In this document: piece by piece, positions 1 through 35,578 of the stretch
How the letters are laid out: each line of letters opens with the position of its first letter
Position numbering within the stretch: the first letter of the stretch is position 1
NCBI GenBank assembly: GCA_947630595.1
Contig: CANRIG010000030.1
Location: 1 to 35,578, forward strand
Source: an uncultured Lachnospiraceae bacterium
GTDB taxonomy: Bacteria; Bacillota; Clostridia; Lachnospirales; Lachnospiraceae
DNA: 35,578 nucleotides
Direction of reading: 5' to 3'
Translations under genes and position numbers: made by a program
Notes under the pieces: model-generated
What the model saw: only the letters and a program-made list of their open reading frames with translations
What the model was told of the DNA's origin: nothing
Databases searched by the model: none

Positions 1-158
1 TCCCAGAAATATCGAATTTTTCTAGGATTTTCAAGCTGTTTTGACTCTGATTTTATGATGAAACTGTAAAACTCGGGTCGACCGGTCTGTATTCTTCCGG
101 ATTAAAATATGACGGGCGCAGCACGGTTACTATTGAGAGGTGTGAATTCCGTGATAAT
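1..158. other. left-edge sequence with a broken 5' end of the surface-protein gene
   Basis: The frame of the following gene stays open upstream of its first ATG back to position 51, and a TGA lies at 48-50. The in-frame translation of about 75-158 (including KYDGR, TVTIERCEFRDN) reads like the beta-helix repeats that follow, so coding sequence continues upstream of 159. Positions 1-50 are AT-rich and give no convincing protein in any frame. I see no signal peptide, ribosome-binding site or promoter. A break, rearrangement or sequence error near 48-75 is the simplest reading. Confidence 0.5.
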
Positions 159-3100
159 ATGACTCATAGTACCGGAGGAACCATCTTAATTGGAGATACG
201 CTTAACAGAAATGGTAATAATACTGCTGTTCTGAAGGATTCCGTAGTTGCAGGAAACTCTGGCAACGGCATCCATGTTCTTCAAGCTAACTCAGGAAAAA
301 ATACCCTTACTGTAGAAGGCGGTGCAGTATATAACAATACGGAAAAAGATATCGTAGACTACTATAATAATGAGTTGCATATTCCGGCAGCGCGAGAAAT
401 GACAGATGGCGGAGCTGATTTTAGAGACTATATCTGGTATGAAGAGATTGTTAATGAGGCGGCTGAGCAGCTGGACGAAGCGATTGATAAGACGCTTGGA
501 AAAGGAACTTATTATTATACTGCAAGAACTCCAGAAGATCAGTATGTGGCGCAGATTGGCGAAGAACCCAATGCGGAAAAATTTACCACGGTCAGTGATG
601 CGGTAGAAGAAGCAAAAGCGATCCCGGGTACAGTAATAAAGCTGATCTATAGGGAGGAAAGCGGATTTAATAAGATATACGAAGATATTACTATTCCAGA
701 CGGGGCAGATATTACGCTTGATTTAAATGGGCACACTCTTTGTGCGGAGACACAGCCATTTACAATTGCTGAGGGTGCAGCCTTAACCGTGACGGATACT
801 TCACCCAAAGGGGCAACTACCCTCCCAAGCGGAAAGATTACCAGGCAGAACATCCGTGATGATAGTTATGAAAATGAGGAATATGCGCTAGAGAATCGTG
901 GCAGTCTGACGGTAACTGCCGGTATAAAATATCCGCCGCAGATTTACAGCATTGATTTTTTGGCTGGTGAGGAGCTGAATTTGCCGGTAAATCTGGAGAT
1001 TATTTCCGCAATCCGTCTTGGAAAAGGGAAAGCAGTTACATTGACACCGGCGGGCAGTCAGAGCCATTCCAATGCACCGGTTATCGTTTTGGATGAAGAT
1101 GTGATTGAGAGCCTTAATAATGGAGACGCTTTGGTTGCTGATGGTGTGGTACTGTATAAAGCGGCAGATCCTTCTGTGAAAATAGCGGACGACTTTAAAG
1201 AATACACCAGAGCGCGCACGGAAGGCATTACCGGGGCGGTTGAAGTTTTGAAGGAAAAAGGTGAAGACGGTCTGGAACGGATCATTGCGCGTCCGCGGAC
1301 TCTGAATGGTATCTATCTAAATGGGGAGTCTGGTGATGATAACGCTTCCGAGGTGGGGACAGAAGAACATCCGGCGGGAACCTTTGAAAAAGCAAAAGAG
1401 CTTTTAGAGGAGCAGCTTGAAGCATATAATGAAGACCCGGACAATACTTCAAAGCCGGAAGGAATTTATATATCCGGTGCCGTGACAATCAGCGGCAGAG
1501 AAACCTGGTCAGATCTTCCGGAAGGCACCAGAATCATCCGCGCTTCGGATTATACAGAGGAACTTATTAAGGTACCGGTAAATACATCACTTATCCTTGA
1601 AAACATTACCATAGACGGTTTTGGAGAGCAGGGAACGACGGCATCAAAGGCGCTGATCAAGGTATTTGGAACACTGAATATCAATGACGGTACGAAGCTT
1701 CAGAACAATTATCACATAATCGGTTCCGGGTCTAGCTATATCTATGCCGGCGGCGCAGTTTACTGCGAGGGTGGAACCGTGCATATGAATGGCGGAATCA
1801 TCAGTGAGAATGCGGCCTTATATGGCGGCGGTATTGAAATGTGGGGCGGCTCTATGTCGATGTCAGGCGGTTCCATATCCAATAACGATGCATTGCGGGT
1901 AAGCGGGGACGATCCTGCAGGCGGCGGTATCTGCCTGTTAAACGGCGCCACTTTGAATTTGACCGGAGGAATAGTTTCCGGCAATTTCAGCAGCTATACC
2001 GGCGGAGGCATTGCCCTTGGCGGACCGAATGAAAACACGATTATGTATGCCGGCTCTACGCTAAATATGAATGGCGGTGAGGTAAGCGGCAACACATCGT
2101 CCGGCTGCGGCGGCGGTATCTATGTACAATGTAGAGGCGTGGCCAATGTCACCGGAGGAACCATCAGCGGGAATACTGCAGCTCAGGCTGTTGGTTCCGG
2201 GATTCCGATGGAATACGGCGGCGGCGGTATTTACGTCAATGGTACGCGCAGCGGTTATGAACAAGGCAAGCTATATCTGAAGAATGTTTTGGTGACGAAA
2301 AACAGCGCAGACATAAGCGGAAACGGTTTCGCCGGCTGCGCAACGTCGACCACCAAGATATATCTTACAGAGGGTGGTGCGATTTATGATAATAATGGAA
2401 GCAGCCAAGTATTTATCGATAACCATGGAGTTTCGCATATTTCCGACGTTATGCTGGGCGGCGGACTGTACAACTGGACTTATTCTGACGGAAGCAAAGT
2501 ACCTTTTGGTAAACTACAGTATATGACCAATGCGGCGAAATTAAGTCTCGGAAACAGTCCATCAAAAAAAGCATCCGGGGTAATGGTAACGATCAGTGGA
2601 AACACATCCGGTACCCGCGGCGGCGGTATCGGAAGCAACGGCTTTGTACAAATCGGTACAGAGTCTGCAAGCGCAGTGATTCCGGTGAAAAAGGCTGTGA
2701 CAGGTATATCTGAGGATGAGGCGGTTCTGGAAGGATATCAGTTTGTATTGAAGGATAAATCCGGCAAAATTATCCAGACTGTAACAAGTGATAAAAACGG
2801 AGATGCACAGTTTATTCTTGAATATGGAGAAAAGGGTGAATATGCGTATACAGTAGAAGAAGTAAAAGATGATTCTGTTTCCGACATTATCTATGATACA
2901 ACCGTATATGAAGTAACCGTAACAGTAGGCGATGAATGGATTACGAGTGTTTCTATCAAGAATGCAGGGGACATCGTATCAGAAGCTGCATTTACGAATA
3001 CCTATTACGAGGCAAGCGGCGATCTGACCCTGGATGCGACCAAGATTCTGGAGGACGCAGCCCTGGAGAATGGCCAGTTCTCATTCACGCTCACGGCGAC

Positions 3101-5456
3101 GGATGCGGATGGCAACGCCCTCACCGGCGAAGATGCTTACAGCGAGACGGTCGCCAACGCGGCGGACGGCAGCATCACCTTTGCGCCGTTCCATTATACG
3201 CAGGAAGACAAGGATAAGGACTACTACTATACGGTGACCGAGGCGCACGGTACGAATGAATGGATTATGTATGACGACACCGTGTACCGTGTGAAGGTTC
3301 ATGTAACGGATAACGGCGACGGCACGATGACGGCTGCAAAGACGATTACCAAAGACGGTGAGTCAGATGAGACAGTCGACGCCATGACTTTCACCAACCA
3401 GTATCATGCGAGCGTCGATCTGACCCTGGATGCGAAGAAAATCCTGAACGGCGCGACGCTGACCGCAGGCCAGTTCTCGTTCACGCTCACGGCGACAGAT
3501 GCGGACGGCAACGCCCTCACCGGCGAAGGCGCTTACAGCGAGACGGTCGCAAACGCGGCGGACGGCAGCATCACCTTTGCGCCGTTCCACTATACGCAGG
3601 AAGACAAGGATAAGGACTACTACTATACGGTGACCGAGGTACAGGGCACGGATGAACGGGTTACGTATGACGGCACGGTATACCGTGTAACGGTTCATGT
3701 GACGGACAACGGCGACGGTACGATGACGGCTGAAAAGACGATCACCGTAAACGGTGAGCCGGCTGACGCCATAACCTTTGCCAACACCTACCAGAGAGAG
3801 GCCGACGGCAGCCTGGCGCTGGATGCGACCAAGATTCTGAATGGCGCGGCGCTGGCCGCGGGACAGTTCTCGTTCACGCTCACGGCGACAGATGCAGACG
3901 GCAATGCCCTCACCGGGGAAGACGCCTACAGTGAGACGGTCGTCAACGCGGCGGACGGCAGCGTCAGCTTCACCCCGCTGGCGTACACGGAGGAAGACGA
4001 CGGGAAGGATTACTACTATACGGTGACCGAGGTGCGCGGCACGGATGCGCAGGTCACATACGACGGCACGGTGTATCGTGTGGCGGTTCATGTGACGGAC
4101 AACGGCGACGGCACGCTGACAATCGAAAAGACGGTTACCGCGGGCGGCCAGACAGTTGGCGATATGACCTTTACCAACACGTACACGCAGCCGGAGGAAG
4201 GCCGCCTGACGGTAGTCAAGCAGCTGACCTACAACGATACCATCTACAGCGCAGCGGATGCAACTTATTATGTAGCGCTTTATGCGGACGAAGCACTGAC
4301 GCAGCGCGTATCGGATATTATGCCGCTGGTATACCGCAACTCCGGAACGGCGTCCGTGGAATTTACCGGACTGGAACTGGGCGGCACCTACTACGTCGGC
4401 GAGACTACGGCGGACGGCACGGTGATCAATAACATCGGCGGCGTGACGGCGGACGGCACGCAGTATTCGCCATACTTTGCGAACGGCACCCGGGTAGTGA
4501 TCAGCGAGGACGGCACATCGGTCTTCTACTTTGAGAACGTATTCCTGGAGCTTCCGCCGGAGCAGTTCTATCCGGAGGGCGAGCTGACCGTCACCAAGCA
4601 GCTGACCTATGCGGGCGAGGATTACGGCGCGATTGATGCCACTTATTATGTGGCGCTGTTCTCAGATGAAGCGCTGACCGACCGCGTGTCAGAGATCATG
4701 CCGCTGGTATACCGCAACGCCGGTTCGACTTCGGTGAAATTCGGCGGCCTGGAAATCGGCAAAACCTACTACATCGGCGAGACCACGGCGGACGGCACGG
4801 TGCTCAACAGCGTCGGCGGCGTGACGGCAGACGGTGTGGAATACTCCGCGCTCTTTGCGGGCGGCAACTCGGCGGTCGTCAATGAGGACGGCACGGCGGC
4901 GGTGGCCTTTGAGAATGAGTTTGAAGAGCTGCCGAAGGACTACTACCGCGAGGGCGAGCTGACCATCACCAAACGGCTGCTCGGCGCGGACGGCAGTGCG
5001 AAGAACAGCAGCGAAACCTTCTACGCGGGCATTTTCGCGGACGCGGCGCACACCACGCTCTCCGACCAGGTGTCGCAGAACATTGTGCCGCTGAACCTGG
5101 GCGGAAAATCCTTCGCGGAAGCGAAGATCAAGGTGGCGATTGTCCCGGGCGCGACGCAGACGCTGTATGTGACGGAGGTCGACCAGAACGGGAAACCGGT
5201 GGACGGCGCGGTATCCTTCCGCTACGACGTGACCGTGGAGAACGCGGTGATACAGATGGATGAAAACGTGACCGAGGGCGCGGTGACTATCACGAACAAG
5301 GAGACTTCTCCGGACGACTCCGAGACTCCTGAGACGGTGACCTCCGTGAAGACCGGAGATGAGACCCCGATCGTCCCGTATCTGATTGCTCTTGCGGCAG
5401 CGGCGCTTGCGCTGGTGATCCTGTTTGTGATCCGGCGCAGAAGGCGCGCAAAATAA
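159..5456 (+). CDS. giant sorted surface protein: beta-helix plus pilin-type isopeptide domains (5' end missing)
   Basis: Predicted cell-wall-anchored adhesin or stalk protein of 1765 residues from the first ATG; the true N-terminus and signal peptide are absent. Residues about 1-840 are rich in short Gly-Gly repeats (patterns such as GGIYV, GGTISGN) typical of right-handed beta-helix surface proteins. Residues about 845-953 form a divergent Spy0128/FctA-like domain, followed by three nearly identical ones (954-1347) with Lys (DATKIL), Glu (YYYTVTE) and Asn (TFTN) where such domains make intramolecular isopeptide bonds. Three related beta-sandwich modules follow. The C-terminus has a sorting signal of LPXTG type with a variant motif (VKTGDE, about 1730-1735), a hydrophobic segment and an Arg-rich tail. 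The beta-helix part is visibly more AT-rich than the pilin-like part, suggesting a mosaic origin. The ligand is unknown. It may be a pseudogene if the break at 48-75 is real. Confidence 0.8.
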   Translation: MTHSTGGTILIGDTLNRNGNNTAVLKDSVVAGNSGNGIHVLQANSGKNTLTVEGGAVYNNTEKDIVDYYNNELHIPAAREMTDGGADFRDYIWYEEIVNEAAEQLDEAIDKTLGKGTYYYTARTPEDQYVAQIGEEPNAEKFTTVSDAVEEAKAIPGTVIKLIYREESGFNKIYEDITIPDGADITLDLNGHTLCAETQPFTIAEGAALTVTDTSPKGATTLPSGKITRQNIRDDSYENEEYALENRGSLTVTAGIKYPPQIYSIDFLAGEELNLPVNLEIISAIRLGKGKAVTLTPAGSQSHSNAPVIVLDEDVIESLNNGDALVADGVVLYKAADPSVKIADDFKEYTRARTEGITGAVEVLKEKGEDGLERIIARPRTLNGIYLNGESGDDNASEVGTEEHPAGTFEKAKELLEEQLEAYNEDPDNTSKPEGIYISGAVTISGRETWSDLPEGTRIIRASDYTEELIKVPVNTSLILENITIDGFGEQGTTASKALIKVFGTLNINDGTKLQNNYHIIGSGSSYIYAGGAVYCEGGTVHMNGGIISENAALYGGGIEMWGGSMSMSGGSISNNDALRVSGDDPAGGGICLLNGATLNLTGGIVSGNFSSYTGGGIALGGPNENTIMYAGSTLNMNGGEVSGNTSSGCGGGIYVQCRGVANVTGGTISGNTAAQAVGSGIPMEYGGGGIYVNGTRSGYEQGKLYLKNVLVTKNSADISGNGFAGCATSTTKIYLTEGGAIYDNNGSSQVFIDNHGVSHISDVMLGGGLYNWTYSDGSKVPFGKLQYMTNAAKLSLGNSPSKKASGVMVTISGNTSGTRGGGIGSNGFVQIGTESASAVIPVKKAVTGISEDEAVLEGYQFVLKDKSGKIIQTVTSDKNGDAQFILEYGEKGEYAYTVEEVKDDSVSDIIYDTTVYEVTVTVGDEWITSVSIKNAGDIVSEAAFTNTYYEASGDLTLDATKILEDAALENGQFSFTLTATDADGNALTGEDAYSETVANAADGSITFAPFHYTQEDKDKDYYYTVTEAHGTNEWIMYDDTVYRVKVHVTDNGDGTMTAAKTITKDGESDETVDAMTFTNQYHASVDLTLDAKKILNGATLTAGQFSFTLTATDADGNALTGEGAYSETVANAADGSITFAPFHYTQEDKDKDYYYTVTEVQGTDERVTYDGTVYRVTVHVTDNGDGTMTAEKTITVNGEPADAITFANTYQREADGSLALDATKILNGAALAAGQFSFTLTATDADGNALTGEDAYSETVVNAADGSVSFTPLAYTEEDDGKDYYYTVTEVRGTDAQVTYDGTVYRVAVHVTDNGDGTLTIEKTVTAGGQTVGDMTFTNTYTQPEEGRLTVVKQLTYNDTIYSAADATYYVALYADEALTQRVSDIMPLVYRNSGTASVEFTGLELGGTYYVGETTADGTVINNIGGVTADGTQYSPYFANGTRVVISEDGTSVFYFENVFLELPPEQFYPEGELTVTKQLTYAGEDYGAIDATYYVALFSDEALTDRVSEIMPLVYRNAGSTSVKFGGLEIGKTYYIGETTADGTVLNSVGGVTADGVEYSALFAGGNSAVVNEDGTAAVAFENEFEELPKDYYREGELTITKRLLGADGSAKNSSETFYAGIFADAAHTTLSDQVSQNIVPLNLGGKSFAEAKIKVAIVPGATQTLYVTEVDQNGKPVDGAVSFRYDVTVENAVIQMDENVTEGAVTITNKETSPDDSETPETVTSVKTGDETPIVPYLIALAAAALALVILFVIRRRRRAK
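3018..4199 (+). repeat. three tandem ~393-396 bp repeats encoding pilin-type domains
   Basis: The units are 3018-3413, 3414-3806 and 3807-4199, each encoding one complete Spy0128/FctA-like domain. Long stretches are almost identical at DNA level, for example the part encoding FSFTLTATDADGNALTGE. Whole-domain, in-frame units of this similarity can gain or lose copies by homologous recombination, which would change stalk length without disturbing the frame. Confidence 0.85.
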
Positions 5457-5494
5457 TTTAACTTCGGTGTTTCCTGATTAGAACACACATAAAA

Positions 5495-5530
5495 GGGGCG
5501 TTGCTTTGATTACCCACAAGGCAGCGCCCC
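5495..5530 (+). terminator. GC-rich hairpin after the surface-protein gene
   Basis: An inverted repeat (GGGGCGTTGC paired with GCAGCGCCCC, extendable with G-U pairs) lies about 40 bp after the stop codon at 5456. A clear run of T does not follow, so termination is plausible but not proven. An overlapping alternative pairing (AAAGGGGC with GCCCCTTT) also exists. Confidence 0.4.
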
Positions 5531-5595
5531 GCCCCTTTCCGGGGTTTCCGGAAACGTCCGCCGTCCGGATTTTCCTTAAATCTTTATAAAAACTA

Positions 5596-5623
5596 TTGAC
5601 TTATTCGGGAATTGGGCTAAAAT
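5596..5623 (+). promoter_or_regulatory. sigma-A-type promoter of lon
   Basis: A -35 box TTGACT (5596-5601) and a -10 box TAAAAT (5618-5623) are separated by 16 bp. Transcription would start near 5630, leaving the CIRCE element in the 5' leader just before the gene. Confidence 0.7.
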
Positions 5624-5667
5624 TAAGCTGTACAGCAGTTTTCGACTGTTATTTTTTTACCGAGGGG

Positions 5668-5694
5668 TTAGCACTCGATTTTGGTGAGTGCTGA
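5668..5694 (+). promoter_or_regulatory. CIRCE element (HrcA operator) upstream of lon
   Basis: TTAGCACTC (5668-5676), a 9-base spacer, then GAGTGCTGA (5686-5694). This matches the CIRCE consensus TTAGCACTC-N9-GAGTGCTAA with a single difference. CIRCE is the operator of the heat-shock repressor HrcA, which classically controls groESL and dnaK. Its place between the promoter and the lon start implies heat-shock derepression of lon. A TTG in the lon frame at 5681 lies inside the element, which argues against it as the start codon. Confidence 0.92.
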
Positions 5695-5713
5695 TAATAC
5701 AGGGGGAATGCAT

Positions 5714-7984
5714 ATGATTATCATACCTGTTCATGACATGGTTTTGCTGCCGGGCGTCAGCTTTTATTTCAAAAAGGATACGTACCGCCAGCTGAATCCC
5801 GCGGAGATCGGCGCCGGCGAGGAGGTTCTGTTTCTGATGATGCGGGAGCAGAAGGACCTGAAGGACGCGGTGCCCGAGGATTTTTATCCGGTGGGGATTC
5901 TGGCGGAGATTGTCGGCATCGATTCCGAGGGGCTGGTGCAGGTGCGGGCGCGCTCGCGCGTGAGCGTTACGGAGCTGCACGCATTGAACGGCGAGATTTC
6001 CGCGACGACGGCGGAGCGCCCCGAGATCGAGGATATCTCCGTGAACGAGATTCAGGCCAAATTTGACCGGATGCGCGCCGATTACCTGCAGTTCGTGCAG
6101 AAGTTCCAGTGGGGCGTGTGGGTGCGCAACGTGGTGCTGCGCTGGAATACGCTGGAGGAGATGATGTGCTCTTCCGCCGCTTATCTCGACATGCCGTGGC
6201 CGGAAAAGTACGCGGTGATCGCCGAGGATTCCCGGCGCAGGCGCTATGAGCAGATCGAGCACGCGATTTACGAGTTTATCGCCGAGGCGAAGGTCGCCGA
6301 GGAGGCGCAGGAGGCCCAGCAGGAGAGCCACAATCAGGCTTACCGCGAGGCCGCGATTAAAAAACAGATGACCTACCTGCAGAACCAGCTGCAGGAGATG
6401 CACCCGGACGAAACGCCGGAGCTTGACCGGCTGGCGGAAAAAATCGCCGCCTCCGGCATGAACGAGACGGCGCGGCGCGAGGCCGAAAAGGTGCTGAACC
6501 GCATGCGCCAGGAGGGGCAGGAAGGGCACGAATACGGGATGCTGCACGATTATCTGGATTTCGTGACGGAGCTGTCCTGGAAAAAGGAGGAAGCGGCGCC
6601 GATCGATCTGGCCCGCGCCGAGCAGGTGCTGGAGGAGGATCATTACGGCCTGAAGCAGGTGAAGGAGCGCATCGTGCAGCAGATTGCGGTGATGGCGCTC
6701 AATCAGAAGCAGTCCGGCTCGATCCTGCTGTTTGTGGGCGCGCCCGGCACCGGCAAGACGAGCGTCGGCCAGAGCATCGCGCGGGCGCTGGAGCGCAAAT
6801 ACGTCCGCATCAGCCTCGGCGGCATCCGCGATGAGGCTGAGATCCGCGGCCACCGCCGCACCTATGTGGGGGCGATGCCGGGGCGCATCATGGAGGGCGT
6901 GAAGCGCAGCGGCGCTTCCAATCCCGTGATGGTGCTGGACGAGGTGGACAAGCTGGCGAAGGATTACGGCGGAGACCCGGCCAGCGCGCTGCTGGAGGTG
7001 CTCGACCCGGAGCAGAACAGCACCTTTACCGACCACTATATGAACGTGCCCTACGACCTGTCGGACGTTCTGTTCGTGTGTACGGCCAATTCGACCGACA
7101 CCATACCGGAGCCGCTTTTAAACCGCATGGAGGTGATCCGCTTCCCGGGCTATACGGCGACGGAAAAGTTCCAGATCGCGCGGCGGCATCTGCTGCCGAA
7201 GGTCATGGAGGACACCGGCCTGCGCCCGCAGAACCTGCGCGTAAAGGACGACGCCATTTACCGGATCATCGACGAGTACACGATGGAATCCGGCGTCCGC
7301 GGCCTCAAAAAACAGATCGGCACGCTCTGCCGCCAGGCGGCGGTGAAGATCGTCAAGGGCGAGCGCAAATCCGTGACGGTCAGCGCGAAAGGCCTGGTGG
7401 ATTACCTCGGCCTGCCGAACACGCACCACGACAAAAAGATCGACGAGGCCGTGCCTGGCGTGGTGACCGGACTGGCCTGGACCAGCGCGGGCGGCGAGAT
7501 TCTCTTCGTCGAGGCGCGGCTGGTAAACGGCGGCGGCGAGCTGATCATCACCGGCCAGCTCGGCGACGTCATGAAGGAGTCCGTACAGATTGCGGTCAGC
7601 CTGGCCAAGGCGATGTACCCGGAGGCGGCCGAACAGCTGAAAGACCACGACCTGCACATCCATGTGCCGGCCGGCGCGGTTCCCAAGGACGGCCCGTCCG
7701 CCGGCGTCACCATCACCACGGCGATCGTTTCCCTGATCACCGGTAAATGCGTGGACACAGACCTGGCCATGACCGGCGAGATTTCCCTGCGCGGCAGCGT
7801 GCTGCCGATCGGCGGCCTGCCCGAAAAGCTGATGGCTGCGCAGCGCTCCGGCATCACGCGCGTCTTCATTCCGGCGGATAACGTGCAGGACCTGCGGGAA
7901 GTCGCGGATGAGGTAAAGAAAGGGCTCACCATCGTTCCGGTAAAGAAGGTGGACGAGCTGCTTGGAAAAGTACTTTCAAAATGA
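5714..7984 (+). CDS. lon: ATP-dependent Lon protease (endopeptidase La)
   Basis: Cytosolic AAA+ serine protease (family S16) that unfolds and degrades misfolded and regulatory proteins. The ATG at 5714 is chosen because AGGGGG at 5701-5706 is correctly spaced; an ATG at 5708 is too close, and a TTG at 5681 lies within the CIRCE element. The protein has 756 residues, somewhat shorter than E. coli Lon. It shows an N-terminal substrate-binding domain, a coiled-coil linker, Walker A GAPGTGKT (about 342), Walker B VMVLDEVDKL, and a C-terminal protease domain with the Ser-Lys dyad S662 (PKDGPSAG) and K705 (GLPEKL), 43 residues apart as in other Lon enzymes. It stands alone, with its own promoter, HrcA operator and terminator. 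The dyad and family assignment are firm; heat-shock control is inferred from CIRCE. Confidence 0.97.
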   Translation: MIIIPVHDMVLLPGVSFYFKKDTYRQLNPAEIGAGEEVLFLMMREQKDLKDAVPEDFYPVGILAEIVGIDSEGLVQVRARSRVSVTELHALNGEISATTAERPEIEDISVNEIQAKFDRMRADYLQFVQKFQWGVWVRNVVLRWNTLEEMMCSSAAYLDMPWPEKYAVIAEDSRRRRYEQIEHAIYEFIAEAKVAEEAQEAQQESHNQAYREAAIKKQMTYLQNQLQEMHPDETPELDRLAEKIAASGMNETARREAEKVLNRMRQEGQEGHEYGMLHDYLDFVTELSWKKEEAAPIDLARAEQVLEEDHYGLKQVKERIVQQIAVMALNQKQSGSILLFVGAPGTGKTSVGQSIARALERKYVRISLGGIRDEAEIRGHRRTYVGAMPGRIMEGVKRSGASNPVMVLDEVDKLAKDYGGDPASALLEVLDPEQNSTFTDHYMNVPYDLSDVLFVCTANSTDTIPEPLLNRMEVIRFPGYTATEKFQIARRHLLPKVMEDTGLRPQNLRVKDDAIYRIIDEYTMESGVRGLKKQIGTLCRQAAVKIVKGERKSVTVSAKGLVDYLGLPNTHHDKKIDEAVPGVVTGLAWTSAGGEILFVEARLVNGGGELIITGQLGDVMKESVQIAVSLAKAMYPEAAEQLKDHDLHIHVPAGAVPKDGPSAGVTITTAIVSLITGKCVDTDLAMTGEISLRGSVLPIGGLPEKLMAAQRSGITRVFIPADNVQDLREVADEVKKGLTIVPVKKVDELLGKVLSK

Positions 7985-7990
7985 GATACA

Positions 7991-8033
7991 GGGCCTGGCA
8001 CAACCAGATTGTGTCAGGCCCGTTGCATTTTTT
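7991..8033 (+). terminator. Rho-independent terminator of lon
   Basis: A 13-bp stem (GGGCCTGGCACAA paired with TTGTGTCAGGCCC, one G-U pair) with a 5-base loop, followed by GTTGCATTTTTTG. It begins 6 bp after the lon stop. It may also help stop transcription from the converging ATP-grasp gene, although the T-rich stretch on that strand is weak. Confidence 0.9.
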
Positions 8034-8055
8034 GCGGCAGTTCTCCCCCGCCGCA

Positions 8056-9252
8056 TTATTCATTACATTTCAAAATATCATCGTAAAAATCATTCATTTC
8101 CTTCTGCGACTCGAACACCGCCACGTACATCTGATTCCCCATCGCGCCCGAGAGCACGTCCGGGATGCGCTCCATCATCTTCATATGCGAACCGTATTTG
8201 GCGATGATGTCCGCGTGGCTCATGGCGAAATCCTTGCCGTCGCGCCTGCCCGCGAACGCGCAGTACGCGTGGTCGCCGACCGGCATCGTGGAGCGGTCGA
8301 AGGCGATCATGTCGGCCCAGATTTTGTAGACGTCGGTGCTGTGCGCGAAGTCGATCATGTCGGGCGTGACGCCGCCGCTGGGGCGCATGTTGACCTCCAG
8401 GGCCACCAGGTCGCCTTTCTTGCCGAGTCCGTCCTGATCTTTCAGCAGGCGGAAAAATTCAAAGTGTACGAAACGGCTTTTGACGCCGAAGCTCTGGACG
8501 GTGGCGCGGCCCGCGGCCCGCGTGTCATCCGGCAGCTTTTTGAGGATGTAAAAGACGGAGTTGTCGGACTTGTTGACGATGTCCATGATCGAGACCGGGG
8601 AAATGTTGCCGGTTTCAAACATGGGCTCGCCTTTGGAGTCGATGATGGCGTCGTAGGAATTGACTTCGCCGTTGACAAACTCCTCCATGATGTAGGAGGT
8701 GTCCGGCCATTTCACATCGAAAAACTGGCGCAGCTGCTCCTCGTTTTCAATCTTGAACGTGTGGGAGGCGCCGACGCCGTTGTCCGGCTTGGCGACGACG
8801 GGATAGCCCACCGTCTCGATAAACGCGAGGCTGTTCTCCAGCGTATCGGCCATATGGAAGCGCGCGGTCGGGATGCCGGCCTTGGCGTAGTATTCCTTCA
8901 TCTTTGATTTGAGCTTGATGTGCGGGATATCCGCCGCCTGAAAGCCGGTGGTGATGTTGAAGTCGGTGCGGAAGCGTGCGTCGCGCTCCAGCCAGTATTC
9001 GTTGTTGGATTCCAGCCAGTCGATGCGGCCGTGCTTGAAGATGAAGAAGGCGATCGCGCGGTAGACCTCGTCGTCGTTCTCCAGGCTGCTGACCTTGTAA
9101 TACTCGTTGAGGCTGTCCTTCAGCTGCGGCGTCAGCTCGTCGTAGGGCTGGTCGCCGATGCCGAGCACGTTGAGGCCGTTGCGTTTGAGCTCACGGCAGA
9201 ACAGCCAGTAGTTGGCGGGAAAATTTGGTGAGATAAAGATAAAATTTTTCAT
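8056..9252 (-). CDS. ATP-grasp ligase-like protein
   Basis: Soluble protein of 398 residues in the ATP-grasp superfamily, enzymes that activate a carboxylate as an acyl phosphate and join it to an amine, thiol or carbon nucleophile. Visible signatures are the ATP-binding segment YPVVAKPDNGVG, the adenine-contacting stretch YIMEEFVNGEV, and the metal-binding ALEVNMRPSGG near residue 290. The ATG at 9252 is preferred because GAGGAG lies 5 bases upstream; a GTG two codons earlier is too close to that site. It is the last gene of a three-gene minus-strand set after two esterase-like genes, so the three probably act on one metabolite or small peptide. Substrates cannot be deduced. The C-terminal region after about residue 310 has no feature I recognise. 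Confidence 0.8.
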   Translation of the reverse strand: MKNFIFISPNFPANYWLFCRELKRNGLNVLGIGDQPYDELTPQLKDSLNEYYKVSSLENDDEVYRAIAFFIFKHGRIDWLESNNEYWLERDARFRTDFNITTGFQAADIPHIKLKSKMKEYYAKAGIPTARFHMADTLENSLAFIETVGYPVVAKPDNGVGASHTFKIENEEQLRQFFDVKWPDTSYIMEEFVNGEVNSYDAIIDSKGEPMFETGNISPVSIMDIVNKSDNSVFYILKKLPDDTRAAGRATVQSFGVKSRFVHFEFFRLLKDQDGLGKKGDLVALEVNMRPSGGVTPDMIDFAHSTDVYKIWADMIAFDRSTMPVGDHAYCAFAGRRDGKDFAMSHADIIAKYGSHMKMMERIPDVLSGAMGNQMYVAVFESQKEMNDFYDDILKCNE

Positions 9253-9280
9253 ATGCACTCCTCATTTCTTTTTAAAGGCT

Positions 9281-9330
9281 CCGCAGTCCTTTTGATTTTA
9301 TTCTTCAGAAGCCGCGGTCCTTTTAATTTT
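9281..9330. repeat. 19-bp direct repeat, 31-bp period, at the 3' end of an esterase gene
   Basis: Positions 9281-9299 and 9312-9330 are the same 19 bases with two differences. The second copy covers the stop codon of the minus-strand esterase (9323), and the first lies between that gene and the ATP-grasp gene. It looks like a small tandem duplication of the gene end. No function is evident. Confidence 0.6.
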
Positions 9331-10081
9331 CTCCAAGCAGATAGGGCAGGAAATATTCGACCTGGCGGAACCACCAGTACCAGTCGTGGCTGCTGTCGAA
9401 GCCCCAGTAATCGACCCAGGCATGGATGCCCTTGCGCTCCAGAATGCCCTGCAGGGTCCTCGTGTAGTCCGGCATCTCCCATGGCCCCTGGCCCGAGCAG
9501 AACACCGCCCGTTTGAGGTTGTAGAGCGCAATGTACGGGTGGTCCTCCGGCATGTTCGCCAGATAATGTATCGGAGAATTCTGGTAGACCAGGTCGTCCA
9601 TGTAGGAGCCGAAGCCGTACTCGGCGGTGTAAACGCCGCTCAGCGCCAGCAGCGTGTCAAACAGATCGGGCCGCCGGAAGTAGAGATTGGCCGCGTGCGT
9701 GGCGCCGAGGCTGCAGCCGAACGCCATCACGCCCGGATAGCCGTCCCAGCCGTTGCGCTCGTTGACGGTCTGCCGCATAAACGGCACCATCTCGTCGGTG
9801 ATGTGGCGCACCCACTGCTCGTAGCGCTCAATGCGCCGCCGCGGGTCGCCGCCTCCGTTTGACCAGGTCTCCCAGTCGATGGTGTCGATCGAGAACACCA
9901 TCACGCGTCCCGACTCGATCCAGGGCGCCCAGGCGTCGGCCATCCTGAAATTTTCAAAATCAAAAAAGCGTCCGTTCTGGCAGGGGATGTAGAGCACCGG
10001 CCGGCCCGCGTAGCCGTAGGCCTTGCACTCCACGTCCCGTCCCAGCGCCGGGCTGTAATCTTTGAAATACTGCATTTCCAT
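9323..10081 (-). CDS. esterase-family alpha/beta hydrolase (second of two)
   Basis: Soluble protein of 252 residues with no signal peptide, resembling the putative esterase family (esterase D/Fes-like alpha/beta hydrolases). The nucleophile elbow is GCSLG (about residues 143-147), followed by the family-typical segment ATHAANLYFRRPDLFDTLLALSG; a C-terminal His in SSHDWYWW is the likely catalytic base. AAGGAAGG lies 10 bases before the ATG. It sits 27 bp after another esterase-like gene and 70 bp before the ATP-grasp gene on the same strand, so a shared transcript is likely. The substrate is unknown; acyl esters, thioesters or peptide esters are all possible. The family call is secure, the reaction is not. 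Confidence 0.85.
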   Translation of the reverse strand: MEMQYFKDYSPALGRDVECKAYGYAGRPVLYIPCQNGRFFDFENFRMADAWAPWIESGRVMVFSIDTIDWETWSNGGGDPRRRIERYEQWVRHITDEMVPFMRQTVNERNGWDGYPGVMAFGCSLGATHAANLYFRRPDLFDTLLALSGVYTAEYGFGSYMDDLVYQNSPIHYLANMPEDHPYIALYNLKRAVFCSGQGPWEMPDYTRTLQGILERKGIHAWVDYWGFDSSHDWYWWFRQVEYFLPYLLGEN

Positions 10082-10108
10082 ATCGGTTTTTCCTTCCTTT
10101 CCGGTCCG

Positions 10109-10864
10109 TCAGGAGAACAGGGCCGCCATAAAAAACGGAATCTGCTGTTCCCAGCTCGCCTCGCAGTGGGAACCGCCGGGCACAATCCGGGTCTCCGCCA
10201 GCACGCCGTGCTCCATCAGGAGCGAACTGATTTTCGCGAACTGGCGTATCATGTCCGCGTGGTTGCCGAGCTCCAGCTCCCCGTAATCCATGTAGACGAC
10301 TGTCCGCTCCCACTGCTGCCCGGAAATCAGGCGTTCCAGCCGCTTTGGAGCCACCCACAGAGACGGCGAGAGCGCCGCCGCCCGAGAAAACCAGCGGTTG
10401 TACGCGAGCACGGCGTACAGGCTCATGAGGCCGCCCATGGAGCTGCCGGCGATGAACGTGTGCTCACGGTCCGGGAGCGTGCGGTAACGGCGGTCGATCA
10501 GCGGCTTGAACGTGGAGACCAGCCAGTCCATGGTGACGTCTCCCTGCCCTTTGATGTCGCCGAAGCGCGGGTCGGAAAAATCGTACGGGGAATACTCCCG
10601 CAGGCGTCCGTGGTCGGGGCTGTGGTTGCACTCGACCGCCGCGATCAGCATCTGCGTTTCCGTGAAATCCATGTACTCCTTCATGCCCCAGCATTTCCCG
10701 TAGGTGGCATGGGAGTCGAAAAATACGTTGTGTCCGTCAAACATATAGAGAACCGGGTACCGTCTGTCCCGGTCGTGTTCATAGGAATCCGGCAGATAGA
10801 GGTAGACGCCTCTGCTTTCCTCCCCCGTCAGCTCCGGGATGGTGATATTCCATTTTTCTACCAT
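10109..10864 (-). CDS. esterase-family alpha/beta hydrolase (first of two)
   Basis: Soluble protein of 251 residues related to the YieL/Fes-type putative esterases. It has the family start LPDSYEHDRDRRYPVLYMFDGHNVF, the nucleophile elbow GSSMGG (about residues 142-147) and a late His in PGGSHCEASWE that fits the catalytic base. The ribosome-binding site AGGAGG lies 5-6 bases before the ATG. It is the first gene of the minus-strand trio and has its own promoter at 10913-10941. It is only distantly similar to the second esterase, so this is not a recent duplication. Hydrolysis of an ester in a metabolite or acylated peptide is inferred from the family. Confidence 0.85.
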   Translation of the reverse strand: MVEKWNITIPELTGEESRGVYLYLPDSYEHDRDRRYPVLYMFDGHNVFFDSHATYGKCWGMKEYMDFTETQMLIAAVECNHSPDHGRLREYSPYDFSDPRFGDIKGQGDVTMDWLVSTFKPLIDRRYRTLPDREHTFIAGSSMGGLMSLYAVLAYNRWFSRAAALSPSLWVAPKRLERLISGQQWERTVVYMDYGELELGNHADMIRQFAKISSLLMEHGVLAETRIVPGGSHCEASWEQQIPFFMAALFS

Positions 10865-10912
10865 AAACGCCTCCTGTCTGCGAAGCAGCCGCTGTCAAAA
10901 CTTTTCTACGTT

Positions 10913-10941
10913 ACTATAGCACATTGCCCGGAAAATTACAA
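10913..10941 (-). promoter_or_regulatory. promoter of the esterase/ATP-grasp operon
   Basis: On the minus strand, TTGTAA (10941-10936) and TATAGT (10918-10913) are separated by 17 bp, about 50 bp upstream of the first esterase start. Spacing is ideal and both boxes are near consensus. Confidence 0.65.
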
Positions 10942-10967
10942 TGCCGGCCGGACGGCGGAGTTTGCGG

Positions 10968-10996
10968 TTGCGCGCCGGGGAAATGTGTACTATCAT
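10968..10996 (+). promoter_or_regulatory. possible promoter of the EIIC gene
   Basis: TTGCGC (10968-10973) and TATCAT (10991-10996) are 17 bp apart, about 50 bp before the EIIC start and diverging from the esterase promoter. The boxes are weaker than consensus. Confidence 0.4.
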
Positions 10997-11045
10997 AGGA
11001 ACTGACCAAACAAAGCAATATACCATTTACAGGGAGGAATCCGGG

Positions 11046-12149
11046 ATGCGGGAAAAAATCAATTCCATTGCCGCGGCGGGGGCCAATCATCTGTCCTCGT
11101 GCATGTCGCCGCTGATCCCCGTGATTATCGCGGGAAGCCTGCTGAAGCTGCTGCATCTGCTGCTGGGGATCGCGGGGCTGGCCGCGGGGCCGACCGGCGA
11201 GCTGGTGCGGATAATGGGGGACGCTCCCTTTTATTTTCTGCCGGTGCTGGTGTCGGTGACGGCGGCGCAGCATTTCGGCGCAGACTTATTTTATGCGCTG
11301 GGCGCGGCCTGCATGCTGATGACGCCCGATTTTCTGGCGCTGATGCAGGGGACGGAGCCGGTGTCGTTTCTGGGGATTCCGGTCGTGCACGCCAATTATG
11401 CTTACAACGTGCTGCCGGTGATCCTGCTGGTGTGGCTGATCGCGCGCCTGGAGCCGCGGGCGCGGGCGCATTTCCCGCAGGCGCTGCTGGGGACAGTGTA
11501 TCCTCTGCTGGTGTTTGCTGCCTCGTCGATTTGCGGCTTTCTGGCGGTGGGGCCGTTCGGCGCGCTGGTCAGCCGCGCGCTGGCCGGCCTGCTGGCCGTT
11601 TTGTCGGCGCGCGCCGGGGTCGTGGCCTGGGCGCTGCTGGCGGGCCTGATGCCGCTGCTGGTGCCCGCGGGGATGCACTGGATTTTCGTGACCACGGCGA
11701 TCACGCAGATGGGGACGGCGGGCGTGGAGACCGGCATCATGGCGGCCTGCTTTATCTCCAACATGGCGCTGGCGGGCGCGGACTTTGCGGTCGTGCTGCG
11801 CACCAGGGACGGCGGACTGCGCGGGCAGGCGCTCGGGGCCGGGATTGCGGCGCTGCTCTCCGGCGTCTCCGAGCCGACGCTGTTCGGCGTCTGCCTGCGG
11901 GAGAAGGCGGCGCTGCGCGGGGCCATGCTGGCCGGCGCGGCTGTCGGTATCTATGAAGGTATTGTTGGAATTAACTGTTATGTTTATTCTTTTCCGGCAT
12001 TTGGTTCGATTCTGATGTTCCAGAATGCCGGCGACCCGGCGAACCTGTGGAAGGCGGCCGCAGCCGGCGTGCTCTCGGTGCTGGCCGGATTCCTGTTCAC
12101 GCTGGCGGGCCTGATGAGACGCGGGCGGGGCAGAAAAACGGACGGATAA
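11046..12149 (+). CDS. orphan PTS EIIC-type sugar permease
   Basis: Integral membrane protein of 367 residues with about ten hydrophobic segments, related to the EIIC domain of the glucose/beta-glucoside PTS superfamily. The signature is GVSEPTLFGV (residues 273-282), matching the G-[IV]-[TS]-E-P-x-x-x-G substrate-binding motif of that family. AGGGAGGA (11031-11038) fixes the ATG at 11046. No EIIB or EIIA domain is fused to it or encoded nearby, so it either borrows phosphorylation partners from elsewhere or works as a non-PTS carrier or sensor. Positions about 11940-12015 are noticeably more AT-rich than the rest. The gene end is duplicated in tandem just downstream. The sugar cannot be predicted. 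Confidence 0.85.
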   Translation: MREKINSIAAAGANHLSSCMSPLIPVIIAGSLLKLLHLLLGIAGLAAGPTGELVRIMGDAPFYFLPVLVSVTAAQHFGADLFYALGAACMLMTPDFLALMQGTEPVSFLGIPVVHANYAYNVLPVILLVWLIARLEPRARAHFPQALLGTVYPLLVFAASSICGFLAVGPFGALVSRALAGLLAVLSARAGVVAWALLAGLMPLLVPAGMHWIFVTTAITQMGTAGVETGIMAACFISNMALAGADFAVVLRTRDGGLRGQALGAGIAALLSGVSEPTLFGVCLREKAALRGAMLAGAAVGIYEGIVGINCYVYSFPAFGSILMFQNAGDPANLWKAAAAGVLSVLAGFLFTLAGLMRRGRGRKTDG

Positions 12150-12234
12150 AGCGCTCTCAGTGCTGGCCGGATTCCTGTTCACGCTGGCGGGCTTGATACG
12201 ACGAGGGCGGGGTAAAGAAACGGACGGATAAAGC
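12071..12234 (+). repeat. 82-bp tandem duplication of the EIIC gene end
   Basis: Copy 1 (12071-12152) contains the last 26 codons and stop of the EIIC gene; copy 2 (12153-12234) repeats it with 8 base differences. Copy 2 lies after the stop codon, so it is not translated with the gene. The differences indicate a duplication that is not recent. Confidence 0.9.
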
Positions 12235-12277
12235 CCGGCCGGCATACAGAATCCCCCGGAATTACCGAAATCGGGGA

Positions 12278-12305
12278 TTGAAAAATTCCCGTCCGGTGCT
12301 ATAAT
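12278..12305 (+). promoter_or_regulatory. promoter of the antiporter-hydEGF operon
   Basis: TTGAAA (12278-12283) and a perfect TATAAT (12300-12305) with 16 bp between them, 37 bp before the antiporter start. An imperfect hairpin (AATCCCC paired with GGGGATT, about 12250-12279) lies just upstream and could mark the end of the EIIC transcript. Confidence 0.75.
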
Positions 12306-12342
12306 TGCTGAGGAAACTGTACCGGAAAAGAGGAGATTCATT

Positions 12343-13617
12343 ATGGAACAATTATTCAGTCTGAGCCTTGCCATGATGGCCGGGCTCTTGTTATCCCGTC
12401 TGGCCAAGGTGTTAAAGCTGCCGGCGGTTACCGCCTATCTGGTAGCGGGGATTCTGGTGGGCCCGTATGTGCTGGGACAGATCGGGCTGCCGGGGCTGGG
12501 CTTTGTCAGTGCGGCCAACGTAAAGGAGTATTCGATTTTCTGCGACGTGGCGCTCGGCTTCATCGCCTTTGATATCGGCAACGAATTCCGCATCCCGCAG
12601 CTGAGGCAGATCGGCCGCCAGGCGACCGTGATCGCCTTCACGCAGGCGCTTACGGCCACCTTCCTCGTGGATCTGGCGATGATCGGCCTGCATTTCCTGA
12701 TGCCGCAGACCGTCAGCCTGCCGATGGCGCTGGTGCTGGGCGCGATTGCCACGGCGACGGCTCCGGCGGCGACGCTGATGGTGGTGCGCCAGTACAAGGC
12801 AAACGGCCCGCTGACGCAGATTCTGCTGCCGATCGTGGCTCTGGACGACGCCATCGGACTGGTCGTCTTTGCGGTGTCCAGCGGCATCGCCTCGGCGCTG
12901 GAGGACGGCGGCATCAGCCTCGTCTCCGTGCTCGTGGAGCCGCTTCTGGAGGTAATTTTGTCGCTGGTGCTGGGCGCCGTCATGGGCGCGCTGCTGACGG
13001 TGGCAGAGCGGTATTTCGAGTCAAACAGCCGCCGTCTGTCGATCATCATTACCTTTGTGTTTTTCACGGTGGCGCTGTCGATGCTGAAATTTGACGTAGG
13101 CGGCGTGCAGATCGGCTTCTCGTCGCTGCTGGTGTGCATGATGCTGGGAACGGTCTTCTGCAACATCTGCGATTTCTCGGAGGACATGATGGCCCGGGCG
13201 GACAAATGGACGGCCCCGCTGTTCGTGCTGTTCTTTGTGCTAAGCGGCGCGGAGCTGGAGCTGAGCGTGTTCTCGAACCTGGCGATCGTGGGCTGCGGCA
13301 TTACCTATATCCTGTTCCGCTCCGGCGGCAAATACATCGGTGCGTACTTCGGCGCGCGGTGGATGAAATGCAGCGACAACATCCGCAAATACCTGGGCAT
13401 CACGCTGCTGCCGCAGGCAGGCGTGGCGCTCGGCATGTCGATGACCGTGACCGAAACCATGGGCGAGACGGGACGGCTGATCCGCAATATCACGCTGTTC
13501 TCCGTGCTGGTGTATGAGCTGGCGGGCCCAATGATGACGAAGATCGCGCTGATGCGCGCTGGCGAGATTTCGCCGCGTCCGGAGATCATCAAGCAGCCGA
13601 ACCGGAAAGAGGCATAA
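12343..13617 (+). CDS. CPA2-type cation:proton antiporter
   Basis: Integral membrane protein of 424 residues with about 12-13 hydrophobic segments, resembling the Na+/H+ exchanger domain of monovalent cation:proton antiporter-2 (KefB/NapA-like) proteins. Typical sequences are an N-terminal LLLSRLAKVLKLPAVTAYLVAG, the ATATAPAATLMVV stretch, and the acidic pair in VALDDAIGLVVF in the ion-binding core. It has no C-terminal TrkA-N (RCK) domain. A strong AGGAG precedes the ATG. The hydE start lies only 4 bases after its stop, so it is very probably co-transcribed with the hydrogenase maturases, linking pH or ion homeostasis to hydrogen metabolism. Ion specificity is not deducible. Confidence 0.88.
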   Translation: MEQLFSLSLAMMAGLLLSRLAKVLKLPAVTAYLVAGILVGPYVLGQIGLPGLGFVSAANVKEYSIFCDVALGFIAFDIGNEFRIPQLRQIGRQATVIAFTQALTATFLVDLAMIGLHFLMPQTVSLPMALVLGAIATATAPAATLMVVRQYKANGPLTQILLPIVALDDAIGLVVFAVSSGIASALEDGGISLVSVLVEPLLEVILSLVLGAVMGALLTVAERYFESNSRRLSIIITFVFFTVALSMLKFDVGGVQIGFSSLLVCMMLGTVFCNICDFSEDMMARADKWTAPLFVLFFVLSGAELELSVFSNLAIVGCGITYILFRSGGKYIGAYFGARWMKCSDNIRKYLGITLLPQAGVALGMSMTVTETMGETGRLIRNITLFSVLVYELAGPMMTKIALMRAGEISPRPEIIKQPNRKEA

Positions 13618-13621
13618 ATCC

Positions 13622-14698
13622 GTGATGGGAACTTATATAGAACCAGAGGTGCGCGCGCTGATCGAACGCCTGGAGGCGCGGCATGCTCTGGAGCGCTCCG
13701 AATACGCGTATCTGATCCGGCGCCGCTCGGACGCGGCGGCTGCGCTGCTCGCAAAAAAGGCCGTGGCCGTGCGGAAAAGCGTTTACGGGAACGCGGTCTA
13801 TGTGCGGGGGCTGATCGAGATCAGCAACATCTGCCGCAACGACTGCCTGTACTGCGGCATCCGCCGCAGCAACCGCTCCTGCGTCCGCTACCGGCTGACG
13901 GAGGAACAGATTCTCGCCTGCTGCGCGGAAGGCTACGCGCTCGGCTTTCGCACCTTCGTCCTCCAGGGCGGAGAGGACGCCTATTTTACGGACGAAGTGA
14001 TGTGCGGCCGGGTGCGCGAAATCAAAAGGCGCTGGCCGGACTGCGCGGTCACGCTCTCGCTCGGCGAGCGCAGCCGGGAGAGCTACCGGCGTATGTTTGA
14101 GGCGGGCGCGGACCGCTATCTGCTGCGGCATGAGACGGCGGACCGGGCGCATTACGGAAAGCTGCATCCGCCGCAGATGTCCTTCGATCACCGGCTGCAG
14201 TGCCTGCGCGACCTGAAGGACATCGGCTACCAGACCGGCTGCGGCTTTATGGTCGGCTCGCCGTACCAGACGGCGGAAACGCTGGCCGAAGACCTGAAGC
14301 TGATCGAGCGGTTCCGGCCGGAGATGTGCGGCATCGGCCCCTTTATCCCGCACCAGGCGACGCCGTTTGCGCACGAGCCCGCGGGGACGCTGGAGCTGAC
14401 CTGCTTTCTGCTCTCGGTCATCCGACTCATCCACCCGCGGGTGCTGCTGCCCGCGACGACAGCGCTGGGCACCATCGACCCGCAGGGCCGCGAGAAGGGC
14501 ATTTTGGCCGGCGCCAACGTGGTGATGCCGAATCTGTCGCCGGTTTCCGTGCGCGGAAAATATGAGCTCTACGACAACAAAATCAGCACCGGGGACGAAT
14601 CGGCGCAGGGACGCCGCGGACTGGAGCGGCGCATGGCCGCCATCGGTTACGAGGTCGTGACCGCCCGCGGGGATATCATGCCTGAGCAGGAAGCCTGA
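13622..14698 (+). CDS. hydE: [FeFe]-hydrogenase maturase HydE (radical SAM)
   Basis: Radical SAM enzyme that acts with HydG and HydF to build the 2Fe subcluster of the [FeFe]-hydrogenase H-cluster. The protein has 358 residues, normal for HydE. The SAM-cluster motif CRNDCLYC gives C71, C75 and C78, followed by the HydE-typical GIRRSNRSCVRYRLTEEQIL; later family features include LQGGEDAYF and GFMVGSPYQT. Translation may start at the GTG (13622) or the adjacent ATG (13625); GAGG at about 13609-13612 serves either. It lies 4 bp after the antiporter gene and 20 bp before hydG. No hydrogenase structural gene is in the window. Confidence 0.96.
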   Translation: MMGTYIEPEVRALIERLEARHALERSEYAYLIRRRSDAAAALLAKKAVAVRKSVYGNAVYVRGLIEISNICRNDCLYCGIRRSNRSCVRYRLTEEQILACCAEGYALGFRTFVLQGGEDAYFTDEVMCGRVREIKRRWPDCAVTLSLGERSRESYRRMFEAGADRYLLRHETADRAHYGKLHPPQMSFDHRLQCLRDLKDIGYQTGCGFMVGSPYQTAETLAEDLKLIERFRPEMCGIGPFIPHQATPFAHEPAGTLELTCFLLSVIRLIHPRVLLPATTALGTIDPQGREKGILAGANVVMPNLSPVSVRGKYELYDNKISTGDESAQGRRGLERRMAAIGYEVVTARGDIMPEQEA

Positions 14699-14718
14699 CA
14701 GGAGAAAGGAAGGAACAC

Positions 14719-16167
14719 ATGGCAGTTTACAATCCCAAATCTTTGAAAGCGGAGGAATTCATCAACCACGAGGAGATTCTGGAGACGCTGGACTATGCGG
14801 AGAAAAACAAGCGCAACACGGCGCTGATCGACGAGATTCTGGAAAAGGCGCGCCCGCGCCGGGCGGCGTCCGGCACGGTCTGCCAGGGACTCACCCACCG
14901 CGAGGCCTCGGTGCTGCTGGCCTGCGACCTTCCGGAAAAGGTCGAGGAAATGTATAAAATTGCAAAGGAGATCAAGCTGGCGTTTTACGGCAACCGCATT
15001 GTCCTGTTTGCGCCGCTGTATCTTTCCAACTACTGCGTAAACGGCTGCCTCTACTGCCCGTATCACCTGAAAAACAAGCACATCGCCCGCAAAAAGCTGA
15101 CGCAGGAGGAAGTGCGCCGGGAAGTCGTCGCGCTGCAGGACATGGGACACAAGCGCCTGGCGATCGAGGCCGGCGAGGATCCGGTCAACAATCCGCTGGA
15201 CTACATTCTGGAGTGCATCCATACCATTTACGGCGTTCAGCACAAAAACGGGGCCATCCGCCGCGTGAACGTGAACATCGCGGCGACGACGGTCGAGGAT
15301 TACCGCAGACTGAAGGAAGCCGGGATCGGCACCTATATCTTGTTCCAGGAGACCTACCACAAGCAGAGCTACCTGCAGCTGCACCCGACCGGGCCCAAGC
15401 ACGACTACGATTACCACACGGAGGCCATGGACCGCGCGATGGCGGGCGGCATCGACGATGTGGGCCTGGGCGTGCTGTTCGGCCTTGAGATGTATAAATA
15501 TGAGTTTGCCGGACTGCTGATGCACGCCGAGCACCTGGAGGCCGTGCACGGCGTGGGGCCGCACACGATCAGCGTGCCGCGCGTCAAGCACGCCGACGAC
15601 ATCGATCCCGAGGTGTTTGACAACTCCATCCCGGATGAGATGTTTGAGAAAATCATCGCCTGCATCCGCCTGGCGGTGCCGTACACCGGCATGATCATTT
15701 CCACCAGAGAGTCGCAGGAGGTCCGGGGCCGCGTGCTCGACCTCGGCATCTCCCAGATCAGCGGCGCATCCCGCACCTCCGTGGGCGGCTATGCGGAGGA
15801 GGAGCGTCCGCACGACTCCGAGCAGTTCGACGTGTCCGACCAGAGGACGCTGGACGAGGTGGTGCGCTGGCTGATGGAACAGGGCCACATCCCGTCGTTC
15901 TGCACAGCCTGCTACCGCGAGGGCCGCACGGGCGACCGCTTCATGAGCCTCTGCAAAAACGGCCAGATTCTCAACTGCTGCCACCCGAACGCGCTGATGA
16001 CGCTGACCGAGTACCTGGTGGACTACGCTTCGAAGGAGACAAGGAAGCTGGGCTTTGCGCTGATCGAAAAGGAGCTGGCGAAGATTCCGAAGGAAAAAAT
16101 CCGCGGCATCGCGGCGCAGCACATCGAAGAAATCAAGCATTCCGGCAGCCGCGATTTCCGGTTTTAA
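14719..16167 (+). CDS. hydG: [FeFe]-hydrogenase maturase HydG (tyrosine lyase, radical SAM)
   Basis: Radical SAM enzyme that cleaves tyrosine to p-cresol and dehydroglycine and makes the CO and cyanide ligands of the H-cluster on an auxiliary Fe-S cluster. The 482-residue length is normal. The N-terminal SAM-cluster motif is CVNGCLYC (C106, C110, C113). The C-terminal auxiliary-cluster motif CX2CX22C is intact (C395, C398, C421). AAGGAAGGA precedes the ATG. It is third in the antiporter-hydE-hydG-hydF set and is followed by a 13-bp tandem repeat before hydF. Confidence 0.97.
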   Translation: MAVYNPKSLKAEEFINHEEILETLDYAEKNKRNTALIDEILEKARPRRAASGTVCQGLTHREASVLLACDLPEKVEEMYKIAKEIKLAFYGNRIVLFAPLYLSNYCVNGCLYCPYHLKNKHIARKKLTQEEVRREVVALQDMGHKRLAIEAGEDPVNNPLDYILECIHTIYGVQHKNGAIRRVNVNIAATTVEDYRRLKEAGIGTYILFQETYHKQSYLQLHPTGPKHDYDYHTEAMDRAMAGGIDDVGLGVLFGLEMYKYEFAGLLMHAEHLEAVHGVGPHTISVPRVKHADDIDPEVFDNSIPDEMFEKIIACIRLAVPYTGMIISTRESQEVRGRVLDLGISQISGASRTSVGGYAEEERPHDSEQFDVSDQRTLDEVVRWLMEQGHIPSFCTACYREGRTGDRFMSLCKNGQILNCCHPNALMTLTEYLVDYASKETRKLGFALIEKELAKIPKEKIRGIAAQHIEEIKHSGSRDFRF

Positions 16168-16197
16168 GCAGCGCCGGCGGGTTTTTGCATACAGACT

Positions 16198-16275
16198 GAG
16201 AATATATACAGAGAATATATACAGAGAATATATACAGAGAATATATACAGAGAATATATACAGAGAATATATACA
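16198..16275 (+). repeat. six perfect 13-bp tandem repeats before hydF
   Basis: Six identical copies of GAGAATATATACA start at 16198, 16211, 16224, 16237, 16250 and 16263. The array begins 31 bp after the hydG stop and runs directly into the hydF ribosome-binding site (GAGGGAGG, 16276-16283). Perfect short repeats are prone to slipped-strand copy-number change. Being AU-rich in the mRNA, the array could keep the start region unstructured or provide a ribosome standby site. Confidence 0.97.
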
Positions 16276-16290
16276 GAGGGAGGCGCAGTT

Positions 16291-17706
16291 ATGGGCATGA
16301 ACGATATGGTTTCCGCGGAGCGCGTGCACATCGGCTTTTTCGGCGTGCGCAACGCCGGCAAATCAAGCGTGGTGAACGCGGTCACGGGGCAGGAGCTGGC
16401 GCTGGTCTCCGATGTGAAAGGAACGACCACGGACCCGGTGAAAAAGGCGATGGAGCTGCTGCCTCTGGGGCCGGTGGTCGTCATTGACACGCCCGGCATC
16501 GACGACGAGGGCGCGTTGGGCGGACTGCGCGTCAAAAAGGCGCGCCAGGTGCTCAACTACGCCGACGCGGCGGTGCTGGTGGCGGACGCCTGGAAAGGGC
16601 TGTGCGCTGCAGACCGGGAGCTGGTCGCGCTGTTTCAGGCGAAGCGCATTCCCTATGCGGTCGCGTACAACAAGGCCGACCTGCTGGCCGAAGACTCCAT
16701 TCCGGCCCGGACGGCGGAGCATGAGATTTACGTCAGCGCCCGTACCGGGTACAACATTTACGAGCTCAAAGAGCTGATTGCCCGCCTGGTGCGGCAGGAG
16801 GAAAACAAAAAGCGCATCGTCGCCGACCTGCTTGCGCCCGGCGACACAGCGGTGCTGGTGGTTCCCATCGATTCCGCCGCGCCAAAGGGACGCCTGATTC
16901 TGCCGCAGCAGCAGACCATCCGCGACATTCTGGAGGCCGGCGCGTCGGCGGTGGTCACGCGGGAGGACGGGCTGCGAAAGACGCTGGCCTCGCTGAAAGA
17001 GAAGCCGCGGCTGGTGATCACCGATTCGCAGGTGTTCGGCCCCGTCTCAGAGGACACGCCGAAGGACGTCTGGCTGACCTCATTTTCCATTCTGTTTGCG
17101 CGCTACAAGGGCGACTTAAACGCCGCCGTCCGCGGCGCGGCGCAGCTCGGCCATCTGAAGGACGGCGACACGGTGCTGATCGCCGAGGGCTGCACGCATC
17201 ACCGCCAGTGCGACGACATCGGCGCTGTCAAGATGCCGGCCTGGATTCGCGGTTACGCCGCGTCTGCGCGGCAAAGGCAGGCAATGGGCGGCTCCGGCGC
17301 GGGGCAGCAGGCTGCAGAAAATGCGGCGTCCGCGCGGCAAAGGCAGTCGGCGGACTGTTCCGGCGCGGGGCGGCAGGCTGCAGAAAATGCGGCGGCCGTG
17401 CGGCAGAGGCAGGCAATGGGCAGCTTCGGCGCGAGGCCACAGGCTACAGAAAGCGTCATGTCCGCGCCGCGGCTGCGGTTTGCCTTCACGTCCGGGATGG
17501 ATTTCCCGGAGAATCTGTCGGACTATGCGCTGATCGTGCACTGCGGCGGCTGCATGCTCAATGAGCGCGAGATGCAGTACCGCATGCGCCAGGCCGCCGA
17601 CGCGGGCGTGCCGGTCACCAACTACGGCATCGCCATCGCGCAGATGCACGGCATTCTGCGGCGCAGCTTGGAGCCGTTCCCGGAGGCGCTGAAGCTGCTG
17701 GACTGA
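16291..17706 (+). CDS. hydF: [FeFe]-hydrogenase maturase HydF with a repetitive insert
   Basis: GTPase and Fe-S scaffold that receives the 2Fe subcluster precursor from HydE and HydG and transfers it to apo-hydrogenase. The N-terminal GTPase domain has GVRNAGKS (18-25), DTPGIDD and NKAD. The C-terminal cluster domain has C301-T-H303 and H417-C-G-G-C421. In typical HydF the spacing between CxH and HCxxC is about 44-53 residues; here it is 113. The excess is a 66-residue insert (324-389) of three 22-residue repeats, and removing it restores 47. The insert is Ala/Gln/Arg-rich, probably disordered, and sits between IRGYA and PRLRFAFTSG without destroying either cluster motif. The protein has 471 residues. 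Translation starts at the ATG after GAGGGAGG. Identity is certain; whether the insert affects activity is unknown. Confidence 0.96.
   Translation: MGMNDMVSAERVHIGFFGVRNAGKSSVVNAVTGQELALVSDVKGTTTDPVKKAMELLPLGPVVVIDTPGIDDEGALGGLRVKKARQVLNYADAAVLVADAWKGLCAADRELVALFQAKRIPYAVAYNKADLLAEDSIPARTAEHEIYVSARTGYNIYELKELIARLVRQEENKKRIVADLLAPGDTAVLVVPIDSAAPKGRLILPQQQTIRDILEAGASAVVTREDGLRKTLASLKEKPRLVITDSQVFGPVSEDTPKDVWLTSFSILFARYKGDLNAAVRGAAQLGHLKDGDTVLIAEGCTHHRQCDDIGAVKMPAWIRGYAASARQRQAMGGSGAGQQAAENAASARQRQSADCSGAGRQAAENAAAVRQRQAMGSFGARPQATESVMSAPRLRFAFTSGMDFPENLSDYALIVHCGGCMLNEREMQYRMRQAADAGVPVTNYGIAIAQMHGILRRSLEPFPEALKLLD
17260..17457 (+). repeat. three in-frame 66-bp repeats inside hydF
   Basis: Units 17260-17325, 17326-17391 and 17392-17457 each encode 22 residues (pattern [AS]-x-RQRQ, then S/F-GA, then Q-A-x-E). 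Units 1 and 2 are the most alike; unit 3 has diverged. The unit length is a multiple of three, so copy-number change keeps the frame. Confidence 0.95.
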
Positions 17707-17811
17707 CGGGCGGCGGACGGCGGGCGGGCCATTCATTTCAGAAACGTGTTTCCGGTTCCAATACGTGTTTTCACTTCCAACATCAGACAGAATATTTCTT
17801 TGAAGAATCCC

Positions 17812-17840
17812 TTGACACTTTTATAGTATTAGTGTATTAT
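17812..17840 (+). promoter_or_regulatory. sigma-A promoter of the GntR-ABC operon
   Basis: A perfect TTGACA (17812-17817), 17-bp spacer and TATTAT (17835-17840), about 40 bp before the regulator's start. It is the strongest-looking promoter in the window, consistent with a promoter held off by a repressor. Confidence 0.88.
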
Positions 17841-17854
17841 TCAACTAGTACACT
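17831..17854 (+). promoter_or_regulatory. probable operator of the YtrA-like regulator
   Basis: An inverted repeat, AGTGTATTA (17831-17839) and TAGTACACT (17846-17854), with 6 bp between the arms and one mismatch, overlaps the -10 box. Binding by the regulator encoded immediately downstream would block its own promoter. AGTGTA/TACACT half-sites resemble those reported for YtrA-type GntR repressors. Confidence 0.65.
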
Positions 17855-17878
17855 GATACACGATACAGAGGAGAACGA

Positions 17879-18259
17879 ATGGAATTCAATCCGGCACTTC
17901 CGATTTATTTACAGGTGATGACGGCCATCAAGCGCGAGATCGTCACGGGCACGCTGGAGATGGGCGCCCGGCTCCCGTCGGTGCGCGAGCTGGCGGTGCA
18001 GTATGCGATCAATCCCAACACGGCCGGCAGGGTTTACCGCGAGCTGGAAAACGAGGGCATCTGCTTCACGCGGCGCGGCATGGGCACCTTTGTGACCGAG
18101 GATGCGCAGAAGGTGGCGCAGCTGAAGGAAGCGATGGCCGACGAGCTCGCCCGGCAGTATCTGGACGGGATGCGCAGGCTCGGCATCACGCGGGAGGAGG
18201 CGCTGCGCAGGCTCGGACGATTTTCTCCGGTATCGGTTCTGGAAGAAAAGGGGGAGTAA
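17879..18259 (+). CDS. GntR-family regulator, YtrA type
   Basis: Dimeric DNA-binding repressor of 126 residues. Residues about 8-75 form the GntR winged helix, with LPSVRELAVQYAINPNTAGRVYRELE as recognition segment and a beta-wing GICFTRRGMGTFV. The short all-helical tail, with no large effector domain, is typical of the YtrA subfamily, which controls adjacent ABC transporter operons. The start follows GAGGAG. The gene is 2 bp upstream of the ABC ATPase gene, so the three genes are likely one operon. Autorepression is inferred from the inverted repeat in its promoter. The inducing signal is often cell-envelope stress in this subfamily but is unknown here. Confidence 0.93.
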   Translation: MEFNPALPIYLQVMTAIKREIVTGTLEMGARLPSVRELAVQYAINPNTAGRVYRELENEGICFTRRGMGTFVTEDAQKVAQLKEAMADELARQYLDGMRRLGITREEALRRLGRFSPVSVLEEKGE

Positions 18260-18261
18260 CA

Positions 18262-18969
18262 TTGCTGGAATGCAGAGAAATCACAAAAAAATACGGCCGC
18301 AAGACGGCGGTGGATCAGGTGTCCTTTTGCATCGAGCCCGGGCATATCTACGCCATGCTCGGTCCCAACGGCAGCGGCAAGACCACGTTGATGAAGATGG
18401 CGGTGAGCCTGGTGAAGCCGACGTCCGGCGCGTTTTACTATAAGGGGCAGCCGGTCGGCGTGGACAGCCGCCGGGAGATCGCCTACATGTCGACGGAGCC
18501 GTATTTTTATAACTGGATGAGCGCGGAGGACGTGGGAAGATATTATCAGGACTTTTTCGAGGACTTTTCCATGGAGACGTATCACGCGCTGCTGGAGCGG
18601 ATGGAGCTTGACCCGCGGACAAAGACGAAGGCGTTTTCCTCCGGCATGATGGCGAAGCTGAAAATCGCCGTGACGATGGCGCGCAGGGCGAAGGTCTATC
18701 TGCTCGACGAGCCGCTCAACGGCATCGACCTGCTGGCGCGCGACGAGATCATCCGCAGCATTCTGGAGGCGGCGAACCGCGACGTGGCGCTGGTGATTTC
18801 CAGCCACCTGGTGGACGAGCTGGAAAAGGTCGTCGATACCGCGATCTTCATCCGCGAGAGCCGTCTGGCCGACGTCTGCGAGGTGGAGGCGCTGCGCATC
18901 ATGCAGGGAAAATCGGTGGTGGACCGCTACCGCGAGATCTACGGGCACGGAGGTGAGCAGACATGCTGA
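18262..18969 (+). CDS. ABC transporter ATP-binding protein
   Basis: Cytoplasmic nucleotide-binding subunit of 235 residues. Walker A is GPNGSGKTT (about 34-42), Walker B is VYLLDEP, and the signature region is degenerate (FSSGMMAKLKIA in place of LSGGQ). A late VISSHLVDELEKV contains the switch His. It starts with TTG at 18262, after GGGGGAG. It overlaps the permease gene by 7 bp and lies 2 bp after the YtrA-like regulator. This arrangement is typical of small ABC-2 exporters for antimicrobial or lipid-like compounds under YtrA control. The substrate is not known. Confidence 0.93.
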   Translation: MLECREITKKYGRKTAVDQVSFCIEPGHIYAMLGPNGSGKTTLMKMAVSLVKPTSGAFYYKGQPVGVDSRREIAYMSTEPYFYNWMSAEDVGRYYQDFFEDFSMETYHALLERMELDPRTKTKAFSSGMMAKLKIAVTMARRAKVYLLDEPLNGIDLLARDEIIRSILEAANRDVALVISSHLVDELEKVVDTAIFIRESRLADVCEVEALRIMQGKSVVDRYREIYGHGGEQTC

Positions 18970-19706
18970 AACTGATGAAATATGAATTGCGCAAGACCGG
19001 ATTCGCCAAGCTTGTCCTTCTTGCGGTCACGGCGCTGAGCGAGCTTTCCTACCTGCTCGGCGTATTTCTGAAAAAAGACCAGCTGATGTACACCGGCCTG
19101 TCGGTGCTGATTTTCGGCGCTTCTCTCGGTCTTTTTTACATCGGCATCGACAGTCTTCTGGTGTTCTACCGGGATCTGAATACCAAGCAGAGCTACATGC
19201 TGTTTCTGATTCCGAAAAACAGCTACCAGATTCTGGGCGCCAAGGTACTGGAAAACGGCATTTCCATTTTCTTAAGCGGCGCGTTTTTCGCGGCGCTGGC
19301 GGCTGCCAACGCCACGATCAGCATTCTTTATGTCGGGGGTCTGAGAGAATTTCTGGAGATGGTGCAGAAAATGCTGCGCCAGGTTCACATCGTCGCTACC
19401 ATCGACTGGGGGATTGTGATCGCGACCTTTTTCCTGATCCTGGCCGTCTGGCTGCTGGCGATTGTGACCGGCTATCTGGCGATCGTGCTCTCCGCCACCG
19501 TATTGGCCGGGAAGCGCTTCAGCGGCCTGGCGAGCTTTGCGGTTTACGTCCTGCTGGAGCGGGTGATGGCCCTGATCCTGACGCAGGTGTATCGGGTCAC
19601 CGGACCGGGCCGCCTGCTGGCGGGCCCGATTCTGTGTATTTTTGTGATGGTGGCCGTCATGTACGCCGTTACCGGGTGGATTATGGAGCGGAAGCTCAGT
19701 GTATAG
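18963..19706 (+). CDS. ABC-2-type transporter permease
   Basis: Integral membrane protein of 247 residues with about six hydrophobic segments, lacking a recognisable catalytic motif. It is the membrane partner of the preceding ATPase, with which it overlaps by 7 bp (translational coupling); GAGGTGAG lies before the ATG. Together with the YtrA-like repressor it forms a three-gene inducible exporter operon. Its TAG stop (19704-19706) directly abuts the stop of the converging exporter gene, leaving no intergenic base. The substrate is unknown. Confidence 0.85.
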   Translation: MLKLMKYELRKTGFAKLVLLAVTALSELSYLLGVFLKKDQLMYTGLSVLIFGASLGLFYIGIDSLLVFYRDLNTKQSYMLFLIPKNSYQILGAKVLENGISIFLSGAFFAALAAANATISILYVGGLREFLEMVQKMLRQVHIVATIDWGIVIATFFLILAVWLLAIVTGYLAIVLSATVLAGKRFSGLASFAVYVLLERVMALILTQVYRVTGPGRLLAGPILCIFVMVAVMYAVTGWIMERKLSV

Positions 19707-21611
19707 CTACGCCCCGATCGCGTTTCCGGTATACAGCTGGTAATATTTCCCTTTCTCCTCGATCAGCTGGTCATGCGTGCCGCGCTCGATGATGCGGCCC
19801 TGCTCCAGCACCATGATGCAGTCGGAGTTGCGGACCGTGGAGAGGCGGTGCGCGATGACAAACGTCGTCCGCCCTTTCATCAGCCGGTCCATGCCGCTCT
19901 GGACGATGCGCTCCGTGCGCGTGTCGATGGAGCTGGTCGCCTCGTCGAGAATCAGCACCGGCGGGTCGGCGATGGCGGCGCGGGCGATTGCCAGCAGCTG
20001 GCGCTGGCCCTGGCTCAGGTTGGCGCCGTCGCCGGTCAGCATGGTGTCGTAGCCCTGCGGCAGGCGGCGGATAAAGCCGTCCGCGTTCGCCAGCTTGGCC
20101 GCCGCCACGATCTCCTCATCGGTGGCGTCCAGCTTGCCGAAGCGGATGTTTTCGCGCACCGTCCCGGTGAACAGGTGCGTATCCTGCAGGACGATGCCGA
20201 GCGAATGGCGTAAATCTGCCTTTTTGATCTTGTTGATGTTGATGCCGTCGTAGCGGATTTTGCCGTCCTGGATGTCGTAAAAGCGGTTGATCAGATTGGT
20301 GATGGTCGTTTTGCCGGCGCCGGTGGAGCCGACGAAAGCGATCTTCTGGCCGGGCGTCGCGTACAGCTTGATGTCGTGGAGCACGATCTTGTCGGGATTG
20401 TAGCCGAAGTCCACGCCGTCAAACACCACGTCCCCGCACAGCTCCTTGTACTCGACGCTGCCGTCCGCCTGATGCGTGTGCTTCCAGGCCCAGCGGCCGG
20501 TGCGGGTGTCGTTCTCGACCAGTTCCCCGTTTACTTCCTTTACATGTACCAGCGTCACGTAGCCGTTGTCCACCTCCGGCGTCTCATCCATGAGCCGGAA
20601 GATACGGTCGGCGCCCGCCATCGCCATGACGATGGCGTTGAACTGCTGGCTGATCTGGTTGATCGGCATATTGAAGCTCTTGTTGAAGGTCAGGAAGCTG
20701 GCCAGGCCGCCGAGCGTAAAGCCGCCGAAATGGCTGAGCGCGAGGATGCCGCCGACGATGGCGCAGACCACGTAGCTGACGTTGCCGAGCTGGGCGTTGA
20801 TGGGGCCGAGCAGGTTGACGAAGGTGTTCGCGCGGTCGGCGCTGACGTAGAGCGCGTCGTTCAGCTCTTTAAACTTTTCTTTGTTTTCTTCCTCGTGGCA
20901 GAAGACCTTGACGACCTTCTGGCCGCGCATCATTTCCTCGATATAAGCGTTGACCTTGCCGAGGTTGCGCTGCTGCTCCACGAAATATTTTCCGCTGCGG
21001 CTGGCCGCGTAGCGCGAGCAGAACAGCATCAGCGACACCATCACCAGCGTCACCAGCGTCAGCGGGATGCAGAGAATCAGCATGCTGATGAAAACGCTCA
21101 CGATCGTAAAGGCGCTGTTGATGATCTGCGGGATGCTCTGGCTGATCATCTGCCGCAGGGTGTCGATGTCGTTCGTGTAAACGGACATGATGTCGCCGTG
21201 CTGGTGCGTGTCAAAATAGCGGATGGGCAGCGTCTCCATGTGCGTAAACAGGTCGTCGCGCAGGTTGCGGAGCACGCCCTGCGTGACGGTGACCATGATC
21301 CGGTTGTAAATGTAGGTGGAGGCGACGCCGATGGCGTAAAAGACCGCCACGCGCGCGATGGCCTGCGCCAGCGGCGAGAAATCCGGCTGGTCGCTCAGCA
21401 GAAACGGCGTGATATAGTTGTCGATCAGGTTTTTGGTAAACATCGTGCCCTGCACGTTGGCGATCACGCCCAGAAAAATAAACACAAACACGAACATGCA
21501 GTGCACGCGGTAATCGCGGAACACATAGCGCATCAGCCGCGCCATCAGCCGCCACGGATGGTCGACCTGCGGCTTCTGGCCTCTGGGTACCCGTCTCATC
21601 GGTCCTGGCAT
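19707..21611 (-). CDS. heterodimeric ABC exporter, canonical half
   Basis: Fused six-helix membrane domain and nucleotide-binding domain, 634 residues, with a basic N-terminal extension. Walker A GSTGAGKTT (about 428), signature LSQGQ (about 532) and Walker B VLILDEATSSID with its catalytic Glu are all intact. The start is taken as the ATG at 21611, 1 base after the upstream stop, with AGGAAGGG before it; an upstream TTG (21635) overlapping the previous gene is less likely. The insert between membrane and ATPase domains (about residues 345-385) is longer than usual. It pairs with the next gene upstream on this strand to make a BmrCD/TM287-288-like exporter of drugs, lipids or peptides. Confidence 0.93.
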   Translation of the reverse strand: MPGPMRRVPRGQKPQVDHPWRLMARLMRYVFRDYRVHCMFVFVFIFLGVIANVQGTMFTKNLIDNYITPFLLSDQPDFSPLAQAIARVAVFYAIGVASTYIYNRIMVTVTQGVLRNLRDDLFTHMETLPIRYFDTHQHGDIMSVYTNDIDTLRQMISQSIPQIINSAFTIVSVFISMLILCIPLTLVTLVMVSLMLFCSRYAASRSGKYFVEQQRNLGKVNAYIEEMMRGQKVVKVFCHEEENKEKFKELNDALYVSADRANTFVNLLGPINAQLGNVSYVVCAIVGGILALSHFGGFTLGGLASFLTFNKSFNMPINQISQQFNAIVMAMAGADRIFRLMDETPEVDNGYVTLVHVKEVNGELVENDTRTGRWAWKHTHQADGSVEYKELCGDVVFDGVDFGYNPDKIVLHDIKLYATPGQKIAFVGSTGAGKTTITNLINRFYDIQDGKIRYDGININKIKKADLRHSLGIVLQDTHLFTGTVRENIRFGKLDATDEEIVAAAKLANADGFIRRLPQGYDTMLTGDGANLSQGQRQLLAIARAAIADPPVLILDEATSSIDTRTERIVQSGMDRLMKGRTTFVIAHRLSTVRNSDCIMVLEQGRIIERGTHDQLIEEKGKYYQLYTGNAIGA

Positions 21612-21612
21612 A

Positions 21613-23361
21613 TCAGTCACCCTTCCTTTCGTCAAAATCTCCGCCGCCGCTCATCTGCGTCTCGTAAACCTCGCGGTAAATCTCGTTGGAGGCCAGCAGC
21701 TCCTCATGCATGCCGAAGCCGTCGACCCGTCCCTCGTCCATGACGAGGATGCGGTCGGCATCCTGGACGCTGGAAATGCGCTGCGAAATGATGAGCTTGG
21801 TGGTGTCCGGGATTTCCTCCCGGAACGCCCGCCGGATGCGGGCCTCGGTGGCCGTATCCACGGCGCTCGTGCTGTCGTCGAGAATCAGGATTTTCGGCTT
21901 TTTCAAAAGCGCGCGGGCGATGCACAGGCGCTGCTTCTGGCCGCCGGAGACGTTGGAGCCGCCCTGCTCGATGTAGGTATGGTAGCCGTCCGGGAAAGAG
22001 CGGATGAAATCGTCGGCGCAGGCCAGGCGGCAGGCCTCCTCGCACTCGGCGTCGGTGGCGTTTTTGTTGCCCCAGCGCAGGTTCTCATAGATGGTGCCGG
22101 AAAACAGGACGTTGTTCTGCAGCACCACGGCCACCTGGTTGCGCAGCGCTTCCATGTCGTAGCTGCGGACGTCGAGGCCGCCCACCAGTATCTCGCCCGA
22201 GGTCACGTCGTAGAGGCGGCTGACCAGGTTGACCAGGCTCGTCTTGGCGCTGCCGGTGCCGCCGATGATGCCGATGGTTTCGCCGGAATGGATTTCCAGG
22301 TTGATGTCCTTGAGCACGGATTCCTTGCTGTCCTTATGATAGGAGAAATTCACGTGGCGGAAGGAAATGCTGCCGTCCGCGACCTCGGTCACCGGGTGCT
22401 CCGGGTTCTGCAGGTCGCTGGTCTCGTTCAGCACCTCGCAGACACGCTCCATGCTGGCCGTGCTCATCGAGAGCATGACGAACACCATCGACAGCATCAT
22501 CAGGTTGGAAAGAATATTCATGCAGTACGCCAGCAGGCTCATCAGCTCGCCCGTGGTCAGCGTGGAGGCGACGATCATTTTCGCGCCCGTCCAGCTGATC
22601 AGGATGATGCAGGTGTAAACGGTAAACTGCATCAGCGGCGCGTTGTAAATGACGTTGTGCTCCGCCTTCACGAAAATGCGGTAAATATTCTCGCTGGCCT
22701 TTTTCAGCTTGCTCGTTTCCTGCTCCTCGCGCACGTACGCCTTGACCACGCGGATCGCGGACACGTTTTCCTGAATGGAGGCATTGAGCTCGTCGTATTT
22801 CGGGAAGGCCATGCGGAAATAGCGGGTCGCGTGGCGGATGATGAAAAAGAGAATCACGCCCAGCACCAGCACCGCCGCCAGATAAATCGAGGCCAGGCGC
22901 GCATTGATGCGGAACGCCATCACCAGCGCGCAGATCATGCTGGCCGGCGCGCGCATCATCATCCGCAGCATCATCTGGTATGCGTTCTGGATGTTGGTGA
23001 TATCCGTGGTCAGACGCGTGACCAGTCCGGCCGTGCTGAAACGGTCGATGTTGGAAAATGAAAATGTCTGAATGTGGTAAAACATGGACTGGCGGAGATT
23101 GCGCGCCAGCCCGGCGGACGCCTTGGCGCCGAAACGGCCGCCGCCGATACCGGCCAGAAGCCCGATCACCGCCACCACCAGCATCAGGCCGCCGATATGG
23201 TAGATATGGGAGATGTCTCCCTTGTTGACGCCGTCGTCGATGATCGACGCCATCAGAAACGGAATCATCGTTTCCATCAGTACTTCCAGCAGCATAAACA
23301 GAGGAGTCACCATCGACGCGCGCCGGTACTCCTTCACTTCGCCCAGAATTGTCCGAATCAT
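21613..23361 (-). CDS. heterodimeric ABC exporter, degenerate-site half
   Basis: Membrane plus ATPase fusion of 582 residues. Walker A is GGTGSAKTS (about 367), with Ala where Gly is usual, and Walker B ends LDDSTSAVD, with Asp (residue 496) in place of the catalytic Glu. That substitution marks the non-hydrolysing site of heterodimeric exporters; the signature VSGGQ is normal. The start is the ATG at 23361, placed after AGGAAAGGGG; an ATG nine codons upstream (23388) lacks such a site. A 16-bp perfect inverted repeat lies in its leader. Regulation by that element is possible, and the substrate is unknown. Confidence 0.93.
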   Translation of the reverse strand: MIRTILGEVKEYRRASMVTPLFMLLEVLMETMIPFLMASIIDDGVNKGDISHIYHIGGLMLVVAVIGLLAGIGGGRFGAKASAGLARNLRQSMFYHIQTFSFSNIDRFSTAGLVTRLTTDITNIQNAYQMMLRMMMRAPASMICALVMAFRINARLASIYLAAVLVLGVILFFIIRHATRYFRMAFPKYDELNASIQENVSAIRVVKAYVREEQETSKLKKASENIYRIFVKAEHNVIYNAPLMQFTVYTCIILISWTGAKMIVASTLTTGELMSLLAYCMNILSNLMMLSMVFVMLSMSTASMERVCEVLNETSDLQNPEHPVTEVADGSISFRHVNFSYHKDSKESVLKDINLEIHSGETIGIIGGTGSAKTSLVNLVSRLYDVTSGEILVGGLDVRSYDMEALRNQVAVVLQNNVLFSGTIYENLRWGNKNATDAECEEACRLACADDFIRSFPDGYHTYIEQGGSNVSGGQKQRLCIARALLKKPKILILDDSTSAVDTATEARIRRAFREEIPDTTKLIISQRISSVQDADRILVMDEGRVDGFGMHEELLASNEIYREVYETQMSGGGDFDERKGD

Positions 23362-23405
23362 ATCAGGTCCCCTTTCCTCTGCGGACATAGTTCCGTGTAT
23401 ATCGA

Positions 23406-23460
23406 AAGCAATAAGCCGCGCGCACCCGGGAAACCGACGGTATTGCGCGGCTTATTGCTT
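23406..23460 (-). promoter_or_regulatory. 16-bp perfect inverted repeat in the exporter leader
   Basis: Arms at 23406-23421 and 23445-23460 (AAGCAATAAGCCGCGC and its exact complement) are separated by 23 bp and end 45 bp upstream of the exporter start. No T-run follows on the minus strand, so it is not a standard terminator. It could be a repressor operator or a structured leader RNA. Confidence 0.6.
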
Positions 23461-23514
23461 CTCCTGTCATTATCTTACCATAAAATTCCGCGAAAAACAG
23501 AACAAAAAAAGCGC

Positions 23515-23556
23515 AAAAAAACGGGAGGCCTCCGGCATTTTGCCGGATGGACTCCC
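23515..23556 (-). terminator. Rho-independent terminator of the Rpn-like nuclease gene
   Basis: On the minus strand, GGGAG and CCGGCA pair with TGCCGG and CTCCC in a nested stem with a short internal mismatch, then a run of seven T follows (complement of the A run at 23515-23521). It lies about 80 bp after the nuclease stop and upstream of the exporter operon, separating the two. Confidence 0.8.
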
Positions 23557-23636
23557 GGGGGAGCGACAGCGTTTCGATCAGACGCGAAACGGCTGCCCGC
23601 CTTTATCTTTTGTAATAGGAAATGCGTTTCGGAGCA

Positions 23637-24773
23637 TTAGCGGTTCGTATTCAGCTGCTTCTCAAGCTCGGCGATGCGCTGCTCGAGATTCTGGATGATA
23701 TGACTGTATTCCTGAATCTGTGTTTGCTGGCTGTCAAGTACTGCCCTTTGGCTGTCGATCATAGCTTGCTGGCTGTCAAGTTCTTCCTTCTGGCTGTTGA
23801 TCATAGCTTGTCGGCTGTCAAGGTCCTCCTTCTGACTGTCAATTACAGCATCCTTGCTTTCAAGTTCCGCCTTTTGTCTGTCAATGTCTGCCTGCATCTC
23901 GTCGATCATGTACTGTACAGTATTCCGGTCAAGAATACGCAGTTCTTCTGAAAACATCTCCATCACCCTCTCCACATTCTGGCACAGACGGTATACGTCT
24001 TCATACATGGGCCTGAATTCCGGGTAAGCCCCGAGCAGCCGGAGGATGATCTCCGGGTCGTCCTGGCTGAGGAACGCAAGCCATGCTTCGGTCTCGTTGC
24101 TGACATCTTTATTCTGAATGTTCTGCCCGAAAATGTCAAGCGGTATGAACAGGTATTTCTGCAGGAGGTCCATTCGGAGGCCGGTGTTGGAGCGCTGCTC
24201 GAAATAGTGCAGGTAATCCTCCGGAAACTCCCGGAATCTTCCGGTGCTGTTCTCGATAAAGATAATGGTGTAAACTTCCTTGACCTCCAGGTAGCTGAAT
24301 TTCTTTTTCCGTCGGTCGCGGATTCGTTTGTATTGGCGCAGCAGGAGATCGGCGGAGTAGCAGGCGCTGCGCTGGCCGGGGAAGGCGTAGCCGATTTTCT
24401 GCGCTTCTACATCGGCCAGGCTGCCGTCGTCGAGCTGCACGATGATGTCCATGATCAGCAGGGAACTCTCGTCGGCGATGCGCGCAGAATCGCCCGGCAG
24501 GACCTGCTTGATGGTTACATGCCTTCCAAGCAGGACGGAGAGCAGCCGGTTGAGCCGCTCGGGAGTGTACTCGGGGCTGAGGATTTCCTTGAAGAAGAAA
24601 TCGTACAGCAGCTTGACGCCACGGACCCCGGTGCAAAAATCGAGAAATTCTTTCTGCTGGTGTGGCTGCCAGCTGTCAAACTGATGTCTGAGGGAAGGGG
24701 TGGACTGAATCTGCTCCAGCAGGGCTTCTCTTTCGTGAATCATGGGAAAATGCTGTTTCAGTTTGCTTGTCAT
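23637..24773 (-). CDS. Rpn/PD-(D/E)XK nuclease family protein with coiled-coil tail
   Basis: Protein of 378 residues in the Rpn (recombination-promoting nuclease)/putative transposase family with a PDDEXK-type fold. The likely catalytic residues are D109 (MDIIVQLDDG) and E123-x-Q125 (DVEAQ). Members are commonly chromosomal, and their roles in recombination or phage response are only partly known. Residues about 290-375 form a coiled coil built from 14-residue repeats ([DN]SQ..-[LM]-[DN]SQQ-type). GAGGAGG precedes the ATG, and it has its own promoter and terminator, so it is a single-gene unit. No terminal inverted repeats were seen, so it is not an intact insertion sequence. Lower GC than its neighbours is compatible with transfer. 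Confidence 0.85.
   Translation of the reverse strand: MTSKLKQHFPMIHEREALLEQIQSTPSLRHQFDSWQPHQQKEFLDFCTGVRGVKLLYDFFFKEILSPEYTPERLNRLLSVLLGRHVTIKQVLPGDSARIADESSLLIMDIIVQLDDGSLADVEAQKIGYAFPGQRSACYSADLLLRQYKRIRDRRKKKFSYLEVKEVYTIIFIENSTGRFREFPEDYLHYFEQRSNTGLRMDLLQKYLFIPLDIFGQNIQNKDVSNETEAWLAFLSQDDPEIILRLLGAYPEFRPMYEDVYRLCQNVERVMEMFSEELRILDRNTVQYMIDEMQADIDRQKAELESKDAVIDSQKEDLDSRQAMINSQKEELDSQQAMIDSQRAVLDSQQTQIQEYSHIIQNLEQRIAELEKQLNTNR
23731..23898 (-). repeat. 42-bp tandem repeats encoding the coiled-coil tail
   Basis: Units start at 23731, 23773, 23815 and 23857; the last is diverged. Each encodes 14 residues (two heptads). Copy-number change would lengthen the coiled coil in steps of two heptads while keeping the frame. 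Confidence 0.85.
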
Positions 24774-24835
24774 AGTACCTCCTCGGGATGAAACTTAAAA
24801 TTATTTGAAACACATTACATATAAAATGTGAATAC

Positions 24836-24864
24836 ATAATAACATAGTTTGCCAGGGAATGCAA
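24836..24864 (-). promoter_or_regulatory. promoter of the Rpn-like gene
   Basis: On the minus strand, TTGCAT (24864-24859) and TATTAT (24841-24836) are separated by 17 bp, about 60 bp upstream of the start codon. Confidence 0.7.
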
Positions 24865-24903
24865 GCGGTAAAAACCAGATGAGCAGAAAGAGAATAGAAG
24901 GGG

Positions 24904-24933
24904 TTGCAATAGAACTGTCAATATTGCTATAAT
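24904..24933 (+). promoter_or_regulatory. promoter of the WecA-like gene
   Basis: TTGCAA (24904-24909), an 18-bp spacer ending in an extended TGC, and a perfect TATAAT (24928-24933). The leader contains a small hairpin, GGCTAA-AATC-TTAGCC (24971-24986). This promoter diverges from the Rpn promoter. Confidence 0.75.
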
Positions 24934-25046
24934 TAGCCTTGTACGAAAGTGCTTTTACAGCGATGTTAAGGGCTAAAATCTTAGCCAAAACGGCATGACG
25001 TTTGAATCAGCATTTTACAGAAAATTTTTCTAAGGGGCTGCAAAAT

Positions 25047-26129
25047 ATGCACTTAAAAAAAGAAAGGGCGTTCGCTTTTATCATCACCGCAGCGTCAGCT
25101 GCAGCTATCATCATCGGAGCAGGGACACCATTGGTCAAAAGTACGGCTGCCGCACTTAGTTTAGCCGCTGTTGCCTCTTTCTTTAGCACCCCTCTCGTAT
25201 ATCGGCTGGCGTACCGGATCCATGCCCTGGATGTCCCCAGAGATGGCCGGCGGATGCACGACCATCCAATTCCGCGTATCGGCGGTCTGGCCATGATCTT
25301 TGGTTTTGCTGCCGGCACGCTTATCTTTGGACCTGCGGCAAAACAGCTGCAGAATATATTTCCCGGAATGTCCGTTATTACGGACGGAGCAGAACGGGAG
25401 ACACTGTCAATGCTGCGAAGCATATTGCCCGGGGCCGTCATAATTGCAGCGCTGGGCCTGGCGGATGATATTCATGCTCTCGGGCCCTGGCCGAAACTGG
25501 CGGTACAGATAATGGCCGCTTTGGCGACGGTACGGGGCGGAAACGTCATAGAAGCCATATCGGGCATTTTTACTGCAAAGACATACCCGCTGCCGGGCTG
25601 GCTGGGGCTGCTGCTCAGCGTACTGTGGATAGTCGGTATTACAAATTCTGTCAATCTGATTGACGGGCTGGATGGCCTGGCATGCGGCATCTCCGCTGTC
25701 AGCGCTATTGCTGCCGCGCTTATTTCCGGAGCGGTTACAGGCTCCTTTGCTGTCATACCGGCGGCTTCCCTGGCCGGGGCCTGCATTGGATTTTTGCCTT
25801 ACAATCTCAATCCTGCCTGGATTTTCATGGGAGATACGGGAGCCACGTTCCTGGGATACATTCTGGCGGTAACGTCCATCCGGGGACTTTTCCGATATCC
25901 GGGGAAAGTTCCTTTTGCCGTGCCCTGCCTGATACTCGGCCTGCCCATTTTCGACACCGTTTTTGCCATTGTACGCCGGGTCGTCCATGGACGGTCTCCT
26001 CTGCTGCCTGATCAGGGTCATGTCTACCACCGACTCATAAATCGGGGTCTTTCCCGGAAACAGACGACAGCTTTGCTGTGGATGGTCAGCGCCGCTTTGA
26101 GTATACTCGCGGCGCTGATTGTGTTATAG
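25047..26129 (+). CDS. MraY/WecA-family polyprenyl-phosphate sugar-1-phosphate transferase
   Basis: Polytopic membrane enzyme of 360 residues that transfers a sugar-1-phosphate (often GlcNAc-1-P) from a UDP-sugar to undecaprenyl phosphate, the first step of teichoic acid, exopolysaccharide or related glycan synthesis. Family motifs are DDIHALGPWPKL, the catalytic NLIDGLDGLA, MGDTGATFLG and a C-terminal HVYHRL, closer to WecA/TagO than MraY. The ATG at 25047 follows AAGGGG with 9-base spacing; a TTG 15 codons upstream lacks a site. Its product would be the expected acceptor of the WecG/TagA-like enzyme encoded at 32412-33182, although the two genes lie on opposite strands. The polymer is unknown. 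Confidence 0.92.
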   Translation: MHLKKERAFAFIITAASAAAIIIGAGTPLVKSTAAALSLAAVASFFSTPLVYRLAYRIHALDVPRDGRRMHDHPIPRIGGLAMIFGFAAGTLIFGPAAKQLQNIFPGMSVITDGAERETLSMLRSILPGAVIIAALGLADDIHALGPWPKLAVQIMAALATVRGGNVIEAISGIFTAKTYPLPGWLGLLLSVLWIVGITNSVNLIDGLDGLACGISAVSAIAAALISGAVTGSFAVIPAASLAGACIGFLPYNLNPAWIFMGDTGATFLGYILAVTSIRGLFRYPGKVPFAVPCLILGLPIFDTVFAIVRRVVHGRSPLLPDQGHVYHRLINRGLSRKQTTALLWMVSAALSILAALIVL

Positions 26130-26216
26130 AGAATTCAGAGGGATACAAAGTTCTGATTTGAACAGAAGAATAATTCCGGAATGCTGCAGAATAAAGAAGC
26201 AAACGGACGGCAAATA

Positions 26217-27983
26217 TCAAGTGACGGAACAAACCGTGTGAATATGTCCGTCCTCAATGCGGTAAATCCGGTCACAGCCGGCTACAGCCGAAGCGCGGTG
26301 AGAAATGATAATCATCGTTCTTTCCCCGCGCAGATTCTGAATAGAGTGAATTACGGAAGCTTCCGTTTCCGGATCCAGCGCGGAAGTCGCCTCATCGAAA
26401 ACAATAAGCCTTGAGCCCTTGTACAGGGCCCGGGCAATCCCCAGCCGCTGACGCTCGCCCCCTGAAAGGCGGATGCCGTTTTCTCCTATGAGGGTGTCCA
26501 GCCCGTCCGGGAGTTTTTTCACAAAATCCCCAAGAGAAGCCTTATACAGCGCCGTCCAGACAGCGCTGTCATCGGCGCTGCCCGCAGGCGCACAAAAAAC
26601 GACATTATTCCGGATGGTATCATCCAGCAGAAAAATATTCTGCGGAATGTATGCGGTCTGCCGCAAATAGCTGCTGAGGCAGCGCCGGATGTCCGCGCCG
26701 CCTATGCGCACACTCCCTTCCTGCGGTTCCAAAAGACCCAGCAGGAGATCGATCAGCGTCGTTTTGCCAATGCCGGATGGACCGGTGATGCCGACGGAGG
26801 AGCCGGAAGAAATCTCCAGATTTATATCCGTAAGAATCGGTTCCGGTCGGCTTTCATAGGAAAACGTGACATGCGACGCGGTAATACTGCCGGACAGGTC
26901 CGCATCTTCCTGCGCGTCTGTATGTTCCCGGTTATTATCTGTCTGTGCATTTCCCTGAGATACTTTGCCCGCCTCCGTTTCCCGAAAATATTCCAGCGCG
27001 TCAACTACTTTTTCCGCTGATGCCCGCATATTTGCGATTCGAACCAGATTGCCGCTGATGCGCCGGACAGCCGGCAGCAGACGGATCACAGCGGCGGCCA
27101 GCGCGGCCAGGTTCGGGAGAGCGTCCGCTATATTCTGTCCCAGGAGAGTCAGGCCAAGGATATAGGCCAGAATGGATACGGCCATAATAGCCTCGATGCA
27201 CAGACCGGGAATTCTGGTCAGCGCCCGCTGTCTGGAATCGCAGTCCGCCACGACGCCGTCTTCCTTTTCATAGCATGCGCTGAAATGCTGTTCCGCCTGC
27301 CAGACCTTAATTGCTTTGATTCCCTGGACGCCTTGCTTCAGCCATTTCAGACGCTGCGCGTGGGCAATTTGCCGTTCCTTCCCGGCCCTGTAGGCGGAAG
27401 GCTTGATGAAGCTGCGCGTAACAAGGAGAGACAATCCCGCGCCCAGAAGCACGCACAGGGTCATCGCCGGGCTGATGAAAGCCAGCGCCGTGCCAATAAC
27501 GACTAATACCAGTGCTTCCGATACAAGATCCAGAAAAGCGTTCAGATATCCCCCTGTACGGACAGTGTCTGTATTCAGCAGGCTGATAACTTCCGCTGTA
27601 CTGGCATTGGAAAACCAGGAGTATGGTCTGCAGAGTATACCAGTGTAAAGCTTTGAGGAGACATTGTGCTGTATCTCGCATACAAATCGCGCCAGAACAT
27701 GGTTTTCAAGCAGGAGAAATACCATTTTGAACAAGTACAGTATGATGAGGGCAATCAGGCAGCCGGCTCTGGCAGCCGGCCCGGAGCTGATACCGATCTG
27801 ACTGAGAAAACGGCCGATAATCCGGCTGCCTGTCACATCTGTGCCTGTAAGGAAAGAACAGGCCTCCATAATCATCGCAATTCCCAGCATTTCCAGCAGA
27901 GAGCCGAAAAACATCATCATGATCAGGGCGCACAGTTTCTTTTTTGGAGTTGAGCCCATAAGGCCTGAAACATTGTTTAACAT
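26217..27983 (-). CDS. ABC exporter of the peptide cluster (membrane + ATPase fusion)
   Basis: Protein of 588 residues with an N-terminal six-helix domain (about 20-310) and an ATPase with Walker A GPSGIGKTT (about 401), signature LSGGERQR (about 506) and Walker B LIVFDEATSALD. It has no N-terminal C39 peptidase domain, so it would export a mature product rather than cut a leader itself. A hydrophilic insert (about 335-370) joins the domains. It is the last gene of the minus-strand block containing peptide, kinase, PqqD, peptidase and nucleotidyltransferase, 90 bp after the last of these. Its layout resembles McjD/PglK-type single-chain exporters. Homodimer formation is likely because both sites look canonical. 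Cargo (peptide or lipid-linked sugar) is inferred from context. Confidence 0.88.
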   Translation of the reverse strand: MLNNVSGLMGSTPKKKLCALIMMMFFGSLLEMLGIAMIMEACSFLTGTDVTGSRIIGRFLSQIGISSGPAARAGCLIALIILYLFKMVFLLLENHVLARFVCEIQHNVSSKLYTGILCRPYSWFSNASTAEVISLLNTDTVRTGGYLNAFLDLVSEALVLVVIGTALAFISPAMTLCVLLGAGLSLLVTRSFIKPSAYRAGKERQIAHAQRLKWLKQGVQGIKAIKVWQAEQHFSACYEKEDGVVADCDSRQRALTRIPGLCIEAIMAVSILAYILGLTLLGQNIADALPNLAALAAAVIRLLPAVRRISGNLVRIANMRASAEKVVDALEYFRETEAGKVSQGNAQTDNNREHTDAQEDADLSGSITASHVTFSYESRPEPILTDINLEISSGSSVGITGPSGIGKTTLIDLLLGLLEPQEGSVRIGGADIRRCLSSYLRQTAYIPQNIFLLDDTIRNNVVFCAPAGSADDSAVWTALYKASLGDFVKKLPDGLDTLIGENGIRLSGGERQRLGIARALYKGSRLIVFDEATSALDPETEASVIHSIQNLRGERTMIIISHRASAVAGCDRIYRIEDGHIHTVCSVT

Positions 27984-28073
27984 GGTTATGCTCTTTCTTA
28001 ATCTCTATGGCACGTCAATTTCTGTCTGATTTTATGTTGTTTATTCTTAATAAAGCCTGCACATCGCACAGAT

Positions 28074-29267
28074 TCATCGGGGGATGTCCTCCCGCGATTC
28101 ACTCTGTTTCCACCTCATAGCGGATATGAGCATTTTCAGATTTACGCGTCCGTTGATAAATACGCCCCGAAAAAGTCGATATGCCCAGACAAAAGGCCTG
28201 GCCCACCGATTATGGTAAGCGAAGGGCGCGTTGTCCCGATACCATTCCCGGCCCGGAAACATTCGTTCCAGCAGATATCTCGCCCGGACCTTTGCGGGAT
28301 TGATGTCCTCCTGCTGCAGCCGGCGCATATCGTTTTGAGCACGATGCTCTGCCGTTCCGTACACACCGGAGGCTTCTATCCATGTTAACATTTTTCTTTC
28401 CGCCTCCGTCAGAGCGGAGACGGGCGGCGGCCCGAACAGCTTTTCTCCCAGAGAACAGAAAAGCAGCTCAAAGTTCTCCAGCCCCAGTTTTTTTAATTCT
28501 TCCATAACGTACGTCCTGTTCATACCAGACTGGGTCTGCCGGTAGAGGTACACGTCCAGCACAGACCGCAGGCCCGTACCGCCGCCAATGTAGTGTTTAT
28601 AGATGTGGGCGAGTAAATAGACGTAATGATCCTCGCTGCTGAAATGGTAGCCGAATTCGTTCGCCGTGTCTTTAACGAGCCGTTCTTTCACATTCCTGTA
28701 ATAGGAGACACAGCCGGATAAAAACGCTGATCCTTCTTCCGCGAATAACGCCCGGTGCATTTCAAAAATATAAAATGGCGGTTTATAATAGGCGCCATGA
28801 ACTCTCTGACTCATACTCTCGGCCCTGTAGCCCTGAAGTTTCATGAAGTTTCGGATCTCCTGCCACTGATCTGCGTCGATCAGAATATCATTGTCAGCAA
28901 ACTGCCGGGCTCCATACCGGGGATAAAGGCTGTTCAGAGTCACTCCTTTGAGGGGCGCATACCAGATACCTTTTTTCTCCAGAAGGGCCAGCAGCTTTTC
29001 CCGTTCCGCATCCACAAGCAGGGTTTTGCGAATGGACTGCACTTTCTTTTCCTGAAAGCGTCCGGCCGTCTCTGCCGGGCACTGGGCCATCAGCCCTGTG
29101 TACTCCAGCGCGAAGCAGGCCGCTGCGGTCAGCGAATGTTTGTCTGCGATCTCCCCAAGGGCCTCGAAGTCCGGCATTTCCACCATCTCTGCCGGAACGT
29201 TATGAATCCATGCCGCCAGCAGACAGTACAGCGTATCATACGTCTTTTCCAATGATTCACTGTTCAT
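28074..29267 (-). CDS. NTP_transf_5-like nucleotidyltransferase
   Basis: Protein of 397 residues resembling the uncharacterised nucleotidyltransferase family (Pfam NTP_transf_5) often found in lasso-peptide and polysaccharide clusters. The core motif is LKGVTLNSLYPRYGARQFADNDILID: L106-K-G, R121 and the acidic residues D125, D127 and D131, expected to bind Mg-NTP. The C-terminal half is helical and Arg-rich, with no motif I know. GGAGG lies 7 bases before the ATG. It overlaps the upstream peptidase gene by 11 bp, so translation is probably coupled. By family it might transfer a nucleotidyl or related group to the peptide or to a protein; no substrate is proven for close relatives that I can name. 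Confidence 0.8.
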   Translation of the reverse strand: MNSESLEKTYDTLYCLLAAWIHNVPAEMVEMPDFEALGEIADKHSLTAAACFALEYTGLMAQCPAETAGRFQEKKVQSIRKTLLVDAEREKLLALLEKKGIWYAPLKGVTLNSLYPRYGARQFADNDILIDADQWQEIRNFMKLQGYRAESMSQRVHGAYYKPPFYIFEMHRALFAEEGSAFLSGCVSYYRNVKERLVKDTANEFGYHFSSEDHYVYLLAHIYKHYIGGGTGLRSVLDVYLYRQTQSGMNRTYVMEELKKLGLENFELLFCSLGEKLFGPPPVSALTEAERKMLTWIEASGVYGTAEHRAQNDMRRLQQEDINPAKVRARYLLERMFPGREWYRDNAPFAYHNRWARPFVWAYRLFRGVFINGRVNLKMLISAMRWKQSESREDIPR

Positions 29268-29706
29268 GGTGCCGCCTCCATTTCTTTACTATTCTGTCCG
29301 GCAGTTCTAAGCACCGCCGGATTGTGATGCGCAGCCGGAACGAACCGCACCATAGAACCACATATAGCCGGTAGCGCCAATCTGTTATCGATATTTCCCG
29401 TCCGTCCCGCACAAAAGCAGTCAGCACGCCGACAATCTGCTCCTGTCTTATGCTTCGCTCAGAGATACGATTATGGTCTCCGCGAAACACATATTCGCCC
29501 GTTCCCGTTTCTATGACCCGGTGAAGGATGTACTTTCCATCTTCATCCCGATAAAGCGCTACATCGTGTTTTCTAAGCCGCCCACAAGGCGGTTCCAGGA
29601 TAATCAAATCCCTCTTTTGCCGCAGCATGGGCAGCATACTGATTCCCGTGGTAGTGTAGACCAGCCTGCCATACCTGGCCAATATATCCTCAAAACATGC
29701 GTTCAT
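29257..29706 (-). CDS. small S24/S26-family peptidase, Ser/His type
   Basis: Protein of 149 residues related to signal peptidase I. The nucleophile motif is G21-I-S23-M-L-P, matching SMxP of S26 enzymes. Where bacterial signal peptidases carry the general-base Lys, this protein has H62 in YILHRVIE, as in SipW/ER-type (Ser-His) enzymes. A later FRGDHN matches the conserved GDN-type box. There is no N-terminal membrane anchor; a moderately hydrophobic stretch (about 111-132) could peripherally associate with membrane. It overlaps both the PqqD-like gene (4 bp) and the nucleotidyltransferase gene (11 bp). In this context it is a candidate for cutting the small peptide encoded at 30783-30887, which is inference. 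Confidence 0.82.
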   Translation of the reverse strand: MNACFEDILARYGRLVYTTTGISMLPMLRQKRDLIILEPPCGRLRKHDVALYRDEDGKYILHRVIETGTGEYVFRGDHNRISERSIRQEQIVGVLTAFVRDGREISITDWRYRLYVVLWCGSFRLRITIRRCLELPDRIVKKWRRHHEQ

Positions 29707-29957
29707 TCTTCGATGGCCCCGAGTGAGCGCAGCTTTTCCACCACGCGCTCCACATCCTTTTCGATCACTTCACGGGACGCATCGAAACGCGCTTCCAGCA
29801 TATCTGTCAGCTGTTCGACCGTAGCAGGTTTCTTCAGCCGTTCAATGATCAATGCTGCAGTTTTGTTGCTGCGAACCATGCCCAAAAAACCTTCTGTGGC
29901 AACCATGATATGTTCATTGTCTGAGACATAAGTAATAAATGCGTCCTTCAGCTTCAC
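29703..29957 (-). CDS. PqqD-like peptide-binding protein (RiPP recognition element)
   Basis: Protein of 84 residues with the PqqD fold pattern: a beta region (FITYVSDNEHIMVATEG), then helices (SNKTAALIIERLKK, VEQLTDMLEARF, VIEKDVERVVEKLRSLGAI). PqqD-like domains bind leader peptides of ribosomally made natural products and present them to modifying enzymes. The GTG start overlaps the kinase stop by 4 bp (GTGA), with GGAGG 9 bases upstream, and its own stop overlaps the peptidase gene by 4 bp. This implies near-equal production of kinase, PqqD and peptidase. It stands alone rather than fused to an enzyme, as B1 proteins of split lasso-peptide systems do. Confidence 0.88.
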   Translation of the reverse strand: MKLKDAFITYVSDNEHIMVATEGFLGMVRSNKTAALIIERLKKPATVEQLTDMLEARFDASREVIEKDVERVVEKLRSLGAIEE

Positions 29958-30697
29958 AGTTCTGTTCCTCCATTTATTCCTTCATAAGCTGTCCGGGCGG
30001 CCTCTGCGGACATATCAGCGCCCAGACGGTATATTTTCACGGTTCGGGACAGTTTGTCTGTCAGGGACAAGACTTTCCTTTCGCTCTCGTTCATTAAGTG
30101 ATAGCTTTGCCGGTAGAGGATGGGGAAAGCGTCATGCGGTCTGACCGGCTCGATGAAGCTTTTTTCGCTTCGCTCTAACAGGCAGATGGCTTTTACCGGT
30201 GCAAAGGTATTCGTATTTAATCCGTGCTTACCGCTCCAGGGAGCCCCGAAAGCTGTCGTTCCTCCTTCGGTGATACGCAGGAGAGGCATATCGTCATTGA
30301 TCATGGTCGCCCGCTTTCCGAAGAGCGTCTGCCAGTATCGGGCGTGAGTGGACTTCCCCGTGCCGCTTTTCGCGGCAAACAGATACGCCTCCCCGCCCAC
30401 AGCCACACAGGAGGAATGGAAAAAAAGCGTATCTTCCCGGAGCAGCTGCTCTGCCAGCAGATCATGAATGATCAGTTCTTCCACGTATCCGTCCGTCCAG
30501 TTTTGATACGGCAGACGATATTTTTTCCATATCAGTTCCATTTGCGGACGCTTTTCCCGGATAAGCTCATCATCTGTTTTAATTGTGAACTCCGGCGCGC
30601 CGATACAGCGATACGCCAGACATGTCCGGTGGATGTTCTCATGGACAGAGATACAAGCCCACTTTTTCCCGGCCAGAGAATAAATACCTTCTATCAT
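29954..30697 (-). CDS. HPr-kinase-like protein kinase
   Basis: Protein of 247 residues resembling HprK-type kinases of RiPP clusters. The P-loop is AAKSGTGKSTHA (about 108-119) and a downstream INDDMPLL gives the acidic metal-binding pair. The N-terminal HPr-kinase receptor domain of true HprK is not seen. In paeninodin-like lasso clusters such kinases phosphorylate a Ser of the precursor peptide; here the adjacent candidate peptide has Ser residues in its C-terminal part. The ATG at 30697 is preferred because GAGGA lies 10 bases upstream; a TTG seven codons earlier (30718) is possible. It is the first of four overlapping genes, with an imperfect hairpin between it and the peptide gene. Confidence 0.85.
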   Translation of the reverse strand: MIEGIYSLAGKKWACISVHENIHRTCLAYRCIGAPEFTIKTDDELIREKRPQMELIWKKYRLPYQNWTDGYVEELIIHDLLAEQLLREDTLFFHSSCVAVGGEAYLFAAKSGTGKSTHARYWQTLFGKRATMINDDMPLLRITEGGTTAFGAPWSGKHGLNTNTFAPVKAICLLERSEKSFIEPVRPHDAFPILYRQSYHLMNESERKVLSLTDKLSRTVKIYRLGADMSAEAARTAYEGINGGTEL

Positions 30698-30725
30698 ATC
30701 CCATACATCCTCTTCCAAATGAACA

Positions 30726-30758
30726 GAGCGACAGGCTGTCCCGTCGCCCTGTCCGCTC
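30726..30758 (-). terminator. hairpin between peptide and kinase genes (possible attenuator)
   Basis: On the minus strand GAGCGGACAGG pairs with CCTGTCGCTC (one bulged base) around a 12-base loop, followed by TGTTCATTTG. It lies between the small peptide gene and the kinase gene. A leaky terminator here would give more peptide mRNA than enzyme mRNA, as is common in RiPP operons. The weak U-run makes this tentative. Confidence 0.45.
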
Positions 30759-30782
30759 AGTTTGTCTACAGTGTTAAAATAA

Positions 30783-30887
30783 TTATTCTGCTTCTCCGCC
30801 GCTGTCGCCGGAACCAGTCCTGATTAAAACTTCATCCTCTCCGAACTCGATGACCTCCATCTCCGGAACTACATAGACTTCCTTCAT
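30783..30887 (-). CDS. 34-residue acidic peptide, candidate RiPP precursor
   Basis: A short gene with a strong ribosome-binding site (GGAGG, 8 bases before ATG). The product begins MKEVYVVPEM and ends GSGDSGGEAE; between lie VIEF (12-15), GEDEV (16-20) and LIRT (21-24). It is very acidic. The Y5-x-x-P8 pattern resembles the YxxP element of lasso-type leaders that PqqD-like proteins bind, and the Thr at 24 followed by Gly/Ser-rich residues resembles a leader-core border. The tail offers Ser26 and Ser29 as kinase targets and Glu/Asp side chains for possible cyclisation. It has no signal peptide or membrane segment. It lies just before the kinase, PqqD, peptidase, nucleotidyltransferase and exporter genes on the same strand. 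The coding call rests on the start signals and context; its function as a precursor is inference. Confidence 0.72.
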   Translation of the reverse strand: MKEVYVVPEMEVIEFGEDEVLIRTGSGDSGGEAE

Positions 30888-30994
30888 TTTATAATCCTCC
30901 TTTCCTAAACGTCAGGTTATATATTATCCTTCCTCCGAAATTCGAGGGAAGGTTCCTGCTGTGATATATTTGGAATGCTTCCTGCATTGCCATT

Positions 30995-32347
30995 TTAGCT
31001 TTTTCTTCTGCTTTCAGAAATAGAATCCCCCGCCAGCAATCCCAGCCCGGCCCAGAGGAAAGGCGCCGTGATGGCAAGGTTCAGATTAAAAAAGTCCTGA
31101 ATCAGGTAGCAGACGACGCCTGCCCCAAACGCCGCGCAGAGGCCGTTTCCCCTGTTCCGGATCCAGCCGGAGAGGCCTTTTCCGATCAGCGCCAGATAGC
31201 AGCCCAGTCCCAGGATTCCCGTGTCCATGAGATATCCGAGGTATGTGTTGTGCGTGTTGTAAACCACATTTACACGATCCCATGCTTCATTCACTTTCTG
31301 TATTTGAAGCAGCCAGCAGCCTGAGCACGGCCCGTTTCCCAGAATGGGCTTTTTGACGACGGATTCCCATGCTTTCATCCAGGTCTCGACACGGTCGTGC
31401 CCGAACGACGGCTCGATGTGACCGTGCAGGATCTGGGATGCCTCATAAATAAACCCGCTCTTCCCGGGCCAGAAATAAACGGCCGCCAGCCCGAGGGCGA
31501 TGGCCGCCGCGCTGGCGATCGCGGCGTATTTTGCCCCTTTGCGGTTTCGGATGACGACCGGAAGCGTAAGAACCAGACAGCCGATCAGACCGACCTTCGA
31601 GGCATCCACGTCAATATGATACAGAATGTGCAGCGAGAGAACCGCAGGAACCAGCAGGAGTCTGTCCTGCTTTCTGGCGGAACGAACCGCATATACTGCG
31701 AGGACGGGAACCGCAAAGCAGAGGAACGCCGCCAGAAAGTCTATATTCCCCATTGTTCCGAGAAAAGCGAACGCGTATTCCTTATGCTTGTTGTAGTAGG
31801 TCAGGCCCTCCGGGTACATGGTCAGCGGGTTGTAGCCCGCCAGCTGGATTTCCGACAAAAGCCCGGAAAGGAACGTGGAAAATCCCAGCGCCCAGATGTG
31901 TTCCCGCCGCAGGCATCCGAAAAGGGAAGCGCCCATGAAAACTATTATGTAAAACGTCATGATCATGACGCTGTTCGTGTTGGACGCGCTTATCTGCAGG
32001 AAACCGGTCTGCGGATATTCGGACAAAATCGCCGAGACAATATTGACGCCAAGGAACGCCAGGGCAGCGCCGTGAATCCAGTGCAGCCGTATAGAAACAG
32101 GCGTCTTCTTTTTTATCCTGCACCAGGCCAGATACCCGGCAAGGCCGGACAGCCACAGGGCGGTAAGCCCCAGCCAGAACCAGGTCTTCACCTGAACCAG
32201 ATTGCCATAGCGGTATTCGCCCGTCCCGACAACCAGCGGGAAAACGCCAAAGAGCAGCAGAAAATAGAGATCCGACATTTTATGGCAGACTTCCAGAGGG
32301 GTCATGTATCCGGATTTCTTACGCCGCCGCTTCTTTTTTGATGCCAT
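30995..32347 (-). CDS. O-antigen ligase/polymerase-like membrane protein
   Basis: Polytopic membrane protein of 450 residues with about 11-12 hydrophobic segments after a basic N-terminus (KKKRRRKK). The large extracytoplasmic loop carries the Wzy_C-type pattern RVETWMKAWESVVKKPILGNGP followed by NTHNTYLGYLMDTGILGLG. Such proteins move lipid-linked glycans onto an acceptor or polymerise them (WaaL/Wzy; in some bacteria glycan-to-protein transfer). GGGAGG lies 11 bases before the ATG. It follows the WecG/TagA-like gene by 64 bp and precedes the small peptide gene by 107 bp on the same strand. An acceptor cannot be named. Confidence 0.87.
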   Translation of the reverse strand: MASKKKRRRKKSGYMTPLEVCHKMSDLYFLLLFGVFPLVVGTGEYRYGNLVQVKTWFWLGLTALWLSGLAGYLAWCRIKKKTPVSIRLHWIHGAALAFLGVNIVSAILSEYPQTGFLQISASNTNSVMIMTFYIIVFMGASLFGCLRREHIWALGFSTFLSGLLSEIQLAGYNPLTMYPEGLTYYNKHKEYAFAFLGTMGNIDFLAAFLCFAVPVLAVYAVRSARKQDRLLLVPAVLSLHILYHIDVDASKVGLIGCLVLTLPVVIRNRKGAKYAAIASAAAIALGLAAVYFWPGKSGFIYEASQILHGHIEPSFGHDRVETWMKAWESVVKKPILGNGPCSGCWLLQIQKVNEAWDRVNVVYNTHNTYLGYLMDTGILGLGCYLALIGKGLSGWIRNRGNGLCAAFGAGVVCYLIQDFFNLNLAITAPFLWAGLGLLAGDSISESRRKS

Positions 32348-32411
32348 ACTGCCCGATTCCTCCCGTGTGATTTCTGAATGTTCCGTTATAAAGGGGCTTT
32401 TGGAATTCCCT

Positions 32412-33182
32412 TTATACGCCTCTGTAAGTTAAGGTATCGAAAAAATTTTTAAAGCCTGCTTTTACCGCTTCTGCAGCTGCCAGCAGGGGCACTGTCAGAG
32501 AACGGCATACCCTGCCAAAACGCCAGGGCTCCTGCAGAAAGCGCCAGAGCCATTCCAGGTTGTGTTCCCGCCAGGCTTTCGGGGCGCGTTTCAGGCTGCC
32601 GGCGGTAATGTCAATCCAGCCGCCGCAGCCGCAGGCGAGCGACGCTCCCGTCAGCCGCCCGTATTCCATCATCCACAGCTCCTGCTTCGGAGAACCGAGA
32701 CAGACCAAAACCAGATCCGGCCTGCTTTTCGCAATTTCTTCGGCCATTGCTTTGGGATCTTCAAAATAGCCGTGGTGTACGCCGCAAAGCACCAGCTCCG
32801 GACAGCGGCTGCGCAGATTTTTCGCCGCCTGTTTTGCCACGCCAGGCTTTCCGCCCAGGATGTAAACGCGGGTTCCGCGCAGCCTGGGCAGCAGAGCGTC
32901 CAGCAAATCGATGCATGGCACGCGCTCCTGCAGGGGATTTTTCAGGATGCGGGCGGCGCAGAGAACGCCGTAGCCGTCCGCCAGCGACAGATCCGCCCGG
33001 TTGATGGCCCTGCGGTAGGCCGCGTTTTTGCGCGCCATCCGCAGCAGGTTGGCGTTCGTCCCGGCGATGTAACGATAGGAACCGCCCCGGACCATGCAGG
33101 CGGCTCTTTTAACCGCTGTTTTCAGCATGATGCTGTCAAACTTTACCCCGAAGACCTCAGGGCGTCCCATACAGTTTCCCAC
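32412..33182 (-). CDS. WecG/TagA/CpsF-family glycosyltransferase (GT26)
   Basis: Membrane-associated glycosyltransferase of 256 residues that typically adds the second sugar (ManNAc or ManNAcA) to undecaprenyl-PP-GlcNAc. Family features are TNANLLRMARKN near the N-terminus, the catalytic-Asp segment LADGYGV, VYILGGKPGVA, and LVLVCLGSPKQELWM followed by the Gly-rich CGCGGWIDITAG. The GTG at 33182 has AAAAGGAG 8 bases upstream; an ATG four codons later is an alternative. It heads the minus-strand block and would use the product of a WecA-like enzyme such as the one at 25047-26129. The exact donor sugar is not deducible. Confidence 0.93.
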   Translation of the reverse strand: MGNCMGRPEVFGVKFDSIMLKTAVKRAACMVRGGSYRYIAGTNANLLRMARKNAAYRRAINRADLSLADGYGVLCAARILKNPLQERVPCIDLLDALLPRLRGTRVYILGGKPGVAKQAAKNLRSRCPELVLCGVHHGYFEDPKAMAEEIAKSRPDLVLVCLGSPKQELWMMEYGRLTGASLACGCGGWIDITAGSLKRAPKAWREHNLEWLWRFLQEPWRFGRVCRSLTVPLLAAAEAVKAGFKNFFDTLTYRGV

Positions 33183-33214
33183 AGCGTCGTCTCCTTTTTA
33201 TTTCTGGTTACATA

Positions 33215-33255
33215 ATTCTAAGGAAGTGTCGATTTTGTCAGCACTTCCTTAGAAT
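33215..33255. promoter_or_regulatory. 14-bp perfect inverted repeat upstream of the GT26 gene
   Basis: ATTCTAAGGAAGTG (33215-33228) and its exact complement (33242-33255) flank a 13-base loop, about 30 bp upstream of the GT26 start. It could be a repressor operator, a leader hairpin or part of the termination region of the surface-protein gene whose end lies at 33322. No T-run directly follows on the minus strand. Confidence 0.55.
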
Positions 33256-33259
33256 GCGG

Positions 33260-33281
33260 CCGCCGGCCCGCTGGCCGGCGG
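33260..33281 (-). terminator. GC-rich hairpin after the right-hand surface-protein gene
   Basis: CCGCCGGCC and GGCCGGCGG form a perfect 9-bp stem with a 4-base loop, 41 bp after the surface-protein stop on the minus strand. The U-run is short on that strand; on the plus strand TGCTTTTCC follows. A second palindrome of 16 bp, GGAAATAATTATTTCC (33298-33313), lies between the stop codon and this stem. Termination is plausible but not certain. Confidence 0.5.
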
Positions 33282-33321
33282 TGCTTTTCCTAAAGCGGGA
33301 AATAATTATTTCCGTTTGTTA

Positions 33322-35578
33322 TCAGTGTTTTTCCGTTTTTCTCCTGCGCCTGAACCCAAGGAACAGCAGTACCGCAGCCGCCGCCACGAATGCGATTGCA
33401 AACGGGAGGATCGGGGTTTCGTCGCCGGTCTTGACAGACTTGGTGTCCGTCGGTTCCGTCTCGCTTTCAGGGCTGCTCTCCTTGTTGGTGATGGTCGCCG
33501 ATGCCGTCGTGGTATTTTCATCCATCGTAATGACTGCGCCTTCTACCGTTACCTCGTAACGGAACGATGCCGCGTTTGCCACCGGGATGCCGTTCGCATC
33601 CACCTCGGTCACATACAGGGTCTGTACGTGATCCGGATTGATGGCTGCCTTGACCGTCACGCTTACGCTTGACCGGCCGTTCAACGACAGCGGTACGATA
33701 TTCTGCGATACCTGGTCGGACAGGGTCGTGTGGTTCGCGTCCGCGAAGATGCCTGCGTAGAAGGTCTCGCTGCTGTTCTTCGGATTGCCGTTTGCATCAA
33801 GCAGGCGCTTGGTGATCGTCAGTTCGCCCTCACGGTAATATTTTTCCTCGTCCTCGATGTTTGTGATCGCTACCGTCGCCGCCGTGTTCGCCTCATCCAG
33901 GGTTACCGTGCCGTTCTCCACGCTGACCGCGTAGCGGAACAGCGCCGCGCCGTCCACCGGTTTGCCGTTTTCATCCGTCTCGGTCACGTACAGGGTCTGT
34001 GCGCTGTCCGGAGCAATCGACACTTTCACCGTATTGCCTGCGCTTGACCCGCCGTTCAGATCGAGCGGAACAACGTTCGGCGATACCTGGTCGGACAGGG
34101 TTGTGAATTCCGCATCCGCGAAGATACCTGCGTAGAAAGTCTCATCGCTGTTCTTCGCCGCGCCGTCCGGGCCGAGCAGGCTCTTGGTCACGGTCAGCTC
34201 GCCCTCGCGGTAGTAATCCTCCGGGACGGTCTGGAATTCGTTGCGGAAGTATACCGTCCGTGTTCCTTCGCCTTCTGCGATCGTCACCTCATTGCCGTTC
34301 ATGAAGTTCACTGTAAAGACATCTTCGCCTGCGGCCACGCCGCCTGCATTGTTGAGCACGTTGCCCGCCGCATCGACCTCGGCCACGTAATAGGTCTGGC
34401 CGTTCGTGAGGCCGGTGAAGGTTACCGAGGATGCGCTTGCATTGCGGAACTCGATCGCCTGGATCTCCGATACCCGGTCGGTCAGCGCCGCGTCGCTGTA
34501 CAGCGCCACGTAGAAGGTTGCGTTTTCCGCCGCCCACGTCTCGCCGTTGCTTGTAAGTTCCTTGGTCACTACCAGCTGGCCGTCCTGCGGTTCCGCCTGG
34601 TTGGTTACGGTCAGGCTTACATTGACGCCAGCGGTCGCGCTGGTATTCTCCGGGCTGATCGTGAATTCATATCTTGCGTCCGGGTCTGCGATAAATCCTG
34701 CCGGCGCCTGTGTCTCGACGAAGTAGTAATTGCCCGCCGGGAGACCCGGCACGGTCAGCGTTCCGTTCACATCCGTCGTGTAGCTGCCGGTCGTATTGGT
34801 ACCGGTGTAAACGCCCCATTCTCCGGCTGTATTCTGCGCATAGAGCTGGAATACGGCGCCCGGGAGCAGCACACCGTCCGTGCTGGTCTTGGTCAGCGTT
34901 ACGGAGCCTGCGAAGGTATTGATGAAGGTAAGTTCGCCATCTTCAAGCGGCTCACCGTTTTCGTGGGTAAATGCTACATTCAGCGTGCCATCGCCGCTAT
35001 CGGTTACGTCTGCAATAAGATTGTAAGTATCGCCGCTGTACCTTACACCTGGCAAGTTTCCGGTTGCCTCTGTTAATGTAAAGTTAAACGTACCATTTAC
35101 ATCCTCTTCTGTAAACGGTAACATTTCACCGCTTACACCCAGCGCCTTGCCGATACCGGTAATCCGGAAGCTGCCGTCCGCGCCGTTCGTGGCTGTGCCG
35201 ACTACCTGGCCTGCTTCGTTCCGCACTTCAAACGTAAACTCGCCCGCCTGCAGCTCGCGCCCATTCAGCACTTTCCTTCCGTCTACTTCGCCCAAGCCTT
35301 CCGCTTCATAGATATTGATGAACGTCTGGTTATTCGAACCGTCCGCCCATGCCAGGCCCAGCTCGCCGCTGTTCTTATCATATGTCGCTACCAGTGTCAG
35401 GTACTTCGGCGTCGTATCATTCGTTACGCCCGGCCTGCTTCCGGATTCAGTCAGCGTGTAGTGGAACTCCTTCGTGTAGATGCCGTCCTTGCCCGTCCCG
35501 ACAAGCACATCCGCCATGTCGTCCAGTGTGATCTTGATCGCGTTCTTCTCAAAGCCCGTGATCGCGCCGCTCACGCCG
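33322..35578 (-). CDS. sorted surface protein with pilin/SpaA-type domains (5' end beyond window)
   Basis: C-terminal 750 or more residues of a large wall-anchored protein; the frame remains open to the right edge. From the N-terminal side it has two Spy0128/FctA-like domains, one SpaA-type domain with Lys in VTLTKTSTDG, Glu in FVETQAPAGF and Asn in LTVTNQ (the isopeptide triad), one module like those of the left surface protein (QLVVTKELTSNG), and two FYAGIFAD-type modules. The end has the variant sorting motif VKTGDE, a hydrophobic segment and an Arg/Lys tail, matching the left protein. It is probably a major stalk or backbone protein anchored by a sortase encoded elsewhere. A patch around 34970-35130 is visibly more AT-rich. 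Confidence 0.88.
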   Translation of the reverse strand, partial: GVSGAITGFEKNAIKITLDDMADVLVGTGKDGIYTKEFHYTLTESGSRPGVTNDTTPKYLTLVATYDKNSGELGLAWADGSNNQTFINIYEAEGLGEVDGRKVLNGRELQAGEFTFEVRNEAGQVVGTATNGADGSFRITGIGKALGVSGEMLPFTEEDVNGTFNFTLTEATGNLPGVRYSGDTYNLIADVTDSGDGTLNVAFTHENGEPLEDGELTFINTFAGSVTLTKTSTDGVLLPGAVFQLYAQNTAGEWGVYTGTNTTGSYTTDVNGTLTVPGLPAGNYYFVETQAPAGFIADPDARYEFTISPENTSATAGVNVSLTVTNQAEPQDGQLVVTKELTSNGETWAAENATFYVALYSDAALTDRVSEIQAIEFRNASASSVTFTGLTNGQTYYVAEVDAAGNVLNNAGGVAAGEDVFTVNFMNGNEVTIAEGEGTRTVYFRNEFQTVPEDYYREGELTVTKSLLGPDGAAKNSDETFYAGIFADAEFTTLSDQVSPNVVPLDLNGGSSAGNTVKVSIAPDSAQTLYVTETDENGKPVDGAALFRYAVSVENGTVTLDEANTAATVAITNIEDEEKYYREGELTITKRLLDANGNPKNSSETFYAGIFADANHTTLSDQVSQNIVPLSLNGRSSVSVTVKAAINPDHVQTLYVTEVDANGIPVANAASFRYEVTVEGAVITMDENTTTASATITNKESSPESETEPTDTKSVKTGDETPILPFAIAFVAAAAVLLFLGFRRRRKTEKH

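Follow-up and report, generated by a model that had tools for sequence, protein, structure and literature searches.

In this study, we analyzed a window of 35,578 nucleotides from an uncultured Lachnospiraceae bacterium. Judged by analogy with a published system, it very probably (roughly 85%) carries an LPP-type RiPP cluster that would make a short, acidic, linear, phosphorylated, and exported peptide. A phosphorylated, exported, non-lasso peptide had been proposed in the first-pass annotation, and that proposal is supported because a paper of May 2026 describes the same gene set as that of the Linear Polyphosphorylated Peptides (LPP; PMC13381572, Nat Commun 2026); the kind of system is therefore already known. 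The lpp cluster of Paenibacillus alginolyticus DSM5050 yields a linear, multiply phosphorylated peptide whose leader is removed in an RRE-dependent manner by an SpI-like peptidase that replaces B2 (PMC13381572). This would account for the Ser/His S26-type peptidase that had been noticed where B2 would be expected.

The six genes of the set are all open reading frames on the minus strand and run from 30887 to 26217 in the order peptide, kinase, PqqD-like, S26-like, NTP_transf_5, and ABC (Table 1). From their coordinates, the kinase and PqqD-like genes overlap by 4 bp, the PqqD-like and S26-like genes by 4 bp, and the S26-like and NTP_transf_5 genes by 11 bp. The first-pass annotation was correct in its coordinates, gene order, strand, and overlaps of 4 to 11 bp, and the families that it assigned have Pfam or NCBIfam matches, weak ones for the kinase.

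Table 1. Features of the candidate LPP-type cluster and its flanks (positions in the window)
Feature	Coordinates	Strand	Remarks
Precursor peptide (LppA-like), 34 aa	30783..30887	-	Predicted cleavage site
HprK-like peptide kinase (LppK-like)	29954..30718	-	TTG start
PqqD-like discrete RRE (LppB-like)	29703..29957	-	PF05402
SpI/S26-like leader peptidase (LppS-like)	29257..29706	-	TIGR02228, S23/H62
NTP_transf_5 protein (LppN/PsmN-like), putative phosphate modifier by analogy	28074..29267	-	PF14907
MsbA-like ABC exporter (LppD-like)	26217..27983	-	PF00005
Wzy_C O-antigen ligase-like, flanking glycan gene	30995..32347	-	Wzy-like gene adjoins L064 cluster too
WecG/TagA-type glycosyltransferase, flanking glycan gene	32412..33182	-	
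WecA/MraY-like glycosyl transferase family 4, flanking glycan gene	25002..26129	+	

Profile matches were clear for the PqqD-like protein (PF05402, E = 1.6e-15), the NTP_transf_5 protein (PF14907, E = 2.5e-40), and the ABC protein (ABC_tran PF00005, E = 1.1e-28), which also gave sub-threshold scores with the models for MsbA and PglK. The S26-like protein matched TIGR02228 (E = 5.1e-8) under the curated cut-off, and its S23 and H62 were invariant among eight aligned proteins; their spacing of 39 residues is like that of S29 and H68 in LppS (PMC13381572). The kinase gave weak HprK-type NCBIfam matches (ScmC, 3.5e-5; HprK_rel_A, 0.0078) and no Pfam match up to an E value of 1; nevertheless, it retains H101, K122, D142, and D143 (numbered from the TTG start), a motif of H, K, D, and D drawn from PMC9266682. 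An in-frame ATG at 30697 offers an alternative start for the kinase. A profile of the PqqD-like protein matched the structures 9x8z, which is possibly LppB, at E = 1.8e-5 and 9x90 at 3.3e-4. Since it fitted 6jx3 (TfuB1) and 5v1u (TbiB1) better than 9x8z, its membership of the LppB clade is tentative.

The peptide is acidic and Cys-free and carries the RRE-binding motif Y5-xx-P8 (Y5VVP8) in its leader. Scored with a model derived from 55 peptides at other loci, it reached 29.6 bits and ranked first among 403 open reading frames in the window, while the top score among 2,000 shuffles was 10.2 bits, which argues that it is more than a chance reading frame; the window peptide is absent from this final model and was present in the first seed of the iteration. 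Related peptides share a leader pattern of approximately YxxPxxEVIxFxxEDVIxTS. By its spacing relative to the LPP leader, the core is predicted to span roughly residues 21 to 34. At one position Ser is found in 47 of the 52 scored relatives, whereas the window peptide has Thr there, a point against the LPP reading, and in the published system an S3T variant was not a substrate of LppK (PMC13381572). Given this Thr, Ser 26 or Ser 29 may be the alternative phosphosite.

The likeness to LPP extends to all six components (precursor, kinase, RRE, SpI-like peptidase, NTP transferase, and MsbA-like transporter), to a YxxP leader with Y rather than W in the RRE motif, to a precursor family whose C terminus varies, to a set that needs neither cyclase nor B2, and to glycan genes alongside, capsule loci being the reported setting of LPP clusters (PMC13381572). 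There are also differences. By eye, the window leader has the YxxP of the LPP consensus YxxPxVLxHQxIxFETxxS but lacks its HQ and FET, which counts against the LPP reading; the gene order is A-K-B-S-N-D rather than A-K-B-S-D-N; the predicted core is about 14 residues long compared with 45 in LppA; and the host belongs to a group other than Paenibacillus.

Phosphorylation, RRE-dependent cleavage, and a linear product have been demonstrated in the homologous LPP system, and from it we infer the cleavage site, the phosphosite, the action of the NTP transferase, and export in the window. The PqqD-like RRE would hold the 34-aa peptide by its YxxP leader and present it to the HprK-like kinase, which would add at least one phosphate to a Ser or Thr just past the leader; the SpI-like Ser/His peptidase would then cleave the leader from the RRE-held peptide, and the MsbA-like ABC protein would export the short, acidic, linear product. 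By analogy, the NTP_transf_5 protein may put a sugar or a nucleotide on the phosphate before export. The HprK-like kinases of paeninodin and pseudomycoidin act on a C-terminal Ser (PMC9266682). Two published results keep nucleotidylation at the level of a possibility: the nucleotidyltransferase-type PsmN of pseudomycoidin led to hexoses on phosphoserine (PMC9266682), and deletion of LppN altered nothing detectable in the host used (PMC13381572).

Related gene sets recur widely. We fetched 80 loci, 79 of them with a kinase gene model (L116 had none), and, up to 6 kb from the kinase on its own strand, found PqqD in 52, S26 in 57, NTP5 in 36, and ABC in 28 of the 79; a recognized peptide lay within the same limits in 38. 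The kinase stood without the other parts in nine, a point against the LPP reading; many contigs stop close by. Co-occurrence around small peptides had been proposed as a check in the first-pass annotation, and the gene order indeed recurs across these loci. That the parts are tied together follows from gene fusions: kinase with PqqD (L129), S26 with NTP5 (L045), and S26 with a reading frame matching the ABC protein (L040 and L046). With this locus comes a group of LPP-like clusters, mostly from Clostridia by their records, whose leader is distinct and whose cores are short.

A radical SAM enzyme in close relatives was unforeseen in the first-pass annotation. Among the closest relatives, three (L063, L064, and L066; PqqD 64 to 67% identical) have a radical SAM gene adjoining a Cys-containing core peptide, and L064 shares glycan-type neighbors with the window (WecA-, WecG-, and Wzy-like, together with a SpaA-like gene). 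These three and L101 resemble the window in their kinase, PqqD, and S26 families, and, as far as the contig extends, in NTP5 or ABC, but differ in the extra enzyme and the Cys-containing core. It can be envisioned that the window's cluster is the remnant of a radical SAM RiPP cluster from which the radical SAM gene and the Cys core have disappeared, with the phosphorylation set as an accessory; we consider this unlikely. The window peptide has no Cys, all six genes are open, and the catalytic residues of the kinase and peptidase are kept. Moreover, L054 (PqqD 70% identical) has a Cys-free set in which no radical SAM gene was seen, the radical SAM cluster (one BLAST cluster) occurs in just 7 of the 80 loci, and a search for a cognate enzyme in the window's genome gave just a distant match (27% identity over part of the protein).

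Less likely still is that the enzymes act on a sugar or lipid in surface-glycan synthesis, with the ABC protein flipping a lipid-linked sugar and the peptide a minor or unrelated reading frame. The WecA-, WecG-, and Wzy-like neighbors and the scores with MsbA and PglK would fit such a role; however, the peptide family accompanies the kinase in 38 of the 79 loci, and PqqD-type RREs are peptide binders. LppB has been described as such a peptide-binding RRE, and the published LPP system phosphorylates its peptide (PMC13381572).

Paeninodin-like clusters also have a kinase, an NTP transferase, and a discrete RRE (PMC13381572), and the window shares its leader motif, B1-like protein, and exporter with paeninodin-type lasso clusters; paeninodin and pseudomycoidin, however, have a macrolactam cyclase, B2, and mostly a WxxP leader. 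In the genome that holds the window, listed as 99% complete, there was no match to PF00733 (Asn_synthase, the lasso cyclase) at E ≤ 1e-8 and none to PF13471 (Transglut_core3, B2) at E ≤ 1e-3, the latter in a search run without a positive-control genome holding a lasso B2; neither hallmark enzyme, both noted at the outset as absent from the locus, was found in the genome at these cut-offs. For a threaded lasso, the predicted core, at most about 14 residues, would be short. We therefore rejected as nearly refuted the reading of a lasso-peptide cluster with its cyclase and B2 encoded at another site of the genome. Cyclase or B2 genes in close relatives had been named as evidence against a non-lasso system, and the relatives searched gave no such case. 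In 50 further genomes with related loci, B2 gave a weak partial match in nine, one above the cut-off (a 725-aa frame). PF00733 matched in 32 of the 40 of these genomes that were searched, as expected from asparagine synthetase; these matches were compared with the kinase contig by eye, solely where a match to the C-terminal domain described below gave the contig number. The PF00733 match in L071, a stop-codon-bearing stretch near a recombinase-like reading frame, looks like an asparagine synthetase fragment.

The biological role of LPP peptides is stated as unknown in the single LPP paper that we found (PMC13381572). In many relatives of the window's cluster, the peptide adjoins a large secreted protein, whose conserved C-terminal domain has no good match to any Pfam family, and a membrane-anchored disordered stalk; these giant surface proteins and stalks suggest a role at the cell surface. 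The tip of the stalk, often with the motif ELPFVP, can resemble the peptide core, strongly so in about 8 of 20 loci. A permutation test of this likeness was significant on the loci where the pattern was first noticed and not significant on the subset of six loci from the window's own family (3135/20000). Among 60 later loci from the class, the peptide was found in 11, the domain in 4, and a peptide/stalk pair in 1 (L217); among 20 from the family of G213, one of which (L283) duplicates L090, the counts were 8, 4, and 2 (L286 and L288). By eye, none of these three pairs, too few for a permutation test, showed the likeness. The window's genome had no match to the C-terminal domain at E ≤ 10 and, in the stalk search, no second GGEAE-type tail within one mismatch of one DNA pattern. 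Tentatively, and with the odds against it, we suggest that LPP-type peptides are part of surface-protein display: the stalk tip would be the ligand of the C-terminal domain, and the exported phosphopeptide core, as a soluble look-alike of the tip, would compete with or tune this contact to hold or release the surface protein, the partner of the window's version being different or lost. The comparison offers a concrete, testable idea of how LPP peptides might function at the cell surface. Many of the related gene sets come from gut bacteria.

The six-gene cluster of the window is very probably a further member of an already published kind, the Linear Polyphosphorylated Peptides (LPP), whose gene set, as described in PMC13381572, is that of the window. 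Two differences from the LPP system as presented there are that the core-side half of the leader differs and that the last two genes stand in the other order. According to that paper, LppK places up to four phosphates onto the precursor, with core Ser3 as the sole site; LppS removes the leader, helped by LppB; loss of LppN changed nothing visible; and its authors assign the peptides no biological role. Of two further papers, one reports that PsmN is required for the hexoses on the phosphoserine of pseudomycoidin (PMC9266682), and the other describes HPr kinase, PqqD and nucleotidyltransferase genes in rumen lasso clusters (PMC7533575).

Positions of the cluster genes in the window
Feature	Position	Strand	Basis
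Precursor peptide	30887-30783	-	translated ORF
HprK-like kinase	30718-29954	-	translated ORF
PqqD-like	29957-29703	-	translated ORF
S26-like	29706-29257	-	translated ORF
NTP_transf_5	29267-28074	-	translated ORF
ABC	27983-26217	-	translated ORF

All six genes lie where the first-pass annotation had placed them, and the overlaps of 4 to 11 bp that it described were borne out by the coordinates, which give 4, 4 and 11 bp. The PqqD, NTP_transf_5 and ABC identities have firm backing from Pfam and NCBIfam; backing is moderate for the SpI/S26 identity of the peptidase, which scored below the family cut-off, and weak for the HprK-like identity of the kinase. Alignment of 14 kinase sequences showed that the SGTGKSTH loop is intact in the window kinase and that H101, K122 and D143 are invariant.

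When the 403 ORFs of the window were scored with a profile made of 55 peptides encoded at other loci, the precursor peptide ranked first with 29.6 bits, against a best score of 10.2 bits in 2,000 shuffles; it had been in the first seed of the profile and is absent from the final model. By this score, the highest among the window ORFs and well above the shuffles, the peptide is real and no mere chance ORF. With a profile that included this peptide, no second member of the family was found in the genome of the window at an E value of ≤10. Cleavage of the LPP leader occurs after T-1, 15 residues past the leader Tyr (PMC13381572); from the matching spacing we infer a predicted cut after V20 and a core of about LIRTGSGDSGGEAE. 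A third difference from the published LPP cluster is a Thr in the window peptide at a position that is Ser in 47 of 52 related peptides, these 52 being the ones among 55 that fit the pattern used.

Of 200 genomes from the host's family, that of the window counted, 39 have the kinase (E ≤ 1e-10); at the class level it was detected in 107 of 391 (E ≤ 1e-30), a set in which many shorter matches are taken for putative other systems. Relatives numbered at least 568 in a scan of named genomes; among the best 80, which were analyzed, 72 bear the names of Clostridia or of clostridial groups, with many gut or rumen assemblies among them, and eight bear other names (loci L056, L084, L088, L096, L101, L103, L119, and L129). 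In the 79 of these loci with a kinase gene model, PqqD (52), S26 (57), NTP5 (36), ABC (28, a tally from one BLAST cluster only) and a recognized peptide (38) were counted on the same strand within 6 kb; the kinase stood alone in nine, in a set where many contigs stop close by. Gene fusions join the kinase to PqqD (L129), S26 to NTP5 (L045) and S26 to an ORF that matches the ABC protein of the window (L040 and L046), which argues that the parts of the cluster work together. At L071, immediately downstream of the genes for the kinase and PqqD, a recombinase-like ORF adjoins an asparagine-synthase-like stretch with stop codons (5726-7739 for the two together).

Next to the peptide gene, usually upstream, many relatives encode a large protein of about 560 to 2,955 aa with a signal-like N terminus (called by eye). 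The same loci encode a nearby small protein, or stalk, in which a lipobox or membrane segment is combined with a disordered body rich in S/T/P/E and a short tail, the tip. A C-terminal domain common to the large proteins was detected no farther than 5 kb from the kinase in 25 of 100 loci, a few as fragments; its best copy stops 0 to 6 residues before the C terminus, the two exceptions being ORFs of L035 (21 residues) and L076 (417 aa, partially matched). Pfam searches of 23 aligned domain members and six whole proteins gave no family that matched more than one of the 23 (best E value, 0.008). The domain is confidently modeled as beta strands followed by two helices (pLDDT 90.6; pTM 0.82). Among the 78 loci whose upstream sequence spans 3 kb or more, 13 have both domain and stalk, 8 the domain only, 7 the stalk only and 50 neither (Fisher 2.9e-5; related loci are nonindependent). 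Six of 200 genomes in the host's family carry the domain, five of them kinase positive (Fisher 0.0012; both counts apparently come from the same draw of 200); in the sixth genome the domain matches weakly and in part only. The domain was also found in 36 of 51 genomes, a figure biased upward because the 50 other than that of the window were picked on account of their kinase loci and some of them supplied sequences for the model; the genome of L099 has 30 matches, unusually many among the 51. The genome of the window, whose contig 30 is the window in full, is among the 15 with no domain match; searches of it for the domain at E ≤ 10 and, with one GGEAE-type DNA pattern (≤1 mismatch), for a second matching tail gave neither. 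No paper on the stalk and domain arrangement was found within the open-licence literature.

Several stalk tips resemble the peptide core of their own locus: GELPFVPAE and IELPFVPAF at L082, EDELPWVPA and EDELPWIPA at L108, ESGWSGYY and DDGWTGYY at L036, and GGAGNED and GGAGTED at L121 (core and tip, respectively). The codons partly differ, so that a very recent copy is unlikely. The motif [DEN][LTMI]P[FWI][VI]P occurred 13 times in ORFs of at least 80 aa from 100 loci, and 11 of these copies sit no more than 5 residues from the C-terminal end of a stalk-like protein; the L071 copy lies at the free end of a stalk anchored via its C terminus, and that of L064 is in an LPXTG-type SpaA protein. 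For 20 automatically chosen pairs, own-pair scores exceeded all 20,000 shuffles (mean, 23.65 versus 15.53), in a permutation test that used the data in which the likeness was first noticed. Eight pairs scoring at least 24, a line set after the scores were viewed, drive the effect (L036, L072, L073, L082, L091, L108, L111, and L121), and several of the others rank low. The likeness was not significant in the six pairs of the window's own family alone, and none was seen by eye in three later pairs.

The PqqD proteins of L054, L063, L064 and L066 share 64 to 70% identity with that of the window. L054 has a peptide lacking Cys and shows no radical SAM gene; the other three loci have a radical SAM gene and cores that contain Cys. 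The best match to the L064 radical SAM protein in the genome of the window has 27% identity over part only. Since L064 has WecA, WecG and Wzy genes like those of the window (68 to 74% identity), the two cluster versions have a similar setting of glycan genes in common; the place and orientation of the L064 WecA gene are unlike those in the window. L064 also has a SpaA-like gene. Near each contig end of the window lies a large ORF that resembles surface proteins and has a sortase-like tail (..KTGDETPI..), one at 159-5456 (+) and the other, with SpaA and FctA domains (Pfam), at 33322-35574 (-).

At L048, L049, L050 and L051, more distant HprK-like kinases adjoin ORFs with a CxxxCxxC motif that resemble radical SAM proteins, and ORFs of ~90 aa with a leader-like start lie near these kinases at L048 to L050. 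Elsewhere in the window, two radical SAM-like ORFs are followed by a GTPase-like ORF with a short in-frame repeat inside (13622-17706, +); they resemble HydE, HydG and HydF and may form an [FeFe] hydrogenase maturation set. An ORF at 23637-24773 (-), possibly PD-(D/E)XK transposase-like, has a run of similar repeats at its C terminus (DSQKEELDSQQAMI..).
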